Part shown: piece by piece, positions 1 to 64,000 of the stretch
Numbering within the stretch: the stretch's first letter is position 1
Layout: every line of letters begins with the position of its first letter
Assembly: GCF_024721605.1 (NCBI RefSeq)
Contig: NZ_CP102630.1
Span: forward strand, 434,001-498,000
Reading direction: 5' to 3'
DNA length: 64,000 bases
Source: Sphingomicrobium flavum
Lineage (GTDB): Bacteria; Pseudomonadota; Alphaproteobacteria; Sphingomonadales; Sphingomonadaceae
Translations under genes and position numbers: made by a program
Notes under the pieces: model-generated
Seen by the model: only the letters and a program-made list of their open reading frames with translations
What the model was told of the DNA's origin: nothing
Database searches by the model: none

Positions 1-20
1 CTTTTGGGTGGTCGCTGTCG

Positions 21-935
21 TTACTGAACAGCGAAGTCGAAGATGCGGGTGGCGCCCGCAAGCTGTCCCTGTCCCGTCGAGCCGCCCATCGAATAGACAA
101 ATCCATATTCGCCTGCAGGCAATGGCTGATTGATCTTCACTTCGAACACGCCTGGCGCGACTTCGTTATAGTCGAAGCCGATCCGATCCTTGTCGCTGAC
201 GCCCGATTTCGCGCCGCCTAGGTTGATGGAACCAACGCTGGCTTCACGGCGATTTTTCTTTTCCTTGGAATCGAACTCGACCAGCGCGAATTCTGCCGGA
301 GACACGGCCGTGACCGAGAAGGAGCTGCCAAACTGCGACACGCCGTTGAGCTGATGCTCCGGATTGAAGAAGAAGTATAAGGTCGGCGTGACGTCGTCAG
401 TCTTGATCCGCGCGCTATGGTTCGGGACGACAATCTTGATCTTCATCGATGCGATGCCCGATGTCAGCGCATAGCCCAGCAGACCCGATGTCTTGGCCTG
501 CGTCGGGACCGTCGGATCGATCTTCGCCATCCGCGCCTCTTCACCGCCATAGAACATGTAGATGCCGGGTGAATGCGGCACCGTAGGATCGGGGCTTTCA
601 TTGTCGGCCAGCGTAATCTTGGCATCTTGCGCGGCACCATCATCCAGCATCGCCGCAATCACCTCATCGGGAACCCCGGCATTTTTCAGTTCGATCATGG
701 CCATGGTGGAGCCATCGAAGTCACCCTTGGTAGAGCGGATCTTGGCAATGATGGCTTCCGCACCGAGGCCTGCATCGACCAGCGCGATGATGGTGGCATT
801 GTCGAGCACTTCCTCATCGGCACGTTGGACACCCGCCACCGCAGCACCATGAGCGGCAGTGGCCGGCATGTCGGCTGCCAGCGCAGGCGACATGAGCGCG
901 CCGAAGAGAGGCGCGAGCAACAATTTATATTTCAT
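21..935 (-). CDS. Secreted hypothetical protein
   Basis: This 304-residue protein has a clear Sec signal peptide (MKYKLLLAPLFGALMSPALA, then A-D). Residues of roughly 35–90 contain helical repeats of the form 'L..AGL....I..KI' and 'L..AGVP.EVI.AML', a pattern common in secreted bacterial proteins of unknown role. The remainder looks beta-rich and has no family I recognise. The start was chosen at the ATG followed by the signal peptide, with an upstream GGGGGAA; a longer reading frame to 1139 would bury the signal peptide. It is divergent from the DUF2939 gene. Periplasmic or outer-membrane location is inferred; function is unknown. Confidence 0.8.
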   Translation of the reverse strand: MKYKLLLAPLFGALMSPALAADMPATAAHGAAVAGVQRADEEVLDNATIIALVDAGLGAEAIIAKIRSTKGDFDGSTMAMIELKNAGVPDEVIAAMLDDGAAQDAKITLADNESPDPTVPHSPGIYMFYGGEEARMAKIDPTVPTQAKTSGLLGYALTSGIASMKIKIVVPNHSARIKTDDVTPTLYFFFNPEHQLNGVSQFGSSFSVTAVSPAEFALVEFDSKEKKNRREASVGSINLGGAKSGVSDKDRIGFDYNEVAPGVFEVKINQPLPAGEYGFVYSMGGSTGQGQLAGATRIFDFAVQ

Positions 936-1150
936 AATCCATTCCCCCACGGAATTTACCCAGACGTCACTTCGCCTTGTCATAGCAAAGCTTGTCGGTG
1001 GAGCAAGGCGGAGCGTATCTCGCATCAAGTCGGAGCACCGACGATTGCCGGCACCCTGCGCACATCCGTCGCCCGTTTGCGAAAAAGCATTGTGAAGGCG
1101 GGGCGGCTGTGGTTGGGGTGCGACAAAATTTACCCGCAAGGTTTTTCGCC

Positions 1151-1645
1151 ATGAAAAAGATCGTCGCCGTTATCTCTCTGCTGCTCGTCCTGGTGGGGGC
1201 CTGGTGGTTCGCTTCGCCCTGGTGGTCGTTGAAGGGGATGAAGGAAGCGGGCGATGCACGCGATGCGGCGGCGTTCAGCGAGCATATCGATTTTCCCGCG
1301 CTGCGCGCCGATGTGAAGGCCGAGACGCTGGCGGAGCTCAAGCGCCAATATGGCGGCGACGGGCAGATCGAGATGGCGGCGGCGGAAGCGATGATCGGGC
1401 CAGCGATCGATGCGGCGCTGAGCGAGGATGGGGTCAAGCGCATGTTCGACATGGCGGCCACCGCGGACAATATGCCTTTCCCCACCTTCCAGGGTGACGA
1501 GCTGCCCGAGATCGAGCGGCGGGGCTTTGGCGAATTCGTGGTGAACCAGGAGAATGGTGAGCCGGGACTGGTCTTCCACCGGGTGGGGCTGGGCTGGAAA
1601 CTGGCGGGGATCGAGGTGCCTGAGGCGCCCGCGCCAACGCAGTAG
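1151..1645 (+). CDS. DUF2939 domain-containing protein
   Basis: This 164-residue protein has one N-terminal hydrophobic segment (residues 3–18) followed by a conserved domain starting 'SPWWSLKGMKEAGDARDAAA' and continuing with a 'DFPALR' motif. That pattern is typical of the DUF2939 family: small inner-membrane or periplasmic proteins of unknown function. The start is the ATG directly before the lysine-rich signal-anchor (MKK). It stands alone between a divergent secreted protein and the cold-shock gene. Family assignment is from the motif only. Confidence 0.8.
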   Translation: MKKIVAVISLLLVLVGAWWFASPWWSLKGMKEAGDARDAAAFSEHIDFPALRADVKAETLAELKRQYGGDGQIEMAAAEAMIGPAIDAALSEDGVKRMFDMAATADNMPFPTFQGDELPEIERRGFGEFVVNQENGEPGLVFHRVGLGWKLAGIEVPEAPAPTQ

Positions 1646-1834
1646 CCCTTCGCGGCCCAAGACCGGCTGGTCGCTATTCGTTTGCTATTATCCTCCATCA
1701 CGCCTAGGGCAGCCAGGCTACCAAGTGCCGACTGCCGGACTGCCCGGCCCGATCATGGGCCCGAACTTCCTCACATCGCTGCTACTAGCCACGAAGCCGG
1801 GCCGCTATTGGTCCGGTCCATGAGGAAGAATCCC

Positions 1835-2041
1835 ATGACCGAAGGTACCGTTAAATTTTTCAACACCCAAAAGGGTTTTGGTTTCATCACGCCTGACAAT
1901 GGCGGCGGTGACGCATTTGTCCACATCACGGCCGTCGAGGCCTCGGGCCTTGGCTCGCTGAATGAAGGCCAGCGCGTCTCCTATGAACTGGAAGACGATC
2001 GCAAGGGCAAGCAGAGCGCTTGCAACCTGAAGGCGCTTTAA
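1835..2041 (+). CDS. Cold-shock protein (single CSD)
   Basis: This 68-residue protein is a single cold-shock domain. It shows both RNA-binding signatures, RNP1 'KGFGFI' and an RNP2-like 'DAFVHI', after the typical opening 'GTVKFFN'. CspA-family proteins bind single-stranded nucleic acid and melt RNA structure. The ATG at 1835 is preferred over the one at 1820 because GAGGAAGA sits at proper distance before it. About 190 bases upstream contain no gene, consistent with the long leader usual for csp genes, and a strong terminator follows the stop codon. Confidence 0.95.
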   Translation: MTEGTVKFFNTQKGFGFITPDNGGGDAFVHITAVEASGLGSLNEGQRVSYELEDDRKGKQSACNLKAL

Positions 2042-2075
2042 GCCGCCGCGATCCCCCTTGAAAAAGTGGGAGAAG

Positions 2076-2107
2076 AGGCCCGCCGGGAAACTGGCGGGCC
2101 TTTTTTT
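2076..2107 (+). terminator. Rho-independent terminator of the cold-shock gene
   Basis: A perfect 9-bp stem (AGGCCCGCC / GGCGGGCCT, arms 2076–2084 and 2093–2101) with an 8-base loop runs straight into seven T residues, 35 bases after the csp stop codon. Confidence 0.9.
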
Positions 2108-2293
2108 GTGCCGGATGCGCAACGAGGAATCCCGCATTGCCGCGAAAAAGGCGCTCGAATGTCGGCTCCACGACTCTATAACATCCTGATTTTCCTTGGA
2201 AAACTGCGACAAAGCTGGTAGTTGATTCCTGTCGTTCCATCCTTGGTGCGATGTGTGGTTTCCGGCACCCGGACGCCGGGAAAGGATGATCGC

Positions 2294-2485
2294 ATGGACG
2301 ATCAAGAGTTGCATTTTCGTAGCAAGGCCAATGAGGCCCGCAGCAAGGCGCGTTATTGTTTGCTGGAAGCCGACCGGGCCATGATGCACCGCGAAGCCGA
2401 CGAGTGGGAACGCCGCGCCGACGAGGCCGCGAAGGCCCTCCAGGGCGCCGCCGACCACAGTTTTGGCGGCACCGCCACGGCCTGA
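2294..2485 (+). CDS. Small hypothetical protein (63 aa)
   Basis: This short, charged, alanine-rich protein starts MDDQELHFRS and carries a heptad-like helix (EADRAMMHREADEWERRADEA), so it is probably all-helical and cytoplasmic. The start at 2294 follows GGGAAAGGA at good spacing; upstream codons in frame lack a ribosome site. It precedes another small helical protein in the same direction. I recognise no family. Confidence 0.65.
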   Translation: MDDQELHFRSKANEARSKARYCLLEADRAMMHREADEWERRADEAAKALQGAADHSFGGTATA

Positions 2486-2556
2486 GCGCCGAATTGCTTT
2501 GCCGCAGGGCGGCAACAGGCCTAGCCTTCCCGCTTCCTCCTGAAGGTGAGCGACCC

Positions 2557-2811
2557 ATGTCCAACAATACCGATTTCCTGAGCGCGCAGGTGCGCGCCGC
2601 GCGGGACCTTGCCGCCAATGCGACGCTGTCCAATGTGCGCGAGAACCATCTGCGCTCCGCCGCGGCGTGGGAAGCGCTGGCCAACCGATCGGCCAAGGGC
2701 GATGTGATCCGCGCGCAGGAGGCGGTGCGCAAGGCCGAGCGTGATGCCGAGGCGGCGCTGGCGGAAGATGAACGCGAAGCGCTCGCGCACCAGGATGAGC
2801 CGCGCGACTAG
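2557..2811 (+). CDS. Small hypothetical helical protein (84 aa)
   Basis: The protein starts MSNNTDFLSAQVRAARDLAA and is rich in alanine, arginine and glutamate, suggesting an extended helix. A GAAGGTGAG ribosome site lies just before the ATG. It follows a similar small gene 71 bases upstream, and its stop codon overlaps the stop of the convergent gene at 2808–2978 by three bases. It has the look of the small helical proteins ('RAARDLA..A....R..HL.SA..WE.LA') common in sphingomonads. Function is unknown. Confidence 0.7.
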   Translation: MSNNTDFLSAQVRAARDLAANATLSNVRENHLRSAAAWEALANRSAKGDVIRAQEAVRKAERDAEAALAEDEREALAHQDEPRD

Positions 2812-2978
2812 CCGTTGCTGCCGGCTTTGCCCTTATCCCTTGCCGAGCGCTCTTCCATCTGGGCGCGGTAATTGGCGGCCATGTTGGAGTAGATGAGGCG
2901 CATCTGGTCTGTCGGTGCGTTGCGGGCGCGTTGCAGCGCTTCCTGTTCGCGGCGCAAAAGATCATCAACATCGTGCAT
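2808..2978 (-). CDS. Small hypothetical protein (56 aa)
   Basis: This 56-residue frame reads MHDVDDLLRREQEALQRARN and then a segment resembling 'M.LIYSNMAANYRAQMEERS'. Helical heptads and normal codon use (GC-rich third positions) argue for a real gene. The pattern resembles the preceding small plus-strand protein, so the two may be relatives facing each other. A GGGAACC lies before the ATG. Confidence is moderate because of its size. Confidence 0.55.
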   Translation of the reverse strand: MHDVDDLLRREQEALQRARNAPTDQMRLIYSNMAANYRAQMEERSARDKGKAGSNG

Positions 2979-3162
2979 GACTGGGTTCCCGTTACAAGCG
3001 GCGGCGCGGCGCGTCCGTCAGTCACAGGGTGCTCAAGCAACATATCATGTGATTGCGGGAGCCTAGCATGGGAAGGTTACCAAGTCGTGCGGTAAGTGGG
3101 GTCGGGGGCGCCCCCGCTTTTGCGGCATTGCGGATCGCCCGACATTGACGTTTATTCGTGAC

Positions 3163-3588
3163 ATGGACCGAACCCTCATCCTGGTGCCGCTGACATTGAT
3201 GGCCGCTTCTTGCGCGGTGCCGCTTTGGCAGGAGGGGGACGGTCCGCTGAAGACGGCTCAGATCGCCGACCTCTACAACCATCCCGAACGCTGGGATGGG
3301 CGGATCGTGAAGCTCCGCTTCTTCCCCTATGACCTTGGCAGCGGGCGCAGTGTGGCCGTGTGTTACGATCGGTGCACGCTGGCGCAAGCGCAGGGCAGCG
3401 ACACGGTCGTGCATGCGTTGGATCACCGCTTCGCCGGAATGAAGGGGACGAAGAGCGTGACCGTTCTGGTGCGCTATGATGGTAGCTGCCTGATCGACCC
3501 AAGCGACGAAGACGCGGAGGATTGGCTGCTGCACTGTTCGGTGCGTCATCAATGGCCGGTCGTCTTTCACGAGGTGCGGCGCCCCTAA
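3163..3588 (+). CDS. Putative lipoprotein
   Basis: The 141-residue product starts MDRTLILVPLTLMAASCAVP, a short signal peptide ending in a lipobox-like A-A-S-C with Cys17 as the probable lipidated residue. The mature part has a 'TAQIADLYNHPERWDGRIVK' segment, a pattern seen in small OB-fold-like lipoproteins, plus four further cysteines that could form disulfides. The ATG at 3163 is chosen over an upstream TTG because it gives a proper signal peptide. The function is unknown. Confidence 0.7.
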   Translation: MDRTLILVPLTLMAASCAVPLWQEGDGPLKTAQIADLYNHPERWDGRIVKLRFFPYDLGSGRSVAVCYDRCTLAQAQGSDTVVHALDHRFAGMKGTKSVTVLVRYDGSCLIDPSDEDAEDWLLHCSVRHQWPVVFHEVRRP

Positions 3589-3591
3589 GGG

Positions 3592-3757
3592 TGTCAACTT
3601 CGTCAACTTCAGCCATCCGACTTGAAGCGAATGAATGAAAACGGGGGGTTGTAAACTTCGTCAACTTCAGCCGTGCGGATGTGCTCTGCGCTGGCGGGAA
3701 GTAGAAGGCCGCCGGCGCGAAAAGGGGGTCTTCGACTTCTTCTACTTCAGCCGTCCG
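3592..3757. repeat. Three degenerate short direct repeats
   Basis: Copies start at about 3592, 3650 and 3729. The first two share AACTTCGTCAACTTCAGCC; the third reads GACTTCTTCTACTTCAGCC. Each is followed by CC-T/G-CCGA-like bases. They are spaced by 58 and 79 bases. The sequence GAAGTAGAAG at 3699 is the inverse complement of part of the third copy, so some could pair. Confidence 0.55.
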
Positions 3758-3928
3758 AATGTTGCGCGCGGGGCGCTCGGCAGCGAGCGCGCGGCGCCTG
3801 GCATCACCCCCGCGCCAGCGCGAACGCCCCACCACCGGCATCCCCCCGCTCCAAGCCCCCAAAAGCTGCGGCCCACCCATCATCGCCCTTCCTTGTTCCC
3901 GGCACAACTAACCCATATGGTTTGTGTA

Positions 3929-3977
3929 GGAAAGATATTTTATCCAATGCACGGGGTGCATTGGGAAAATATCTTCC
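3929..3977. repeat. Long AT-rich inverted repeat (hairpin)
   Basis: The arms 3929–3952 and 3956–3977 pair over about 22 positions, with two single-base bulges and one wobble, around a three-base GGG loop. The inner stem is AATGCAC/GTGCATT and the outer part is AAGATATTTT-like. The T-tracts lie inside the stem and no T-run follows, so it is not a classic terminator. It lies within a GC-rich gene-free stretch, 33 bases beyond the stop codon of the gene at 4011–4172. Confidence 0.6.
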
Positions 3978-4010
3978 ACCGGAGGTGTGTGGAGGATTGC
4001 GCTGCCGCCC

Positions 4011-4172
4011 TTACTCCTTTTCGTGGAGATGTGATCGCAGCAATTCGACGGACTGGGAAAGATGGGCACCGATTTCCGTCGGAGCTTCATATTGATCGAG
4101 CAAATTGAGTGCCGCGACCATCATTTCCAACGCGGCTTGTTTACCTTCCTTGGCATCCATGGCCTGTCCCAT
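4011..4172 (-). CDS. Small hypothetical protein (53 aa)
   Basis: The frame reads MGQAMDAKEGKQAALEMMVA, then an amphipathic 'ALNLLDQYEAPTEIGAHL' segment and 'SVELLRSHLHEKE'. Such compact helical sequences with good codon use are typical of real small alphaproteobacterial proteins. GGAG lies five bases before the ATG. It lies directly downstream of the MarR-like gene on the same strand and could be co-transcribed. No family is recognised. Confidence 0.55.
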   Translation of the reverse strand: MGQAMDAKEGKQAALEMMVAALNLLDQYEAPTEIGAHLSQSVELLRSHLHEKE

Positions 4173-4239
4173 GTGAACTCCGAACTACGCCGATCCTGCA
4201 TGGGCGATAGCATCATAACAGAACGGAGGCGTAAAGAGA

Positions 4240-4731
4240 TCAGCTCCGTTTCGGAGCAAGGCCGTGATGGATGCTGGCGAGATAGTCGCTGATCGCCTTG
4301 TGTCCCTTGGGCGAGAGGACAAGATAGGTGCGCCGCGCATCATTATCGTCCTTGCGGCGGTGGATCATCTTCTTGTCTTCCAGCACGCGGCACCAGCGAA
4401 GCGCAGTCGTGGTAGGCACGTCCGCGGAATAGCAGAGCGAGGAGACGGAGAGTTGTTCGCCTTCATATTGGGCGCAGAAGAGGGTGAGGAGCATGTCCCA
4501 AGCGGGTTCGCCGAACAGCCCGTCCGCAAAGAAGCGGGAGCGCATGCGGCGCGATTTGTAGAGGCGGCAGGCCAGTTCCACCAACTGAGTTTTCGGCACC
4601 CTGGCATCGATATCAGGTTCGAATTCACTGAGGCGGGAGAGGAGCGGGGATTCCTGCCCGTCCTGACGCAACAATAATTCCAGCCGGACGACATGAACGC
4701 CGTCCTCACGCTTGTTCGTGGGCGTTTTCAT
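4240..4731 (-). CDS. MarR-like winged-helix transcriptional regulator
   Basis: This 163-residue protein has a winged-helix domain at about residues 80–155: 'MLLTLFCAQYEGEQLSVSSL' is followed by the recognition-helix region 'VPTTTALRWCRVLEDKKMI' and a basic wing 'RRKDDNDARRTYLVLSPKG'. MarR-type proteins bind palindromic operators as dimers. The N-terminal 75 residues are unlike classic MarR proteins and may carry a sensor or dimerisation helix. A 45-residue gene lies 17 bases upstream on the same strand. Its regulated targets cannot be read from the sequence. Confidence 0.8.
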   Translation of the reverse strand: MKTPTNKREDGVHVVRLELLLRQDGQESPLLSRLSEFEPDIDARVPKTQLVELACRLYKSRRMRSRFFADGLFGEPAWDMLLTLFCAQYEGEQLSVSSLCYSADVPTTTALRWCRVLEDKKMIHRRKDDNDARRTYLVLSPKGHKAISDYLASIHHGLAPKRS

Positions 4732-4748
4732 ATGGGATCGGTATTAGC

Positions 4749-4886
4749 CTATTTCGCGGCAGGAAGCAGGTGCAGGTTGGCACGGCGCAGCAATTGGCGC
4801 GTCTTGGGATCCGCCGGATCAAGCTTTTTCAATTTGGGGCGCTCCCAACGCATGCGCTTATCCTTCGGGACTTTGGCGATGTTCAT
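4749..4886 (-). CDS. Small basic hypothetical protein (45 aa)
   Basis: The frame reads MNIAKVPKDKRMRWERPKLK and ends NLHLLPAAK. It is strongly basic (about one third K/R), has normal codon use, and GGAG sits six bases before the ATG. It is 17 bases upstream of the MarR-like gene, so the two probably form an operon. The basic 'PKLKKLD' stretch resembles other small sphingomonad proteins of unknown role. Confidence 0.5.
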   Translation of the reverse strand: MNIAKVPKDKRMRWERPKLKKLDPADPKTRQLLRRANLHLLPAAK

Positions 4887-4973
4887 CTGACACTCCATCA
4901 CTAGCAGGTCAGATTCGGCAGCTCTGTTGGAGACGTTCGGGCGAGGACTGTCAAAGCAACATTCAAATCGGAT

Positions 4974-5192
4974 TTAATTGTCGAAGGTATTGCGGAATTC
5001 ACCGAGCGTGAGGGAGGGCTTGCGCAGCAAGCGCGAGCTTATGTCGAAGAGATGAGAATTGCCCGGCCAGCGGGTGGCCGCCAGGCCAACCCGGCTGACG
5101 AGGCCTTGGGCCGCCCTGAAGCCGTATCCCGACTCGGATGAGTTGGAGTTGAAGGCAATCGAATAACTGTCCGTCGCATTCAGCTGTTTCAT
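4974..5192 (-). CDS. Possible small hypothetical protein (72 aa)
   Basis: This frame starts MKQLNATDSYSIAFNSNSSE and lies 12 bases after the stop of the DUF4276 gene on the same strand, so it could be a third gene of that unit. There is no clear ribosome site and I recognise no family. It could also be the remnant of a larger gene. I keep it at low confidence. Confidence 0.35.
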   Translation of the reverse strand: MKQLNATDSYSIAFNSNSSESGYGFRAAQGLVSRVGLAATRWPGNSHLFDISSRLLRKPSLTLGEFRNTFDN

Positions 5193-5204
5193 CAATGGTA
5201 ATGA

Positions 5205-5783
5205 CTACAGGAGTTGCCCTAGAGTATCGTAGTCGATTCCGGTGATATCCTTCATAAGTTTTCGGAAGGGGCGGTGCCGTTGGTACAAAAGCTCGATGTC
5301 CAGACGTTGAGTGAGAAGTACTTGATCCTGTGTTTCTTTGTATCTTTGGCCAAGCGCGGCCTTAAGCGGAAATTTTGCGTCTCGGGGCATGCAAGGATCA
5401 GGGTGTGGCGGCAATTGACCAGCCGATAATACATCCAACGAAGCTAAAAAAAGACTTTCATATTCTCGTTCAATAAATACTAGTGAGACATCGATTTCTC
5501 GCCCATTCCTCCAAGCGTCAATCCGCGCCGAAGCGGTAGCTGATTCATTGACGCAGCATCCGTCGTCGAGATCTAACACTACAAATATCTTATCGGGCTC
5601 GCGGCTTAGCGCCAGTTCCAAATAGCGTTCGAGTTCGCCAGCGTTTGTTAGCTTTTTCCATTCTCCTGCCCGAATTGGCCGTAATGGAAATGCATCATGT
5701 CCAACGTGAGCTGCTGCTTTTGCAATCAAGCATGGTACAGCCGATTCATCACCATAGCCTTCAACGATCGAAACAAAACGCAT
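5205..5783 (-). CDS. DUF4276 (TOPRIM-like) protein, probable nuclease partner
   Basis: The 192-residue protein has the TOPRIM-like signature of DUF4276: a strand ending in Glu8 ('SIVEGYGDE') and a 'VVLDLDDG' motif (Asp71, Asp73) that would bind metal. A third acidic cluster, 'FIEREYESLF', is typical of the family. TOPRIM domains in OLD-like systems cut or nick nucleic acid. Its ATG overlaps the stop of the upstream AAA ATPase gene by one base (TAATG), so translation is coupled and the two likely act as a complex. Base composition is clearly more AT-rich than the neighbours, which suggests acquisition by transfer. Nuclease activity is an inference. Confidence 0.75.
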   Translation of the reverse strand: MRFVSIVEGYGDESAVPCLIAKAAAHVGHDAFPLRPIRAGEWKKLTNAGELERYLELALSREPDKIFVVLDLDDGCCVNESATASARIDAWRNGREIDVSLVFIEREYESLFLASLDVLSAGQLPPHPDPCMPRDAKFPLKAALGQRYKETQDQVLLTQRLDIELLYQRHRPFRKLMKDITGIDYDTLGQLL

Positions 5784-6964
5784 TATGCGAAAATACCCTC
5801 AGACGTGAGCAGTTCACCTGCTGTGAAAAGACCGTCTTTGACAATTTTTAGCTGTCGGGGAGAAATTTTCGCAAATGTGCTCACGCCTTCGCAATAGTGG
5901 GCAGAAATAATCGACTCCGGTTCGAACTCGTCCAAAAGTATCGGACTGTGGGTAGTGAAAAAGGTTTGCACTCGGCCAGGGTCGCTATCGAGATAATCTC
6001 GTGAGGCTTCCATAAGCACTGGTAGCAGTCCTGGATGGATCATTTGTTCTGGTTCTTCGAGCGTGATCCGTCGAGGGCGATTGGGCTGGTAAAAAGCTGC
6101 CAGCATACCGAGCATGCGGATGGTCCCGTCCGAAAGTTGCGACATATTCAGGTTATGTGCCGGTTTATCTTCCACGTCCTTCACTCGGAATACTGGCACG
6201 AAGTAGCCACCCGCTGATTCTATTCTAATTTCCTCGAGTATCGGGAGTACTTGCTGCATTGCTCTTGTTAGCGCTTCTTTGTTTTTTCTAGCAGCCGTCG
6301 ATCGCATTTGTTTAATAATTGAGGCTAAGTTACGCCCATCGTCCAACAATAACTCTGCACCGACAATTGGCTGTGGATCTCGAATTCGATTAGGATAAAT
6401 GGAGTAAGCGCCTGCTCGCGTAATTTCGCTTATCAACGAGTCAAAATAGTATTGCACAATTGCAAAATTGCTAAATTGGCCCAGTGCAAGTTCGGACTCA
6501 TGCACTTTGAAAGCTGGAACCTTGCCGAAGGGGTAAGGCGAGATATCGATCCCGATATCTCCGTTTTGATTTCGCACAAATCTTGCGGTGCTCATTCTCT
6601 CGCGATTTTCGTCGAAGGGGTCTTTTCCGCTCCAATGAGCTTCCTCTTCTAGAATTTGGAATTCGCCGGCGCTCGAAGAAATCGCGAAGCGATACCAGCC
6701 CTCTCCTTCCGGCGTGCTGAAAGAGAGCTTGATGGAAATGTTGAAGGGTTTGGTTTTGCTGTAGCGCCGAACGCTATTGACGCCGTGTCGAACCGTAAAC
6801 GCTTCGTCCAGACCCTGGTCGACGGCGTCGCGGACGAAATGGATTGAGTCGAGCAGGTTGCTCTTACCTACGCCATTTGGCCCCACTATGATATTCTCGC
6901 TTGAGAATTTTAGAGATGCCGAAGCGACACTCTTGTAATTTGCAATCTCAGCGGAAGTTAACAT
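5783..6964 (-). CDS. OLD-like AAA (AAA_21) ATPase
   Basis: The 393-residue protein is an ABC/SMC-like ATPase. It has Walker A GPNGVGKSN (residues 28–36), a signature-like 'LSDGTIRM', Walker B with 'ITLEEPEQMIHP' (about 300–311) and an H-loop 'TTHSPILLDEF' (about 337). The opening 'AEIANYKSVASASLKF' and 'EEPE..IHP' resemble RecF/OLD-type AAA_21 proteins. The ATG at 6964 is used because GGAGG precedes it; an upstream TTG at 6997 lacks a site. It overlaps the DUF4276 gene by one base. Such ATPase–TOPRIM pairs are often defence systems in which the ATPase senses invasion and controls the nuclease; here that role is inferred. Confidence 0.85.
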   Translation of the reverse strand: MLTSAEIANYKSVASASLKFSSENIIVGPNGVGKSNLLDSIHFVRDAVDQGLDEAFTVRHGVNSVRRYSKTKPFNISIKLSFSTPEGEGWYRFAISSSAGEFQILEEEAHWSGKDPFDENRERMSTARFVRNQNGDIGIDISPYPFGKVPAFKVHESELALGQFSNFAIVQYYFDSLISEITRAGAYSIYPNRIRDPQPIVGAELLLDDGRNLASIIKQMRSTAARKNKEALTRAMQQVLPILEEIRIESAGGYFVPVFRVKDVEDKPAHNLNMSQLSDGTIRMLGMLAAFYQPNRPRRITLEEPEQMIHPGLLPVLMEASRDYLDSDPGRVQTFFTTHSPILLDEFEPESIISAHYCEGVSTFAKISPRQLKIVKDGLFTAGELLTSEGIFA

Positions 6965-7108
6965 GAGCGCAGGCCTCCATTTTCTATGCTTGAACAAAGC
7001 AGACCGTATGGAAATTTGGAAGGTCGTTTGTAGACGGGCTAAGTCGAAATAGTAGGGAACTCAGTGAAACCATTGAACGGCGAACCTACTGCAACGCGTT
7101 AGAAACCC

Positions 7109-7336
7109 ATGCCCTACAACCGCCGCCCCCTCGACATAGACGATATCGCCCGCAACCGCCGGCGCATTTGGACGCTTGGAACCGTGGTGATGCTGTTGTT
7201 GATGGGCGGGGGTGGCTGGCTGGTGCGGATGGTGCCCGGCGAATGGCTGCAACTGGCCTGGCTGGGCAGTGCCGTGCTGCTGATTGCGGCGATGGCGGTG
7301 GTTTTTCGGTGGTGGTCGAAGCGGGATGGGGAGTAG
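7109..7336 (+). CDS. Small two-helix membrane protein (75 aa)
   Basis: Residues of about 20–40 ('IWTLGTVVMLLLMGGGGWLV') and 48–68 ('LQLAWLGSAVLLIAAMAVVF') form two predicted membrane helices, with a basic N-terminus (MPYNRRPLDIDDIARNRRR) on the cytoplasmic side. It is followed nine bases later by another small membrane protein, and the two are probably co-transcribed. No family is recognised. Confidence 0.65.
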   Translation: MPYNRRPLDIDDIARNRRRIWTLGTVVMLLLMGGGGWLVRMVPGEWLQLAWLGSAVLLIAAMAVVFRWWSKRDGE

Positions 7337-7345
7337 GCTGATCAA

Positions 7346-7546
7346 ATGAAACACTCCGAATTTATCGATTTGATTGGGATGTTGGCGATCGTCATCACCT
7401 ACCTTGTGGTCAGGCTGATCATCATTGAGCCTTCGTGGCGAGAGCTGAGCTTCATGGAAGGGCTCGTGCTGATCGGGGTGGTCGCCCTTTCAGTTCACTT
7501 CATCAAGGAACGGGTGAAGCGGAAGCTCATTCCGGATTACGAGTAG
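7346..7546 (+). CDS. Small two-helix membrane protein (66 aa)
   Basis: The protein starts MKHSEFIDLIGMLAIVITYL and has two hydrophobic segments (about 9–28 and 38–52), ending in a basic tail 'KERVKRKLIPDYE'. It lies nine bases after another small membrane protein in the same direction. The function is unknown. Confidence 0.6.
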   Translation: MKHSEFIDLIGMLAIVITYLVVRLIIIEPSWRELSFMEGLVLIGVVALSVHFIKERVKRKLIPDYE

Positions 7547-7566
7547 GCGCTCCGCGCTCCGCTGAT

Positions 7567-7591
7567 ACTTCGACAAGCTCAGCATGAGCGG
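7567..7591. repeat. Dispersed intergenic repeat, type CTTCGACA-GCTCAG, copy 1
   Basis: The sequence ACTTCGACAAGCTCAGCATG plus AGCGG matches the second copy at 7688–7713 in the same orientation. This motif is widespread in intergenic DNA of sphingomonads and related bacteria. Confidence 0.75.
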
Positions 7592-7604
7592 AAAAGAGAG
7601 AAGC

Positions 7605-7630
7605 GGGACCCCCGCCTTCGCGGGGGTGAC
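7605..7630. repeat. Palindromic intergenic repeat (GC-rich hairpin)
   Basis: Perfect 8-bp arms ACCCCCGC (7608–7615) and GCGGGGGT (7620–7627) enclose a CTTC loop. It resembles the GGACCCCCGCC-type repeat common between genes in this group. Confidence 0.75.
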
Positions 7631-7641
7631 GGTAGGGGGCT

Positions 7642-7670
7642 GGATTGCCTCGCTGTCGCTCGCAATGACG
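7642..7670. repeat. Intergenic repeat GGATTGCCTCGC...GCAATGACG
   Basis: The ends ATTGC and GCAAT form a short inverted repeat around a CGCTGTCGCT centre. The sequence is a known type of sphingomonad intergenic repeat, here in a cluster with two other types. Confidence 0.65.
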
Positions 7671-7687
7671 CAGTGAGACGAAAAACG

Positions 7688-7713
7688 CCCTTCGACAGGC
7701 TCAGGACGAACGG
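7688..7713. repeat. Dispersed intergenic repeat, type CTTCGACA-GCTCAG, copy 2
   Basis: The sequence CCCTTCGACAGGCTCAGGAC plus GAACGG is the second copy of the repeat at 7567, in the same orientation. It ends 42 bases before parC. Confidence 0.75.
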
Positions 7714-7755
7714 TTGTGTGTGGCACACACATCAGCACCTTGCTAACCCCCTCCC

Positions 7756-10047
7756 ATGACCACCGAACCCCTTGATTCCATCATCGACGAACCGTTCAGC
7801 AGTGCTCTCTCAGAGCGCTACCTCGTCTATGCCCTCAGCACCATCACCGCCCGCTCGCTGCCCGACGTGCGCGATGGGCTGAAGCCGGTGCACCGCCGTC
7901 TCCTCTGGGCGATGCGGCAGTTGAAGCTGGATCCCTCGGGCGCGTATAAAAAGTCTGCGCGCGTGGTGGGCGATGTCATCGGTAAATATCATCCCCATGG
8001 CGACCAGTCGGTTTATGACGCGATGGTGCGCATGGCGCAGGATTTCTCGCTGCGATATCCGCTCGTCGAGGGGCAGGGCAATTTCGGCAATGTGGATGGC
8101 GATAATGCGGCCGCCTATCGCTATACCGAGGCCAGGCTGACCAAGACCGCGATGCGCCTGATGGCGGGGCTGGACGAGGGCACAGTCGCCTTTCGCCCCA
8201 CCTATAATGGCGAGGAAGAGGAGCCCGAAGTCTTTCCCGGGCTGTTCCCCAATCTGCTCGCCAATGGCGCGGCGGGGATTGCGGTGGGGATGGCGACGAG
8301 CATCCCGCCGCACAATGTGGGCGAATTGTGCACCGCGGCGGTGAAGCTGATCGGCGATCGCGAGGCGAGCGATGCGCAGGTGCTGCTGTCGGTCAAGGGG
8401 CCGGACTTTCCGACCGGCGGCGTGCTGGCCGATGATCGCGAGACCATTAAGAAGGCCTATATTTCGGGGCGCGGCAGCTTTCGCATCCGGGCGCGTTACT
8501 TTGCGGCGGGCGAGAAGGATGAGGCGGATCGCAAAGCCGGGATCGAACGGCTGGGGCAGGGGCGCTGGCAGCTGGTCATCACCGAAATTCCCTATGGCGT
8601 GTCGAAGGGCAAATTGATCGAGCAGATCGCCGGGCTGATCGCGGACAGGAAGGTGCCGATCCTGGCCGATGTGCGCGATGAAAGCGCGGAGGATATCCGC
8701 ATCGTGCTGGAACCCAAGTCGAAAAATGTCGATGTGGATCTGTTGAAGGACAGCCTGTTCAAGCTGAGCGATCTGGAGAGCCGGTTTTCGCTTAACTTGA
8801 ACGTGCTGGAGCATGGGCGCACGCCCGGCGTGATGAGTTTGAAGGAAGCGCTGCTGAGCTGGATCGATTTCCAGCTGGTGGTGCTGGAAAATCGCAGCCG
8901 GCACCGGATTGCCAAGATCGAGGATCGGCTCGAGCTGGTGGGGGGCTTCCTCATCGCTTTCCTCAACCTCGACCGGGTGATCGAGATCATCCGCACCGAG
9001 GACAAGCCCAAGCCCGTTATGATGGAGGAATTTAACCTTTCCGACCGGCAGGCCGAGGCGATCCTCAACATGCGGCTGCGCAGCTTGCGCAAGCTGGAGG
9101 AAATGGCGCTGAAGGAAGAGGAAGCGGCGCTGATCGAGGAGAAGGCCGGGCTGGAGGCGCTGGTGGCCTCGCCCGCGCTGATGGACCAGCGGCTGACGGC
9201 GGATATCGAGGCGTTGAAGAAGGAATATGCCTCCGACAAGAGGCGCACGCTGGTGGAGGAGCAGGCGGTGGCCAAGGACCTCGACTGGACCGCGATGATC
9301 GAGAAGGAGCCGATCACGGTGATCCTGTCGAAGCGCGGCTGGATCAAGGCGATGAAGGGGCATGTGGAGCTGTCCACCGTGCCCGAGATGAAGTTTCGCG
9401 AGGGCGACGAGGCGCATCTCCATTTCCATGCGCAGACGACCGATCGGTTGCTGCTGGTGGCGAGCGACGGGCGCGTGTTTACCGTGGGCGGGGACAAATT
9501 GCCGGGCGCGCGCGGCTTTGGCGAGCCGGTGAAGCTGATGGTCGATGTGGATGAGGAAGCCGAGATCATCGCCATGCTGCCGGTGGCGGCGGAGGACAGG
9601 CTGCTGGTGGCGGCCAATGACGGGCGCGGTTTCTTCACCGAGGGGGCCGCGGTGCTGGCCGAGACGCGCAAGGGCAAGCAGCTGGTCAATTTGCGCAAGG
9701 GTGCGAAGGTGAAGCTGCTCAAGAAGGTGCCGGCCGAGGCGGACGCGATGGCGGTGGTGGGCGAGAACAGGAAATTGCTCGTCTTCATGGCCGAGGAAAT
9801 GCCGGTGCTGGGACGCGGGGCGGGCGTGCAGCTGCAGCGCTATCGCGATGGCGGATTGTCGGACGCGATGGCGTTCCGGCTGGAGGACGGCATCAGCTGG
9901 GCGATGGGCGGGGGCAATCGTAACCGCACCGAGAGCGACATGCGGCCCTGGAAGGTGGCGCGCGGCGCGGCGGGGCGGATGGCGCCGACCGGCTTCCCGC
10001 AGGAGAACCGCTTCGTGCCGCCCGTGGTCAAAACGGACGAAGATTGA
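7756..10047 (+). CDS. parC: DNA topoisomerase IV subunit A
   Basis: The 763-residue protein is the breakage-reunion subunit of topoisomerase IV, which with ParE decatenates daughter chromosomes. Hallmarks include '[19 protein letters not shown]', '[20 protein letters not shown]' (about residues 77–96) and the catalytic tyrosine Tyr123 in 'YRYTEARL'. The C-terminal part has the short beta-pinwheel typical of ParC. At the position equivalent to E. coli ParC Ser80 the residue is Gln84, and the Glu84-equivalent is Asp88. No parE is in the window. The ATG at 7756 starts the conserved N-terminus. Confidence 0.95.
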
Positions 10048-10105
10048 TCCACATTAAAGGCTAAGTGAACGCCAAATTAACCCCCCGCGCGTAGACGCGT
10101 GGGCG

Positions 10106-11827
10106 ATGCAGAATGTGCAGCGGATCAGCGAGGCCCCCGAAGCGGCGGCCCAGGACACAGTTCGTCATGACGACGGGCTGTTGCTGCACGCGCTTCCGCT
10201 GGCCGCGGCGATTGTGGGCCTGAAGGGCGGGAAATTGTGGGTTTATGCCCGCAATGCCGCCTTTCTCGAGACCATCATGCAATCGGGTGAGGGCGAGGCG
10301 GAAACCTTCAAGCGCCATGCTTATGGCGAAGTGGGCGAATTCCTGCGCGCTTTTCTGGCAGACATGGCGGGCGCGCCTGACCAGATGGACAGCCATGATG
10401 GTGAAGGGCTGGGCAAGCGCTATTTCACGACCAAGCTGGCACCGCTGACGCCGGCGAGCGATGGCAGCCCGCGCTGCCTGATGAGCCTGGTCGATCGCAC
10501 CGTCGAACGCCGCGCCGAGCGCAATCTGCGCGCCGAAATGCTGCGCGACAGCCTGACCGGCCTGTCCAACCGGCTGAGCTTTACCGAAACGATCGAGGCG
10601 CTGGACCAGGTGGACCGCGACGATCATGCGGTACTGGTAATCGATGTGCTGCGCTTTTCCCGCATCAACGAGAGCATCGGCAGCCTGGCGGGCGATGAAT
10701 TGCTGATCACCTTTGCCCGCCGCCTGATGAGCGCGATGCGCGGCGGCGACGTGCTGGCGCGCACCGGGGGCAATGAATTCGGGCTGCTGATCAAGGCGCA
10801 TGAGGGCGCGGACGATGCGCTCAAGGCCGCCGAGCGGATCAAGGCGCAACTGGCCGAGCCCTTCAAGCTAAGCGAGCTGGAAATCCGCGTCGATTGCGCG
10901 ATCGGCATCGCGCTTCTGGGCGACGAGGACGAGGCTGAGGAACTGTTCCGCAACGCGCAATTCGCGGTCAAACTGGCCAAGAAACGCGGACATCCGACGA
11001 TCTACGAGCCGGTCGAAGCCAAGGCGGCGCGGCGGCGGTTCTCGATCGAGACCGAACTGCGCCGCGCGCTTGACCGCGACGAGCTGGAACTGGCCTTTCA
11101 GCCGCTGATCGACCTGAAATCGGGCGAGGTGACGGGGTTCGAGGCACTGTCGCGCTGGACCCATGAAGATCGCGGGCCGATCAGCCCGGCTGAGTTCATC
11201 CCGGTGGCCGAGGAAAGCGGGCTGATCATCGAGCTCGGACGCTGGGCGCTCGACAAGGCAGCGCACACGCTGGCGCAATGGGATCGCGATGCAGGAGTGA
11301 AGCTGCCGCTTTATGTTGGCGTCAACATGTCGGCGATTCAGATGGCGCGCGACAATATCGCCGAGACCGTCGGCAGCGCGTTGAAATCAAGCGGACTGGG
11401 CGGCGAGCGGCTGACGCTGGAACTGACCGAAAGCGCGATTGTGCAGGATCCCGATCGCGCCACGCGGGTGTTCGATGCGCTGAAGGGGCTGGATACGACC
11501 GTGGCGATGGACGATTTTGGCACCGGCTATTCCAGCCTTGCCTATCTGCAGCGCCTGCCGATCGACGTGCTCAAGATCGACCAGAGCTTCGTGAAGGGCA
11601 TGCACCAGGATGCCGACAGCATCGCCATCGTGCGCGCCATCCTCAGCCTGGCGCAGGCGCTGGGCATGAAGACCACCGCCGAGGGTATCGAGGATCTGCA
11701 GACGGCGACGACCTTGTCGGCGCTGGGCTGTGCCAGCGGGCAGGGCTTTTATTTCGCCAAGCCGCTGAAAGCCGATGATGCGCTGGCCTATTGGAAACAG
11801 CGCCGAGGCAAGGGGTTGGCGGGCTAG
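10106..11827 (+). CDS. Degenerate GGDEF plus EAL domain c-di-GMP phosphodiesterase
   Basis: The 573-residue protein has an N-terminal sensory stretch (1–135, PAS-like), a GGDEF domain (about 140–300) and an EAL domain (about 310–565). The cyclase motif is changed to GGNEF (221–225), and the metal-binding region 'VIDVLRFSRINESIG' is atypical, so synthesis is doubtful. R212-G-G-D215 is the usual inhibitory-site position. The EAL domain keeps 'FEALSRW' (346–348), 'LELTES' and 'DDFGTGYSS' (469–477), as expected for an active phosphodiesterase that linearises c-di-GMP. It ends two bases before the convergent TIR operon. Confidence 0.92.
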   Translation: MQNVQRISEAPEAAAQDTVRHDDGLLLHALPLAAAIVGLKGGKLWVYARNAAFLETIMQSGEGEAETFKRHAYGEVGEFLRAFLADMAGAPDQMDSHDGEGLGKRYFTTKLAPLTPASDGSPRCLMSLVDRTVERRAERNLRAEMLRDSLTGLSNRLSFTETIEALDQVDRDDHAVLVIDVLRFSRINESIGSLAGDELLITFARRLMSAMRGGDVLARTGGNEFGLLIKAHEGADDALKAAERIKAQLAEPFKLSELEIRVDCAIGIALLGDEDEAEELFRNAQFAVKLAKKRGHPTIYEPVEAKAARRRFSIETELRRALDRDELELAFQPLIDLKSGEVTGFEALSRWTHEDRGPISPAEFIPVAEESGLIIELGRWALDKAAHTLAQWDRDAGVKLPLYVGVNMSAIQMARDNIAETVGSALKSSGLGGERLTLELTESAIVQDPDRATRVFDALKGLDTTVAMDDFGTGYSSLAYLQRLPIDVLKIDQSFVKGMHQDADSIAIVRAILSLAQALGMKTTAEGIEDLQTATTLSALGCASGQGFYFAKPLKADDALAYWKQRRGKGLAG

Positions 11828-11829
11828 GC

Positions 11830-13779
11830 TTACCAGTCCTTCATCGGCCAGTTGAGCGGCTTGCGGGGTGGCCAGCTATAGGGCGTCTTCTCCAGCATCG
11901 CCGCATAGTTGGGCGTGTTCTCAATGTCCCACGGGGCGCCGCAATTACAAAAATCAGCCGCGATTTGTAGCGCGGTGGCACCGCCCCGCCGGGCGTCGAC
12001 CTTGCGCGCGAGGCGGTTGGCGGCATCGCGATCACCTATCAGGGCATAGAAAGAAATCTGCTCGTAAATCGGGACGTTCTGGGTGGCGAGAAACTCGCGG
12101 ACCTTGTCAATTTCCCGACCTGCAAAGGCGCGGGCTGTCTGCAGGTGATAAAGACGGTCGCTGCGCCTCGCCAGGCGAAGCGCGCGCTCGGCATCGCCTT
12201 CCCAGATCGCCAGGACAGACTCGAGGTCGGAGGTCTTGTCGCCGTCACGCTTCAATCGCTGCAACGTCGCCCGGGCATCATCGAGGCGATCGACCCGACC
12301 CAATTCCCAGAAGCTGTTGTACATCCGAATGCTATCGGCGGTGTAGCATTCCTGCTGGGCCAGCAGCGTGTCCGCGATGAAGTCGACCTTGTCGAAAGCA
12401 GCGACAAGGAATGTATTCCAGTTGGGAATACTGCAGCCCTGTGCTTCGACATGTGCCTGGCGGGACAGGGACGCGACGTCGCTCCAGTCGTCCGAAAAGG
12501 CCGCGGCGTAAAGGTCAATCGCCAGCCGGTGCCGCCGGGTGGAAGCATTTCTACGAGCGATGGCAAGGCGTTCCAGCAACTGTTCGCGTGGATTTGCCGT
12601 GACCTCCTGGGGAAGCTCGGGATGCGTGATGTCCGCAAAACTATCTAGCAGGATATGCGAATAGAGATCGGAGGCCTGCGTCTGCGCTTCGACGAGCTTG
12701 GGCGCCTTTGCGAAGGCCTGGTCGTAGAGCTGCGTCGCCTCGTACAGCAAGCTGAGATCGGTGAGCTCGCCATGCGCCCTCGAATAGAGCTCGGTGGCCT
12801 TCGCACCAAGCGCGAACGCTTCGGGATCATTGATGCCGGCATCTTCCATGCGCGCAAGCAGTCGCTCGTCCAGCAGCACATCGAGCGAGGATGCGACCTT
12901 TTCGGCAATATCGGACTGGAACTGGAGTACATCGTCGCGGCTGCCGTCATAGCTGTAGGACCAGACGGTCTCGCCGGTTCCGGTGCGAATGAGCCGCGCG
13001 GTGACACGGACATCATCGCCGCCGCGGCGGAGCGAACCTTCAACGATATAATCGACATTGAGGCGCTTTGTGAGCGCGTCGACATCTTCGCCGCTGTCGC
13101 GCAGGCTGAAGACGGTCGTGCGCGGCAGCACCCGGAACTCGCCCAGCGCATCGAGGCGGTTCATGATCTCCTCGGTGATCCCGTCGGCGAAGAACTGGTC
13201 GTCTTCATCGGAAGACTGGGCGACGAAGGGCAGGACGGCGATGCTATCGCGATCTTCGACTTCGGCGGTCGCCGTGGTCGGTTCGCCTTGCTGGGTGACA
13301 AAATAGCCGGTGGCCCCGAGCAGGGCGACGGCGAGTGCGGCACCGACAAGGATGGGGGCATGCTTGCTTTTGCCTGAGTTGGCAGCGTGTTGATGCGCTT
13401 CGTGGTGGCCGCCGACCAGGGCGTCGAGCGCCTCCGTCAGAGCCGCCATGGCGTCATCGCCGTTCAAGTCAATGGCGTGGCGCTGGCGATAGCCCATGGG
13501 GGGCAATGTGTCGTCGATGCGTACGGGAACGAGCTTGTTGTGATCGCGGCCATAAGCGGCTTCATCGCGCACCCATTCTGATTTTACTGCATCCTTGGAC
13601 CAGACGACGAGGACGGCCTTGGCCTCAGCGATGGCGGCTTCGATATCTTCGCTGAACTGGTGCCCGCCGCGCAGATGCTTGTCCCACCAGAGCGTATAGC
13701 CCGCTTCCTCCAGCGCGGCCGCCAGCTTTTCGACACGCGGCTGGTCGGCGCGGGCGTAGGAGAGGAAGATGTCGGCCAT
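11830..13779 (-). CDS. TIR–TM–TolB-like–TPR protein, fourth gene of operon
   Basis: The 649-residue protein has a TIR domain (1–125), one membrane helix (141–160), a TolB-like domain (about 175–300) and TPR-like helices to the end. The TIR part shows 'DIFLSYARAD', WWD (31–33) and W-V-R-D-E with Glu73 at the position of the SARM1 NADase glutamate. The outer part has the canonical 'FFADGITEEI' and 'YIVEGSLRR' motifs of COG5616 proteins. TIR is predicted cytoplasmic and TolB–TPR periplasmic. Its ATG overlaps the upstream gene's stop (TGATG). The C-terminus holds an odd 'FCNCGAPWD' cysteine pair. NADase activity is inferred from the motif only. Confidence 0.88.
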   Translation of the reverse strand: MADIFLSYARADQPRVEKLAAALEEAGYTLWWDKHLRGGHQFSEDIEAAIAEAKAVLVVWSKDAVKSEWVRDEAAYGRDHNKLVPVRIDDTLPPMGYRQRHAIDLNGDDAMAALTEALDALVGGHHEAHQHAANSGKSKHAPILVGAALAVALLGATGYFVTQQGEPTTATAEVEDRDSIAVLPFVAQSSDEDDQFFADGITEEIMNRLDALGEFRVLPRTTVFSLRDSGEDVDALTKRLNVDYIVEGSLRRGGDDVRVTARLIRTGTGETVWSYSYDGSRDDVLQFQSDIAEKVASSLDVLLDERLLARMEDAGINDPEAFALGAKATELYSRAHGELTDLSLLYEATQLYDQAFAKAPKLVEAQTQASDLYSHILLDSFADITHPELPQEVTANPREQLLERLAIARRNASTRRHRLAIDLYAAAFSDDWSDVASLSRQAHVEAQGCSIPNWNTFLVAAFDKVDFIADTLLAQQECYTADSIRMYNSFWELGRVDRLDDARATLQRLKRDGDKTSDLESVLAIWEGDAERALRLARRSDRLYHLQTARAFAGREIDKVREFLATQNVPIYEQISFYALIGDRDAANRLARKVDARRGGATALQIAADFCNCGAPWDIENTPNYAAMLEKTPYSWPPRKPLNWPMKDW

Positions 13780-13784
13780 CAGTT
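13736..13784. repeat. 49-base direct repeat at TIR gene 5' end, copy A
   Basis: These 49 bases span the start of the fourth TIR gene and match 15709–15757 exactly, including the bases just upstream of the start codon. This indicates a recent duplication or conversion of the TIR 5' ends. Confidence 0.85.
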
Positions 13785-15752
13785 GGTTGCCTCATGACCG
13801 GAATCGCCGGGGCGGAGGGGGAGGCCGGCAAGATTGCCCTGCTCACGGCGGTAGGCCTCTACGCCCTTGAATCGGCTATTGTCGAAAATTTCGGCGTACC
13901 GCGGATCACGGCGGACGTTATCCGGCACCGAGAGATTGTCATCGAACAGGAAGTTGAGGCTCCAGTCCGCTGGAATATCCGCATTCGTCAAGGTTCTCAG
14001 TCGCTCGATCGCGCCGTCAACATCGCCATCGCGGCCCAGATGCGAAACGGCGCGATAGGGACTGCCGAGGGGAAGTGGCACAGGTTCGCCACCCAATCGC
14101 CTATAGCGGACGTAAGCAATCAACTGCTGCAATAGTTGCGGTTCGGTATCGTCCGACAAGCCTTGTTCAAACTGTTCAAGATGACGATTGGCGAGCATGT
14201 TGTCGGAGAAATCCATGGCGAGCATGGCATCGAACCAGGCTTGATCCTCGTACTGGCATATGCCTTCGCACGCCTGGCCGGCTTCGATGATATTGTTGAA
14301 CCGTTTGAGGCCGCGCAGGGCAAGGAGGCGATAGGGTGTCGTGAAAATTCCAGCGTCGATTGCGCGCGCCCGATCCAGATGGGTCAAAGCTTCGCGATAA
14401 TGGCCACCCACCAGGAGGGCGATACCCAAGATACGCTGGCTTTCTGCGGAACGAGGATACAGTTCGACTGCCCGTCGTGCCGTGGCAATCGCGGTTTGCG
14501 GGTCACCGTGGGCGCGTGTGGCGGTATAAGCCTTGGCAATCAATGCCCAACGATTGGTCGGATCACTAGCGAGCGCGCGCTCATAAGCTTCGCGCTGATG
14601 TGACATAAATTCGTCCACGCTGAGAGCGAGGTTGTTTGGCCCGGATTCGATCATCGACGCGGCCTTGGCGGCATGAGCATCGGCCCATTCCGGCGCGCGT
14701 TCTGCAACCGAGTCAAAATATTGATGCGCAGCAAGCCGGGCCTCGTCGCTATCGTTGGCCAGCATTTCCTCCATGCCGCTGCGATAGTCGGCCAAGATTT
14801 CGGGTGAGACGCCGCGGTAATCGGACAGCATGCCTTCGCCAACACCCAAACGGGCCTGGACTGCGGCCGCCAAGCGGGCAACGGCATCCTGGACGAGCGC
14901 CGTCTGCTGTCCGGCCGGGCGATCAAACTGACGTGTCCATACCGGCTGGCCGCTGGCCGCATCGACCAGGCGCAGGCTCAGCTTCAGCTCTCCGCCGTCC
15001 TGGCGCAGGTCGCCTTCCACGAAATGGGTAGCGTTTACCCGCTCGGCGATGTCGCCCGGAGCGCCACCATTATCAGCGGCTGCGAATGTCGTTCCGGGTG
15101 AGACCAGCGACATGTAGGCGCGGCCCCCAAGGGCGTCCGCGATGCGCGACGCAATATCGCGGCCAGATCCCGCCTGGGCACCGATCTCCTGGAAGGGCAG
15201 TACCGCGAGTGTCACGGATGCCGCTTCTCCTTCTTCACCCGCGAAAATTTCAGCGAGTGGTCCCGGGCGCATGATGGCGAGCGCACCGATGAGCAGGATC
15301 AGGAGGCCGGCAACCAGGGCATTGACGGGGACACGCTTGCGGGGCGTTGCTGGTTCAACCTCATGCGCGCCGCCAACAAGGGCATCGATTGCCTCGGTCA
15401 GGCTGTGGAGCGCAGTTTCATCGAACAGCCCGTGGGAAAAGTCAGTGGCCTGACGTTGGCGATAGCCAAATGGCGGCATGCTATCATCGAGCCGCAATGC
15501 AACGAGTTTGCCGTGGTCGCGCGCATAGCTTGCTTCTTCGCGGACCCATTCGCTTTCCGAGGCATGCTCCGACCAGGCGACAATAACCGCCTTTGCTTCC
15601 TTGAGCGCAGCTTCGATATCACGGGCAAATTCAGCGCCACTGCGGATATGCCTGTCCCACCAGACGCTATAGCCAGCTTCCTCGAGCGCGGCCGCCAGCT
15701 TCTCGATGCGCGGCTGGTCGGCGCGGGCGTAGGAGAGGAAGATGTCGGCCAT
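13779..15752 (-). CDS. TIR–TM–TolB-like–TPR protein, third gene of operon
   Basis: The 657-residue protein starts with a TIR domain whose first 28 residues are nearly the same as in the fourth gene. It keeps WWD (31–33) and W-V-R-E-E with Glu73, then a membrane helix (143–161). The TolB-like part is divergent: it has 'TLAVLPFQEIG' and 'THFVEGDLRQDGGELK' but lacks the F-A-D-G-x-T-E-E-I motif. TPR-like repeats ('YPRSAESQRILGIALLVGGH') and a 'RRDPRYAEIFD' C-terminal motif follow. Start and stop codons overlap both neighbours by one base (TGATG). It is a paralog specialised in its outer part. Confidence 0.88.
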   Translation of the reverse strand: MADIFLSYARADQPRIEKLAAALEEAGYSVWWDRHIRSGAEFARDIEAALKEAKAVIVAWSEHASESEWVREEASYARDHGKLVALRLDDSMPPFGYRQRQATDFSHGLFDETALHSLTEAIDALVGGAHEVEPATPRKRVPVNALVAGLLILLIGALAIMRPGPLAEIFAGEEGEAASVTLAVLPFQEIGAQAGSGRDIASRIADALGGRAYMSLVSPGTTFAAADNGGAPGDIAERVNATHFVEGDLRQDGGELKLSLRLVDAASGQPVWTRQFDRPAGQQTALVQDAVARLAAAVQARLGVGEGMLSDYRGVSPEILADYRSGMEEMLANDSDEARLAAHQYFDSVAERAPEWADAHAAKAASMIESGPNNLALSVDEFMSHQREAYERALASDPTNRWALIAKAYTATRAHGDPQTAIATARRAVELYPRSAESQRILGIALLVGGHYREALTHLDRARAIDAGIFTTPYRLLALRGLKRFNNIIEAGQACEGICQYEDQAWFDAMLAMDFSDNMLANRHLEQFEQGLSDDTEPQLLQQLIAYVRYRRLGGEPVPLPLGSPYRAVSHLGRDGDVDGAIERLRTLTNADIPADWSLNFLFDDNLSVPDNVRRDPRYAEIFDNSRFKGVEAYRREQGNLAGLPLRPGDSGHEATN

Positions 15753-15757
15753 CAGTT
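15709..15757. repeat. 49-base direct repeat at TIR gene 5' end, copy B
   Basis: Exact match to 13736–13784. It covers the first 44 coding bases of the third TIR gene plus the TGATG junction with the second. Confidence 0.85.
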
Positions 15758-17710
15758 CAACTTGCCTTCTGGCGAGAGGGGGATGCCGATGGTCGTGCCA
15801 TTGGCCTTGTGCCAGGCAAGGATCTTCGCACGTACTGGGTGGTCGAAGATGGCATGGTAGCGCGGATCGCGGCGCATATGGTCGGGAATATCGAGGCGAC
15901 CGGGGTAGAAGAGTTCGGCGACCTGCGAGGGATCGCCGGTGTTACTCGTCCACTCGATGGCTGCCCACGCCGCTTCTTCCTTGCCCAGCATCGCCTGCAA
16001 CTGGACACCGGCCCACCCGAAATAATTCTCGAATGGTTCGGGGCCGTCATAGGGGCGCTCGTAGATCAGCGCGCGAAGCGCCGCATCGGCTTGTTCGATG
16101 ACGAATTCCGGGAAGCCTGCCTGGCGGGAGAGCGCCAGCAAATCGTCCCTGTCTCGGTCGAACTGGTAGGGTTCGGCATGATCCGCCATGGCGTAGAACC
16201 ATGTCTGGACCTGCGCGCTGCAATCGGCGCAATTACGCATGGTGCGTGCCATTTCGTCATAATCGCCGGCCCAGCGTTTCAGGTTGGCGACGTAGCCACG
16301 GATGATGTTATTGTAGGGATCCCGCGCCTGTGCCTCTTCGCCCTGGCGCAGAGCATCCGTGCTGCGACCGGCAACGAAATAGACGGCGGAGAGCGCGTAA
16401 TGGCTTTCAGGCGCTTCGGGCGCATCGGCGACGAGCTTCTCGCCCGCCTCTATCGCTGCGTCGATGTCGCCATCGAAGCGGGGAATGGCCCGGACCCTCG
16501 CGGCGCGCGCAAGGATATTGTCGGGGTCGCCCTCCAGGGCGGAAGCGATGGCGCGTTCGATTTCCTGCCCGATGCCTTCTTCATTGAGTCCGAAGGATGC
16601 GCCGTCGCTGTGCACAAGCAAATATGCCTTGGCGGCGTGGGCGGCGGCGAAATCGGGTTCGAGCGAAATAGCGCGGTTGAGCTGACGGTATGCTTCCTGT
16701 CGGTCGGTTATCTCGTTGCGCTGGAAAACGCGATCGAGGCCGCGCAGGTAAGCATCGTAGGCGACAGGGTCGACGTCGCGCGTGTCGGCAAGGTCGCCGC
16801 GGCCAAGACCGAGCCGGGTTTGCAGCGCCGTGGCCAATAGACGCAGCATGCGGCCCTGAACGTTGGGCAATTGGTCGGGTGCGCCTTCGACCGTATCGGC
16901 CCAAATCTGTGCGCCGGTGGCGGCATCGATCAGCCTCACGCCAATCGTAAGCGTGTCGCCACTGACCCGCACATCGCCCTCTACGACATGGGTTGCCGAC
17001 AGCCGCGCGCCAATCTGGGTGGCGGTCAGCTGTTGCTCGGCCAGCGCGACGGTCGAATTGGTGGAAACGATGCCGAGCCCAGGAATGGCGACGAGGCCGT
17101 CGGAAAAGACACCGGGCAGGCTGGTACGAAGATAGGACAATCCCTCATCGCCGCCGATAGAGAAGGGCATGATGGCGAGCGTGGCCGACTGCGACTGTTG
17201 CTGCGTACTGCCGGGAATGCCGTTGACGGCAACATAGGTGCCGCCGGCCAGTGCCAGGGCGACGGCGCTGCCGGCGATAAGGAAGGGTTTTTTGGATTTG
17301 GACGAGGCCGGCTGAGGCACGGGTGCGACCGGTTCGGCATCAAGGGCCTCAGCGAGGTCGGCGGGCAGGGCGGCGCCGGTCTCGCCCCAGCCTTGCAAGT
17401 CGACGGTGTGGAACTGGCCGAAACCCAAGGGCGCGGGGGTGCCATCGATGGTGGCGCCGATGAGGTGGCCCGCGTCGGCGGCATGGCTGGCTTCATCGCG
17501 GACCCAGCGGCTTTCGACGCTGGCCGCAGACCAGAGCACGAGGACGTGGGTGGCAGCGTGCAATTCGCGCTCGATATCCTTGGAAAATTGCGACCCGCCC
17601 TTGATGTGGCGGTCCCACCAGACCGACTTGCCCGCGGCTTCGATGGCGGAGCCGAGGCGCTCGGCGATGGCGCGATCTTCGCGGGCGTAGGAGAGGAAGA
17701 TGTCGGCCAT
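15752..17710 (-). CDS. TIR–TM–TolB-like–TPR protein, second gene of operon
   Basis: The 652-residue protein has a TIR domain (1–120) with 'DIFLSYARED', WWD (31–33) and W-V-R-D-E (Glu73), a membrane helix at 142–161, and a TolB-like region starting 'ATLAIMPFSIGGDEGL'. As in the third gene, 'ATHVVEGDVRVSGD' is present and the FADGITEEI motif is absent, so the two form a subfamily. TPR-like helices ('EPDFAAAHAAKAYLLVHSDG') and the 'RRDPRYHAIFDHP' end motif follow. Both junctions are TGATG overlaps. Two cysteine pairs near residue 500 (NCADC) are unusual. Confidence 0.88.
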   Translation of the reverse strand: MADIFLSYAREDRAIAERLGSAIEAAGKSVWWDRHIKGGSQFSKDIERELHAATHVLVLWSAASVESRWVRDEASHAADAGHLIGATIDGTPAPLGFGQFHTVDLQGWGETGAALPADLAEALDAEPVAPVPQPASSKSKKPFLIAGSAVALALAGGTYVAVNGIPGSTQQQSQSATLAIMPFSIGGDEGLSYLRTSLPGVFSDGLVAIPGLGIVSTNSTVALAEQQLTATQIGARLSATHVVEGDVRVSGDTLTIGVRLIDAATGAQIWADTVEGAPDQLPNVQGRMLRLLATALQTRLGLGRGDLADTRDVDPVAYDAYLRGLDRVFQRNEITDRQEAYRQLNRAISLEPDFAAAHAAKAYLLVHSDGASFGLNEEGIGQEIERAIASALEGDPDNILARAARVRAIPRFDGDIDAAIEAGEKLVADAPEAPESHYALSAVYFVAGRSTDALRQGEEAQARDPYNNIIRGYVANLKRWAGDYDEMARTMRNCADCSAQVQTWFYAMADHAEPYQFDRDRDDLLALSRQAGFPEFVIEQADAALRALIYERPYDGPEPFENYFGWAGVQLQAMLGKEEAAWAAIEWTSNTGDPSQVAELFYPGRLDIPDHMRRDPRYHAIFDHPVRAKILAWHKANGTTIGIPLSPEGKLN

Positions 17711-19674
17711 CAGTCCCCCTGATAACGGCCGGGGCAGCGCAGTTGGTTGCGTTCTGGCTGGCTGTGCGGGATGCCTGCCTTTTCCAGCGCTGCGCGGGTC
17801 TTTGGATAAGGGGTCATGTTCCAGTCGGCAGCATATCCCCAGCCTGCCGCCATGAACGGCGGTTCGGACCGGTCGATTTCAGGTCTTTCCTCGGCATTGT
17901 CGGCGCTAGGACCAGTTAGAAGCCAGCGAACCCTGCGCTCAAATCTGGGATTGGCACTGGCAAGTTCGCGCATCTTTTCGAGATCGCCTTCGGCACATGC
18001 AATATCAATCGCGAGAGACTCGCGCGGAAAAGGAAGATCGTCTCTGCCTTCGGTCAATCGATAGGCGGAACGGGCCTCGTCCAAATGCCCGGCAAGCACC
18101 AGTAATTCGCCGGCGCGCAAGAGGGCGTGTCCGTCCTCGTTTTCCTCAATCGCCTGCCGTGCCACCGGCAGTCCGCGCTGCAGATCGCCGTAGCGCCGCA
18201 TATTGGTAAGAGCCAGTCCCGATGGCCCTTTCAGCTCGACCATTTTTTCCGCAGCGCGTTGGACCGTGTCCCACTCTCCGACGGCGCGGGCAGCGAGCGA
18301 CAGTTCCTGCCAATAATTTTCATTGTTGGGGTTGCGCTCCACTAGTCTTTGAGCGCGCGCCAATGCATCATCGAACCGCAGATGATAGCGGTCCAACAGC
18401 AGCAAAGCTGCTTCGCGCTGGTTCATGCGGACCGGATCGTCGGTGCCTTCGGAGCGATCGAGGATTTGCCGGACCGCTTCCTCGAACAATTTGCTGTGGG
18501 AGAGCGCGGCCTCCTTGTCGATCCAGCCGAAGGTGTGTTCGGACATGAAGTAATAGCGTGTGGAGGCCTCGAACAGGTAGGGATGAAGCCAATCGGGATC
18601 GAGCTGTTGCGCTTCCTTGATCAGCTCGGACCAGCGCTTGTGTTGCTCGGCGGCCGTTTCGCCTTCCGGATCGCCAGAGCGGAGAAACCGTTCGTACGCG
18701 GCGATCGAAGTCGTGCCCGTGCTGGTCATCTTGTCCAGGGCTTCCGGATCGACAGCTGTATTCAGGACGCGCGCAACCTCGGTGGCGATTTCTTCTTGCA
18801 CGGCGATCGCATCGTCGGTCGACCGGTCATAGCTTTGCGACCAGACACGCTCGCCATTGTCGGCTTTCACCAGCTCGACCGTGATCCGCATTTCTTCTCC
18901 GGAGCGGCGGATCGAGCCGCCGAGGACGTGGTCAACGCGCAGGCGATCGGCGATTTCGTTGGTGGCGAGATTGTCATCGCGCAGGGCAAAGGCATCGCCG
19001 GAAGCCGCGACATAGAGATCGGGCACGCGGGAAAGGGCGCCGGTGATTTCTTCGGCCAGGCCATCGGAGAACCATTGCTGGTCCTGATCGGGCGACAGGT
19101 CGCGGAAGGGCATGACGGCGAGGCTGGCGACGCGTTCCTGGGTGGCGGCGGCTTCATCGCCCGGCGCGTCGCTGCGGCCCATCATCCACCAGGTGCCGGC
19201 GGCGATGAGCGCCAGAGCCAGCGTCAGGATGATGGCGATCGGCGCTATCGATTTTGGCGAAGGCGCGGTCGCGGCGGGGGGCTGGGCCTCCTTGCCGACC
19301 TGCTGGGCGATGGCGGCGAGCAGCGGCTGGATGGCCTCGGCGCGCTGGGGCCAGCCGGTCAGATCGATAGTGTGGAGCTGGCGAAAGCCCATCGGGGGCT
19401 TGCTGCCATCGAGGGTGAGGGGAACCAGTTTGCCTACCTCGCGCGCATCGGCGGCCTCGTCGCGGACCCAATGGCTCTTGGCGCTCTTTTCCGACCAGGC
19501 GACGACGGCGACCTTGGCGTCGGTCAGCTCGGCCTCGATGTCGTCGGAAAAAGCATGGCCGCCGGTGAGATGTCGATCCCACCAGACGCTATAGCCGGCC
19601 TCCTCCAGCGCAGCCGCCAGCCGTTCGACCAGGGGCTGGTCCTCGCGCGCGTAGGAAAGAAAAATATCGGCCAA
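17710..19674 (-). CDS. TIR–TM–TolB-like–TPR protein, first gene of operon
   Basis: The 654-residue protein begins at a TTG (MADIFLSYARED), preceded by GGGGGG at good spacing; no ATG or GTG in frame nearby gives the conserved N-terminus. It has a TIR domain with WWD (31–33) and W-V-R-D-E (Glu73), a membrane helix (144–164), a TolB-like domain with canonical 'WFSDGLAEEIT', 'LGGSIRRSGEEMRI' and 'GERVWSQSYDR', and TPR-like helices. A proline-rich linker (130–142) precedes the membrane helix. It heads the operon and is divergent from the two PilZ genes. The start codon suggests modest translation. Confidence 0.88.
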   Translation of the reverse strand: MADIFLSYAREDQPLVERLAAALEEAGYSVWWDRHLTGGHAFSDDIEAELTDAKVAVVAWSEKSAKSHWVRDEAADAREVGKLVPLTLDGSKPPMGFRQLHTIDLTGWPQRAEAIQPLLAAIAQQVGKEAQPPAATAPSPKSIAPIAIILTLALALIAAGTWWMMGRSDAPGDEAAATQERVASLAVMPFRDLSPDQDQQWFSDGLAEEITGALSRVPDLYVAASGDAFALRDDNLATNEIADRLRVDHVLGGSIRRSGEEMRITVELVKADNGERVWSQSYDRSTDDAIAVQEEIATEVARVLNTAVDPEALDKMTSTGTTSIAAYERFLRSGDPEGETAAEQHKRWSELIKEAQQLDPDWLHPYLFEASTRYYFMSEHTFGWIDKEAALSHSKLFEEAVRQILDRSEGTDDPVRMNQREAALLLLDRYHLRFDDALARAQRLVERNPNNENYWQELSLAARAVGEWDTVQRAAEKMVELKGPSGLALTNMRRYGDLQRGLPVARQAIEENEDGHALLRAGELLVLAGHLDEARSAYRLTEGRDDLPFPRESLAIDIACAEGDLEKMRELASANPRFERRVRWLLTGPSADNAEERPEIDRSEPPFMAAGWGYAADWNMTPYPKTRAALEKAGIPHSQPERNQLRCPGRYQGD

Positions 19675-19788
19675 CTCATACCCCCCAGTACAACAGCGTC
19701 CGACTGTGACCGCAAACTTAAAATACATCAAGAGCGTAGGGCAGCACAGGTAAGGGGGTTTTAACCCTTTTGCGCTAGCTGGGACGCT

Positions 19789-20058
19789 ATGCGAGAGCCG
19801 GGTCAAATCAAACGTAGTCCGCGTGTCGATGTGCGCCACGAAGGCGTATTGGTCGATAGCGAAGGCGTCGAGACGGATGTTATCGTTCTCGACATCAGCG
19901 CCGAGGGCTGCCGTCTGGAGACCGACGGGACGCCGATGATCGGCGAGCATGTGCATCTGCGCGTGGGGCGGATCGGCAATTATCCGGCGCAGGTGCGCTG
20001 GGCACTGGGGACCGAAGCGGGGCTGGTGTTCACCGGCCCGGTCCAGGAAATACACTAA
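19789..20058 (+). CDS. PilZ domain protein, intact c-di-GMP motif
   Basis: This 89-residue protein is a single PilZ domain. It has RxxxR ('RVDVR', residues 12–16) and DxSxxG ('DISAEG'), both needed for c-di-GMP binding in the family. It is divergent from the TIR operon (114 bases apart) and is followed by a second PilZ gene in the same direction. It is a likely c-di-GMP receptor, but its partner is unknown. Confidence 0.9.
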   Translation: MREPGQIKRSPRVDVRHEGVLVDSEGVETDVIVLDISAEGCRLETDGTPMIGEHVHLRVGRIGNYPAQVRWALGTEAGLVFTGPVQEIH

Positions 20059-20110
20059 GATCCGGCGCCGTCCGGCGTTGGAACCCATCATTCGAATGCT
20101 CGGGGGTTGA

Positions 20111-20380
20111 ATGCGTAACGAAGGACTGATCAAGCGCGCACCGCGCTTCGATGTCGAATATCAGGGGACCATTACCGATGAAGAGGGGCGCACGGTCCCT
20201 GTTCGGGTGACCGATATCAACAAGAGCGGTTGCCGGCTCCGGAGCGCCGAAACCTTGGCGATCGGCAAGAAAGTTCTGGTTCAGCTGCCCAAGTTGGGCG
20301 ATTGTTCGGCGCAGATCCGCTGGTCCTTTGGCGAAGATGCGGGCGCTGCCTTTTGCGAGCCGCTCAACATTCCCGAATAA
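20111..20380 (+). CDS. PilZ domain protein, degenerate binding motif
   Basis: This 89-residue protein is a paralog of the preceding PilZ gene with the same length and layout. The RxxxR motif has become 'RFDVE' (residues 12–16) and DxSxxG is 'DINKSG', so key c-di-GMP contacts are changed. It may bind poorly, act as a partner of the first PilZ, or bind another ligand. It lies 52 bases after the first copy. Confidence 0.88.
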   Translation: MRNEGLIKRAPRFDVEYQGTITDEEGRTVPVRVTDINKSGCRLRSAETLAIGKKVLVQLPKLGDCSAQIRWSFGEDAGAAFCEPLNIPE

Positions 20381-20451
20381 TTTTTTCAAAACATTTTGAA
20401 CCCTTCGCGCCGACCCCGCCTCCCTGTTAGGGAGAATGATGGGGGGTGCCG

Positions 20452-20997
20452 ATGGCCCTGCGTGCCGACCGATTGCTGGACAGCTTTCTCGTGCTCAAGG
20501 CGCGAGAGGGTGATGCCGACGCTTTTGGCCGGCTGGTTGAGCGCTGGCAGCCCAAGCTTCTCGCCCATGCCTGGCGCCTGACCGGCGACAGGGAGAGTGC
20601 GAAGGATGCCGTGCAAAGCGCCTGGGCCGATATGGCCAAGGGGTTGGGGCGGCTGAAGGAACCGATGGCCTTCGGGCTGTGGGCCTATCGCATCACCAGC
20701 CGGGCGGCAGCGCGGCAGGCGCGGGGCGAGCAGTCTTCGCTGCCGCTCGACGCGGTCGAGGAAGCGGCGCTTGGTACTGCCGACAATGGCGGCGAGCAGG
20801 CGGTTGAGGCGCAGCGGCTGAGAAGTGCCATTGCGGCTTTGCCAGCGGGGCAGCGTGCGGCGGTGGCACTCCATTATCTCGAGGAAATGAGCGTGGCGGA
20901 AGTCGCGGTGGCGCTGGCGGTGCCGGTCGGCACGGTGAAGACGCGGCTGATGCATGCCCGGGACAAGTTGAGAGCCAGTTTTGAAGGAGACGAATGA
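20452..20997 (+). CDS. ECF-type RNA polymerase sigma factor
   Basis: The 181-residue protein has sigma region 2 ('AREGDADAFGRLVERW', 'DAVQSAWADMAKGL') and region 4 ('ALPAGQRAAVALHYLEEMSV', 'GTVKTRLMHARDKLR'). It is an ECF factor that directs RNA polymerase to a limited regulon. The ATG at 20452 follows GGGGGG; a GTG at 20446 is an alternative. Its stop overlaps the start of a small membrane protein gene by an ATGA junction, so that protein is probably its regulator. No target promoter was identified. Confidence 0.92.
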   Translation: MALRADRLLDSFLVLKAREGDADAFGRLVERWQPKLLAHAWRLTGDRESAKDAVQSAWADMAKGLGRLKEPMAFGLWAYRITSRAAARQARGEQSSLPLDAVEEAALGTADNGGEQAVEAQRLRSAIAALPAGQRAAVALHYLEEMSVAEVAVALAVPVGTVKTRLMHARDKLRASFEGDE

Positions 20998-21359
20998 TGC
21001 GTGATTTCGATGCGCTGATGAAGGAAACGCTGGACGCGGAAGAGCGCGAACTCTTGGCCCAGATGGGTGAGGAGCCGGGCTGGTTTTCGCAAATCTTTGG
21101 CCTGTTTACGGGCAAGATCGGCTGGACAAATATTGTTCTCGCCATCACCCAGGCGGTGATGTTCATCGCCGGCATTTGGGCAGCCGTGCATTTCTTCAAT
21201 GCGACCGAGCCGTTGGAGGCATTGCGCTGGGGCCTGCCGGCCGCGGTGCTGATGATCCTGGCGGCCGTAATCAAGCTGAGCATGCTGCCGGTCGTTTATG
21301 TCAACCGCGTGCTGCGCGAGGTAAAATTGCTACAGCTGCAGCTGGCGCAGAAGCACTAA
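20994..21359 (+). CDS. Small membrane protein, possible sigma-factor partner (DUF6768-like)
   Basis: The 121-residue protein has a charged N-terminal part ('DFDALMKETLDAEERELL') and two membrane helices (about 46–68 and 77–100). The N-terminus resembles the cytoplasmic part of proteins often coded beside ECF sigma factors and annotated, I believe, as DUF6768. It overlaps the sigma gene (ATGA; a second ATG at 20997). An anti-sigma-like role is inferred; it lacks the zinc-binding H-x3-C-x2-C motif of classic ZAS anti-sigma factors. Confidence 0.8.
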   Translation: MMRDFDALMKETLDAEERELLAQMGEEPGWFSQIFGLFTGKIGWTNIVLAITQAVMFIAGIWAAVHFFNATEPLEALRWGLPAAVLMILAAVIKLSMLPVVYVNRVLREVKLLQLQLAQKH

Positions 21360-22531
21360 CCCAGATGGCGCGCGACGAGCGCGTCGAATTCCGGGCCATC
21401 GGGGAAATTGGACGCGATCCAGTCTTCCTCGATGGCCTTCAACGTGCGGGCGACGTCGGGGCCCTGGGTGATGCCCTTGGCGATGAGGTCGCCGCCCTTG
21501 ATGGGCAGGGTGGGGATGTCCCAACTTTCGAGTTCGGCCACGGCGGCTTTGCGATCTCCATCCCATGCGGGGGTGAGTGCGATCCGGTCCATCGCCGCCT
21601 CCTTGCCATCGCGGTAGGCCATGGTGCTGGCGGGCCCTTCGGCGGGCACGAGAATCTTGGCGAGGTGGACGCGCTGGGCCTTGGAGAATTTGAGGCGCGC
21701 GGCAATATCCCTGCCGACCTCAACATCGCTGGGGATGAGGGCGGCAAGGCGGCGCAGGGCGCTGGGTTCGAGGATGGTTTGATGCTCGAAGGCGAGGAGC
21801 GCAGCCAGCGCTTGGGCATCGGCGATCTCAGGCAAGACGGGCTTGAAGATGCCATGCGCGATCATCGTCTCGATCGTCGAGACAGGTGAGGGAAGCGCCA
21901 GCAATTTCAGTAGCTCATCGGCAATGCGTTCGCGCGACAGGGCCATGAGGTCGTTGGCGCGCTGGGTGCAGGCGGCGAGGCCGGCGGCGTCGGGCGCATC
22001 ATGGCCGAAGCGGGCGTGGAAGCGGAAGAAGCGCAAGATGCGCAGGTGATCCTCGGCGATGCGCTGCAAGGGATCGCCGATGAAGCGGACCGTGCGGGTT
22101 TCAAGGTCTGCAAGGCCGCCGAAATAATCAAAAATCTCGCCGCTCACAGGGTCGGCATAAAGGGCGTTGATGGTGAAGTCGCGGCGCGCGGCGTCTTCCT
22201 GCCAGTCGTCGGTGAAGGCGACGGTGGCGCGGCGGCCATCGGTCGAGACGTCGCTGCGCAGGGTGGTCACCTCGACCACGGTGCCCGAGGTGACGGCAGT
22301 GATGGTGCCATGATCGATCCCGGTGGGCACCGCCTTGATACTGGCGGCCTCAAGGCGGCGGACGACCTCCTGCGGGGCATGGGGCGTGGCGACGTCGATA
22401 TCGGCGACCTTGAGGCCGAGCAGGCTGTCCCGCACCGCGCCGCCGACGAAGCGGACCTGGCCTTCGCCAAGCGCTTCGAGCAGTTTTTCCATGCCGCGGC
22501 GGGCGCGGAAGGGCGCGACGTCAAAGCGCAT
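21356..22531 (-). CDS. cca: CCA tRNA nucleotidyltransferase
   Basis: The 391-residue enzyme adds or repairs the CCA end of tRNAs. Visible class II motifs are 'VRFVGGAVRDSLLG', 'DIDVAT', 'DAARRDFTINAL' and 'RIAEDHLRILRF'. The 5' end overlaps the Nudix gene upstream by 11 bases, and its stop overlaps the stop of the convergent membrane protein gene. The gene order DUF1285–Nudix–cca on one strand is usual in sphingomonads. There is no HD domain. Confidence 0.93.
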   Translation of the reverse strand: MRFDVAPFRARRGMEKLLEALGEGQVRFVGGAVRDSLLGLKVADIDVATPHAPQEVVRRLEAASIKAVPTGIDHGTITAVTSGTVVEVTTLRSDVSTDGRRATVAFTDDWQEDAARRDFTINALYADPVSGEIFDYFGGLADLETRTVRFIGDPLQRIAEDHLRILRFFRFHARFGHDAPDAAGLAACTQRANDLMALSRERIADELLKLLALPSPVSTIETMIAHGIFKPVLPEIADAQALAALLAFEHQTILEPSALRRLAALIPSDVEVGRDIAARLKFSKAQRVHLAKILVPAEGPASTMAYRDGKEAAMDRIALTPAWDGDRKAAVAELESWDIPTLPIKGGDLIAKGITQGPDVARTLKAIEEDWIASNFPDGPEFDALVARHLG

Positions 22532-23105
22532 GGCGCAGCCGGTGTGACAGGTTGACGATCATGCCCGCAGTGGCCCCCCAGATGTAGCGGTCTTCAAAAT
22601 GGATGCGCCAGTAATGGCGCAGCCGCCCCTTCCATTCAACGCTTTCCCTGCTGTGGTTGGCAGGATCGATGAGCAGGTCGAGCGGGGCTTCGAACCAGTC
22701 GGCAACCTCATCGGGCTGGGGGATGATGGGAAGGTCGGGCGGCAGGATGGCAATGAGCGGTGCAACATAGAATCCGGTGCCGGTGCGGTAGCTGTCGATA
22801 AAGCCGAGCGGCTGGGGCGTGGAGCGAGGAATGCCCAATTCTTCTTCAGCTTCGCGCAGCGCCGCATCGGCAGGGGTTTCGCCGGGATCGATGCGCCCGC
22901 CGGGAAAGGCGATCTGTCCGGCATGGGTGCGCATGTCCCCCGCGCGCTGGGTCAGGAGCAGGGTAGGGCTGAGCCGCTCGATGACGGGGACCAGCACCGC
23001 GGCAGGGCAGGTTTCGCCCAGCTCGTGCCGGTCCATGTCGTCCTGGCTGACCTCAAGCGGGCGGGGCGCAGCGATGGCGGCGCGCAGGCGCTCTTCCAGC
23101 GTCAT
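22521..23105 (-). CDS. CoA pyrophosphatase-type Nudix hydrolase
   Basis: The 194-residue protein has a full Nudix box 'GGRIDPGETPADAALREAEE' continuing 'ELG', with the family-typical leading 'GQIAFPGG' and 'LLTQRA'. This subfamily (YeaB/NudL-like) cleaves CoA and its derivatives to phosphopantetheine and ADP. It overlaps cca by 11 bases and the DUF1285 gene by four (ATGA). The substrate is inferred from the family. Confidence 0.9.
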   Translation of the reverse strand: MTLEERLRAAIAAPRPLEVSQDDMDRHELGETCPAAVLVPVIERLSPTLLLTQRAGDMRTHAGQIAFPGGRIDPGETPADAALREAEEELGIPRSTPQPLGFIDSYRTGTGFYVAPLIAILPPDLPIIPQPDEVADWFEAPLDLLIDPANHSRESVEWKGRLRHYWRIHFEDRYIWGATAGMIVNLSHRLRHAL

Positions 23106-23662
23106 TGGGCAAGACTGAAGAATTGGCCGCCCGACCAGACGCCGGGCGGGTCGTGCGCCAGCGCCAGTTCGGCCAGCTCGTAATAAAGTGGGCGGTCCAG
23201 TTCGGCCTCCAACCCGTAGCGCACGGCGATGCGCGGCGAGGGACCGTCATCCTCCTGCACGATGGTCAGCGGATGGTCGGGGCCGGCGATGACGAGGTCG
23301 CCCGAATTGAGCTGGAAGGCGATGGTCTGGTCTTGGCCTTCTCCTTCGACCTTCATCTGGACGGCGCGAAAGGCGGTGCGCTCCACTTCGATGGTCAGCT
23401 TTTCGACCGGGGTGACGAGGACGTGGCTGCCATCTTCCTCGCGCCTCAAAACGGTGGAGAAAAGCCGGACCATGGCATCGCGGGTGATCGGGCTGCCCTG
23501 ATGGGTCCAGCTGCCGTCGCGGGCGATGCGCATTTCGCTATCGCCGCAATGGTCGGGATTCCACTTGTCGACGGGCGGCGCGCCGCGCTCGTCGATGGCG
23601 GCGGCAATCTCGGCCAGGCTCTGGCCGGCAAGCGATAGAGGAGGGCGTCTTGTTTCGGGCAT
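23102..23662 (-). CDS. DUF1285 domain-containing protein
   Basis: The 186-residue protein matches DUF1285: 'PPVDKWNPDHCGDSEMRIAR', 'DGSWTHQGSPITRDAMVRLF' and 'SHVLVTPVEKLTIEVE' are diagnostic. Function is unknown. The ATG giving MPETRRPPL is preferred; a frame extending to 23722 would add 20 atypical residues. It is the first gene of the DUF1285–Nudix–cca unit and divergent from the SDR gene. Confidence 0.88.
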   Translation of the reverse strand: MPETRRPPLSLAGQSLAEIAAAIDERGAPPVDKWNPDHCGDSEMRIARDGSWTHQGSPITRDAMVRLFSTVLRREEDGSHVLVTPVEKLTIEVERTAFRAVQMKVEGEGQDQTIAFQLNSGDLVIAGPDHPLTIVQEDDGPSPRIAVRYGLEAELDRPLYYELAELALAHDPPGVWSGGQFFSLAQ

Positions 23663-23721
23663 CGCCACCCATGTAGGGATGGCATTGCGCTTTGACAAAG
23701 GCGCGGGCATGGAAGCGGCCA

Positions 23722-24444
23722 ATGCGCCGCACCGCCATCGTCACCGGCGCCCGCCACCGGGTGGGCCGTGCCATCTGCGAAGCCCTGCTGGGCCGCGGTT
23801 GGCGCGTGGTCGCGCATGTTCGCGGCGAGGGCGATGCGGTGGCCGAGGGGGCTCACAAGGTCGTGGCCGACCTGGCCGAGCCTGACGCGGCGCCGAGGAT
23901 TATCGATGCAGCCGGCGGGCATATCGACCTTCTGGTCAACAATGCCGCGCGCTTTCAGCCCGACAGCCTTGCCGACTTTTCGGCCGGCGAATTTGACGCG
24001 CACATGGCGGTCAATCTCAAGGCGCCGGTTGCGTTGACCCAAGTATTGGCGGCGAAGCACGAGGCGGGGCGCGATGCCGCGATCGTCAACATCCTCGATG
24101 CCAAGCTGGCCGCGCCCAACCCCGACTTCCTCAGCTATACGCTGGCCAAGGCCGGTTTGGCCGGGCTGACCGAGATCGCGGCGCGCGCGCTGGCGGGCAA
24201 GGGCATTCGCGTCAATGCCATCTCGCCCGCGCTGATGCTGCAGTCGCTGGGACAGGATGAGGCGGGCTTTGCCAGCGTGCATGCTGCCAATCTCCTGGGC
24301 CGCGGAGTCGAACCGGACGAGCTGGTCGATGCGCTTCTCTATCTGGCCGACGCCAGGAGCGTGACCGGCCAGACAATCATCCTCGATGGCGGCCAGCGCT
24401 TCATGGCGCTGCCCCGCGACGTCCAATATATGGAGCAACAATGA
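23722..24444 (+). CDS. SDR family oxidoreductase, possible FolM-like pteridine reductase
   Basis: The 240-residue protein starts MRRTAIVTGARHRVGRAICE, with the TGxxxRxG cofactor motif usual for NADPH enzymes of the pteridine reductase/FolM type. It also has 'LVNNAARFQP' and a catalytic SYTLAK (Tyr–x3–Lys). It overlaps folB by four bases (ATGA), so it probably works in folate or pterin metabolism, such as dihydrofolate or dihydromonapterin reduction. No folA is in the window. The precise substrate is inferred. Confidence 0.88.
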   Translation: MRRTAIVTGARHRVGRAICEALLGRGWRVVAHVRGEGDAVAEGAHKVVADLAEPDAAPRIIDAAGGHIDLLVNNAARFQPDSLADFSAGEFDAHMAVNLKAPVALTQVLAAKHEAGRDAAIVNILDAKLAAPNPDFLSYTLAKAGLAGLTEIAARALAGKGIRVNAISPALMLQSLGQDEAGFASVHAANLLGRGVEPDELVDALLYLADARSVTGQTIILDGGQRFMALPRDVQYMEQQ

Positions 24445-24824
24445 CCCTCGATGGCCTGCCCAAACTCAACCCTGCGATCCGCAAGGTGCTGCTGCAGGGG
24501 CTCGAAGTGAGCGCCGATATCGGCTTTCACGATCATGAGGTCGGAACGCCCCAGCGAATCGTCCTCGATATTGAAATCCTGCTCGACGAGGGGACCGATC
24601 CTGCGCGCGATGAAAAGGCTGATGCGTGGAATTACGACTTCGTGCGCGAGGAAGTGATGCGCATCGTTGCGGCGCGGCGCTACAACCTGCAGGAAACATT
24701 GGTGCGGACTATCTTCGACCGCATCGGATCGGTAAAAGGCGTGAAGTCGCTGAGGGTTAGGTCGATCAAACCCGACATTTACCCCGATGCTGCGGGGGTC
24801 GGGGTGGAATATGCATCGCATTGA
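24441..24824 (+). CDS. folB: Dihydroneopterin aldolase
   Basis: The 127-residue protein converts dihydroneopterin to 6-hydroxymethyl-dihydropterin in folate synthesis. The opening 'KVLLQGLEVSADIGFHDHEV' includes the conserved 'IGFHDHE' turn, and 'YNLQETLVRTIFDRI' is the conserved mid region. The C-terminal 'SIKPDIYPDAAGVGVEY' is typical. The overlap with the SDR gene indicates a common transcript and coupled translation. Confidence 0.9.
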   Translation: MTLDGLPKLNPAIRKVLLQGLEVSADIGFHDHEVGTPQRIVLDIEILLDEGTDPARDEKADAWNYDFVREEVMRIVAARRYNLQETLVRTIFDRIGSVKGVKSLRVRSIKPDIYPDAAGVGVEYASH

Positions 24825-25048
24825 CGTGCGATGAATGCGACCAGCCGCCTTCGACGAACCGTCAAATTGTGTCGGCGAGGGAACAAACACCTTGCCGAGT
24901 TCATATTGGAGATATATTGAAGCCCGCTGTTGCCGAATGATACTTTATCGCACGGCTGCAGTTTTAAGCCCCCTAGGCATGGCGATTCCGGTTCGCTGAG
25001 CCTGTCCACGGGAAGCCCCCCGTGGAAACCGAGGAGAGTTGCGACTTA

Positions 25049-25720
25049 ATGTCCTACGCCAATCGCAAACAGATGAGTGGTAACCGTCCACTGGCCATCG
25101 CCATGGTGGCCCTGGTTACCATCACCTTGGGATACGCGCTGGTGAGCGGGCTCGCTTACAACGTGGTCAAGCAGACCGTCGAGGATCTGAAGACCTTCGA
25201 CGTTGAAGATGAGCCGCCGCCCCCGCCCGAGGAAGTGCCGCCCCCGCCCGAACAGCAGCAGGTGGAAATTCCGCCGCCTGTCGTGGCGCCCCCGCCCATC
25301 GTGCGCACCCCGGTGGTCGCACCCCCGATCGTGTCGACGCCCGTCGCGCCTCCACCGCAGGTGACCGTGACCGCTCCGACTGCGCCGCCGGCCCCGCCCG
25401 CGCCGCCGCCGCCGCGGATCGAGCCAACCAAGCCGCGCGCCGACCTTCGGTCTTATTTTTCCACTGACGATTATCCGGCCCGCGCGCTTCGCAACGGTGA
25501 TGAAGGGACGGCGCGTGCGCGCCTGACCGTAGGGACCAACGGTCGCGTGACCGCCTGCACCATCACCCAGTCGACGGGTAGCTCGGATCTCGACAACCAG
25601 ACCTGCCGCATCCTTGAACGTCGCGCCCGCTTCACGCCGGCCACCGACGATACCGGTGCCAAGGTTTCTGACACGGTGACCACGCCGCCCATTCGCTGGG
25701 AGCTGCCGCCGGAACGTTGA
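25049..25720 (+). CDS. tonB: Energy transducer TonB
   Basis: The 223-residue protein has an N-terminal signal-anchor (about 14–36), a proline-rich spacer (about 51–130, many PPPPE and VAPP units) and a C-terminal TonB domain ('RADLRSYFSTDDYPARAL', 'VTACTITQSTGSSDLD', 'VTTPPIRWELP'). TonB carries energy from the ExbBD proton channel to outer-membrane receptors. The ATG at 25049 follows GAGGAG. It is followed directly by exbB and two exbD genes in the same direction. Confidence 0.9.
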   Translation: MSYANRKQMSGNRPLAIAMVALVTITLGYALVSGLAYNVVKQTVEDLKTFDVEDEPPPPPEEVPPPPEQQQVEIPPPVVAPPPIVRTPVVAPPIVSTPVAPPPQVTVTAPTAPPAPPAPPPPRIEPTKPRADLRSYFSTDDYPARALRNGDEGTARARLTVGTNGRVTACTITQSTGSSDLDNQTCRILERRARFTPATDDTGAKVSDTVTTPPIRWELPPER

Positions 25721-25766
25721 TCGTTTAGCGAAAAGACATTTGATTTTACAATAGGAAGCACAACCC

Positions 25767-26549
25767 ATGGTCATTAATTTCCTCCTGGCAGCCGCTGCCG
25801 AAGAAAATCCCTACGGCATCGAGGCCGCGCTTCGCGAAGGCGGTATCATCGCCTATGCGACGTTCGGTATCCTCGTCGGCATGTCGATCTTCACCTTCTA
25901 CATCCTGTTCACCAAGCTGCTCCAGCAGCAGAAGATCATGAGCCAGGCCAACAAGGTCCGCGCCAACTTCTGGAACTCGGCCAACCTCAAGGAAGCCGCT
26001 GCGAAGCTGGAAAAGAAGAGCGCCTATCGCGCGATCGTCGAAGACGCCGTCGTGGCGATGGACCAGCATGGCAAGCTGACCGATCCGGTCGAACAGCATG
26101 ACTGGCTGCACGGTTCGCTCGAGCGTTCGAAGAACTCGATCGGCAACCGCCTGGGTGAAGGCCTTGCCTTCCTCGCGACGACCGGTGCGACCGCGCCGTT
26201 CATCGGCCTGTTCGGTACCGTTGTCGGCATCTATCGCGCCCTCATCAAGATCGGTGCATCGGGCCAGGCCTCGATCGACGCCGTCGCCGGCCCGGTCGGT
26301 GAAGCCCTGATCATGACCGCACTCGGTCTGGTCGTCGCGGTTCCCGCGGTTATGGCCTTCAACTGGCTGCAGCGCCGCAACAAGGCGATCATGGAAGATC
26401 TTTCGGCCTTCACGACCGACATCCATGGTTACCTGATGAGCGACGGCAAGGTGAAGCCCGTCATGGCTGCCCCGGGCGCCACGGCGACGGCAAAACCGGC
26501 CGCAACCACCACTGGTGGCGTGCCGCCCAAGCCGACCGTCAAGAGCTAA
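25767..26549 (+). CDS. exbB: ExbB/TolQ-type proton channel protein
   Basis: The 260-residue protein is of the MotA/TolQ/ExbB family. Membrane helices lie at about residues 29–50 and in the pore-lining regions 'LAFLATTGATAPFIGLFGTV' and 'GEALIMTALGLVVAVPAVMA'. It has the conserved 'GTVVGIYRALIKI' segment. It is the stator of the TonB system. The C-terminal tail is a low-complexity alanine/threonine extension after the membrane core. GGAAGC precedes the ATG. Confidence 0.93.
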   Translation: MVINFLLAAAAEENPYGIEAALREGGIIAYATFGILVGMSIFTFYILFTKLLQQQKIMSQANKVRANFWNSANLKEAAAKLEKKSAYRAIVEDAVVAMDQHGKLTDPVEQHDWLHGSLERSKNSIGNRLGEGLAFLATTGATAPFIGLFGTVVGIYRALIKIGASGQASIDAVAGPVGEALIMTALGLVVAVPAVMAFNWLQRRNKAIMEDLSAFTTDIHGYLMSDGKVKPVMAAPGATATAKPAATTTGGVPPKPTVKS

Positions 26550-26564
26550 GGTCAGACGAGAATC

Positions 26565-26591
26565 GGGCCGGCTCGGCAATCGCGCCGGCCC
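26565..26591 (+). other. Intercistronic hairpin between exbB and exbD
   Basis: Perfect 8-bp arms GGGCCGGC (26565–26572) and GCCGGCCC (26584–26591) form a strong stem-loop with no T-run after it. It lies in the 83-base gap between exbB and exbD and may protect the upstream mRNA or set the ExbB-to-ExbD ratio. Confidence 0.6.
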
Positions 26592-26632
26592 CATTCACCC
26601 CAAACTGATCCAAGCGAAGGAAAGACTGCCTT

Positions 26633-27127
26633 ATGGCTATTAGTAGTGCAGCACTGGACGGCGATGAAGAGACTCCGATGTCCGACATCAACACGACGCC
26701 CCTCGTGGACGTCATGCTGGTGCTTCTCATCATCTTCCTGATCGCGGTCCCCGTCGTGCTTGAAACGGTTCCGGTCAAACTTCCTGGCGTCGCCTTCGAG
26801 GCGACCGTCACCAAGCCCGAAAATGTGAACCTTTCGGTCAAGGGCGACGATGCCGGCAATTGTGAAGTCTATTGGAACACCACCAAGATGGAATCGGCCG
26901 ACGATCTGCTCGACCGTGCCGTCGAAAAGCTGACCGATGAGATCGAAAAGCTGGGCGGTGTCGACAATCTGACCCCCGAGAACATGCCTGAAGCGCATAT
27001 TCGCGGCGACATCAACACGCCCTATAAGTGCATCGGCGCGACCATTTTCACCATGCAGCGTGCCGGTTTTGCCCGCGTCGGCTTCATTTCCGAGCCGCCC
27101 CCGGGCACCGCGGTCACCCGCCTCTAA
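26633..27127 (+). CDS. exbD: ExbD/TolR family protein, copy 1
   Basis: The 164-residue protein has the family opening 'DINTTPLVDVMLVLLIIFLI', with the membrane-helix aspartate for proton transport, then a periplasmic domain. It has a distinctive insertion with cysteines around 'GNCEVYWNTTKM' and 'INTPYKCIGATIF'. It is the first of three ExbD-type genes in this area and probably pairs with ExbB and TonB. AAGGAAAG precedes the ATG. Confidence 0.92.
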   Translation: MAISSAALDGDEETPMSDINTTPLVDVMLVLLIIFLIAVPVVLETVPVKLPGVAFEATVTKPENVNLSVKGDDAGNCEVYWNTTKMESADDLLDRAVEKLTDEIEKLGGVDNLTPENMPEAHIRGDINTPYKCIGATIFTMQRAGFARVGFISEPPPGTAVTRL

Positions 27128-27145
27128 TCGAAAGGAATTCGTTCC

Positions 27146-27574
27146 ATGGCTATTTCAGCAGGTGGTGGTGATGGCGAACCGATGATGGACATGAACACGA
27201 CGCCGCTTATCGACGTCATGCTCGTGCTTCTCATCATGTTCATTATTACCATTCCGGTGCAGACCCACGCGGTAAAGCTCGATCTTCCCCAGGATGATGG
27301 CAGCAACAACCCGCCGCCGGTCGATCCGGTGAAGAACAAGATCGTCGTGACCTCAGGTGACGTGATTCTGTGGAACGGCACGCCCGTCAGCCAGCTCGAA
27401 CTGCGTCAGTATCTTGACGTGTCGCAGCAGATGGTGCCGATCCCCGAACTTCACCTCCAGCCCGAACCCAACGCCCGTTACGAGGTGGTGGACGAGGTGC
27501 TGGCCATCACCAAGCGCGCAAGCGTGGAAAAGATGGGGTTCGTCGGTAACGAAGCCTACTACCAGGAATTCTAA
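27146..27574 (+). CDS. exbD: ExbD/TolR family protein, copy 2
   Basis: The 142-residue protein opens 'MMDMNTTPLIDVMLVLLIMF' and lacks the insertion of copy 1. The periplasmic part ends 'ASVEKMGFVGNEAYYQEF', very similar to copy 3. It begins 19 bases after copy 1 and is followed by a terminator, so it likely closes the tonB–exbB–exbD–exbD transcript. Confidence 0.92.
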   Translation: MAISAGGGDGEPMMDMNTTPLIDVMLVLLIMFIITIPVQTHAVKLDLPQDDGSNNPPPVDPVKNKIVVTSGDVILWNGTPVSQLELRQYLDVSQQMVPIPELHLQPEPNARYEVVDEVLAITKRASVEKMGFVGNEAYYQEF

Positions 27575-27922
27575 TCGGTAGCGGGCCTGACCCGCACCCA
27601 TTGGAAAGAAGAGGGCGGTCCTTTCGGGGGCCGCCCTTTTTCGTTTCCGATGAGGGCGCGATGACGCGCTCTTGCGCATCGCGTGAGGCATGATATAACA
27701 TCACTAAATCGTCGCTTCTTCCGGCGTCGGGCCAAGTGGTCAGGCGTAGCGATCCGATCCAGGCGGTTGGGGCCCAAATGGTCCTCATCGCCTGACCGAG
27801 ACGAGGGCCCGGCGGCCCTTGGGGCGGCGCCACTCGAAAGCGCGCAGGCTTTCAATGTGGGGCCGTGGAACTGACCCCCTCGCCAATGGCGCGGGGCCGA
27901 GATGAGGGAAGGATGCGATGCC
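27575..27922. other. Gene-free stretch after the exb operon
   Basis: The stretch holds a terminator (27612–27642) and, further on, a 9-base inverted repeat (GGTCAGGCG at about 27733 and CGCCTGACC at about 27790). No gene is seen. It may contain a promoter for the third exbD gene. Confidence 0.55.
27612..27642 (+). terminator. Rho-independent terminator after exbD copy 2
   Basis: Stem AGGGCGG/CCGCCCT (27612–27618 with 27631–27637), extended by a further pairing in the loop, is followed by TTTTT. It is 38 bases after the second exbD stop. Confidence 0.85.
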
Positions 27923-28354
27923 ATGCCAAAAGCGAGATTTGCGAGCCCTGTGCGCAGCGAAGCGGTAATGGGCGAGATGAACACCACGCCGCTCATCGAC
28001 GTGATGCTGGTCCTGCTGATCATGTTCATCATCACCGTGCCGGTGCAGACCCATTCGGTCGACCTCGACCTGCCGAATGGTCCGCCGCCCAATGTGCCGC
28101 AGGACAATGTGCGCAACATGGTGACGATCGCGCCCGACGATCAGTATCGCTGGAACGGCTATCGGGTATCGGACGAGGACATGCGCGCGCTGCTTGTGGC
28201 TGCCGCGACCAATCCCGCGCGGCCCGAACTGCATCTCCGCCCCGATGAATTTGCCCGTTACGAGCGCGTCGACCAGCTGCTGGCCGAGGCGAAGCGGGCG
28301 GGTACGACCAAGCTTGGTTTCGTGGGTAACGAGCAGCACCAGACGGCTTTTTGA
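27923..28354 (+). CDS. ExbD/TolR family protein, copy 3
   Basis: The 143-residue protein has 'MNTTPLIDVMLVLLIMFIIT' preceded by 21 residues. It ends 'TTKLGFVGNEQHQTAF', so it is a clear paralog of copy 2. It lies beyond the terminator of the exb operon with its own GGAAGG ribosome site. It may replace copy 2 under other conditions or serve a different ExbB. A start at ATG 27968 is possible, but the site supports 27923. Confidence 0.9.
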   Translation: MPKARFASPVRSEAVMGEMNTTPLIDVMLVLLIMFIITVPVQTHSVDLDLPNGPPPNVPQDNVRNMVTIAPDDQYRWNGYRVSDEDMRALLVAAATNPARPELHLRPDEFARYERVDQLLAEAKRAGTTKLGFVGNEQHQTAF

Positions 28355-28355
28355 C

Positions 28356-28811
28356 ATGGATTGCCTAGGCGCGATGGCGTGCGAGGCCGACGACGGGCGT
28401 CATGCGCCAGCCGGGGGCACCGCGAACATGGCGGCGCTCGCCTTGCTGGTGCTCTATCTGTTGACCCTGGCCCAAATGCGCCACGATGTCTGCCCCGATG
28501 GCCGCTGGAACAGCAATCCCGCCACCTTGTTCTGCGCCAGTCTGGGCGATCATCACCGCGACCGCCAGCTGGTAGCATCGATCGACCAGCTGGCGCGCAA
28601 GAATGACTGGCACGCCACCCGTGAACTGCTGCCGGATATCGATACTTTGGCGGAGCACCGCGCGCTGATCGATGCCGCGATGCGCAGCGGCAATAGCAAC
28701 CGGGTGCGCCATTATCTTGAGCTGGGCGAGCAGGAGAGATGGCCGCGCGATGACGGAATGGCGCGCCCCGAGGCACGGAAGACCTCGCCGCCTCCACCGC
28801 TGCCGCTTTAG
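28356..28811 (+). CDS. Hypothetical protein with one membrane helix
   Basis: The 151-residue protein starts one base after the stop of the third exbD gene and is probably co-transcribed. It has an N-terminal membrane helix (about 24–42), then a helical region with 'DRQLVASIDQLARKNDWHA' and 'LIDAAMRSGNSNRVRHYLEL', and a proline-rich end. The role is unknown, but its position suggests a link with the ExbD paralog. Confidence 0.7.
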   Translation: MDCLGAMACEADDGRHAPAGGTANMAALALLVLYLLTLAQMRHDVCPDGRWNSNPATLFCASLGDHHRDRQLVASIDQLARKNDWHATRELLPDIDTLAEHRALIDAAMRSGNSNRVRHYLELGEQERWPRDDGMARPEARKTSPPPPLPL

Positions 28812-28820
28812 CCTGGATCG

Positions 28821-30542
28821 CTAGCCGAACGTGAAGGCGTAGGCTTCCACGCCCGAATCGATGAAGCGGATGGTGAAGGTGCGCTGCCGTGCGCCTTCTT
28901 CGTGCCGCACCAATTGGTAGAGGCGGTGATCGGTCACGGTGCCATAGCCGTCTTCATCCACATCTAGCCCTGCATCGGCGCCGGGAGCCTCGCCATCGAG
29001 GAGGATCTGGAAGCGGCGTGGCTTGCCGTCATCGCTGCCGAGCACGAGGTGGAGATCGCGCGACTGGAAGGTGAAGCCGATGCGGGCATCGCGGCCGATG
29101 GCGCGGGCGCGTTCACGCAGCACCTGCCAGCGCCCGTCGAAACCCCAGCTGTTGAGCGCGGCAAGATCGGGCAGCACATAGTCCGCGACCTCGCCCTGCG
29201 CGATGTCGGCATTGCCGACGCGCTCCATGCGTTTCCAGCCGAGATAGGTTTCGGGCGACTTGCGCCCGGCGCGGTCGGCCTGTTGCTGGACCGCGCTGGC
29301 CCGGGCCTGGCTGCGCGTATCGTCGAGGTTGGTCGCGCCGGCTTCCATCAGCAATTGGCGGATGGCTTCTTCGGTGACGTCATATTTGCCCTCGCCGAAA
29401 TGGTGGTAGCGCAGGCGTCCCTCGGCATCGGCGAGATAATGGGCGGGCCAGTAGCGATTGTCGAAGGCCTTCCAGATGGTCCAGTCATTGTCGATCGCGA
29501 CCGGGTAGGTGAGGCCAAGATCGTCCATGGCCGCGCGCACATTGTCGAGCCGTCGTTCGAAGGCGAATTCGGGGGTGTGCACGCCGATGATGACGAGCCC
29601 GTCATCGGCATAGCGTTCATGCCAGGCCTGCACATAGGGCGCAGCGCGGATGCAATTGATGCAGCTATAGGTCCAGAAATCGACGAGGACGACTTTGCCC
29701 TTGAGTTCATCGCGGCTGAGGGGCTCGCTGTTCAGCCAGTGGATCGCGCCATCGAGCGAAGGCAGCGGGCCTTCGTCGGGCAGCGGCGCATCCGCGCCGA
29801 CCATGGTAGTCAGTTCGCGATCCTCGAGGCCGAGGGTGCGCGACAGTCCCTGTTCGATGGCAAAGGTGGTCTGCGAAGATAGGCGGGTCAGCAGCTTGGT
29901 ATCGAGCCCGGCGGCGATGAAGATTACCGCGCCAAGGATCATGACGCCAAGACCCTTGCGCAGCTTCTCGCCCGTGCCGATCGAGGCCTTCATGCGCGCA
30001 TAAAGCTTGCCGCCGACGAGCAGCGCGCCCGCCAAGCTGGTGGCGGCGCCGAGCGCGTAAGCGAGCAGGAGGAGCGCGGTCTGCGCGCTGGCACCCGATA
30101 GCGCCGCGCCGGTGAGGATGAGCCCGAGGATGGGACCTGCGCAGGGGGCCCAGAGCAATCCGGTGGCAATCCCGAGAAGGATCGAGCTGCCCAGCCCGCT
30201 GCCACCCTTGTCGGCGCGGTTGGAGAGCCGTTCGCCCCAGCCGACGAGCGGACGCATGACGCGTTCGGACAGGCTGGGGAAGAGCAATAGCAGCGCGAAG
30301 CCGGCCATCAGCGCGAGCGCGAAGAGGCGGCCGAGGCTGTTGGCCTGCACCGCCCATTCCCCGCCGACCGCGGCCAGGCTGGCAATGGCGGTGAAGGCCA
30401 GCGCCATTCCGCCCAGCATGGGCAGGCCGTTGGAGATGAAGGGGCGATCCGAGCGGGCGAGGACGAAGGGCAGCACCGGCAGGATGCAGGGCGAAAGGAT
30501 CGTCAGGATGCCGCCCAGATAGGCGAGGAGGTAGAGGATCAT
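28821..30542 (-). CDS. DipZ-like CcdA–thioredoxin fusion
   Basis: The 573-residue protein joins a CcdA/DsbD-type membrane domain (about 1–210; cysteines in 'SPCILPVLPF' and 'APCAGP') to a thioredoxin-like periplasmic domain with the CxxC motif 'YSCINCIRA' (about residue 293), and ends in a beta-rich domain. DipZ-type proteins pass electrons from the cytoplasm to periplasmic thiols. Its ATG is directly before the MsrB stop, so the pair are in one unit. Electron supply to MsrB is a reasonable inference. Confidence 0.9.
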   Translation of the reverse strand: MILYLLAYLGGILTILSPCILPVLPFVLARSDRPFISNGLPMLGGMALAFTAIASLAAVGGEWAVQANSLGRLFALALMAGFALLLLFPSLSERVMRPLVGWGERLSNRADKGGSGLGSSILLGIATGLLWAPCAGPILGLILTGAALSGASAQTALLLLAYALGAATSLAGALLVGGKLYARMKASIGTGEKLRKGLGVMILGAVIFIAAGLDTKLLTRLSSQTTFAIEQGLSRTLGLEDRELTTMVGADAPLPDEGPLPSLDGAIHWLNSEPLSRDELKGKVVLVDFWTYSCINCIRAAPYVQAWHERYADDGLVIIGVHTPEFAFERRLDNVRAAMDDLGLTYPVAIDNDWTIWKAFDNRYWPAHYLADAEGRLRYHHFGEGKYDVTEEAIRQLLMEAGATNLDDTRSQARASAVQQQADRAGRKSPETYLGWKRMERVGNADIAQGEVADYVLPDLAALNSWGFDGRWQVLRERARAIGRDARIGFTFQSRDLHLVLGSDDGKPRRFQILLDGEAPGADAGLDVDEDGYGTVTDHRLYQLVRHEEGARQRTFTIRFIDSGVEAYAFTFG

Positions 30543-31025
30543 CTAGGCGGGCTTGAAGCGGAGGCTGAGGCCGTTGATGCAATGGCGCTTGCCGGTCGGC
30601 TTGGGGCCATCGCTAAATCGGTGGCCAAGATGGCCGCCGCAGCGCGCGCAATGCTCCTCGATCCGCACCATGAAGAGGCTGGTATCCTTGGCATAGCCGA
30701 CCCGCCCGTCCATCGCATCCCAGAAGCTGGGCCAGCCGGTGCGGCTGTCATATTTGGTAAGGCTGGAGAAAAGCGGCGCATCGCAGCCCGCGCAATGGAA
30801 AGTGCCGGCACGCTTTTCATCGTTGAGGGGCGAGGAATAAGCGCGCTCGGTGCCCGCTTCGCGCAGGATGTGAAAGCGTTTGGCGCCCAGTTTCGTCTTC
30901 CATTGCGCCTTGGTCATCCGCACGGCGAACTTTCCCTTGGCGTGAGGATTGCCGAGCGCGGGCGAAGCCAAGGTGGCGGCCAGCGCGGCGATGGCGGTTC
31001 CGAGGAATTGGCGGCGGCGTTGCAT
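30543..31025 (-). CDS. msrB: Peptide-methionine (R)-S-oxide reductase, exported
   Basis: The 160-residue MsrB reduces methionine-R-sulfoxide in proteins. It has a twin-arginine-type signal ('RRRQFLGTAIAALAATLASP'), zinc cysteines in 'CAGC' and 'CARC', and a catalytic Cys in 'RHCINGLSLRF'. It is therefore periplasmic. It directly precedes the DipZ-like gene, which can supply electrons. MsrB with a Tat signal and a dedicated reductant is a sensible repair module. Confidence 0.9.
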   Translation of the reverse strand: MQRRRQFLGTAIAALAATLASPALGNPHAKGKFAVRMTKAQWKTKLGAKRFHILREAGTERAYSSPLNDEKRAGTFHCAGCDAPLFSSLTKYDSRTGWPSFWDAMDGRVGYAKDTSLFMVRIEEHCARCGGHLGHRFSDGPKPTGKRHCINGLSLRFKPA

Positions 31026-31140
31026 GACATGTCCTTTGCATGGGGGCGATGACGGGGTGCTGAATGGCCGTCGCCCTTGTATACGACGCCAAAAGGCGGA
31101 AGGTTACAAGCTGGACCTTGGGTCATTGCGGGGGTGCGCC

Positions 31141-31806
31141 ATGGATTTCTACAAGCTGATCAAGTCGCTGGACGAGCTGGTGTTCGAGGTGCTGAGCTGG
31201 CTTCTCTACTACCCGCTGACCCTGTGGCGGATGGCAAGCGCGCCCTTCGTCACCATGTCCGAGGTCGAACGCGAGCTGACCGAGGATGAGGAGCATAGCT
31301 TCGACGAGGTGCTAGGTCCGCCGCTCTTCCTGGCGATCACCTTGGGGCTTTTGCACCTGTGGGAACTGGTCGAGGGGCTGGAAGTGGCGGAAACCAGCGG
31401 CGGGCTGGGCGGCTTTTTGGCCGACGACAAGAATTTGCTCGCCTTTCGCATCATCCTGTTCGGCATCCTTCCGCTGATCGCGGCGATCCGCACGCTGCGC
31501 CATCGCGGCCAGCCGCTGCAGAAAGGCATCCTGCGCGCCCCCGTTTATGCGCAATGCTATGCGGCGGCGGTCTTCGCGATCCTGTTCAATGCGCCGCTTT
31601 TCATCGCACAGGAGCTGGACGGCGAAATGGCTGGCTGGACGGCATTGCTGGGCGTCACCTTTGCCATGCTGTGGCTGGGATGGGTGGAAACGCGCTGGTT
31701 CCACCGCTCGCTCGGCATCTCGCGGCTGCGGGCGCTGGGCTACACGATCCGCGTGCTGGGGGAATGGCTGATCGTCGCGCTGCTGCTGTCGATGCTGGTC
31801 AGTTAG
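31141..31806 (+). CDS. Hypothetical multi-pass membrane protein
   Basis: The 221-residue protein has four to five hydrophobic segments (about 60–75, 99–115, 135–152, 160–175 and 202–219), and starts 'MDFYKLIKSLDELVFEVLSW'. The segment 'LTLWRMASAPFVTMSEVERE' suggests a membrane-bound helical protein related to the Yip1/permease-like families, but I cannot name a family. It is convergent with the ABC transporter and overlaps its stop by four bases. Confidence 0.75.
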   Translation: MDFYKLIKSLDELVFEVLSWLLYYPLTLWRMASAPFVTMSEVERELTEDEEHSFDEVLGPPLFLAITLGLLHLWELVEGLEVAETSGGLGGFLADDKNLLAFRIILFGILPLIAAIRTLRHRGQPLQKGILRAPVYAQCYAAAVFAILFNAPLFIAQELDGEMAGWTALLGVTFAMLWLGWVETRWFHRSLGISRLRALGYTIRVLGEWLIVALLLSMLVS

Positions 31807-33569
31807 GCCGCGACTTCATCGAATTGCAGGCTGGCGAGGCGTCCGTACAGGCCGCCGGCAGCGCTGAGGTCGGCATGGGTGCCTTCCTCGACGATACGGC
31901 CACCGTCCATGACGATGATGCGGTCGGCCTTGCGCACGGTGGCGAGGCGGTGTGCGATGACGATGCTGGTGCGCTGGCCCATCAGATTGTCGAGCGCGGC
32001 CTGAACCTGCGCCTCGCTTTCGGCATCGAGCGCGGAGGTGGCTTCATCGAGCAGCAGCAAGGGCGCATCGTTGCGCAAGAGGGCGCGGGCGATGGCAAGG
32101 CGCTGGCGCTGGCCGCCTGAAAGGCGCGCCCCTCCTTCGCCAAGGAAGGTGTCGAGGCCTTCGGGCAGCGCGCGCAGGAAGTCGTCGGCATTGGCTGCGC
32201 GCGCTGCCTCCCAGATATCCTCTTCCGAGGCGTCCCAGCGGCCGTAGCGCAGATTGTCGCGCGCGCTGGCGGCGAAGATCATCACTTCCTGCGGGACCAT
32301 CGCGATATGGCGCCGCAGATCGTCGGGGTCAGCCTGCTTGAGGTCGACGCCATCCAGCAGGACGCGGCCCTCGGCGGGATCGTAGAAACGCTGCGCGAGC
32401 TGGAAGAGCGTGGTCTTGCCCGCCCCCGAGGGGCCTACGACGGCGACCAATTCATTGGGCTTGAGGGCGAGATTGAAATCCTTGAGCGCCTTTTCGCCCG
32501 GGCGGGTGGGGTAGGAAAAGGTGACATTTTCGAACGCCAGGCGGCCTTCGCCGGGGCGGGGCAGCGGGACCGGGTTGGCCGGGGCCTCGATCTCGGGCTG
32601 TTCGGCCATCAGCTGGGCGAGCCGTTCGGCAGCCCCCGCAGCGCGCAGCAGGTCGCCATAGGTTTCGCTGAGCGCGCCGAATGCGCCCGCGACCAGCGTG
32701 CCATAAAGCACGAAGGCGACGAGATCGCCGGGCGACATGGTGCCGCTATTCACATCATGTGCGCCCGACCAGATCACCCCGGTGACAGCGATAAACATCA
32801 TGGCGATGGCGAAAGCGGTCATGATCGCGCGCAGGCGGATGCGGCGCTTGGCGACCGAGAAGACGGTTTCGGTGGCGTCGGTGAAACGGCCCGCCTCGCG
32901 GTCCTGCTGGCCGAAGGAAAGGACGATCTTCATCGCGCCCAGCACCTCGCCCGTAATGGTGCCTACATCGGCGATGCGATCCTGGCTCGAGACCGAGACG
33001 GCGCGGATGCGGCGGCCCAGGAGGGTCATCGGGATGATGATGAAGGGGATGCCGATAAGGATGAAGATGGCGAGATGCGGCGCCAGCACGAACAGCAGGA
33101 CCGTGCAGACCGCCGCCAGCACCAGGTTGCGCAGCGCGACCGAGATTGACGTGCCGACCACCTGCTGGATGACGGTGGTGTCGACGGTGATGCGGCTGGT
33201 GATTTCGGCCGGGCGGTTTTCCTCGAAATAGCCGGGCGACAGGCGAAGGAGATTGCGATGCACGTCCTTGCGGATATCGGCGACCACGCGTTCGCCCAGC
33301 CAGCTGACGAAATAGAAACGCAGCGCCGTGGCAATGGCCAGCACCACCACCAGGAGCATCAGATATTGGAACCAGCGATCGATATCGCCGCTGGAGGAAA
33401 AGCCGCGATCGACGATCAGCTTGAAGGCGTAGGGCACCCCTGCCGTGGCACTGGCGGCTATGGCGAGCGCGATGGTCGCCATGGCAAGGTGGCCGGGATA
33501 GGCAAGGATGCGCTGCCACACCATCTTGAGGTTAGAGAGGTTGCGGGATTTGGGTGTGTCGCTGTTCAT
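31803..33569 (-). CDS. ABC exporter (half-transporter, MsbA-related)
   Basis: The 588-residue protein is a fused membrane/ATPase exporter. The membrane domain (about 20–320) precedes an ATPase domain with Walker A 'GPSGAGKTT', signature 'LSGGQRQRLA' and Walker B 'LLLLDEATSALD', plus H-loop 'AHRLAT'. It resembles the MsbA-related family (lipid or drug export as homodimer). The substrate is unknown. Its convergent neighbour is a membrane protein. Confidence 0.92.
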   Translation of the reverse strand: MNSDTPKSRNLSNLKMVWQRILAYPGHLAMATIALAIAASATAGVPYAFKLIVDRGFSSSGDIDRWFQYLMLLVVVLAIATALRFYFVSWLGERVVADIRKDVHRNLLRLSPGYFEENRPAEITSRITVDTTVIQQVVGTSISVALRNLVLAAVCTVLLFVLAPHLAIFILIGIPFIIIPMTLLGRRIRAVSVSSQDRIADVGTITGEVLGAMKIVLSFGQQDREAGRFTDATETVFSVAKRRIRLRAIMTAFAIAMMFIAVTGVIWSGAHDVNSGTMSPGDLVAFVLYGTLVAGAFGALSETYGDLLRAAGAAERLAQLMAEQPEIEAPANPVPLPRPGEGRLAFENVTFSYPTRPGEKALKDFNLALKPNELVAVVGPSGAGKTTLFQLAQRFYDPAEGRVLLDGVDLKQADPDDLRRHIAMVPQEVMIFAASARDNLRYGRWDASEEDIWEAARAANADDFLRALPEGLDTFLGEGGARLSGGQRQRLAIARALLRNDAPLLLLDEATSALDAESEAQVQAALDNLMGQRTSIVIAHRLATVRKADRIIVMDGGRIVEEGTHADLSAAGGLYGRLASLQFDEVAA

Positions 33570-33709
33570 TGCGCTAAGCGCCTAGCAGTGTGTCGGCTTT
33601 GCCTCAATTGCTGCGTTGCATCTGCTGCAATGCGACATAGGGGTTGCGGGGGGAGCGAATGCGGCCCAAGCTCGTTTTCGATCCCAACCAGATTCTTCCG
33701 GAGATATGC

Positions 33710-34942
33710 ATGCTTTACGACGCCTATGAGGTGCAGAAATCTTTGCTTGCAGGCGCAAGCCGGATGGCGGGCCTCGGCGCGGGGTGGATGGCAAATCCGG
33801 CCAATCCCTTTTCTTACTCTTCCATGGGGCCTGTCGTTGCGGCGGGCCTTGATGTTTTTGCCCATGCCTCGGCGCCAAGGGGTAAGCCCGAATTCGGGAT
33901 CCATGAAACGGTGGTAGACGGCAAGTCGGTCGCCGTCGACGAGGACATTCTCGTCAGAAAACCTTTTGGCAACCTCAAACATTTCCGTACGGCAAATATC
34001 GAAAGTGGCGAAAAACTGCTGATCGTCGCGCCGATGAGCGGGCATTATGCGACCCTGCTTCGCGGCACGGTGGAGCGGATGCTGCCCGGACACGATGTCT
34101 ACATCACCGATTGGGCCGACGCCAAATGCGTGCCCTTGAGCGATGGCAGCTTCGATCTGGATGACTATGTCGATTATCTGATCGAATTTTGCCAGGCGAT
34201 TTCCAAGCAGGCCGGCGGGGCGCGTCCGCACATGCTGGCGGTGTGCCAGCCATCGGTGCCGGCATTCGCTGCGGCGGCGCTGATGAATCTGCACAAGGAT
34301 CCGGCTACCCCCAAGACGCTGACGATGATGGGCGGGCCGATCGATACGCGCCAGGCGCCAACCGCGGTCAACACGCTGGCGACCGAACGGCCCCATGCCT
34401 GGTTCCAGCAGAATGTGATCGCGACCGTGCCCTATCTGTATCCGGGCGCGGGGCGGAAGGTCTATCCCGGCTTCATGCAGCTGGCGGGCTTCATGACCAT
34501 GAACCTTGGCAACCACATGATGAGCCATTGGGAAATGTTCAAACATCTGGTGGTCGGTGATGAGGAAAGCGCCGACAAGACCCGCGAATTCTATGACGAG
34601 TATCGCTCGGTCTGCGACATGGATGCGGCCTTCTACCTGCAGACGATCGACGTGGTCTTCCAGCGCCACCTGCTGCCCAAGGGTGAATATGAGCATAAGG
34701 GCGAAATCGTCGACCCGCATGCCATCACCGATACCGCCCTGCTGGCCATCGAAGGCGAGATGGACGATATTTCAGGGCTGGGGCAGACCAAGGCCGCGCT
34801 TGACCTGGCGACCAACCTCAAGGCGTCCAAGAAGAAATATTATATGGCCGAGGGCGCGGGCCATTACGGCATCTTCAACGGCGGCAAATGGCGCGAGAAA
34901 ATCGCCCCGGTGGTCGAGGACTTCATCGCCGCCAACAGTTGA
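33710..34942 (+). CDS. phaZ: Polyhydroxyalkanoate depolymerase (intracellular)
   Basis: The 410-residue protein is of the intracellular PhaZ type. The probable catalytic Cys lies in 'AVCQPSVPAF', as in Ralstonia PhaZ1, with candidate partners Asp in 'EGEMDDISG' and His in 'EGAGHYGIF'. It degrades stored PHB/PHA. The ATG at 33710 follows CGGAG. No phaC, phaP or phaR is in the window. Confidence 0.9.
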   Translation: MLYDAYEVQKSLLAGASRMAGLGAGWMANPANPFSYSSMGPVVAAGLDVFAHASAPRGKPEFGIHETVVDGKSVAVDEDILVRKPFGNLKHFRTANIESGEKLLIVAPMSGHYATLLRGTVERMLPGHDVYITDWADAKCVPLSDGSFDLDDYVDYLIEFCQAISKQAGGARPHMLAVCQPSVPAFAAAALMNLHKDPATPKTLTMMGGPIDTRQAPTAVNTLATERPHAWFQQNVIATVPYLYPGAGRKVYPGFMQLAGFMTMNLGNHMMSHWEMFKHLVVGDEESADKTREFYDEYRSVCDMDAAFYLQTIDVVFQRHLLPKGEYEHKGEIVDPHAITDTALLAIEGEMDDISGLGQTKAALDLATNLKASKKKYYMAEGAGHYGIFNGGKWREKIAPVVEDFIAANS

Positions 34943-34998
34943 ACTTTTACCACTATCAAGGCAGGCTCCCCGCGCCGAATGGGATCGGGAGGTGCGTG

Positions 34999-35937
34999 AT
35001 GCGTTCGAAAATTTCCTCAGTGGTAGGCGTTGCCGCCATAACGATGGCCAGCCTGGCGACGCCGGCTCATGCGCAGGTGATGCAGGGCGAGGGCGCGTGG
35101 AGCGGCACCTTCAATCAGCAGAATTGCGCGGTCAGCCGCGAATATCTTCGCGATGGCAAGCCAGCGACGGTCTTCATTCGCTCGATCGGCGGTGCATCGA
35201 TCCACGTATCGGTGCGCGAGAAGGGGCATGTACGCGACCGCGACTGGGACCGGGCCACGGTCGAACTGGATGGTCGCGCGCTCGAAGCGTCGGCCTATCG
35301 CTACGAGGTGAAGGGCAGCGGCGAGCGGATCGTCCGCTGGGTCATCCCGGCCCACCCCACCTGGCTGGCCAATATCGACCGGGTCACGCTGAAATTCGGC
35401 AAGGACGATTACAGCTTCGCCTTTGCGCATTCGCAGGGCGTGGCGCAGGCGCTGACCAATTGCCGCGAGGCGTGGATTGCGGCGCATAGCCCCGAAGGCG
35501 GTGCAGAGCCGCGCGCCGATCTGCGCAGCTATTTCAGAAGCGAGGATTTTCCGATCGGTGCGTTGCGGCGCGGCGTCGGGGCTCAGTATCAGTTCATTCT
35601 CGGGATCGACGAGCAAGGCAAGGTCGATCGCTGCGACATCGCCTTATTCGTCGGTGATGTCTGGATCCCGCGGCTGACCTGCAGCCTGTTCATGGAGCGC
35701 GCACAATTTACCCCCGGGCTCGATGCCAATGGGAATCCGCATCGCAGCACAGTGACGACACCGCCGATGAGCTGGGTGGTCATGCGCGCCAAGGCGACGG
35801 ACGAACTGGACGAGCGGTATGAAGGATTGCGCATCCAGCGCAGGGCAGCGCTCAGCGGGCGACCACTGGCCGAACTGGACGCAGCACTGGCGCAGGCAGC
35901 GGCAGAATTGGCAGCCGACAATAACGCGCCGGAATAG
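34999..35937 (+). CDS. Secreted protein with C-terminal TonB-like domain
   Basis: The 312-residue protein has a Sec signal peptide ('SSVVGVAAITMASLATPAHA'), a domain of unknown type, and a region (about 180–265) with 'RADLRSYFRSEDFPIGAL', 'GKVDRCDI' and 'VTTPPMSWVV'. These match the C-terminal domain of the TonB at 25049 in order and spacing. There is no membrane anchor or proline spacer. It could be a soluble periplasmic TonB-C-like protein. It lies 56 bases after phaZ. Confidence 0.8.
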   Translation: MRSKISSVVGVAAITMASLATPAHAQVMQGEGAWSGTFNQQNCAVSREYLRDGKPATVFIRSIGGASIHVSVREKGHVRDRDWDRATVELDGRALEASAYRYEVKGSGERIVRWVIPAHPTWLANIDRVTLKFGKDDYSFAFAHSQGVAQALTNCREAWIAAHSPEGGAEPRADLRSYFRSEDFPIGALRRGVGAQYQFILGIDEQGKVDRCDIALFVGDVWIPRLTCSLFMERAQFTPGLDANGNPHRSTVTTPPMSWVVMRAKATDELDERYEGLRIQRRAALSGRPLAELDAALAQAAAELAADNNAPE

Positions 35938-35938
35938 G

Positions 35939-36550
35939 TCAGGCAGGCTCGTCCGGTACTGGCGGCACGATCCGGTTCATCACCCTGCGGACCAGCTTGC
36001 GTGCGGCAAAAATGAGCCAGAGGGTGAGGCCGAGCAGCACAAGCGCGATGACCAGCGCGGCGACGGGATTGAAGATGGCAAGCGCGAGCAGGCCGCCGGT
36101 CGCCACATCTTCTGCGGTCGAAACCACGACATTGCTGACCGGTTCGGGGCTGACATTGACGGCCGCCCTCGCGCTGGCCTTGCCCGTGTGTGCTGCAAAG
36201 GCTGCGCCCCCGCCCAGAAGGAAGGCGATGATCTGGAAGGCGGGATCGCCGGCATCGACGATGGCGAGGCTAAGGAGAGCGCCCCCCAGCGGGCGCAGCA
36301 GGCTGTGGATGCTGTCCCAGGCGCTGTCGACCCAGGCGATCTTGTCGGCGAAGAATTCGGCAAAGGTGCCGACGCCCGCAATGGCGAGCACCCAATTATT
36401 GGCCAGCACGTCCAGCGCCCGAAGGTTTTCGGGTAGCGGGACCCAGCCGAACTTCATCCCCAATCCGGTGATGAAGGTAACGAGATAGAGGCGCCAGCCG
36501 GCAAGCAGGCTGGTCGAGGCGGCAAGCGCGATCAGTTCAATGGCGTCCAT
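35939..36550 (-). CDS. DUF4126 membrane protein
   Basis: The 203-residue protein starts 'MDAIELIALAASTSLLAGWR', typical of DUF4126. It has membrane helices at about 5–20, 45–65, 92–108 and 150–180. The function of the family is unknown. The start at 36550 suits the family's N-terminus; the next upstream ATG (36577) adds nine residues. Confidence 0.8.
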   Translation of the reverse strand: MDAIELIALAASTSLLAGWRLYLVTFITGLGMKFGWVPLPENLRALDVLANNWVLAIAGVGTFAEFFADKIAWVDSAWDSIHSLLRPLGGALLSLAIVDAGDPAFQIIAFLLGGGAAFAAHTGKASARAAVNVSPEPVSNVVVSTAEDVATGGLLALAIFNPVAALVIALVLLGLTLWLIFAARKLVRRVMNRIVPPVPDEPA

Positions 36551-36639
36551 GAACGCGACGCTGGCACTGCCGATCATGCTTGGCAAGACTTGCCAAACGG
36601 GCCGCATCGTCGCAGCGTGCGGCGCGAAAGGGGACCTTC

Positions 36640-37902
36640 ATGAAAAAATTCGCCATTCTCGCCGCGCTGATGGCTTCGGCCGCGCCCGCGCAGGCCGCCG
36701 ATGTCATCCTTGCGGGCAACCTCATTGCTGATGCATCGAAGGGGTCGATGGGCCCGGCGACGATCACGGTCGAGAATGGGCGGATCGTCAGCGTGGAGGC
36801 AGGGATCAACCGGCCCGCCAGCGGCACCGTCTATGACCTTTCGGACAAGACGGTGATGGCGGGGCTGATCGACATGCATGTCCACCTGACCGGCGATCCT
36901 TCGGGCGACTATTGGCGCGCCGCGGTGCAGCCCGACGAATGGTCGGCGATCGTGGGGGTCAAGAATGCGGCGCTGACGGTGAAAGCGGGCTTTACGACGG
37001 TGCGCGACCTAGGGCCGCGCAGCAAGATGGGCGCCTTCGCGCTGCGCGATGGCATTGCGCAGGGCTATGTCATCGGGCCGCGCATCGTGGCTTCGGGGCC
37101 GAGCATTGCGATTGTCGGCGGGCACGGCGACACCAACGGCTTCCGTCCCGAGATTAACGAGCTGCTGGACGATGGCTTCAACTGCACCGGTGCGGTCGAA
37201 TGTGCCGAGAAGGTGCGCCTCGCCAGCCAGAATGGCAGCGACGTCATCAAGATCACCGCGACCGGCGGCGTCCTGTCGCAGCAGGGCCGCGGGCTGGAGG
37301 CGCATTTCACGCGCGACGAGATGAAGAGCATCGCCGAAACCGCGCACACGTTGGGCCTCAAGGTGGCGGCGCATGCGCATGGCGCGCGCGGTGTGCAGGA
37401 TGCAGCCGAAGCGGGCATCGATACGATCGACCATTGCACCTATGCCGATGATGCGGCGCTGCGGGCGATGAAGGCCAATGGCAGCTATTTCGTCCCCACG
37501 CTGGCGGCCTTTGAAGGTGTGCGCGAAGGCATGGCGCAGGGGCGCTACACCCCCGTCGTCAACGCCAAGATCCGCGAAGTGATGAGCCAGGTCGGTAAGC
37601 CCATCAAACCGGCGGTCGATATGGGCGTGAAGATCGCCTTCGGCACCGATGCAGGGGTCTTCCCGCACGGCCAGAATGCGATGGAGTTTCGACTGATGGT
37701 GGCCGCGGGCATGACACCGGGGCAGACGCTGGAAAGCGCGACACTGGTAGCAGCCGAAGCGCTGGGGCTGCAGAATGAGATCGGCAAGATCGCGCCAGGC
37801 TATTCGGCCGACATCATCGCATTCGACGGCGATCCCTATGCCGATGTGACCGTGCTGGAGAGCGTCGATTGGGTAATGGCGCGGGGCAAGGCGGTCGAAT
37901 AG
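36640..37902 (+). CDS. Secreted metal-dependent amidohydrolase
   Basis: The 420-residue enzyme has a signal peptide ('MKKFAILAALMASAAPAQA') and the amidohydrolase metal motifs: 'DMHVHLTGD' (HxH), probable carboxylated Lys in 'VIKITATGG', His in 'VAAHAHG' and 'DHCTYAD', and Asp in 'FGTDAGVFPHG'. Family members include imidazolonepropionase-like and Xaa-Pro dipeptidase enzymes. The substrate is not decided by the sequence; a peptide role fits a periplasmic enzyme. Confidence 0.9.
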   Translation: MKKFAILAALMASAAPAQAADVILAGNLIADASKGSMGPATITVENGRIVSVEAGINRPASGTVYDLSDKTVMAGLIDMHVHLTGDPSGDYWRAAVQPDEWSAIVGVKNAALTVKAGFTTVRDLGPRSKMGAFALRDGIAQGYVIGPRIVASGPSIAIVGGHGDTNGFRPEINELLDDGFNCTGAVECAEKVRLASQNGSDVIKITATGGVLSQQGRGLEAHFTRDEMKSIAETAHTLGLKVAAHAHGARGVQDAAEAGIDTIDHCTYADDAALRAMKANGSYFVPTLAAFEGVREGMAQGRYTPVVNAKIREVMSQVGKPIKPAVDMGVKIAFGTDAGVFPHGQNAMEFRLMVAAGMTPGQTLESATLVAAEALGLQNEIGKIAPGYSADIIAFDGDPYADVTVLESVDWVMARGKAVE

Positions 37903-37969
37903 CGCCTCGGTCCTTTTTCTGCTAAAACTCTGCCACTGCCTTGCTCATCCGGAAAGGAGTGGTGGCATC

Positions 37970-38395
37970 ATGAACGGGATTCGGGACTATCTGTCGCCGG
38001 TTGCACGCGTTCTGCTCAGCCTTGTCTTTATTGTGTCGGGGATTGCCAAGATTGGCGATTACACCGCGACTGCGGCCTACATGGAAAGCCAGGGCGTGCC
38101 CGGGCTGCTGCTGCCGCTGGTGATCGCGGTGGAGGTGGTGTTCGGGCTGATGGTGGCGATCGGCTGGCATGCGCGCATGGCCGCGATCGTGCTGGCCAGC
38201 TTTTCGATCCTCGCTGGCGTGCTCTACCACCTTATCCCCGGCATGGAAGCCAGCGGACCCGAACAGGTCGGGCAGATGGCACATTTCTGGAAGAATATGG
38301 CGATCGCCGGGGGCATGCTGCTGGTCGTGGCCAACGGTCCGGGACTGTTCGCCGTCGAGAAGACTGCGTTCGGGACGCCTGAGGGGGAAGAGTAG
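37970..38395 (+). CDS. DoxX family membrane protein
   Basis: The 141-residue protein is a four-helix DoxX-type membrane protein ('RVLLSLVFIVSGIAKIGDY', 'IAVEVVFGLMVAIGW'). Family members relate to quinone or redox functions. AAAGGAG precedes the ATG. It follows the amidohydrolase by 67 bases. Confidence 0.88.
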   Translation: MNGIRDYLSPVARVLLSLVFIVSGIAKIGDYTATAAYMESQGVPGLLLPLVIAVEVVFGLMVAIGWHARMAAIVLASFSILAGVLYHLIPGMEASGPEQVGQMAHFWKNMAIAGGMLLVVANGPGLFAVEKTAFGTPEGEE

Positions 38396-38456
38396 TCCTG
38401 CTCGCTAACGCAAGCGAAATCTGGCGGTCTGCACCCGCTACGTCGACAACGCGGTG

Positions 38457-39176
38457 TCAGATTTCCCTGGCCTGGTAGATTTTTGGCGTGCTTAGGCCAG
38501 CATTTTGAATAGCCGACACAAGCTCGTCGGAGAAGAGGACGATGAACTCACTTAGCGTTCGCTCATACCAAAGATGCGCTCCATCGATTTCGCTCCGCTC
38601 GAAACCACACTGGACCGCTCCGTGTTTGGTCATGTGAATGAATTGAAAGCGCCCGTCGCTCCACTTTGGCCTGGTTCCGGTGAGATCGTGAAAACTGTTC
38701 CGATAATTCGAGATTACGATGGTGAAGAAACGCTTGGGATGGACTGATCGAGGCTGGACGATATCAAGCGGAAAGAACTGATGAACATAGGGTTCATGTG
38801 CCTCAATGATTGCCTTCAAATCCTCACTGACTGCGAGAATGCGATCATTGAGCGTAATCAGGTCGCCGAGCTTCTTGTAACCCTTCTCAGTGTGAAAGGA
38901 CCTAGGTGCCTCATGTTCGAGTAGCGGCGTAATCGGAGGCAAATCTACGGCAGCTTTTTTGCCAATTTCGGTGATGAATTTCTTGGAGACATAATATCCA
39001 TACCTGAACCAGTCCGCACTTGGCATTAGTTCAGTCTGCTGCTCCGGCGGCAGGTCGTTGATATGTGCCTCGAGCCGACCACCCCATCCGATCGCGTCTG
39101 GATTATCACCGTCCTCAAAATCGCCATTGGGAAAGAATTCCCCAAACGCGTTGGGCAAACTCATCATCCAGACCAT
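38457..39176 (-). CDS. Imm11/DUF1629-like immunity protein, orphan
   Basis: The 239-residue protein ends in the Imm11 (MXAN_0049-type) pattern: 'LAVSEDLKAIIEAHEPYVHQ', 'DGAHLWYERTLSEFIVLFSD' and 'ELVSAIQNAGLSTPKIYQAR'. Imm11 proteins neutralise polymorphic toxins. No toxin gene is nearby. The ATG at 39176 is used because AAGGAG sits nine bases before it. Base composition is somewhat AT-rich, which suggests acquisition. Confidence 0.75.
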   Translation of the reverse strand: MVWMMSLPNAFGEFFPNGDFEDGDNPDAIGWGGRLEAHINDLPPEQQTELMPSADWFRYGYYVSKKFITEIGKKAAVDLPPITPLLEHEAPRSFHTEKGYKKLGDLITLNDRILAVSEDLKAIIEAHEPYVHQFFPLDIVQPRSVHPKRFFTIVISNYRNSFHDLTGTRPKWSDGRFQFIHMTKHGAVQCGFERSEIDGAHLWYERTLSEFIVLFSDELVSAIQNAGLSTPKIYQAREI

Positions 39177-39238
39177 CGAGGCACTCTCCTTCAATCACGA
39201 CTTGGTCTGTGTAACTCGCAATCGTTTAGATGGCGCAT

Positions 39239-39273
39239 AAAAAATGGCGGCGCAGGATTGCTCCCACGCCGCC
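39239..39273 (-). terminator. Rho-independent terminator of the thiolase gene
   Basis: On the minus strand the stem GGCGGCG/CGCCGCC (arms at 39267–39273 and 39246–39252) is followed by an AT-rich run of six T. It lies 27 bases after the thiolase stop. Confidence 0.8.
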
Positions 39274-39299
39274 TTATCAGCGTTCGTTGCTTTGCCGAT

Positions 39300-40481
39300 C
39301 TAGAGCACTTCGAAAAGTCCCGCTGCACCCATGCCGCCGCCGACGCACATCGTGACGACAACGTGCTTGGCGCCGCGGCGCTTGGCCTCGATGAGGGCGT
39401 GGCCGGTCATGCGCGCGCCGCTCATGCCGTAGGGGTGGCCGATCGAGATCGAGCCGCCATTGACGTTGAGGATGTCTTCCGAAATGCCAAGCTGACGGGC
39501 GCTATAGAGCACCTGGACGGCGAAGGCTTCGTTGAGTTCCCACAGGCCGATATCGTCCACCTTCATGTCGAAGCGATCGAGCAGCGCCTTGACCGCGGGG
39601 ACGGGGCCGATACCCATTTCATCAGGCTCGGTGCCCGCGACCGCCATGCCGACATAGCGGCCCAGCGGCGTAAGGCCGCGCTTGGCGGCTTCGCCGGCTT
39701 CCATGACGATGCAGGCGCTGGAGCCATCGGACAACTGCGAGGCATTACCCGCCGTGATGCTGGTGCCCGGGCCCATCACCGGCTGGAGGCTCTGCAGGCC
39801 TTCAAGCGTGGTTTCGGGGCGGTTGCCTTCATCCTTTTCGATGGTCACTTCATGCTTGGTGACTTCGCCCGTTTCCTTGTCCTTGACGACCATGGTGGTG
39901 GTGGCGGGGACGATCTCGTCGGCGAAGCGGCCTTCGGCCTGGGCGGCGGCGGTACGCTGCTGCGACTGGAGGGCGTACTCGTCCTGCGCATCGCGGCCGA
40001 TGCCATAGCGCTGGGCGACCGTCTCGGCGGTCTGCAGCATGGGCATGTAAACATCCTTGTGCATGGCCACCAGGCTGGGATCCATGGCGACGCGCATTTC
40101 GGGGGTCTGCACCATCGAGATGCTGTCCTGACCGCCAGCGGCGACGATCTGCATCTTGTCGGTGATGACCTGCTTGGCGGCGGTCGCGATGGCCATCAGG
40201 CCCGAGCTGCACTGGCGGTCGATGGTCTGGCCCGAGACGGTGACGGGGCAACCGGCGCGCAGCGCGACCTGGCGGCCGATATTGCCGAACTGGGTACCCT
40301 GCGTCAGCACCGCGCCCCACACGACATCATCGATCTCGCCCGCTTCGATGCCTGCACGTTCGATCGCGGGGGCGAGGGAGAAGGCGCCCAGCGTCGCGCC
40401 CGGCGTGGCGTTGAAGGCGCCCTTATAGGCGCGGCCAATGGGGGTGCGGGCGGTGGAGACGATGACGGCATCGCGGGACAT
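39300..40481 (-). CDS. Acetyl-CoA acyltransferase (thiolase)
   Basis: The 393-residue thiolase has the active-site cysteine in 'DRQCSSGL' (acyl-enzyme), 'ELNEAFAVQ', His in '[11 protein letters not shown]' and a second Cys in '[11 protein letters not shown]'. It is typical of beta-oxidation or acetoacetyl-CoA thiolases. It lies 13 bases after the MaoC gene on the same strand, so they form a fatty-acid or amino-acid degradation pair. The ATG giving [10 protein letters not shown] is preferred over a frame extension to 40571. Confidence 0.93.
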
Positions 40482-40494
40482 AAAAGGCTCCTTT

Positions 40495-40950
40495 TTAGGT
40501 AATGATGAGGCCGAGCCAGTCGGCCAGCAGGGCAGGTTTTTCCTCGCCCTCGATTTCAACGGTGACGGCAAAGGTCATGAGCAATTGGCCGGGGCCTTTT
40601 TCGGTCATGTCCTTCAGAACGAAGCGGCCGCGCACTTTGCTCCCCGCCTTGACGGGGGCGAGGAAGCGGACGCGGTCGAGGCCGTAATTGACGGCCATTT
40701 TGGTGGTTTCGGGAAGCAGCATCACGTCCGCGCCCATTCGGCTGAGCAGGCTGAGGCTGAGGAAGCCGTGCGCGATGGTGCCGCCAAAGGGCGTCTGCGC
40801 GGCCATGGCGGGGTCGATATGGATGAATTGCCGGTCCTCTGTCGCCTCGGCGAACTGGTCGATCCGGTCCTGCGGCACCCCGATCCAGTCCGAAGCACCG
40901 ATGTCGGTGCCGATGGCGGCGCGGATGGAGTCGAGCGAGGCGATGGGCAT
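40495..40950 (-). CDS. MaoC family dehydratase
   Basis: The 151-residue hotdog-fold protein has '[18 protein letters not shown]', '[20 protein letters not shown]' and '[20 protein letters not shown]', all typical of MaoC-like enoyl-CoA hydratases. It probably hydrates (R)-enoyl-CoA in beta-oxidation or PHA supply. It is first in the pair with the thiolase and has a LiuR-like box 16 bases before the start. Confidence 0.92.
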
Positions 40951-40965
40951 GGCGGCGTGCTTACA

Positions 40966-40981
40966 CTTACGTAAACGTCAA
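40966..40981 (-). promoter_or_regulatory. LiuR-like operator box
   Basis: The plus-strand sequence CTTACGTAAACGTCAA resembles the TTTACGTAAACGTCAA type consensus of LiuR (MerR-family regulator of branched-chain amino-acid and fatty-acid breakdown). It is 16 bases before the maoC start, where it would overlap the promoter. The match is from memory of the consensus, so it is an inference. Confidence 0.5.
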
Positions 40982-40990
40982 GGCAAGAGA

Positions 40991-41021
40991 GGGCCGGAAG
41001 AGAATTGCTTTCCTCCGGCCC
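40991..41021. terminator. Terminator-like hairpin between maoC and the lipoprotein gene
   Basis: Arms GGGCCGGA (40991–40998) and TCCGGCCC (41014–41021) form an 8-bp stem. The T-run (CCTTTTTT) is on the plus-strand side, with A's on the other side near the lipoprotein gene stop. It may act as a bidirectional terminator for the gene at 41027–41491. Confidence 0.55.
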
Positions 41022-41026
41022 CTTTT

Positions 41027-41491
41027 TTAGTGATTGCTCGCCGCAATCGATTGACGTTGTGCGAGAACTTCCAACGTGGTCGTTGTCAGCATCAACGAGA
41101 ATTGATCTCCTGTCACATGCAGCTTGCCTTGATGAGCAGCACTCACGATTTCCGGCTCTAGGCGGTCCGGGTCATCCGAGCAGGAACCGCTGGTGGTGTA
41201 CATGGCCTGGTCAGCCGACCCTGAGGGGACGAACAAGCCGTTTACCAGCGCCCCGCTCATGGAGACCGAACCGCACCCGAGTGCGACGACAAGTCCGGTG
41301 TCGAAGTAGCTGATGGCGTAGCGACTGCGCGGGCTATCGGCTCGAACTGCGTTGCCGTTAATCTGGGTTACCGCATAATGTCCGAAGGCCAATGACTCAT
41401 TCATCGATACTCCATCATCTGCATAGGGGTTTGGCGCGCAGGCTGCGATTGCCAGCAGCATTGTCGATGCTATGACCCTACTGCGTAACAA
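41027..41491 (-). CDS. META/HslJ-like lipoprotein
   Basis: The 154-residue protein starts at a TTG (a further M lies at residue 11) with 'RVIASTMLLAIAACAPN', a signal peptide ending in lipobox A-I-A-A-C. The mature part has the META/HslJ pattern 'GHYAVTQINGNAV', 'FDTGLVVALGCGSVSMSGAL', a paired cysteine region and 'TGDQFSLMLTTTTLEVLAQ'. META/HslJ proteins are envelope proteins of uncertain role. It overlaps the stop of the protease gene by 14 bases, which suggests coupling. Confidence 0.72.
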   Translation of the reverse strand: MLRSRVIASTMLLAIAACAPNPYADDGVSMNESLAFGHYAVTQINGNAVRADSPRSRYAISYFDTGLVVALGCGSVSMSGALVNGLFVPSGSADQAMYTTSGSCSDDPDRLEPEIVSAAHQGKLHVTGDQFSLMLTTTTLEVLAQRQSIAASNH

Positions 41492-42602
41492 CGGTCAGTC
41501 CAATATCGCTGAGGCGATTAATCGGGTAGACGACGAGTTCTTTGCCGCCGCCAGTGTGTCCCACCGTTGTACCGATCGCGGCAACCTTTGAGCCATAATC
41601 CTCGAAGACAGGGCCACCGCTGTCACCCACCAGCGACATCTGAACGTCGCCTTTGACCAATGGAAACCAAGAATAGCTTCCACCTTCCCAAGGTCCTTCA
41701 TAAACGCGCGAATACACGCCGCAGGTGATCTTCGTAATCTTGCCGTATTTGCAATAAGGCGTAGCTGAATGAAAATCCCAAACCGCGCCGACAGCCTTCC
41801 AGTTGCCCGCGCTCGTAACTCGGATCCAGGCGCCATATGCTGATGTACTGCGGGTACCCCAAACAATGTCCTGATACGGTCCGAACGCATCGACTTGGAT
41901 CGTTTGGCGGTCGCCATTGACGGTGAAATAGCTGTTGCCAGTGAAGGAATGCGCAGGGCCCGTAATGCCTCGGGTCGTACCGCGCGCGGTGACGAAGCCC
42001 GCCGTTCCTTCCTCTGCGATGCTGTCGGATCCGTAAATGTTCGCAGTCAGCGTGATGAATTGCTCGCGAAATTCCACCGAGATACCATCTGGAAGAGCGC
42101 CAGGCACCTGGCGCGAGCCAGGGTCGCCTTTGATTACGAGAATCGCCGTGTTTTCTAGCGAATCGTAGATGAAGCCGTACTCACTTCTGGCGAGCCCTAT
42201 GTCCAAAGCAAGTGCATCGACTTCTTCTCGGTACTGCTGCTTCGATTTCGTGGCTTCAACGACCTCGATGCCACGCGCTTCCAGCGACCGCGCTGCCGGC
42301 CCTCGACGATTGACCACACGAGGCGAGATCTTGAAACCGTTCCGTCGGTCAATGACCACTCCCGCAAAGTCTGGTGACTGGTTGCGGCCGGGCTCCATAG
42401 TCAGGCCAACAGCTCTCATTTCGCGGCCTAAGCGTTTGATTTCGTTTATTTGTCTGGCGGCTTCGGCCTTTGTCAGGCCGTATTTTTGCGCATAATATTC
42501 GGTTGTGAAATCTTGCGCGGCAATCGGCCCCGGCGCGGGAGGTTCTTGAGCGAGGGCAGGGACGGCGAGAATACTCGAGCAAGCCAAAAACAAAGTACGC
42601 AT
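41478..42602 (-). CDS. Secreted trypsin-like serine protease
   Basis: The 374-residue protein has a signal peptide ('MRTLFLACSSILAVPALA'), a long pro-region (20–195) and a serine protease domain. His218 is in 'GITGPAHSF', Asp245 is a candidate in 'PYQDIVWG', and Ser328 lies in 'VGDSGGPVF'. The layout is that of an alpha-lytic/streptogrisin-like enzyme, with the usual disulfide cysteines replaced. It would be secreted and cleave itself. The META-like lipoprotein follows with overlap. An inhibitor or chaperone role for that partner is inferred. Confidence 0.82.
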   Translation of the reverse strand: MRTLFLACSSILAVPALAQEPPAPGPIAAQDFTTEYYAQKYGLTKAEAARQINEIKRLGREMRAVGLTMEPGRNQSPDFAGVVIDRRNGFKISPRVVNRRGPAARSLEARGIEVVEATKSKQQYREEVDALALDIGLARSEYGFIYDSLENTAILVIKGDPGSRQVPGALPDGISVEFREQFITLTANIYGSDSIAEEGTAGFVTARGTTRGITGPAHSFTGNSYFTVNGDRQTIQVDAFGPYQDIVWGTRSTSAYGAWIRVTSAGNWKAVGAVWDFHSATPYCKYGKITKITCGVYSRVYEGPWEGGSYSWFPLVKGDVQMSLVGDSGGPVFEDYGSKVAAIGTTVGHTGGGKELVVYPINRLSDIGLTVVTQ

Positions 42603-42782
42603 GACCTGGATCCTACTATGATACCGAGCGCCGTAAGAGCGCTCCAACATCGACATAGGTTCCACTTACATGATCAAACGACTGGTTATGGCGCTGCGCT
42701 TAAATTTTCTGAGTGCTCGTTTATCGGTTGGTCGAAATATTCTCCAACACGGGAGACAGTGCCTCGTCGTTGAAGCAACAGG

Positions 42783-43979
42783 CTAACTTTCTCCTTTGCC
42801 CATGCCGCCAAAGCCGCCTTCGGGATAGGGCATGATCATGGTGCCATCCGGCGCCGACGTGAAAGTGGTCTGCGTCGGGTAGGCGAACTCGATGCCCTTG
42901 TCGTTGAAGATTTCCAGGATCCGGATGCAGACCTGGCTCTGGGTGCCGACGATCTCGTTCCAGTCATCGCTGGTGTGGTCATAGACCAGTTCGAAGTTGA
43001 TCGAGCTGTCGCCGAAACCGGTGCAGACCACGCGCAAGATTTCGATATCACCGAAGGGCTCGACTGCCGCAGCTACGGTAGCGCGCATCTGTTTCAAGAC
43101 GTCAGGATGGGTTTGGTAGATGACGCCGAAGGGGATGGTGATCCGGCGCTGATAGGCCTCCGCGATATTGTTGACTTCCTGTTCGAGCAGCTTGGTGTTG
43201 GCCATGATCACTTGTTCGCCCGTCACCGAGCGCAGCCGGGTGGTCTTCAGACCAATTTTTTCCACCGTCCCTGTGGTGGTGCCATAACGAATGACGTCGC
43301 CCTTCTTGAAGGGACGGTCGAACACGATCGAAAGCGCCGCAAAAAGATCGGAGAAGATGCCCTGCGCAGCCAGACCGATTGCGATGCCGCCAATGCCGAG
43401 GCCCGCGATCAGCGTAGTGACATCGACCCCGACATTATCGAGGATCACGATGAACGCGATGGCAAAGGCGGCGATGCTGACCAGGACACGAATCAGGCTC
43501 AACGCATTGGCGAGGGTGGATTCCCGGTCATCCTCATGAACGATCTTGGAGCTGATGACGCCCAAGATCAGCTCGCGCGCCCAGATCGCACCCTGCAGGG
43601 CAAATACGATGATGAAAGCGACGTGGAAGAAAGATTCCACACCCTCAGGCGCATTGGTGTGAATGGCGACGATGTGAGTTGTTGTCACAACCATGAAAAT
43701 GATCGTGGTCTTGGCAAGCACCCCGGCAATGATCGCCTTCCAGCTTGATCGGTCGGGACTGTTCTGGAGAATTCGACGCCCCATGGTACGCAGGATCATC
43801 ATCAATCCGACGATGCCGACCGCAACCAGTCCGCCGATCAGCAGGTTGTCGATGTTGGCCAGCACCCAATCGAACGTGCGTTCGGCGGGCTGCTCGATTT
43901 TCTCGATCGTGTTTTCAACAATGGCGGTATCGGCGGCCAACGCATCAAGCGCGGTCTTGTTTCCGGGTGAGCTGGTCAT
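42783..43979 (-). CDS. MscS-family mechanosensitive channel
   Basis: The 398-residue protein has three to five membrane helices (about 42–62, 80–105, 115–135, 150–168), then the conserved pore segment 'GLGIGGIAIGLAAQGIFSDL' and the beta domain 'DRPFKKGDVIRYGTTTGTVE'. MscS-type channels release solutes at hypo-osmotic shock. The ATG giving MTSSPGNKT is chosen; a longer frame would run into a neighbouring gene. Confidence 0.9.
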   Translation of the reverse strand: MTSSPGNKTALDALAADTAIVENTIEKIEQPAERTFDWVLANIDNLLIGGLVAVGIVGLMMILRTMGRRILQNSPDRSSWKAIIAGVLAKTTIIFMVVTTTHIVAIHTNAPEGVESFFHVAFIIVFALQGAIWARELILGVISSKIVHEDDRESTLANALSLIRVLVSIAAFAIAFIVILDNVGVDVTTLIAGLGIGGIAIGLAAQGIFSDLFAALSIVFDRPFKKGDVIRYGTTTGTVEKIGLKTTRLRSVTGEQVIMANTKLLEQEVNNIAEAYQRRITIPFGVIYQTHPDVLKQMRATVAAAVEPFGDIEILRVVCTGFGDSSINFELVYDHTSDDWNEIVGTQSQVCIRILEIFNDKGIEFAYPTQTTFTSAPDGTMIMPYPEGGFGGMGKGES

Positions 43980-44011
43980 GACGGCCCTAGTGGCGATGAA
44001 ATGCCGAAGTT

Positions 44012-45049
44012 TCAACCGCGGCGCAGGCGCAGCAGATCGCGCAAATGCCGGCGGGGCAATTTGCCGCCGGGGTCGAGGAAGGCGATCAGCTGGGTTTCGG
44101 CGAGGCTGAGATGCTTGCGCTTGCGCGCGGGCAGCGTCTTGCCCGTGAAGGGATCGAGCGGGCTGTCCTTGACTGCATCGATCAGGTCGGGGTGGATATA
44201 GCTGCCGCGTGTCACGCTGGGAGTATTGCCCAGGGCCTCGGCCACCGGTTCGACGATCGATTTGAGGGTGAGCGGTTCGCCCGCTTTCAAGGCGTCGGTC
44301 ATCTTTTCCATGGCGAGCGCGCTGGCGCCCCAGGTGCGGAATTGCTTGGCCGTAAAATCGCTGCCCGAAATTTCCTGCAGATAGGCGTTGACGTCGGCGC
44401 TGCCGATGCCGCGCACCGTGTCGCCATCGAGATATTGGAAGAGCTGCTGGCCGGGCAGATCGTGACAATCGGACAGGATGCGCACCAAGGCGGGCTCGGC
44501 GATGGTGACGTTGCGTTCGGTACCGTGCTTACCCTTGAAGTTGACCTTGAGCCGGGTCTTGAGGCGGTTGACATGACGGGTGCGCAGCGTGGTGGCGCCA
44601 AAGCTGCCATTGGCCCTGGCATATTGCTCGTTGCCGACGCGGATCAGCGAATTGTCGATGAGCGAGAGTACTGCGGCCAGAACGGTTTCGCGGGTCAGCT
44701 TGCGGCGGCGCAGCTGGCGGGCCAGCGTCTTGCGTATGTGGGGCAAGGCGCGGCCGAATTCGGCGCAGCGGTCGAACTTGGCCGCTTCGGCCAAGGCACG
44801 GAAATCGTCATGGTAGCGATATTGCTTGCGCCCCCGATCGTCCACGCCCGTGGCCTGGACATGGCCCTGTTCGTCCTTGCAGAACCAGACCTGATCATAA
44901 GCGGGCGGGATGGCGAGCGACTTGAGACGGTCGAGCACGGCCGGGTCCTCGACCCGATTTCCCTGCTCGTCATGATAGCTGAAACCCTTGCCGCGCCGTA
45001 CGCGCGTAAAGCCGGGTTCGCGATCGCTGGAATGCCGCAGCTCTGGCAC
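44012..45049 (-). CDS. DNA topoisomerase IB
   Basis: The 345-residue protein is a bacterial poxvirus-like type IB topoisomerase. It has 'SFGATTLRTRHV', 'SGSDFTAKQFRTWGAS' with the active-site Arg, and the catalytic Tyr in 'TRGSYIHPDL'. It relaxes supercoils via a 3'-phosphotyrosine bond. The N-terminal part ('GFTRVRRGKGFSYHDEQGNR') is typical. It is divergent from the PfpI-like gene. Confidence 0.92.
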   Translation of the reverse strand: MPELRHSSDREPGFTRVRRGKGFSYHDEQGNRVEDPAVLDRLKSLAIPPAYDQVWFCKDEQGHVQATGVDDRGRKQYRYHDDFRALAEAAKFDRCAEFGRALPHIRKTLARQLRRRKLTRETVLAAVLSLIDNSLIRVGNEQYARANGSFGATTLRTRHVNRLKTRLKVNFKGKHGTERNVTIAEPALVRILSDCHDLPGQQLFQYLDGDTVRGIGSADVNAYLQEISGSDFTAKQFRTWGASALAMEKMTDALKAGEPLTLKSIVEPVAEALGNTPSVTRGSYIHPDLIDAVKDSPLDPFTGKTLPARKRKHLSLAETQLIAFLDPGGKLPRRHLRDLLRLRRG

Positions 45050-45119
45050 GTCTCGTCGTCCTTTCCGGGAGCTTCAAGCGACAAGGCGCGTTGGCGGTTC
45101 CACTTAGTGGAGGATTAAC

Positions 45120-45674
45120 ATGCGTGACGTGAGTGGAAAGACAGTGCTGATCATGGCGACGGACGGGTTCGAGGAAAGCGAATTGACCGGCCCGCGCCAG
45201 CTGCTCAGCGACGCCGGCGCCAAGGTGGTGATCGCCGCGCCCGGCAACGATCCGATCCAGGGACGCGAAAAGGATCGCCCTACGATCAAGGTGCAACCCG
45301 ATGTGCGGATCGAGAATGTGCGGGTCGGCGAATATGATGCGCTGGTCCTGCCGGGCGGGGTGATCAATCCCGACCAGCTGCGCACCAATGAGAGAGCGGT
45401 ACAGATCATCCGCGATTTCAACGCCGCCGGAAAACCCGTGGCGGCCATCTGTCACGGGCCGTGGCTGTTGGTGGAAGCCGACATCCTGGAGGGGCGGCGC
45501 GCGACCAGCTGGCCCTCGATCAAAACCGATGTGAAGAATGCCGGCGCCCAGTGGGTCGACGAAGAGGCCTGTGTCGATGGCAACCTGATCACCAGCCGCA
45601 ATCCCGACGATGTCGCCGCATTCTCGCACGCCATCAGCCAATTGCTCTGCGAGGAGCAGGTGGCAGCGCAATAA
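45120..45674 (+). CDS. PfpI/DJ-1 family protein
   Basis: The 184-residue protein has the DJ-1/PfpI fold with the nucleophile in 'AAICHGPWLLVEA' and the acidic 'DGFEESEL' motif. Members act in stress protection or carbonyl detoxification. AGTGGAGG precedes the ATG. It is alone in its direction. Confidence 0.9.
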   Translation: MRDVSGKTVLIMATDGFEESELTGPRQLLSDAGAKVVIAAPGNDPIQGREKDRPTIKVQPDVRIENVRVGEYDALVLPGGVINPDQLRTNERAVQIIRDFNAAGKPVAAICHGPWLLVEADILEGRRATSWPSIKTDVKNAGAQWVDEEACVDGNLITSRNPDDVAAFSHAISQLLCEEQVAAQ

Positions 45675-45719
45675 AGGGCGCTAAGCCAACATTTACCCTT
45701 TGGCTTTAACGCCGGGGGA

Positions 45720-46268
45720 ATGGAACGGGTGACCGGCAAATATGATTCGGCGATCGATCTGGTTGCCAGTGCGCTGATGGCGGCAGCTTTCGGCTGGTCG
45801 CTGACGCGGCTGGCGCCCGGATTGGGGCTTGCCGCGACCGGAGCCTGCGTGCTGGCCGCCTTCGCGCTGACGCATGCCTTCATGCGGCTTAGCGGCGTGG
45901 CCCGAAAGAAGCGCGCGATCGAACCCGCCGCGATCGAGCCGCTGCCGTTCGATGAAAGCGCGCTGGCCGAAGCCGAGGCGCAGGAGGCTGCGGAGGCGGC
46001 GCGCCCGTTGCCGCCGCCCCCATCGCCCGACGAGCCGCTCGTGCTTGACGACATCCTCGCCGAAATGCAGCCCGAAAGCCGTGTCGCGCGGCTATTCGGG
46101 GCGCCCGACGAGGTGCCGACGGCGGGCGAGCTCAAGGAACGGATCGACCGCCACCTTGGCGAACAGCCGCCTCTGCTGCCCGAGCGCCACGCGAGGCTTC
46201 CCGAAGACATGAGCACAGGCCAGCAGATCGCCGCCGCGTTGATGCGCGCCCGCGCCGAACGACGCTAG
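45720..46268 (+). CDS. Hypothetical membrane protein
   Basis: The 182-residue protein has two N-terminal membrane helices (about 14–55), then a charged and proline-rich cytoplasmic tail ending in a helical motif. The ATG at 45720 is very close to GGGGGA; a GTG at 45729 is an alternative start. No family is recognised. It overlaps the stop of the convergent gene by four bases. Confidence 0.65.
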   Translation: MERVTGKYDSAIDLVASALMAAAFGWSLTRLAPGLGLAATGACVLAAFALTHAFMRLSGVARKKRAIEPAAIEPLPFDESALAEAEAQEAAEAARPLPPPPSPDEPLVLDDILAEMQPESRVARLFGAPDEVPTAGELKERIDRHLGEQPPLLPERHARLPEDMSTGQQIAAALMRARAERR

Positions 46269-46600
46269 GTCGATTCCAGCGTCAGCGCCTCGATGTCGAG
46301 CTGGACCGTTCCGTCGCGCCGTTCGATGGCACGCCCCGCCAGCGCAATATCCGCAAGCATCAATCCCGGCAGGCTGAACTCGGCCTCAGCCAGGCCATCG
46401 GTAATGCGTGCGGCAATCTCCTCCGCATCCTCGCCGACGATCCGCAGCTCCAGTTCATGGCGTTCGCCGATGAAGGTCAGCGACTGCCAGTCGACCGATT
46501 GGCAGTTGGTAAGAAATATCCTATTCTTGGGTGCGCCCGATCGTTCGATAAGGGCGCGAAACAGGAAGAGGGCGGCGCGCGATGCGATCGGACGGCTCAT
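46265..46600 (-). CDS. Conserved hypothetical protein (111 aa)
   Basis: The protein starts MSRPIASRAALFLFRALIER and ends with a beta-rich part ('ELELRIVGEDAEEIAARITD', 'SLPGLMLADIALAG'). The ending 'TVQLDIEALTLE' is typical of a small family in sphingomonads of unknown role. It overlaps the upstream HTH gene by four bases (ATGA-type), so both are one unit. Confidence 0.75.
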   Translation of the reverse strand: MSRPIASRAALFLFRALIERSGAPKNRIFLTNCQSVDWQSLTFIGERHELELRIVGEDAEEIAARITDGLAEAEFSLPGLMLADIALAGRAIERRDGTVQLDIEALTLEST

Positions 46601-46827
46601 GCGCAATTCTCCAGATAGGCCCGCACGCGGCGCACCGTGCGCTCGCGCGGTTCGCGCCCACGGCGCAGGTCAAAAACGAATCGCGGATCCCCCATGGCTT
46701 CACGCCCGAAGCGTGCTGCCGCGATTTCATGGCTTCTCAAAAATTTCTCGACGTCCCGTAATAGATGCACTGGTTCTGATCCCTGTCCCTGGCTGCGAAT
46801 CGGCATGGGTGGAACTTTCCAATGCAT
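46597..46827 (-). CDS. Small HTH-type protein (76 aa)
   Basis: The protein ends with 'FLRSHEIAAARFGREAMGDP', 'RFVFDLRRGREPRERTVRRV' and 'RAYLENCA', a pattern of HTH (XRE-like) DNA binding. It is divergent from the S24 repressor by 42 bases and overlaps the next gene by four. A shared operator at 46827–46846 is likely. The ATG at 46827 is used, but one at 46806 is possible. Confidence 0.7.
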   Translation of the reverse strand: MHWKVPPMPIRSQGQGSEPVHLLRDVEKFLRSHEIAAARFGREAMGDPRFVFDLRRGREPRERTVRRVRAYLENCA

Positions 46828-46846
46828 TTCCTACTTGTCTAGGAAA
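46827..46846. promoter_or_regulatory. Operator-like dyad between S24 repressor and HTH genes
   Basis: TTTCCTA and TAGGAAA (46827–46833 and 46840–46846) are perfect arms around CTTGTC, within the 42-base gap between the two divergent starts. It could be the binding site of the S24 repressor. Confidence 0.55.
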
Positions 46847-46869
46847 AATCCTTTTTGTATGGAGGTTCC

Positions 46870-47517
46870 ATGCCGAATGACCCTAGAAATAGGCTGGAAG
46901 AGCTGTGTCGTATGCGCGGGGTGGAGTTTGTGACGCTGTCCCGGCTGGTCGGCAGGAACGATGCCTATATCCAGCAATATATCCGCCGCGGCTCGCCCAA
47001 GCGCCTTGGCGAGCGTGAGCGCAAGCTGATCGCCGACTATTTTGACGTGGACGAAGGCGAGCTGGGCGCGCCGCGCGCGGCGCCGCCGGGCGGGCGTCGG
47101 CTGGTGGGCATATCACAGCGTCCCGTGCGCGCGGCGGCAGGCGCCGGCCAATTACCCGAGGACGAGCAGGCTTCTGCCAGCATCGCCTTCGACCGCGCCT
47201 GGCTCAAGCGGCTGACGCCCAGCGCCTCGGACAAATTGTCGATCATCCAGGTGGAGGGTGATTCGATGGCTCCCACGCTGGTCAATGGCGACGACATCCT
47301 GGTCGACGAGGGCGATTGCCACGACCGGCTGCGCGACGGCATCTATGTGCTGAGGGTCGACGGTGCTCTGATGGTCAAGCGCCTCGCGCTGAACCCGATG
47401 GGGCGCAAGGTAACGATCCAGTCCGACAATCCGGCCTATGCCGATTGGCCCGACGTGCCGCTGGCCGATATCGAATGCATCGGACGGGTGATCTGGGCGG
47501 GCGGCCGGGTCAGCTAG
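46870..47517 (+). CDS. S24 family (LexA-like) repressor/peptidase
   Basis: The 215-residue protein has an N-terminal HTH with 'LSRLVGRNDAYIQQYIRRGS' and a C-terminal S24 peptidase fold: catalytic Ser in 'VEGDSMAPTL' and Lys in 'LMVKRLAL'. S24 repressors cleave themselves on DNA damage or other stress. GGAGG precedes the ATG. It is divergent from a small HTH gene with a dyad between. It is not the canonical LexA (different N-terminus), and no phage genes are nearby. Confidence 0.88.
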   Translation: MPNDPRNRLEELCRMRGVEFVTLSRLVGRNDAYIQQYIRRGSPKRLGERERKLIADYFDVDEGELGAPRAAPPGGRRLVGISQRPVRAAAGAGQLPEDEQASASIAFDRAWLKRLTPSASDKLSIIQVEGDSMAPTLVNGDDILVDEGDCHDRLRDGIYVLRVDGALMVKRLALNPMGRKVTIQSDNPAYADWPDVPLADIECIGRVIWAGGRVS

Positions 47518-47589
47518 AAAGATGGTTGACGCTTCGTTGACCGCCTTTGTGGGGCGGATTGGCAAGGCAGGCGGGTTAACAGCCTTGTC

Positions 47590-47799
47590 ATGGACACGCT
47601 TTTCATCCCCTCGCGCGCGGCGGTTGCCGACGCGGCCCAGCTGATCGACGCCTTTGGCGACGATGCCGGCCTTGAAGCTGCTGCGCGCGCCGAAGACAGC
47701 CGCGGCAAGGGCAATGTCATTCGTTTCTGCCATTGGCGCCAGATCGAGCGCATGATTGCAGCGCTGGCCGGTGATGAAGTAAGCGGCACCGTCCACTAA
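47590..47799 (+). CDS. Small conserved hypothetical protein (69 aa)
   Basis: The protein starts MDTLFIPSRAAVADAAQLID and contains 'EDSRGKGNVIRFCHWRQIER', a pattern I recall from many alphaproteobacterial genomes. Its role is unknown. It is alone in a short gap. Confidence 0.7.
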   Translation: MDTLFIPSRAAVADAAQLIDAFGDDAGLEAAARAEDSRGKGNVIRFCHWRQIERMIAALAGDEVSGTVH

Positions 47800-47867
47800 A
47801 GCTGCCATTGCGGCACTTAAATGAAATGATGGCGCTGTCCCGCGACCCCGTCTAGAAGCGACGGGTG

Positions 47868-49874
47868 ATGGCGGATGTACGGGCCACGGCCGTGGCGCAT
47901 GTTGCGTTGCTGGCGCTTACCGGCGGCCTGTTGGCGGCCCCGTCCGCGCATGCGCAGGATACGCAGGACCAGGAGGTGCCGCCGCCCGCGCCTGAAGAAC
48001 TTCCCCCCATCGATGTCGACACGCCGCTCGACGCGCTGCCCGGCCTCGAGGTCGAATGGCCAGAGCTTGACGACAGCGATGGCGAGGAAGAGGCGCGCGG
48101 TGTCACCGATGCGGTCGACGATCTTCGCTATTCGGTCGATCTGGCCGGGCTTCCCGACATCGGCAAGGGCGACATCGAGGCCGCCTTCAAGGCGCAATCG
48201 GCGCTGGAAGCGGGCGATGGCGAAGCGGTCAATGCGGTGCAGGTCGACGTGCGCGCCAGGGCCGATGCCGAATTGCTGGCCGAAATCATGCGCTCCAAGG
48301 GCTATTATGCCGCGCGCGCCGTGCCCGATATCATGCCGCGCGAGGGCGGTGGGGTATCGGTCACCATGCTGGCCGAACCCGGACCGCTCTATAGGTTCGA
48401 AAGCGTCGAACTGCCCGGACTGGAAGCGGCGGGCGAGGCGGCGGACGAATTGCGCGAGGCCTTTGCCGTACGCGCCGGCGATGCGGTCGATGCCGCGGCG
48501 GTGATCGAGGCCGGACTGGCGCTCGACATAGCGCTGGGGGAGGAAGGCTTCGCCAGCGCCGAGATTGGCGAGCAGCAGGTCATCATCGATCATGACACGC
48601 AACTCGCAACGCTGGTGCTGCCGGTCGATACCGGCCCCGTTGGCGTGTTCGGCGATATCGTCATCACCGGTGAGCCGCCATTCCCGGTCAGCCATGTCGA
48701 CCATATCGCGCGCTTCGATGCGGGCGATCCCTACAAGCGCAGTCTGGTTCAGGACCTGCGCCGCGCCCTGGTGGCGACAGGGCTCGTCTCGGCGGTCACG
48801 ATCGATCCGGTGCCGCGCGGCGAGGGCGAAGTGGTCGATCTCAACGTCAACCTCCAGCCCGCGCCGCCGCGCACCATTGCGGGTTCGATCGGCTATAATA
48901 GCGGCGAGGGCTTCCGGCTGGAGGGAAGCTGGGAACATCGTAACCTGTTCAACCCCGAGGGCGCCTTCACCGCGCGCGCGGTAGCGGGGACGCAGGAGCA
49001 ATTGGGATCGGTGGGGCTGCGCTTCAACAATTGGCGCCGCCGCGACCAGGCGCTGAGCTTTTCCGCGCTGGCGGGCAGCATCGACCGCCCCGCCTATCGC
49101 GCCGACCTGGTGACGCTGACCGCAGGGATAGAGCGCACCAGCAACTTCATTTGGCAGAAGGAATGGACTTACGGGGTCGGGGTCGAGCTTATTGCCTCCG
49201 ATGAAGAAAATGACATCACCTTTTTCGAGGGCATCGACGAGACCAATCCCGAGATCATCACGCTGAGCGAAGTCTTTTTCATCGGCGCGCTGCCGGTCAG
49301 TTTGCACTATGACGGCAGCGACGATCTGCTCGATCCTACGCGCGGGTTCCGGCTGGGCGGCTGGATCAGCCCCGAAATCAGCCTCGATGGCAGCACTAAT
49401 GGCTATGCACGGATGCAAATCGACGCCAGCGCCTACCAGCCCGTGGGCGAGAAGATCGTGCTGGCGGGACGCGTGCGGGTCGGTGCGATCCTCGGCGCCT
49501 CCATCGACAATATCGCGCCGTCGCGCCGCTTCTATGCCGGCGGCGGCGGATCGGTGCGCGGCTATGAATTCCAGGCCATCGGCCCGGTCGAGGAATTCCT
49601 GCAACGCCCGACCGGCGGGCGCAGCCTGACCGAAGTCGCGCTGGAAGTGCGGTACCGGATCAACGAGCAATGGGGCGTGGTGCCCTTCGTCGATGCGGGG
49701 CGCGTGTCGGAAGATCCTTGGCCCGGACAGCGCGATTTCCGCATCGGGGCGGGCATTGGCGTTCGCTATTACAGCAATTTCGGGCCGATCCGCATCGATG
49801 TCGGCACCCCGTTAAACCCGCGCAACGGCGATGCGCGCATCGCGGTCGCGGTATCGCTGGGGCAGGCCTTCTGA
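47868..49874 (+). CDS. tamA: TamA/BamA-family outer membrane protein
   Basis: The 668-residue protein has a signal peptide (about residues 1–28), POTRA-type repeats (about 110–340) and a C-terminal 16-stranded barrel ('FYAGGGGSVRGYEFQAIGPV', ending 'AVAVSLGQAF'). With TamB it helps export or lipid traffic across the envelope. The stop overlaps the tamB ATG (TGATG). A GTG one codon upstream (47865) is a possible start. Confidence 0.92.
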   Translation: MADVRATAVAHVALLALTGGLLAAPSAHAQDTQDQEVPPPAPEELPPIDVDTPLDALPGLEVEWPELDDSDGEEEARGVTDAVDDLRYSVDLAGLPDIGKGDIEAAFKAQSALEAGDGEAVNAVQVDVRARADAELLAEIMRSKGYYAARAVPDIMPREGGGVSVTMLAEPGPLYRFESVELPGLEAAGEAADELREAFAVRAGDAVDAAAVIEAGLALDIALGEEGFASAEIGEQQVIIDHDTQLATLVLPVDTGPVGVFGDIVITGEPPFPVSHVDHIARFDAGDPYKRSLVQDLRRALVATGLVSAVTIDPVPRGEGEVVDLNVNLQPAPPRTIAGSIGYNSGEGFRLEGSWEHRNLFNPEGAFTARAVAGTQEQLGSVGLRFNNWRRRDQALSFSALAGSIDRPAYRADLVTLTAGIERTSNFIWQKEWTYGVGVELIASDEENDITFFEGIDETNPEIITLSEVFFIGALPVSLHYDGSDDLLDPTRGFRLGGWISPEISLDGSTNGYARMQIDASAYQPVGEKIVLAGRVRVGAILGASIDNIAPSRRFYAGGGGSVRGYEFQAIGPVEEFLQRPTGGRSLTEVALEVRYRINEQWGVVPFVDAGRVSEDPWPGQRDFRIGAGIGVRYYSNFGPIRIDVGTPLNPRNGDARIAVAVSLGQAF

Positions 49875-52800
49875 TGGCGGAGGAGGCAGCACCGCCAAAG
49901 CGCCAGCGATCGATGCTCAAGCGCTTCTTCAAGGAGCTGTTCTGGCTGCTGCTGATCCTTGGCGGGATCATCGTGCTGGCGCTGGTGGCGGTGGATACGC
50001 AGCCGGGTAAGAGGCTGATTGCCGACAAGATCGAGGCGACCGACCTTGGCGGCGGCATCTATATCAAGATCGGGCGGATCGAGGGGTCGATCACCGACCG
50101 GGCGGTGCTGCGCAACGTGGAGGTGCGCGACAAGGATGGCGTCTTCCTGACGTCGCCCGCCATCACGCTCGACTGGGCGCCGCTCGCTTATCTTTACGGC
50201 AAGGTCCACATTGACGAATTGTCGGCCGAGACGGTGCGGCTGGATCGATTGCCCGCAACGGTGCCGTCAGGCGATCCCGACAAGCCGATCCTGCCCGGCT
50301 TCGATCTCGAAATCCGCAAATTGAACATTGCCGAACTGGTCGTCGGCGAAGCGATTGGCGGGACCGAGCGGCGCGGGCGGGTCCAGGGCAAGGCCGACAT
50401 TCGCGCGGGGCGCGCGCTGGTCGACCTCAAGGCCGAAATCGACGGCGCCGACCGGATCGCCATTCGCATCGACAGCGAACCGGACAGGAACCAGCTCGAT
50501 CTAGGCGCGCGCGTAGTGGCGCCCGAAGGCGGACTGGTCGCGGGGCTGCTGGGGCTGACCGAGGATGCCGAGCTGACGCTGGTCGGCAAGGGCGACTGGG
50601 CAGCATGGGCGGGCGAGGCCAAGGCTCGCGTCGGTGATGTCGAAGCGCTTGATCTCGACGTGACCGCCAGCGACGGCGAGTATGGATTGAGCGGCACGGT
50701 GCGCGCCGATGCGCTGCTCACCGGTATTCCGCGCCAGCTTCTGGGCGGCGGCGGGCGGATCGATGCCAGCGGGCGCTTCGACGAGCGGCGGCTGACCGGT
50801 GAATTGCGCTGGAACGGGGCGCGGCTCTCGGCGGCGGCGCGCGGCGGGGTCGATCTGGGCACCAATCGTTATGACGATCTCAGCATCGGGGCCGAGCTCA
50901 AGCAGCCTTCCGCGATCCTGCCGACGCTTGGCGGGCAGCCGGTGCGCCTGACCGCCACGCTCGACGGGGCGATGAACAATTTCGCCTATAGCTACCGGCT
51001 GCGCGGGGCCGCGACGCAACTCGATGAATATCGGCTCGAAGGCTGGCAGGCCGACGGGCGCGGGCAATATGGGCCGTCGCCCAACCGGGTGCCGCTGACC
51101 TTTACCGCGCAGCGCGTGGTGGGCGGCGGGGATATCGTGACCGACCTGTTCACCGATGTGCGGTTGGAGGCGCTGCTGTTCGTCACGCCCGACAATATCC
51201 GCGCTGACGATGCACGGCTGCAGACACGGCGCCTGCGCGCCCTGCTAGACCTGTCGCTCGATCTGGAAAGCGGGGCCTTCGATCTCGCCATTGACGGGCG
51301 GCTTCCCGGCTATGAATTGCCCGGCATCGGGCGGATGGACATCATTACCGATTTGGATGTGCAGCGCGCGGGCAATGGCACGCGCATTTCGGGGCCGGTC
51401 CGGGTCAATGTGACTCGGCTCGACAACAGCTTTTTTGCCGGGCTGACCGGGGGTAACCCGCAGCTTTCGGCCAATATCGTCATGGGGCCGGATGGCGTCA
51501 TGCGTTTCACCAATCTCATCGTGAAATCGCCCGATCTCAACTTGACCGGGCAGGGGCTGCGGCGGCGCGATGGCACCTTCCTGATCGAAGCGAGCGGCAC
51601 GCAGGCGAGTTATGGGCCGGTCGAGGTCAGGCTGGACGGTGACATCCAGCGGCCCGAGGTCAGCCTGAAGCTGGCATCGCCCAACGAGCCACTCGGCCTG
51701 TCGAACGTGCTGCTCGACCTCAGCCCCACTGAAGAGGGCTTCGATTTTACGGCCACTGGCGGGTCGCGCTTCGGGCCGTTTGGCGCCGATGGCCTGATCC
51801 TGCTGCCCGAGGGCGGCAATGCGGTGATCGATTTCGCCTCGCTGCGTATAGCGGGCAGCGAAGGGGCGGGGCGGCTGACCATCCTGCCTGGCGGCTTTGA
51901 CGGTCAGCTGCGGCTGGCGGGCGGGGAGATTTCGGGGACGATCGACCTGGCGCCGCATGCACAAGGGCAGCAGATCGGGCTCGACCTCGCGCTCGCCAAT
52001 GCCAGTTTCCCCGGGCCGCCCGAAATGAGTTTCGTGCGCGGCGATGTGGATGCGGTGATGATCCTGTCGGACGACGGCATCATGATCGATGGCAAGCTCG
52101 ATGCGCGCCGCGCCGACATATCCGGGCTCGATTTCGGGCGGATCGTGGCGGAAGGCCGGCTGACCAATGGGCGCGGTATGGTGGAAGCGCGGATGACCGG
52201 TCCGGCGGGTTCGACCTTCGCCTTCGATCTCAACGCCGCCATCGCGCCGGAACGGATCGCGCTGTCGGGCAAGGGAAGCCTTGATCGCCGCCCGCTCACG
52301 CTCGAAAATGCGGTACTGACCCCGGTCCCTGGAGGCTGGCGCCTGTCGCGCGCGCGGCTGGGCTATCATGACGGCGGGGCGACGGTCTCGGGGCTGCTGA
52401 CGGATACCCCGCAGATCAATGCGACGCTTGAAAAATTGCCGCTCGAACTGTTCGACCTGGTCGATCCCGAATTGGGGCTGGCGGGCGATGCCAGCGGAAC
52501 GGTCAGCTTCACGCTGGGGCGTCAGCGCAGCGGCGAGGTCGATCTCAAGATCAAGGGATTGAGCCGCGCCGGCCTCGTGCTGGCCTCGCGCCCGATCGAT
52601 GTGGCGCTGAAAGGCAAGCTCGATGCGCGGCAATTGGGCATGCGCGCGGTGCTGGGCGCAGGCGGCGAGGAATTGGGGCGGATGCAGGCGCGCTTCTCGC
52701 CGATCGGCAATGGCAATTTCTTCACCGAATTGGTGCAGGCGCCGATGGTGGCGCAGCTACGCTATGACGGGCCTGCCGACACGCTGTGGCGCCTGTCGGG

Positions 52801-54019
52801 CTTTGAACTGTTCGACCTGTCCGGCCCGATGGCGGCAGCGGTCGATATACGCGGCCGGCTGGCACTGCCGCGGGTGCAGGGCGCGGTGCAGCTGAAGGGC
52901 GCGCGGCTGGAAAGCCCGGTGACCGGCATGGTGCTGCGCGATGTGACTGCGCATGGGCGCTTCGTGGGTCCGCGCCTCAATATCGAGACGATGCGCGGCA
53001 CGACGCGGGGCGGGGGCAGCGTCAGCGGTTCGGGCACGGTGATGCCAAGCGCCACGGGCGTGATCCTAAACCTGGATTTCAACGCCGATCGGGCGCAGAT
53101 CCTCAACCGCGACGATATTGCCGCCACCGTGACGGGGCCGATCCGTATCCGCTCGGAAGGCAATGGCGGCGTGATCGGCGGCGAGCTGCGATTGAATGAA
53201 GGCAAATTCACCCTGGGGCAGGCAGGCAGCGTCGCCGCGGTGCCGCAGATCGATGTCATCGAGCGAGGTTTGCCGCCCGAACAGGTAATCGAGCGCGAAC
53301 AGCTGGCACCCTGGCGGCTCGACATGAAGGTTACCGGCGGGCCGCTCGAGGTGCGCGGGCTCGGCATCGAAAGCTTCTGGCGCACCAATCTCGACATCAG
53401 CGGGGTCATCACCGACCCGCGCCTCAACGGCAGCGCGACATTGCAGCGCGGCGAGTATAATTTTGCCGGCCGCAGCTTCGAGCTGACCGAGGGTGACATC
53501 CGCTTCCGCGGGCAGAGCCCGGTCGATCCCACGCTCAATATCGTCGCGGAAACGCAGCTTTCCGACATCAGCGCGACGGTCAATGTGGCAGGTACCGGGC
53601 TCAATCCGCAAATCACGTTTGCGTCGGTCCCCGCGCTGCCCGAAGACGAATTGCTCGCCCGCCTTCTGTTCGGCACCTCGATCACCAACCTGTCGGTGGC
53701 CGAGGCCGCGCAACTGGGTGTGGCGGTAGCAAGCCTGCGCGGCGGGGGCGGGGGGCTCGACCCCATCAATTCGATCCGCGAGGCCGTGGGGCTCGACCGG
53801 CTGCGCATCATGCCCGCCGACATCGCGACCGGACAGAAAGTGTCGGTTGCGGCGGGCAAATATATCACCCGCAAATTGTTCGTCGAAGTGATCAGCGACG
53901 GGCAGGGCTATACCGCGACGCAGGTCGAATATCAGATCACCCGCTGGCTTTCGATCCTGGCGGCGATCGACAGCATCAACCGCTCGGGCGTAAACGTGCG
54001 CGTGTCGAAGGACTATTAG
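49874..54019 (+). CDS. tamB: Translocation/assembly module protein TamB
   Basis: The 1381-residue protein has an N-terminal membrane anchor ('FWLLLILGGIIVLALVAVDT'), a long AsmA-like beta-repeat region and the C-terminal DUF490/TamB domain with 'FAGRSFELTEGDIRFRG', 'LLFGTSITNLSVAEAAQL' and 'QYQITRWLSI'-like motifs at the end. It spans the periplasm as a bridge for lipids or proteins. The start is coupled to tamA by TGATG. The length is normal for the family. Confidence 0.93.
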   Translation: MAEEAAPPKRQRSMLKRFFKELFWLLLILGGIIVLALVAVDTQPGKRLIADKIEATDLGGGIYIKIGRIEGSITDRAVLRNVEVRDKDGVFLTSPAITLDWAPLAYLYGKVHIDELSAETVRLDRLPATVPSGDPDKPILPGFDLEIRKLNIAELVVGEAIGGTERRGRVQGKADIRAGRALVDLKAEIDGADRIAIRIDSEPDRNQLDLGARVVAPEGGLVAGLLGLTEDAELTLVGKGDWAAWAGEAKARVGDVEALDLDVTASDGEYGLSGTVRADALLTGIPRQLLGGGGRIDASGRFDERRLTGELRWNGARLSAAARGGVDLGTNRYDDLSIGAELKQPSAILPTLGGQPVRLTATLDGAMNNFAYSYRLRGAATQLDEYRLEGWQADGRGQYGPSPNRVPLTFTAQRVVGGGDIVTDLFTDVRLEALLFVTPDNIRADDARLQTRRLRALLDLSLDLESGAFDLAIDGRLPGYELPGIGRMDIITDLDVQRAGNGTRISGPVRVNVTRLDNSFFAGLTGGNPQLSANIVMGPDGVMRFTNLIVKSPDLNLTGQGLRRRDGTFLIEASGTQASYGPVEVRLDGDIQRPEVSLKLASPNEPLGLSNVLLDLSPTEEGFDFTATGGSRFGPFGADGLILLPEGGNAVIDFASLRIAGSEGAGRLTILPGGFDGQLRLAGGEISGTIDLAPHAQGQQIGLDLALANASFPGPPEMSFVRGDVDAVMILSDDGIMIDGKLDARRADISGLDFGRIVAEGRLTNGRGMVEARMTGPAGSTFAFDLNAAIAPERIALSGKGSLDRRPLTLENAVLTPVPGGWRLSRARLGYHDGGATVSGLLTDTPQINATLEKLPLELFDLVDPELGLAGDASGTVSFTLGRQRSGEVDLKIKGLSRAGLVLASRPIDVALKGKLDARQLGMRAVLGAGGEELGRMQARFSPIGNGNFFTELVQAPMVAQLRYDGPADTLWRLSGFELFDLSGPMAAAVDIRGRLALPRVQGAVQLKGARLESPVTGMVLRDVTAHGRFVGPRLNIETMRGTTRGGGSVSGSGTVMPSATGVILNLDFNADRAQILNRDDIAATVTGPIRIRSEGNGGVIGGELRLNEGKFTLGQAGSVAAVPQIDVIERGLPPEQVIEREQLAPWRLDMKVTGGPLEVRGLGIESFWRTNLDISGVITDPRLNGSATLQRGEYNFAGRSFELTEGDIRFRGQSPVDPTLNIVAETQLSDISATVNVAGTGLNPQITFASVPALPEDELLARLLFGTSITNLSVAEAAQLGVAVASLRGGGGGLDPINSIREAVGLDRLRIMPADIATGQKVSVAAGKYITRKLFVEVISDGQGYTATQVEYQITRWLSILAAIDSINRSGVNVRVSKDY

Positions 54020-54022
54020 CGC

Positions 54023-54949
54023 CTAGCGCTTGATGAAGCCTTCCAGTTGATCGCCCAGTTCATCGAGGCTGGCATGCGTCCAATGGTCGGCCCATGGCGA
54101 GCCTGGATGCGGGGTCTTCCTCAGATAATCAGGGGCGGTCCAGCTTGGACCGGTGACCTGCGGCCGCGCTTCGGCCAAGCGCGAAATGTCATAGGGCTGT
54201 TCGAAGATCAGTCCCGCCTGGCCGCCGCGCGACCAGGAGACGAAGCTGAAAACCTGCCCCGCCGGACCGAGATCAAGCAGCAAGCCTGCATCGACCGGCA
54301 GCGAAACCTGCGCTTCAATGAGCGCGCCGCTTTCGCTGACGTTGCGCAGGCGAACCTTGTGGGTGTCATGCTCGTAATGGATTTCGCCAGACCAGATCAG
54401 CGGATGGCGTTTGGCGATGCGGGTCTCGCTGTTGGAGCGTGTCTTGCGATCGGCCTTTTCATCGGTCTGCCCCATGTCGATCACGCGTGCGGCGTGCTGG
54501 GGAAAGCTTTTGCGAATGGCCGACAGGAGGATGCGGTCGCGCAGCGCAGGATCGCAGCCAAACTGGGTCTCATGCGCGAATTCCAGCCCCACGCGGTCAT
54601 CGCGTACCCAGCGCACGGCGCATTCGAGCATGCCGCCATCGCCAAAATCGAGCGTCACCGGTTCCCACAGGTCGAGTGCCAGGCCGCTGCGGATCATCGC
54701 GCCGCCCTGGCTCAGATTGATGAGTTCGGCTTTGTGCTTCTTGTCTTTGCGGCAGACGATACGGATTTCGTGCGCCATCAGGCGATGGCGATCGCCGCCG
54801 CGCGTATTGCCGCCGCGATAAGCCTTGCGCTTGATCGATACCGACGTGAGATCATCGAACCGCGAGACTTTTTCGCTCTTTCCGGGCAAAAGTTCGACCT
54901 CCTCGCGCGGGGGAGGTGGCTTTCCGATCCTGTCTCGAAAACTGTTCAT
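54023..54949 (-). CDS. Two-domain PilZ protein
   Basis: The 308-residue protein has two PilZ-like domains. The first is at about 55–140 ('NLSQGGAMIR', matching NxSxxG) and the second at about 180–265 ('NVSESGALIE'). They are connected by a charged linker. Both keep the second motif; the Arg motif is only partly kept. It is a candidate c-di-GMP receptor. It lies downstream of the glnA terminator. Confidence 0.85.
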   Translation of the reverse strand: MNSFRDRIGKPPPPREEVELLPGKSEKVSRFDDLTSVSIKRKAYRGGNTRGGDRHRLMAHEIRIVCRKDKKHKAELINLSQGGAMIRSGLALDLWEPVTLDFGDGGMLECAVRWVRDDRVGLEFAHETQFGCDPALRDRILLSAIRKSFPQHAARVIDMGQTDEKADRKTRSNSETRIAKRHPLIWSGEIHYEHDTHKVRLRNVSESGALIEAQVSLPVDAGLLLDLGPAGQVFSFVSWSRGGQAGLIFEQPYDISRLAEARPQVTGPSWTAPDYLRKTPHPGSPWADHWTHASLDELGDQLEGFIKR

Positions 54950-54956
54950 GACGTGC

Positions 54957-55006
54957 AAAAAACCCTCACAGCGATCCGGTGACGGGCACCATAGGCTGTG
55001 AGGGTT
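54957..55006 (-). terminator. Rho-independent terminator of glnA
   Basis: The arms 54961–54972 (AACCCTCACAGC) and 54995–55006 (GCTGTGAGGGTT) are a perfect 12-bp inverted repeat. On the minus strand it is followed by six T's (54957–54962). It lies 40 bases after the glnA stop. Confidence 0.88.
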
Positions 55007-55045
55007 AATTTTTGGTCGAGATCGCTGTGATCCCGTCAGCGCGGA

Positions 55046-56458
55046 TCAGGCGCTGTAATACATGTCGAATTCAGCGGCGGTGGGGGTGGTTTCCCAGCGC
55101 ATCACTTCTTCCCACTTCAGTTCCATGTAGGCATCGATCTGGTCGTCGGTGAACACATCGCCGCGGGTCAGGAATTCACGGTCCTGATCGAGCGCGACGA
55201 GTGCTTCGCGCAGCGAACCGCAGACGGTCGGCACGTTGACCAGTTCGGCCGGCGGCAGGTCGTAGAGATTCTTGTCCATCGCATCGCCCGGATGGATGCG
55301 GTTCTGGATGCCGTCGATCCCGGCCATCAGCAGCGCCGAATAAGCAAGGTACGGATTGGCCATTGCATCGGGGAAGCGGAATTCCACGCGCTTGGCCTTT
55401 TCGCCCGCACCGTAGGGGATGCGGCAGGAGGCCGAACGATTGCGGCTGGAATAAGCCAGCAGCACCGGCGCTTCGAAGCCCGGGACCAGGCGCTTATAGC
55501 TGTTGGTCGTCGGGTTGGTGAAGGCATTGAGGGCGCGCGCATGCTTGACCACGCCGCCGATGAAATAGAGCGCCATTTCCGACAGGCCGGCATAGCCGTC
55601 ACCCGCGAAGAGCGGCTTGCCGTCCTTCCAGATCGACATGTGGGTGTGCATGCCGCTGCCATTGTCCGATGCAATCGGCTTGGGCATGAAGGTCGCGGTC
55701 TTGCCATAGGCATGGGCGACCATGTGGACGACATATTTGTAGACCTGCATGCGATCGGCGGTTTCGGTCAGTTCGCCGAAGGTCAGGCCAAGCTCATGCT
55801 GGGCGGCGGCGACTTCATGGTGATGCTTGTCGCAGGGCAGGCCCATTTCCAGCATGGTTGAAACCATTTCGCCGCGAATGTCGCTTGCGCTGTCAACCGG
55901 CGCGACCGGGAAATAGCCGCCCTTTTCGCGCGGGCGGTGGGCCATGTTGCCGCCATCATATTGCGTGTTCGAATTGGTCGGCAGTTCGACATCGTCAATG
56001 GTGAAGCCATTGCCATTATAGCCCGAATAGAAACGTACATCGTCGAACATGAAGAATTCGGCTTCGGGGCCGACATAGATGGTGTCGCCGATCCCGGTAT
56101 TTTTCAGATAAGCTTCGGCGCGGGTGGCGGTGGAACGCGGGTCGCGCTCGTAAAGTTCGCCGCTGCCGGGCTCGACGATGTTGCAGACGATCACCAGCGT
56201 CGGCGTGGCCATGAAGGGATCGGCATAGACGGCGTCAAGGTCGGGCTTCAGGATCATGTCGCTTTCATTGATCGCTTTCCAGCCGGCGATCGAGCTGCCG
56301 TCGAACATGAAGCCATCACTGAGCTGATCTTCATCGAGCGCCGAGGCGACCATGGACAGGTGCTGCCACTTGCCCTTGGGGTCGGTAAATCGAAGATCGA
56401 CATATTCGATGTCTTCATCGTCGATCCGCTTCAAGATATCCTTCGCCTTGGTCGCCAT
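55046..56458 (-). CDS. glnA: Glutamine synthetase type I
   Basis: The 470-residue enzyme makes glutamine from glutamate, ammonia and ATP. It has the conserved '[19 protein letters not shown]', '[17 protein letters not shown]', the glutamate-flap region and the adenylylation Tyr in 'NLYDLPP'. The ATG giving MATKAKDIL follows AAGGAG at 12 bases. Its own terminator follows. The PII gene is 1.7 kb upstream on the same strand. Regulation by PII and adenylyltransferase is expected. Confidence 0.96.
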
Positions 56459-56596
56459 GGCCTGCTGCTCCTTGTGCATGAATTTCGTCACCAGCCCTTG
56501 ATGGACGGGCGGATGCTGGGCTGATTCCATGGGGGCGGCGAGGCTGCAAGGACGACTCGCCGCAAGGTCAATAATTCACGTGGAGCCGTTAAATCG

Positions 56597-57964
56597 ATGT
56601 GTTTGCGGAACGTGCGGCGAGCACACTCGTTCGCAAGTGGAATGCCGAGGGAGGTTTCATCAAAGGTCGGTTGGCGACACTGGCTGGGCCTTGGCCCTCG
56701 GGTGCCGAGCGTCATCCTCCTCATTCTGGTCGCCGCCGCCATCGCGGGGCTGGCACTGACCCTCCTGTCCACCTTCAAGGCCGAGCGCCAGTTGCGCGAC
56801 CAGGTTGCGTTGACCAGCGACGTGCTGACCGATTTGCGGCTGGTGCAGCGCGGCGCGACCGACGCCGAAACGGGCCAGCGCGGCTATGTGCTGACCGGCG
56901 ATGACCGCTATCTGCGCCCCTATCTGACCGGTTCGCGCGATGCTTTGCCCGCATTGGACCGGGTGGAGGAGCGGCTCGATCTGGTGGCGACCGACGAACA
57001 GCGCGCGGATCTCGACCAATTGCGCCGCGCGCTCACTTCCAAGCTGCGCGAACTGGAAATTGCGGTCGAGCTGGTGCGCGCCGGCCAGCGCGAGGATGCG
57101 CTGCGTTGGGTCGATACCAATACCGGTTATGAACTGATGGGCGAAATCCGCCGCGTTGTCGCCAAGCTGGAAGCGACCGAACAGGAAATCCTCAATGACA
57201 ATCTGATCGCGGTGGAGCGGCAGGAAGCGCGCACCGGCCCCATCATCGTTATCCTGTCGATCCTCACGCTGGCCTTTCTGCTGATCGGCCTGTGGGGCGG
57301 GATGCGCACGCTGCAGGCCGAACGCTCGGCCCGCCGCGCCGAACAGGACCGTGCCGCGCGCGCACAGTCCGATCTTCTGGCGCGCGAACTCAACCACCGC
57401 GTCAAGAACCTGCTGGCGGTGGTGCAGGCGGTGGTGAGCTCCACGCTACGCGGCGAAAAGGATATGGACGTCGCCAGCGTCAAGGTCAGCGAGCGTATCG
57501 CTGCGCTGGCGACCGCCCATGCCGTCAGTCAGGGAGCGCTCGACCAGCCGATCGTCGGACTGCGCTCGCTTCTGGAAACCACGCTGTCGCCCTACGACAT
57601 GCCCGGGCGCGGGCTGGAGCTGGTGGGCGATCCCATCAACATTCCCACCGATGCCGTCACCCCGATCGGGCTGATCGTCCATGAACTGGCCACCAATGCG
57701 ATGAAATATGGCGCCTGGAAGGAAGAGGCCGGGGGCAATGTGCGCGTTTCCTGGCAGTCGCTCGAGGGCGAGGATGGCCTGCCCATGCTTGAATGGGTGT
57801 GGACCGAAACCGGCGGTCCCGCCGTGGCCGCACCCAGCGAAAATGGCTTCGGGTCGCGCATGATCGACATGTCGGTGCGCCAGCTGCGCGGCGATATCGA
57901 GCGCGATTGGCAGCGCGATGGTATGCAGCTGACGGTGCGCTTCGCGCTCCCCGCTGCATCCTAA
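56597..57964 (+). CDS. HWE/HisKA_2-type histidine kinase with CHASE3-like sensor
   Basis: The 455-residue protein has a membrane helix (about 37–58), a periplasmic CHASE3-like helical sensor ('VQRGATDAETGQRGYVLTGD'), a second membrane helix (about 211–231) and a kinase core. The core has His in 'ARELNHRVKNLLAVVQAVVS' (HWE/HisKA_2 pattern), 'VHELATNAMKYGAW' and 'GFGSRMID'. It is divergent from glnA, with 138 bases between. No response regulator is nearby. A start at 56642 is possible. Confidence 0.85.
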   Translation: MCLRNVRRAHSFASGMPREVSSKVGWRHWLGLGPRVPSVILLILVAAAIAGLALTLLSTFKAERQLRDQVALTSDVLTDLRLVQRGATDAETGQRGYVLTGDDRYLRPYLTGSRDALPALDRVEERLDLVATDEQRADLDQLRRALTSKLRELEIAVELVRAGQREDALRWVDTNTGYELMGEIRRVVAKLEATEQEILNDNLIAVERQEARTGPIIVILSILTLAFLLIGLWGGMRTLQAERSARRAEQDRAARAQSDLLARELNHRVKNLLAVVQAVVSSTLRGEKDMDVASVKVSERIAALATAHAVSQGALDQPIVGLRSLLETTLSPYDMPGRGLELVGDPINIPTDAVTPIGLIVHELATNAMKYGAWKEEAGGNVRVSWQSLEGEDGLPMLEWVWTETGGPAVAAPSENGFGSRMIDMSVRQLRGDIERDWQRDGMQLTVRFALPAAS

Positions 57965-58176
57965 TAAGCGCGCCGCTGCGCCGCGAGGAGCATCCGCAGG
58001 AGCATGGCGATGGGGCGCGGCACGCCCACCTTTCCTTCCAGCCACAGGCTGACCGCGCTGCGGGACACGCCGATGGCGCTGGCGAGGTCCGACTGGGTGC
58101 GATAGCCCAGCGCCCGCATGATGCGCCGCAATTCTTCCGGGCTCATCGACTGGAGGCGGGGATCGCGCTGGGTCAT
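57961..58176 (-). CDS. Small HTH (XRE-like) protein (71 aa)
   Basis: The protein starts MTQRDPRLQSMSPEELRRIM and has an HTH 'RTQSDLASAIGVSRSAVSLW' near residues 26–45, ending with a basic tail. It begins eight bases after the glnB stop, in the same direction, so it is co-transcribed with the PII gene. It overlaps the stop of the kinase gene. It may control nitrogen-related genes. Confidence 0.8.
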   Translation of the reverse strand: MTQRDPRLQSMSPEELRRIMRALGYRTQSDLASAIGVSRSAVSLWLEGKVGVPRPIAMLLRMLLAAQRRAY

Positions 58177-58184
58177 GGCCCGCC

Positions 58185-58586
<402 letters not shown>

Positions 58587-58662
58587 TTAGGGCGGTATTT
58601 CACCGCTTCATTGTAATCTTTTTGCCCAAACCCTGCCGCATTTGCGGGGCAATGGCGAAATC

Positions 58663-59418
58663 ATGAAAGCGATTATTCTCTCCGCTGGCCAGGGATCACG
58701 GCTGGGCGCGCTCACCAATGACCGCCCCAAATGCCTGATCGACTTTAATGGCCGCACGCTTCTCGACCGTCAGCTCGATACGCTGGCGGCCAATGGTGTT
58801 GACGATGTGACGGTGGTCACCGGTTTTCGCGACGATGCCATCGAGGAAGCGATTGCCAAGCGCACCGGCGGGCCCAAGGTCACGACCATCTATAATCCTT
58901 TCTACAAGGTTGCCGATAATCTGGGCAGCCTGTTCGTCGCGCGCGAAGCCATCAAGGATGATGTGCTGGTGTGGAATGGCGATACGCTGGTTTCCGATGC
59001 GCTGATGGCCGAGGTTGTCGCCAACGCCCAGCAGGGTATCTGCGTCACCATCGACCGCAAGGGCGACTATGACGATGACGATATGAAGGTCGTCACCGGC
59101 CATGACGGGCTGCTGCACGCCATCGGCAAGCGGCTGCCCATGCGCAACGTGAATGCAGAATCGATCGGCCTTCTGGCCTTTCGCGGCGACGGCGCGGCGC
59201 GTTTCCGCACCGCCATCGAAGAGGCCATCCGCACCACCGAAGGCACCACCATCTGGTATCTGCGTGTGATCCACCAGATCGCGCAGACGCAGGACGTCCA
59301 TGTGCTCGATATTCAGGGCCATGAATGGGGCGAGGTCGACTTCCCCGAAGATGTGGATGCCGCCCGCGAACTCACCGCGCGCTGGGATGCCCAGCAGGAA
59401 GACGTGGTTGCGGCTTAA
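58663..59418 (+). CDS. Nucleotidyltransferase (NTP-transferase, phosphocholine/sugar type)
   Basis: The 251-residue protein starts 'MKAIILSAGQGSRLGALTND' followed by 'RPKCLIDFNGRTLLDRQLD', a nucleotidyltransferase signature (binding of NTP and Mg). The 'NPFYKVADNLGSLFVAREAI' segment and 'VWNGDTLVSDAL' indicate a phosphocholine cytidylyltransferase-type member. It probably makes an activated head group or sugar for surface molecules. The start is placed at the ATG before the glycine loop. Confidence 0.85.
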   Translation: MKAIILSAGQGSRLGALTNDRPKCLIDFNGRTLLDRQLDTLAANGVDDVTVVTGFRDDAIEEAIAKRTGGPKVTTIYNPFYKVADNLGSLFVAREAIKDDVLVWNGDTLVSDALMAEVVANAQQGICVTIDRKGDYDDDDMKVVTGHDGLLHAIGKRLPMRNVNAESIGLLAFRGDGAARFRTAIEEAIRTTEGTTIWYLRVIHQIAQTQDVHVLDIQGHEWGEVDFPEDVDAARELTARWDAQQEDVVAA

Positions 59419-60089
59419 CGCTTCCAGGGCGGCGTTGCGGCCGATGGCTGCCAACAGGCCTCAAGCACGTCCATAAGATCTTCCAGTTTGCCAGCTGGCC
59501 CATCCGCATATTTCGGGCCGCGATAACTTACCGAGCTGTAGCTTCCGAGCATTTCGACATCATACAGCGATGGGTGGAGAAAAATGTCTCCGCCTTCATC
59601 GACCAGGCGAAAATGCGGAGCGGGACGGTGATAGGAATTCCGGACAGCTTCTAGTGCCTCGAAGCTGCCGGTGCATTGCAGCGTGTCGGTTTCCATCCAG
59701 CGGACTGACTTGCTGCGTGCGGCAACTCTTTGCGCTTGCCGGTCCTTGGTCGCTTCTTGTGCCAGAAGTTCATTGATCAGGCCGCCGCTGAACCCATTAT
59801 CGACATTCCTCGCGCCGAAGTCGGCCATCCGAAAGCTGATGCGGTGTTTGCAGGTGCCGTCTTCTTGGTCCTGGCACTCTTCGTAACGGGCAGAGATGGC
59901 GTACTGGAAATAATAGCCGTCTCGACCAAGGTTGGTCGCTTGCAAAACGACATCCGACCTATTTGATCTGTAGAATTCAGCAGGGTCGAGGATTGCGATT
60001 CTTGCGAGTGCATGCGCGTCCATCACTTCGCGAGCTGTCCATTTCGGCTCTTCGGGATTGGCCAGAAGCAGAGCAGCCAGCAGCAGCAT
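59415..60089 (-). CDS. Secreted hypothetical protein
   Basis: The 224-residue protein has a short signal peptide ('MLLLAALLLANPEEP'). Cysteines in 'YEECQDQEDGTCKHR' and near the end could form disulfides. No family is recognised. It overlaps the map stop (TGATG), so it is coupled to map. It is also convergent with the nucleotidyltransferase. Confidence 0.72.
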   Translation of the reverse strand: MLLLAALLLANPEEPKWTAREVMDAHALARIAILDPAEFYRSNRSDVVLQATNLGRDGYYFQYAISARYEECQDQEDGTCKHRISFRMADFGARNVDNGFSGGLINELLAQEATKDRQAQRVAARSKSVRWMETDTLQCTGSFEALEAVRNSYHRPAPHFRLVDEGGDIFLHPSLYDVEMLGSYSSVSYRGPKYADGPAGKLEDLMDVLEACWQPSAATPPWKR

Positions 60090-60916
60090 CAATACGGCGG
60101 CCGGTCCAAGCCCTTGGGGCTCTTGGTAAAGATCTCGTGCCCCTCTTCGGTGATGCCGATCGAATGTTCGAACTGCGCGCTAAGCGAGCGGTCGCGGGTC
60201 ACCGCTGTCCAGCCATCGTCGAGCAGCTTCACATCGGCGCGGCCGATATTGATCATCGGTTCGACGGTGAAGAACATGCCGGGCTTGAGTTCCGGGCCGG
60301 TGCCCGCGCGGCCGGCATGGACGACTTCGGGGCTGTCATGGAAGAGGCGACCCAGGCCATGGCCGCAAAAATCGCGCACCACGCCATAGCGATGCTTTTC
60401 GGCATGGGTCTGGATGGCGTTGGAGATATCACCCAGACGATTGCCGGGCTTGGCCTGTGCAAGGCCCAGCATCAGGCATTCATAGGTGACATCGACGAGG
60501 CGCCTGGCCTTCACATTGGGCTGCCCGACGAAGAACATGCGGCTGGTATCGCCATGCCAGCCATCGAGGATGGGGGTCACGTCGATATTGACAATGTCGC
60601 CATCCTTGAGCGCCTTGTCGCCTGGAATGCCGTGGCAGACGACATGGTTGATCGAGGTGCAGCAGCTTTTGGTATAGCCGCGATAGCCGAGCGTGGCGGG
60701 CACGCCGCCGCCATCCAGCGTCATGGAATAGACGATGCGGTCGATTTCCTCGGTGGTGACGCCAGGCTTCACATGGGCGGTCAGCGCATCGAGGATTTCG
60801 GCGGCAAGGCGGCCGGCCTTGCGCATGCCTTCGAAGCCAGCCTCGCCGTGCAGCTTGATCACGCCATTTTTGGGTTCGACCCGATCTTCCGGGCCGACAT
60901 GGATATATTCGGTCAT
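60089..60916 (-). CDS. map: Methionine aminopeptidase type I
   Basis: The 275-residue enzyme removes the initiator methionine. Metal ligands are in 'NIDVTPILDGWHGDTS' (Asp), 'FCGHGLG' (His), 'TVEPM' (Glu) and 'QFEHSIGIT' (Glu). The ATG giving MTEYIHVGP is chosen; a longer frame would extend into a neighbouring gene. It overlaps the next gene by one base. Confidence 0.94.
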   Translation of the reverse strand: MTEYIHVGPEDRVEPKNGVIKLHGEAGFEGMRKAGRLAAEILDALTAHVKPGVTTEEIDRIVYSMTLDGGGVPATLGYRGYTKSCCTSINHVVCHGIPGDKALKDGDIVNIDVTPILDGWHGDTSRMFFVGQPNVKARRLVDVTYECLMLGLAQAKPGNRLGDISNAIQTHAEKHRYGVVRDFCGHGLGRLFHDSPEVVHAGRAGTGPELKPGMFFTVEPMINIGRADVKLLDDGWTAVTRDRSLSAQFEHSIGITEEGHEIFTKSPKGLDRPPY

Positions 60917-60956
60917 GGCCGCGATATAGCGAGGCCTTGCGACAATTGCGAGGCAG

Positions 60957-61898
60957 CTAGTCGGTAAGGCAGTGGCGATCGCCGCGGCGCGCCACGTTGA
61001 AGCCCGCATCCACCACCATCTTGCTTTCCGGCGAGTCCGCAAAGCGGATGGGGTTGGAGTGGTTGTAATGGATGAAATGCACCTTGGCGCGCTGATCGGC
61101 GGGCAGGTGGGCGAGCCGCTCCATCGTCGCCTTGGTGCGCGGGTGGGGGATGGCGCTCATGTCGCGGTCGAGTTCATTGTCATCGAAGAAGGTGCTGTCG
61201 AGAAATGCATAATCGACCAGACCGATCAGGCCTGCCAGGTCGCCCAACGGCTTCCAGCCTTCAAAGCTGTCGATATCCGGCACGAATAGAACCTGCTTTC
61301 CTGCAGCGATAATCAAGTAGGCCACGGTCTCGGAATATTCGTCCCGGTGGGGCACAGCAAATGGAATGACGATGAAGTCGTGCGGTGGACCGCCATAGCC
61401 GTAAGCATTGATGTTTCCGTCCGGCCTCAATTCTATCGGAGAAAAACCAATATTATTCTTAGTGACCAGCTGACTCCAGGGACCGTTGTTGGTCAGATAT
61501 TCTTTCAGCCGCGGCATCACAGCGACGTCCACCGAGCGCGTATTGGCAGCCTCGACCCCCAAATGCATCAGGCCTGCATAATGGCCCATATGGGCATGGG
61601 TGAGGAAGATGACTTCGAGACCCAATGTGTCGTCGGCAGGAACCGGCGCAATCTCATCGAGCATGCGTAGCTGCTCGACAATGTCCGGCGTCGCCTCGAA
61701 CAGGTATCGATCGCCGCTCTCTCGGTTCACGAAGGCAATCGAGGTGGCCAGCAGCCGCTTTTCCGGATCGTCCCACGCCGGATCCTCATTATTGCCGATC
61801 TGCGGCGCACCGGCATCCTGGCCTGCGCCCAGCACGATGAGTTCTACCGGGCAATTCTGGGGAGTGGCGGCGGCGAGGGCGAGGGCGGTGAGCAGCAT
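60957..61898 (-). CDS. PqqB-like metallo-beta-lactamase-fold hydrolase
   Basis: The 313-residue protein has a short N-terminal hydrophobic stretch, then an MBL fold with 'LTHAHMGHYAGLMHLG' (metal motif HxHxGH), 'VLGAGQDAGAPQI' and a late 'DYAFLDSTFFDD'. It resembles PqqB-like proteins; no other pqq genes are nearby, so a PQQ role is not supported. It may be a secreted hydrolase. Confidence 0.82.
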   Translation of the reverse strand: MLLTALALAAATPQNCPVELIVLGAGQDAGAPQIGNNEDPAWDDPEKRLLATSIAFVNRESGDRYLFEATPDIVEQLRMLDEIAPVPADDTLGLEVIFLTHAHMGHYAGLMHLGVEAANTRSVDVAVMPRLKEYLTNNGPWSQLVTKNNIGFSPIELRPDGNINAYGYGGPPHDFIVIPFAVPHRDEYSETVAYLIIAAGKQVLFVPDIDSFEGWKPLGDLAGLIGLVDYAFLDSTFFDDNELDRDMSAIPHPRTKATMERLAHLPADQRAKVHFIHYNHSNPIRFADSPESKMVVDAGFNVARRGDRHCLTD

Positions 61899-61971
61899 GG
61901 CGCAAGGCTAGGCCCGACACCGACCATTTGCCAGCCTTTCCGCGCCCCGCGCTTTCGGGCAAGGAGGGCGG

Positions 61972-62727
61972 ATGGGACGAATCTATACCGCAGCCTTGTG
62001 CATCATCGGCGATGAAATCCTGTCAGGCCGGACGCAGGACAAGAATGTCGCGCAAATCGCGCTGTGGCTGAATGTGCAGGGCATCCGCCTGATGGAAGTC
62101 AGGGTGGTGCCGGACATACAGGACAAGATCGTCAAGGCGGTGAACGAATTGCGCGCCGCGTATGATTATCTCTTCACCACTGGCGGGATCGGCCCGACCC
62201 ATGACGACATCACGGTCGATGCCATCGCCGCCGCGCTCGACGTGCCGGTGGTCGAGCATCCCGAGGCACGGGCCATGCTGGAGCGCTATTATGCCAAGAT
62301 TGGCGGCGAGCTGACCCAAGCGCGGCTGCGTATGGCGCGGGTGCCGCAAGGCGCGGACCTGATCCGGAACCCGGTATCGGGGGCGCCCGGCATCCATGTC
62401 GAGAATATCTACATTATGGCGGGCATTCCGCACATCACTGCGGGCATGATGGAAGGGCTGACCGGTACGCTGGAGGGCGGCAATCCGGTCATTTCGAAGA
62501 CCGTGGGTGCCTACGCGCCCGAAAGCGAGATCAGCGAACTCCTCAAGGACCTCATCAAGCGCTTCGACGGCATTGCGGTCGGCAGTTATCCCTTCTTCAA
62601 GGAAGGCAAGGTCGGGTCCAATTTCGTCGTGCGCGCGGAAGATGAGGTTTTGGCCAACGCAGCCATCGAAGCATTGGGCGCGGCGCTGGACGAGGCCGGT
62701 TTTCCCAGCGTCCCCGGGGGCATCTGA
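61972..62727 (+). CDS. Molybdopterin-binding (CinA/MoCF) domain protein
   Basis: The 251-residue protein starts 'MGRIYTAALCIIGDEILSGR' and has 'YLFTTGGIGPTHDDITVDAI', typical of the MoCF_BD domain of CinA and related proteins. It lacks the second (CinA C-terminal) domain. AAGGAGG precedes the ATG. Its function is not clear. Confidence 0.88.
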   Translation: MGRIYTAALCIIGDEILSGRTQDKNVAQIALWLNVQGIRLMEVRVVPDIQDKIVKAVNELRAAYDYLFTTGGIGPTHDDITVDAIAAALDVPVVEHPEARAMLERYYAKIGGELTQARLRMARVPQGADLIRNPVSGAPGIHVENIYIMAGIPHITAGMMEGLTGTLEGGNPVISKTVGAYAPESEISELLKDLIKRFDGIAVGSYPFFKEGKVGSNFVVRAEDEVLANAAIEALGAALDEAGFPSVPGGI

Positions 62728-62853
62728 CCCGCGTGTGAGCGGGGGAGAGAGGGTCAGGCGCGCCCCGGGGACGGGGTGTGTGGCGGTGATGGGGGAAGGC
62801 ACCGTCATGATGCTATTCGATGCCAAGGCGTCGCAGGTTACAGCACGGTCGTA

Positions 62854-63171
62854 TCAGGCTCCCAGCGCCGCAAACCAATCCGCATAAGGCGTATTTTTGG
62901 CCATGCGCCGGTTATAGTCGGGCGCCCCGTCGTTCCACCACGGATCGCCCCGCTCCCCGAGCGCGAGCTTGGCCTTGTGGACCGCGGCCTTCGCGGCTTG
63001 TTTCGCTTCTTCGTCACCGCGCTCGAGCGCGTCTCGCTTGGCGCGCCGCGCCGACATCAGTTCGCGCACCAGCGTGTGGCGCAGCTCTTCGGCCAGCGCC
63101 GGATCACTCATCCGCCACAAGCGGCCGCGCACGACGAAATAGCGGCCATCGGGGGTTACGGGATGCTGCAC
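62854..63171 (-). CDS. Conserved hypothetical protein (105 aa), GTG start
   Basis: The protein starts at GTG with AGGAGG at the right distance. The N-terminus 'QHPVTPDGRYFVVRGRLWRM' and the helical 'LVRELMSARRAKRDALERGD' part are familiar from many proteobacteria. The ending 'DPWWNDGAPDYNRRMAKNTP' is conserved. Function is unknown. It is divergent from the fifth TIR gene. Confidence 0.8.
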   Translation of the reverse strand: MQHPVTPDGRYFVVRGRLWRMSDPALAEELRHTLVRELMSARRAKRDALERGDEEAKQAAKAAVHKAKLALGERGDPWWNDGAPDYNRRMAKNTPYADWFAALGA

Positions 63172-63233
63172 TCTTCCTCCTAGGCTAAACCATGTTATGA
63201 AGGGGCGATAAGTTCCGTGGGGGAAGCGCACAG

Positions 63234-64000
63234 TTGGCCGATATCTTCATCTCTTATTCCAGTGAGGAGCGCGCGACCGCTGAGCAATTGGCTGCCGCGT
63301 TGGAGGCGAGGGGCTATTCGGTCTGGTGGGATCGTAATCTTGAAGGAGGGGCAGACTTTTCCGACGATATCGAGCGCGAGATGGCCGAGGCGAGCGCCAT
63401 CCTGGTTGCCTGGTCAGGCAATGCCGCCAAAAGCCACTGGGTGCGCGATGAAGCCAGCTATGGCCGCGATGCGGGCAAATTGGTGCCGATCACGCTCGAT
63501 GGCGCGCAGCCGCCCATCGGCTTTCGCCAGGTGCAGACGATCGATTTTACCGGCTGGAATGGCGGGGACGATGAGCGGCTGACGCGGCTGGCGAGCGCGA
63601 TCGACCGGTGCTGCGGGCGCGAGCCCGGTGTGGACGCCCCAGTGCCTGCTGCCACGCCGCCGACAGGTGCTGCTTCCAGGACGGCCATGATCGTCGCGAT
63701 CGTCGGGGCAATCTTACTGCTGCTGGCGGCTGGCTGGTGGTTTACGCGCGGCGGGGACGAAAGTGGTGCAGCAGCGGTGGTAGCGGAAACCTCTGTGGCG
63801 GTGCTGCCCTTCAGTTCGCTGTCGAGCGATGAAGATGACCGCTATTTCGCCGAAGGGGTCACGCAGGAAATCCTCAATCGGCTGGCGGCCCTCGATGAAT
63901 TGCGGGTGACCTCGCGCTCGGCCAGCTTCCAGTTCGGCGGCAGCGAATTGCCGTTGAACGAAATCGCCGAGCAGCTTCACGTGTCGCACATCGTCGAAGG
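63234..64000 (+). CDS. TIR–TM–TolB-like protein, partial (runs off window)
   Basis: This is the fifth TIR paralog. It starts at a TTG like the first gene of the operon, after GGGGGAAG. At least 255 residues are seen: a TIR domain with WWD (31–33) and W-V-R-D-E (Glu73), a membrane helix (151–170), and the canonical 'YFAEGVTQEIL' TolB start. It continues beyond the window. Two adjacent cysteines lie at residues 126–127. It is 43 kb away from the operon. Confidence 0.85.
   Translation, partial: MADIFISYSSEERATAEQLAAALEARGYSVWWDRNLEGGADFSDDIEREMAEASAILVAWSGNAAKSHWVRDEASYGRDAGKLVPITLDGAQPPIGFRQVQTIDFTGWNGGDDERLTRLASAIDRCCGREPGVDAPVPAATPPTGAASRTAMIVAIVGAILLLLAAGWWFTRGGDESGAAAVVAETSVAVLPFSSLSSDEDDRYFAEGVTQEILNRLAALDELRVTSRSASFQFGGSELPLNEIAEQLHVSHIVE

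Follow-up and report, generated by a model that had tools for sequence, protein, structure and literature searches.

A four-gene array of predicted membrane TIR-TolB-TPR proteins in Sphingomicrobium flavum belongs to a large family of patchy occurrence

On the minus strand of the window (the whole 64,000-nucleotide stretch of Sphingomicrobium flavum DNA that was analysed), we found an array of four open reading frames transcribed in the direction 19674 to 11830 (Table 1), and we lean, with some reserve, towards regarding their products as CadC-type one-component receptors that carry a TIR enzyme as output. The initial annotation had raised a membrane-spanning sensor/NADase complex as a possibility, and a sensor/NADase of this kind is the most likely reading of the TIR fold, the catalytic-type glutamate, the predicted membrane helix and the sensor-like TolB/TPR part. 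It belongs to a large family of patchy occurrence, the operon being a single instance, and since the same arrangement recurs in related genomes the array is not due to chance. The gene structure first described, four paralogues joined by three TGA/ATG overlaps, agrees with the ORF coordinates and with the junctions, where ACTGATGGCC is found in 3 of 3 cases and the TGA stop and the ATG start overlap by one base. Pfam TIR_2 was found above cut-off in each of P1-P4 (77-99 bits, E 3e-21 to 4e-28). FlgO and TolB_N passed the Pfam cut-off only in P1 and TPR models (two) only in P2, the TolB part of P2-P4 and the TPR part of P1, P3 and P4 being assigned by alignment and by a TolB profile made from family members including P1-P4. 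A tRNA-Ala called by ARAGORN at 15737-15829, inside P2/P3, is a probable false positive, and Rfam at gathering threshold gave nothing in 9000-23000.

Table 1. Positions in the window of the array and of the features around it.
Feature	Position	Strand	Description
HEC-01AB-type candidate	5205-6997		Candidate two-gene defence module
GGDEF-EAL protein	10106-11827	+	Left flank of the interval holding the array
P1	11830-13779	-	Fourth gene of operon; TIR-TM-TolB-like-TPR; 649 aa; AlphaFold2 model made
P1 predicted membrane helix	13291-13338	-	Residues 148-163 in one P1 model (143-162 in the other); hydropathy
P2	13779-15752	-	Third gene; TIR-TM-TolB-like-TPR; 657 aa
P3	15752-17710	-	Second gene; TIR-TM-TolB-like-TPR; 652 aa
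P4	17710-19674	-	First gene; TIR-TM-TolB-like-TPR; TTG start at 19674; 654 aa
Glu73 codon	P1 13561-13563; P2 15534-15536; P3 17492-17494; P4 19456-19458	-	Glu73 of P1 aligned with an AbTIR Glu
ECF sigma factor	20446-20997	+	Inside array interval
DUF6768 protein	20994-21359	+	Inside array interval
PolyA_pol-head protein	21356-22531	-	Right flank of interval; inferred CCA-adding-type enzyme
Fifth paralogue	63234-64000	+	TIR-TM-TolB-like-TPR; continues beyond window end (genome C1:497234-499228, 664 aa)

All four chains have WWD at residues 31-33 and a glutamate, Glu73, within [ERH]WVR[DE]E, and Trp31, Asp33 and Glu73 show no exception among the 148 family members, a set spanning Alpha- and Gammaproteobacteria and Bacteroidota/Ignavibacteriae records. 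In the alignment, Glu73 of P1 pairs with a Glu of AbTIR that we take to be the catalytic residue of that enzyme, and the family TIR profile matches chains of AbTIR, SARM1 and SPARTA. In the AlphaFold2 model of P1 (mean pLDDT 83.7, TIR blocks 92-98), the comparison with SARM1 that had been suggested gave a superposition (9mw2: Z 16.3, 1.9 A, 116 residues), as did those with SPARTA (8ifl: Z 17.0, 2.0 A, 124 residues) and AbTIR (7uxu: Z 14.9, 2.5 A, 122 residues); the modelled TIR comes as near to MyD88 (Z 16.8) and to the Hydra TRR-2 TIR (Z 18.1) as to these NADases. With SARM1, AbTIR and SPARTA the family has in common the TIR fold (Z 15-17), the Glu at the catalytic position and the W and D motifs, but the TIR of P1-P4, here a putative NADase, is joined to a predicted transmembrane sensor. 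Sequence and model together point to a predicted NAD-cutting enzyme; the invariant Glu73 could alternatively have a structural role. In PMC9402430 the conserved catalytic Glu of TIR-STING is E84, and PMC9402430 and PMC12847820 describe characterised TIR NADases as requiring head-to-tail or filament assembly.

Behind the TIR, the model of P1 contains a TolB N-domain close to that of TolB (2hqs: Z 16.7, 2.3 A, 121 residues). From TolB of the Tol-Pal system P1 matches this domain only (TIGR02800 positions 16-148, 29 bits versus 343); the C-terminal beta-propeller was not found in P1, the remainder of which is helical in the model. Foldseek returned the CadC periplasmic domain (3ly9) as best match of the first P1 model (E 2e-5) and at rank 13 for the second (E 3e-4), in alignments of about 340-415 columns (rmsd 13-20 A); the NCBIfam CadC model gave E 0.0071 and 15 bits, under its cut-off of 400, and CadC was absent from the best 50 rows of the Z-scored structure comparison of the P1 model. 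Trans_reg_C had no match in P1-P4, where TIR_2 occupies the winged-helix place (Pfam). Winged-helix proteins on a TolB-TPR chassis are present in the organism's own genome, and among the 15 listed of 530 plasmid records seven carry a cyclase annotation (rhizobial plasmids) and three a winged-helix annotation. The sensor appears CadC-like and common to winged-helix and, as annotated, adenylate/guanylate cyclase proteins, which differ from P1-P4 in their output domain. CadC and the other ToxR-like one-component regulators likewise have a single transmembrane (TM) helix, a cytoplasmic N-terminal output and a periplasmic TolB-N-like and helical sensor; the output of CadC is a DNA-binding winged helix and that of P1-P4 a TIR, and P1-P4 have a longer TPR part and occur in tandem arrays.

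Hydropathy predicts a hydrophobic helix C-terminal to the TIR in 4 of 4 chains, the call in P1 depending on hydropathy because the model has pLDDT below 50 there. By the same hydropathy cut, 80 of 148 family members have a TM helix and 68 do not. Among the 80, lysine plus arginine before the helix outnumber those after it in 67, the reverse holds in 4 and the two are equal in 9. Cysteine density of the TolB-TPR part is 0.48 per 100 aa in TM members and 1.04 in soluble ones, and the cysteine number is even in 76% and 50%, respectively. Paired CxxC/CxxxC cysteines occur in 14 of 80 TM members (1.8 expected from shuffles) and in 5 of 68 soluble members (6.2 expected), a comparison that on these pairs alone has p 0.085; the only two cysteines of P3 form a CxxC pair (494, 497) and those of P2 a CxxxC pair (495, 499). 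Hydropathy, charge bias and cysteine pattern thus predict a single TM helix with a C-terminal periplasmic sensor, as in CadC/ToxR. Of the membrane helix and periplasmic TolB-TPR part initially proposed, the helix stands in P1-P4, but a periplasmic location is no fixed property of the TolB-TPR part, because so many members are without a TM helix; judging from these soluble relatives, which count against the receptor reading, the sensor also functions without a membrane.

The own genome (Sphingomicrobium clade, 2.34 Mb) encodes twelve TIR domains, eight of them in the TIR-TM-TolB-like-TPR architecture. One TIR-FHA protein is also encoded, as are two of the TIR-TM-TPR type that lack TolB, and TIR_2 copies range from 0 to 18 per genome in one genus. 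The search for the architecture and its neighbourhoods that had been called for gave a family of 148, with tandem arrays recurring in Alphaproteobacteria, Gammaproteobacteria and Ignavibacteriae. It had also been supposed that no four-chain TIR-TolB operon was described: we found no paper on TIR-TolB-TPR receptors among those listed from the PMC literature (subscription papers lying outside it), passages of PMC7159879 and PMC7075850 included, nor any among those listed for the cyclase chassis, but the operon is not unique, since two MAGs, one of Marinicaulis and one gammaproteobacterial, also carry four-gene arrays. A section of PMC7075850 describes Group 6 actinobacterial TIR-TPR proteins of >700 aa with an N-terminal TIR and often C-terminal TPRs, which differ from P1-P4 in their TIR group motifs and for which that section mentions neither a TolB-like domain nor a TM helix.

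On the preferred receptor reading, each protein would be a single-pass inner-membrane receptor with its N-terminal TIR on the cytoplasmic side and its C-terminal TolB-N-like and TPR sensor, of the CadC type, on the periplasmic side. A periplasmic cue would alter the packing of the TPR/TolB parts and thereby bring the TIRs into a head-to-tail assembly with a composite NAD+ site, at which NAD+ may be depleted or turned into a signal (of the ADPR or cyclic ADPR type). Tandem arrays would co-produce different sensors on exchangeable TIRs, and these sensors could form joint assemblies or feed one output side by side. Toll-like receptors and plant TIR-NLRs combine a variable repeat-type sensor with a cytoplasmic TIR, with a single TM helix in the former; P1-P4 use TPR/TolB instead of LRR, in reversed domain order and with a Glu-bearing TIR, and the likeness drawn here is one of architecture. 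A tentative and rather doubtful extension is that such arrays are Toll-like receptor batteries, in which CadC-type periplasmic sensors of several kinds would be borne by homogenised TIR NADases that co-assemble into a single hetero-oligomeric platform, sensor and TIR modules being shuffled among copies, with soluble counterparts in the cytoplasm. Bacterial TIR enzymes are known mostly as soluble effectors or parts of phage-defence systems. If the receptor reading is true, a TIR enzyme on the CadC-type/cyclase chassis would be a widespread bacterial transmembrane TIR receptor, NAD-derived signalling would be tied to envelope sensing, and the family could serve as a bacterial model for receptors sharing one TIR platform and for the diversification of sensor repertoires in TIR immunity.

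Two of the alternatives are narrower versions of the receptor reading, so their odds do not sum to one. One, which we think unlikely, is that P1-P4 are anti-phage or anti-bacteriocin abortive receptors, whose TPR/TolB parts would recognise an envelope-stage component of an intruder and whose TIR would deplete NAD+ and halt growth. The likeness of the modelled TIR to SPARTA, SARM1 and AbTIR, the patchy copy number, the HEC-01AB-type candidate in the window, and the arrays, diverging sensors and conflict between TIR and sensor trees, which resemble immune-receptor evolution, all speak for it. The neighbourhood gives no backing to the defence role initially hinted at from known TIRs: among 110 flanking proteins sampled, PADLOC was matched by 3 at E<=1e-20, and every Pfam family present was confined to 3 or fewer of them (no control set); the sampled flanks are not defence islands. 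For synteny the anchors were the CCA-adding-type and EAL genes, since close relatives of the sigma factor occur in few genomes. Also against abortive receptors are the absence of any match in phage records and of any plasmid locus covering 80% of P1 (a near-DNA search of plasmids gave no match), and clear orthologues of some copies between species (e.g. G034/G001, sensors 87-99% identical). The best PADLOC stretches of P1-P4 all lie inside residues 1-133, and none of the four matched a PADLOC anti-phage component over the whole protein. Pfam ThsB_TIR is barely over its cut-off of 21.2 in P1-P3 (24.8, 26.4, 21.6) and under it in P4, the Thoeris ThcB4 model gave 26-32 bits versus a cut-off of 220, and none of the window genes scanned for the Thoeris effector (8 in one scan, 5 in another) encodes a ThsA-like protein. 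Somewhat more plausible, if still short of probable, is environmental one-component signalling as in CadC (pH, ligand, redox), in which the TIR would make an NAD-derived messenger alongside the cyclases without killing. It is favoured by the winged-helix regulators and annotated nucleotide cyclases on the same chassis, the CadC-like modelled fold, the paired cysteines of several TM sensors and the mostly housekeeping-type Pfam families of the flanks; it is disfavoured by the strong copy-number variation, unusual in a physiological sensor, and, as is the receptor reading itself, by the lack of a candidate receptor for such a messenger in 8 genomes (Thoeris-type effectors STALD and ThsA_Macro, 0 of 8), a weak test in which no control genome gave a match either. 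That the TIR is a non-catalytic adaptor, assembling with other cellular TIR proteins that carry the output, we hold to be improbable: the genome does encode the TIR-FHA and TIR-TM-TPR candidates, the TIR as modelled resembles those of adaptors, MyD88 among them, and TIR likeness in arrays points towards assembly, but Glu73, dispensable in an adaptor, is kept throughout the family across phyla.

The similarity of TIRs within arrays bears on whether the receptors share a platform. Array pairs (n=35) have TIR identity of 68.9% and sensor identity of 46.4%, versus 48.1% and 36.6% in same-genome non-array pairs (n=260), a TIR residual of +17.4 points given sensor identity, with p-values that are descriptive only because pairs are not independent. 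The Marinicaulis array includes a pair with TIRs 94% and sensors 36% identical, and arrays of this type make hetero-assembly directly testable; two soluble arrays (L140, L152) have the opposite pattern (TIR 41%, sensor 60-68%). In the TIR tree the TIR of P1 is sister to that of G034 L130_-8604 (100/99), a pairing that the sensor data reject (AU p 2.4e-5). Array pattern and tree conflict fit TIR domains that may have been exchanged, and possibly co-assemble, under different sensors. A competing account, to which we give rather little credence, is that recent duplication, rate difference or purifying selection alone made the array TIRs similar, which would then say nothing about co-assembly. In matched TolB bands, array TIRs exceed those of cross-genome orthologues by merely 4, 9 and 3 points (69 vs 65, 75 vs 66, 76 vs 73), and TPR hypervariation peculiar to arrays was rejected, since orthologues likewise vary most in the TPR (TolB 81%, TPR 60%, 39 pairs). 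A genus-wide same-codon test of 3003 pairs was suggestive only, with none clearing the Bonferroni threshold for TIR>sensor (best p 1.4e-4, 1.7e-5 needed) and one pair significant in the opposite direction. Genome-wide concerted evolution of TIRs was also rejected, the nearest TIR lying in another genome for 78 of 82 genus proteins and the nearest sensor likewise for 78 of 82, in a count where own-genome sequences are incomplete. Array TIR likeness lends some support to a shared TIR platform, weakened by the orthologue comparison. Against duplication or rate alone stand the tree conflict and the far less similar TIRs of same-genome paralogues of equal sensor identity. In array pairs with TolB below 50% (n=13) the TIR is 24.9 points above TolB, whereas in the 39 orthologue pairs it averages 6.5 points below, the two sets being unmatched for divergence. 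In the Marinicaulis array, the same codon stands at 60 of 92 identical residues of the TIR but at 54 of 147 of the sensor (p 1.5e-5, 8 chosen pairs).

The four genes P4, P3, P2 and P1 (named here in order of transcription) are best understood as encoding CadC-type one-component receptors with a putative TIR NADase output. The initial annotation had described a four-gene operon with three stop/start overlaps and a Glu73 within W-V-R-[DE]-E in every protein, and both descriptions agree with the open reading frames: the genes occupy 11830-19674, all three junctions are TGA/ATG with a 1-base overlap, and Glu73 lies within [ERH]WVR[DE]E in each of P1-P4. Pfam TIR_2 matches all four (E 3e-21 to 4e-28), P1 also passes the FlgO and TolB_N cut-offs, and P2 those of two TPR models. 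Pairwise identity among the four is 46-68% in the TIR domain and 18-28% in the remainder. A tRNA-Ala (GGC) called by ARAGORN across the P2/P3 junction (15737-15829, plus strand) is probably false, with no Rfam match there.

Positions of the four TIR-TM-TolB-like-TPR genes within the window
Gene	Position	Strand	Remark
P4	17710-19674	minus	TTG start, first in gene order
P3	15752-17710	minus	second in gene order
P2	13779-15752	minus	third in gene order
P1	11830-13779	minus	fourth in gene order

In the genome as a whole, a single contig of 2.34 Mb, there are 12 TIR_2 domains, eight of them in this architecture, namely P1-P4, a fifth gene in the window from 63234, and the genes at loci L016, L017 and L018, the L017 gene being divergent and missed by TolB profile A3. 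The others are two TIR-TM-TPR proteins without TolB (L015 and L019, 670 and 676 aa, with another TIR type), one TIR-FHA protein and one of another kind. The TIR-FHA protein has 286 aa (L013:7707-8567, genome C1:170706-171566), and in many genus genomes there are ORFs of about its length with a similar TIR and no TolB call, FHA being confirmed by Pfam in the L013 protein only; weaker TIR_2 matches in ORFs of L015/L019-like length are also common in the genus. TIR_2 is present in 31 of 37 genus genomes, this one included, at 0-18 per genome.

The proposed search for TIR-TolB-TPR architectures elsewhere yielded a family of 148 members across several phyla, with arrays in other genomes. A TolB profile built from eight proteins of the own genome matched 167 of 220 distinct TIR ORFs collected from named contigs and stretches, and the 148 were left after duplicates and proteins with a sensor below 300 aa were removed. 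By a simple hydropathy cut, which may have misjudged two TM entries that sit in the soluble clade, 80 members carry a hydrophobic helix separating TIR from TolB (TM members) and 68 do not (soluble members). Among the 80 relatives retained of 383, the closest named full-length one is from Sphingomicrobium nitratireducens (44% over P1), which points to Sphingomicrobium as the probable genus of the window; G075, a genome of the genus set, has the flanking genes at contig positions identical to those of S. nitratireducens in L077. The record titles name Alpha- and Gammaproteobacteria, Ignavibacteriae, Kapabacteria, Bacteroidetes and Gemmatimonadetes, with many MAGs. At the order level the family profile matched 78 of 297 genomes at E<=1e-50, with at most four candidates scored per genome and many matches to the sensor part only. 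A MAG with the label Klebsiella pneumoniae has a TIR-TolB gene (L083) on a short contig; this label may be wrong, since the other listed relatives come from quite different bacteria.

Trp31, Asp33 and Glu73 are invariant in all 148 members, position 69 is Trp in 125, and an AbTIR Glu aligns with Glu73 of P1. A profile of 16 family TIRs matches chains of AbTIR, SARM1, tir-1, SPARTA and Cat1, and it likewise picks up TIRs of Toll-like receptors and plant NLRs. In the second P1 model by AlphaFold2, built from 71 sequences (mean pLDDT 83.7, TIR blocks 92-98), the TIR domain superposes on SPARTA (8ifl, Z 17.0) and AbTIR (7uxu, Z 14.9), and the suggested comparison with SARM1 gave Z 16.3 (9mw2); it also superposes on TRR-2 (Z 18.1) and the adaptor MyD88 (Z 16.8). 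Since NADase-type and adaptor TIRs both match, the fold alone is no proof of activity, and the invariant Glu carries more weight for the putative activity.

Residues 175-302 of P1 resemble the TolB N-domain (2hqs, Z 16.7, 2.3 A over 121 residues), and the remainder is modelled as a TPR-like solenoid, a fold that often gives high Z scores. The CadC periplasmic domain was the top Foldseek match of the first P1 model (E 2e-5) and ranked 13 for the second (E 3e-4), with a high rmsd over the whole length. The TolB part also occurs in four further proteins of this genome (L217-L220), whose N-termini are winged-helix or BTAD-like by inspection, with Trans_reg_C confirmed by Pfam for L219; L217, with no TM helix evident, joins a BTAD-like regulator N-terminus, again by inspection, to the TolB-TPR chassis and so adds another type of output. 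Among the 15 plasmid matches listed (of 530 records), seven are annotated as adenylate/guanylate cyclases and three as winged-helix proteins. The five non-TIR proteins included in the sensor tree (L217, L218, L219, L084, L096; others were left out) fall at five places, at least four of them forced by well-supported branches; several of the five proteins are themselves long branches. Because non-TIR outputs are thus scattered over the tree, the TolB-TPR chassis seems to exchange its output domain.

Charge and cysteine patterns fit a sensor that would be periplasmic in TM members and cytoplasmic in soluble ones. Of the 80 TM members, 67 have more positive charge before the helix than after it, 4 have less and 9 have the same on both sides. 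TM sensors have half as many cysteines as soluble ones, and an even number in 76% vs 50%. CxxC/CxxxC pairs occur in 14 of 80 TM sensors (shuffled mean 1.8, maximum 6) and in 5 of 68 soluble sensors (6.2 from shuffles), the direct contrast giving p 0.085. In P2 and in P3 a single such pair accounts for all cysteines; P1 has four cysteines and P4 two.

TIR and sensor may also have separate histories. P1 is sister in the TIR tree (support 100/99) to L130_-8604, a gene of the syntenic array of genus genome G034, with 86% identity in the TIR and 28% in the sensor; the sensor tree groups P1 with L050_5994 of S. nitratireducens (98), and the sensor data reject the P1/L130_-8604 pairing (AU p 2.4e-5), a pair selected on its identities and its place in the TIR tree, with the sensor tree not yet seen. 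A same-codon test over all pairs is no more than suggestive; it is stronger for L063, from a Marinicaulis MAG, where identical codons number 60/92 in the TIR vs 54/147 in the sensor (p 1.5e-5). Eight pairs were chosen for this comparison, and three besides L063 reached p <0.05.

Head-to-tail arrays of 2-4 TIR genes were found in 25 entries that represent 24 distinct loci, L088 and L167 being one locus; short loci were excluded. In L080, L087 and L102 the contig ends within the second gene, where no TolB was seen. Four-gene arrays occur in the window, in L063, whose fourth gene is only partly inside the stretch analysed, and in a gammaproteobacterial MAG (L072), and two-gene arrays in Ignavibacteriae (L113, L120). 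With L088/L167 counted once and distances taken from the TIR start, there are 34 junctions, of which 20 are overlapping and 4 abutting. Within genomes, mean identity is 68.9% (TIR) and 46.4% (sensor) for 35 array pairs, vs 48.1% and 36.6% for 260 non-array pairs, and array TIR identity lies 17.4 points above that expected from the sensor (p 2e-11, descriptive only, since the pairs are not independent). The extreme pair, in L063, has 94% and 36%; two soluble tandem pairs (L140, L152) show the reverse (sensor 60-68%, TIR 41%), their TIRs belonging to two well-supported different clades. Against cross-genome orthologues in matched TolB bands, holding 6, 12 and 7 array pairs, TIR identities are 69 vs 65, 75 vs 66 and 76 vs 73; in the 13 array pairs with TolB below 50%, TIR is 24.9 points above TolB, with few equally distant orthologues for comparison. 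As far as these identities go, the likeness of array TIRs is therefore evident when other paralogues are the reference, but no more than modest when orthologues are.

Neither TIR NADases nor CadC-type sensors are new in themselves; their joining in a large array-forming receptor family was not found in the PMC literature searched. Characterised TIR NADases work as assemblies, as described in PMC12847820 and PMC9402430. We infer the steps between ligand and product: clustering or rearrangement of the membrane sensor would be a natural switch for TIR assembly, and co-translated chains with similar TIRs could join common assemblies. The outcome may be signalling or growth arrest: the chassis and the neighbourhood favour signalling; copy-number variation and module shuffling favour a role in conflict.

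The array is flanked on the left by a GGDEF-EAL gene adjoining a parC-like gene for a topoisomerase IV/gyrase subunit A, and on the right by a PolyA_pol-head (CCA-adding-type) gene adjoining a NUDIX gene. These flanks are convergent and at most 12 kb apart in 41 of the 56 genus genomes having both, some of them drafts, and in 10 the gap is at most 800 bases. The interval holds four family genes in the window, three in G034 (L130), two in S. nitratireducens (L077) and one in G018 (L179); in G035 it holds one TIR gene without a TolB call, and in G006, G079 and G082 it holds a relative of the window's ECF sigma factor gene, as it does, with weaker similarity, in G069 and G077. Among 110 sampled flanking ORFs of genus loci, some probably shadow ORFs, PADLOC matched three at E<=1e-20 (raw count), no Pfam family occurred in more than three, and neither search revealed a recurrent partner gene, so that the TIR-TolB-TPR genes look self-contained. 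P1 had no match in the phage records searched. Beyond the parC-like gene, as seen from the array, lies a two-gene AAA ATPase module (5205-6997, minus strand) that matches two models of candidate defence systems, HEC-01A (E 4.5e-75) and HEC-01B (E 1.5e-33).
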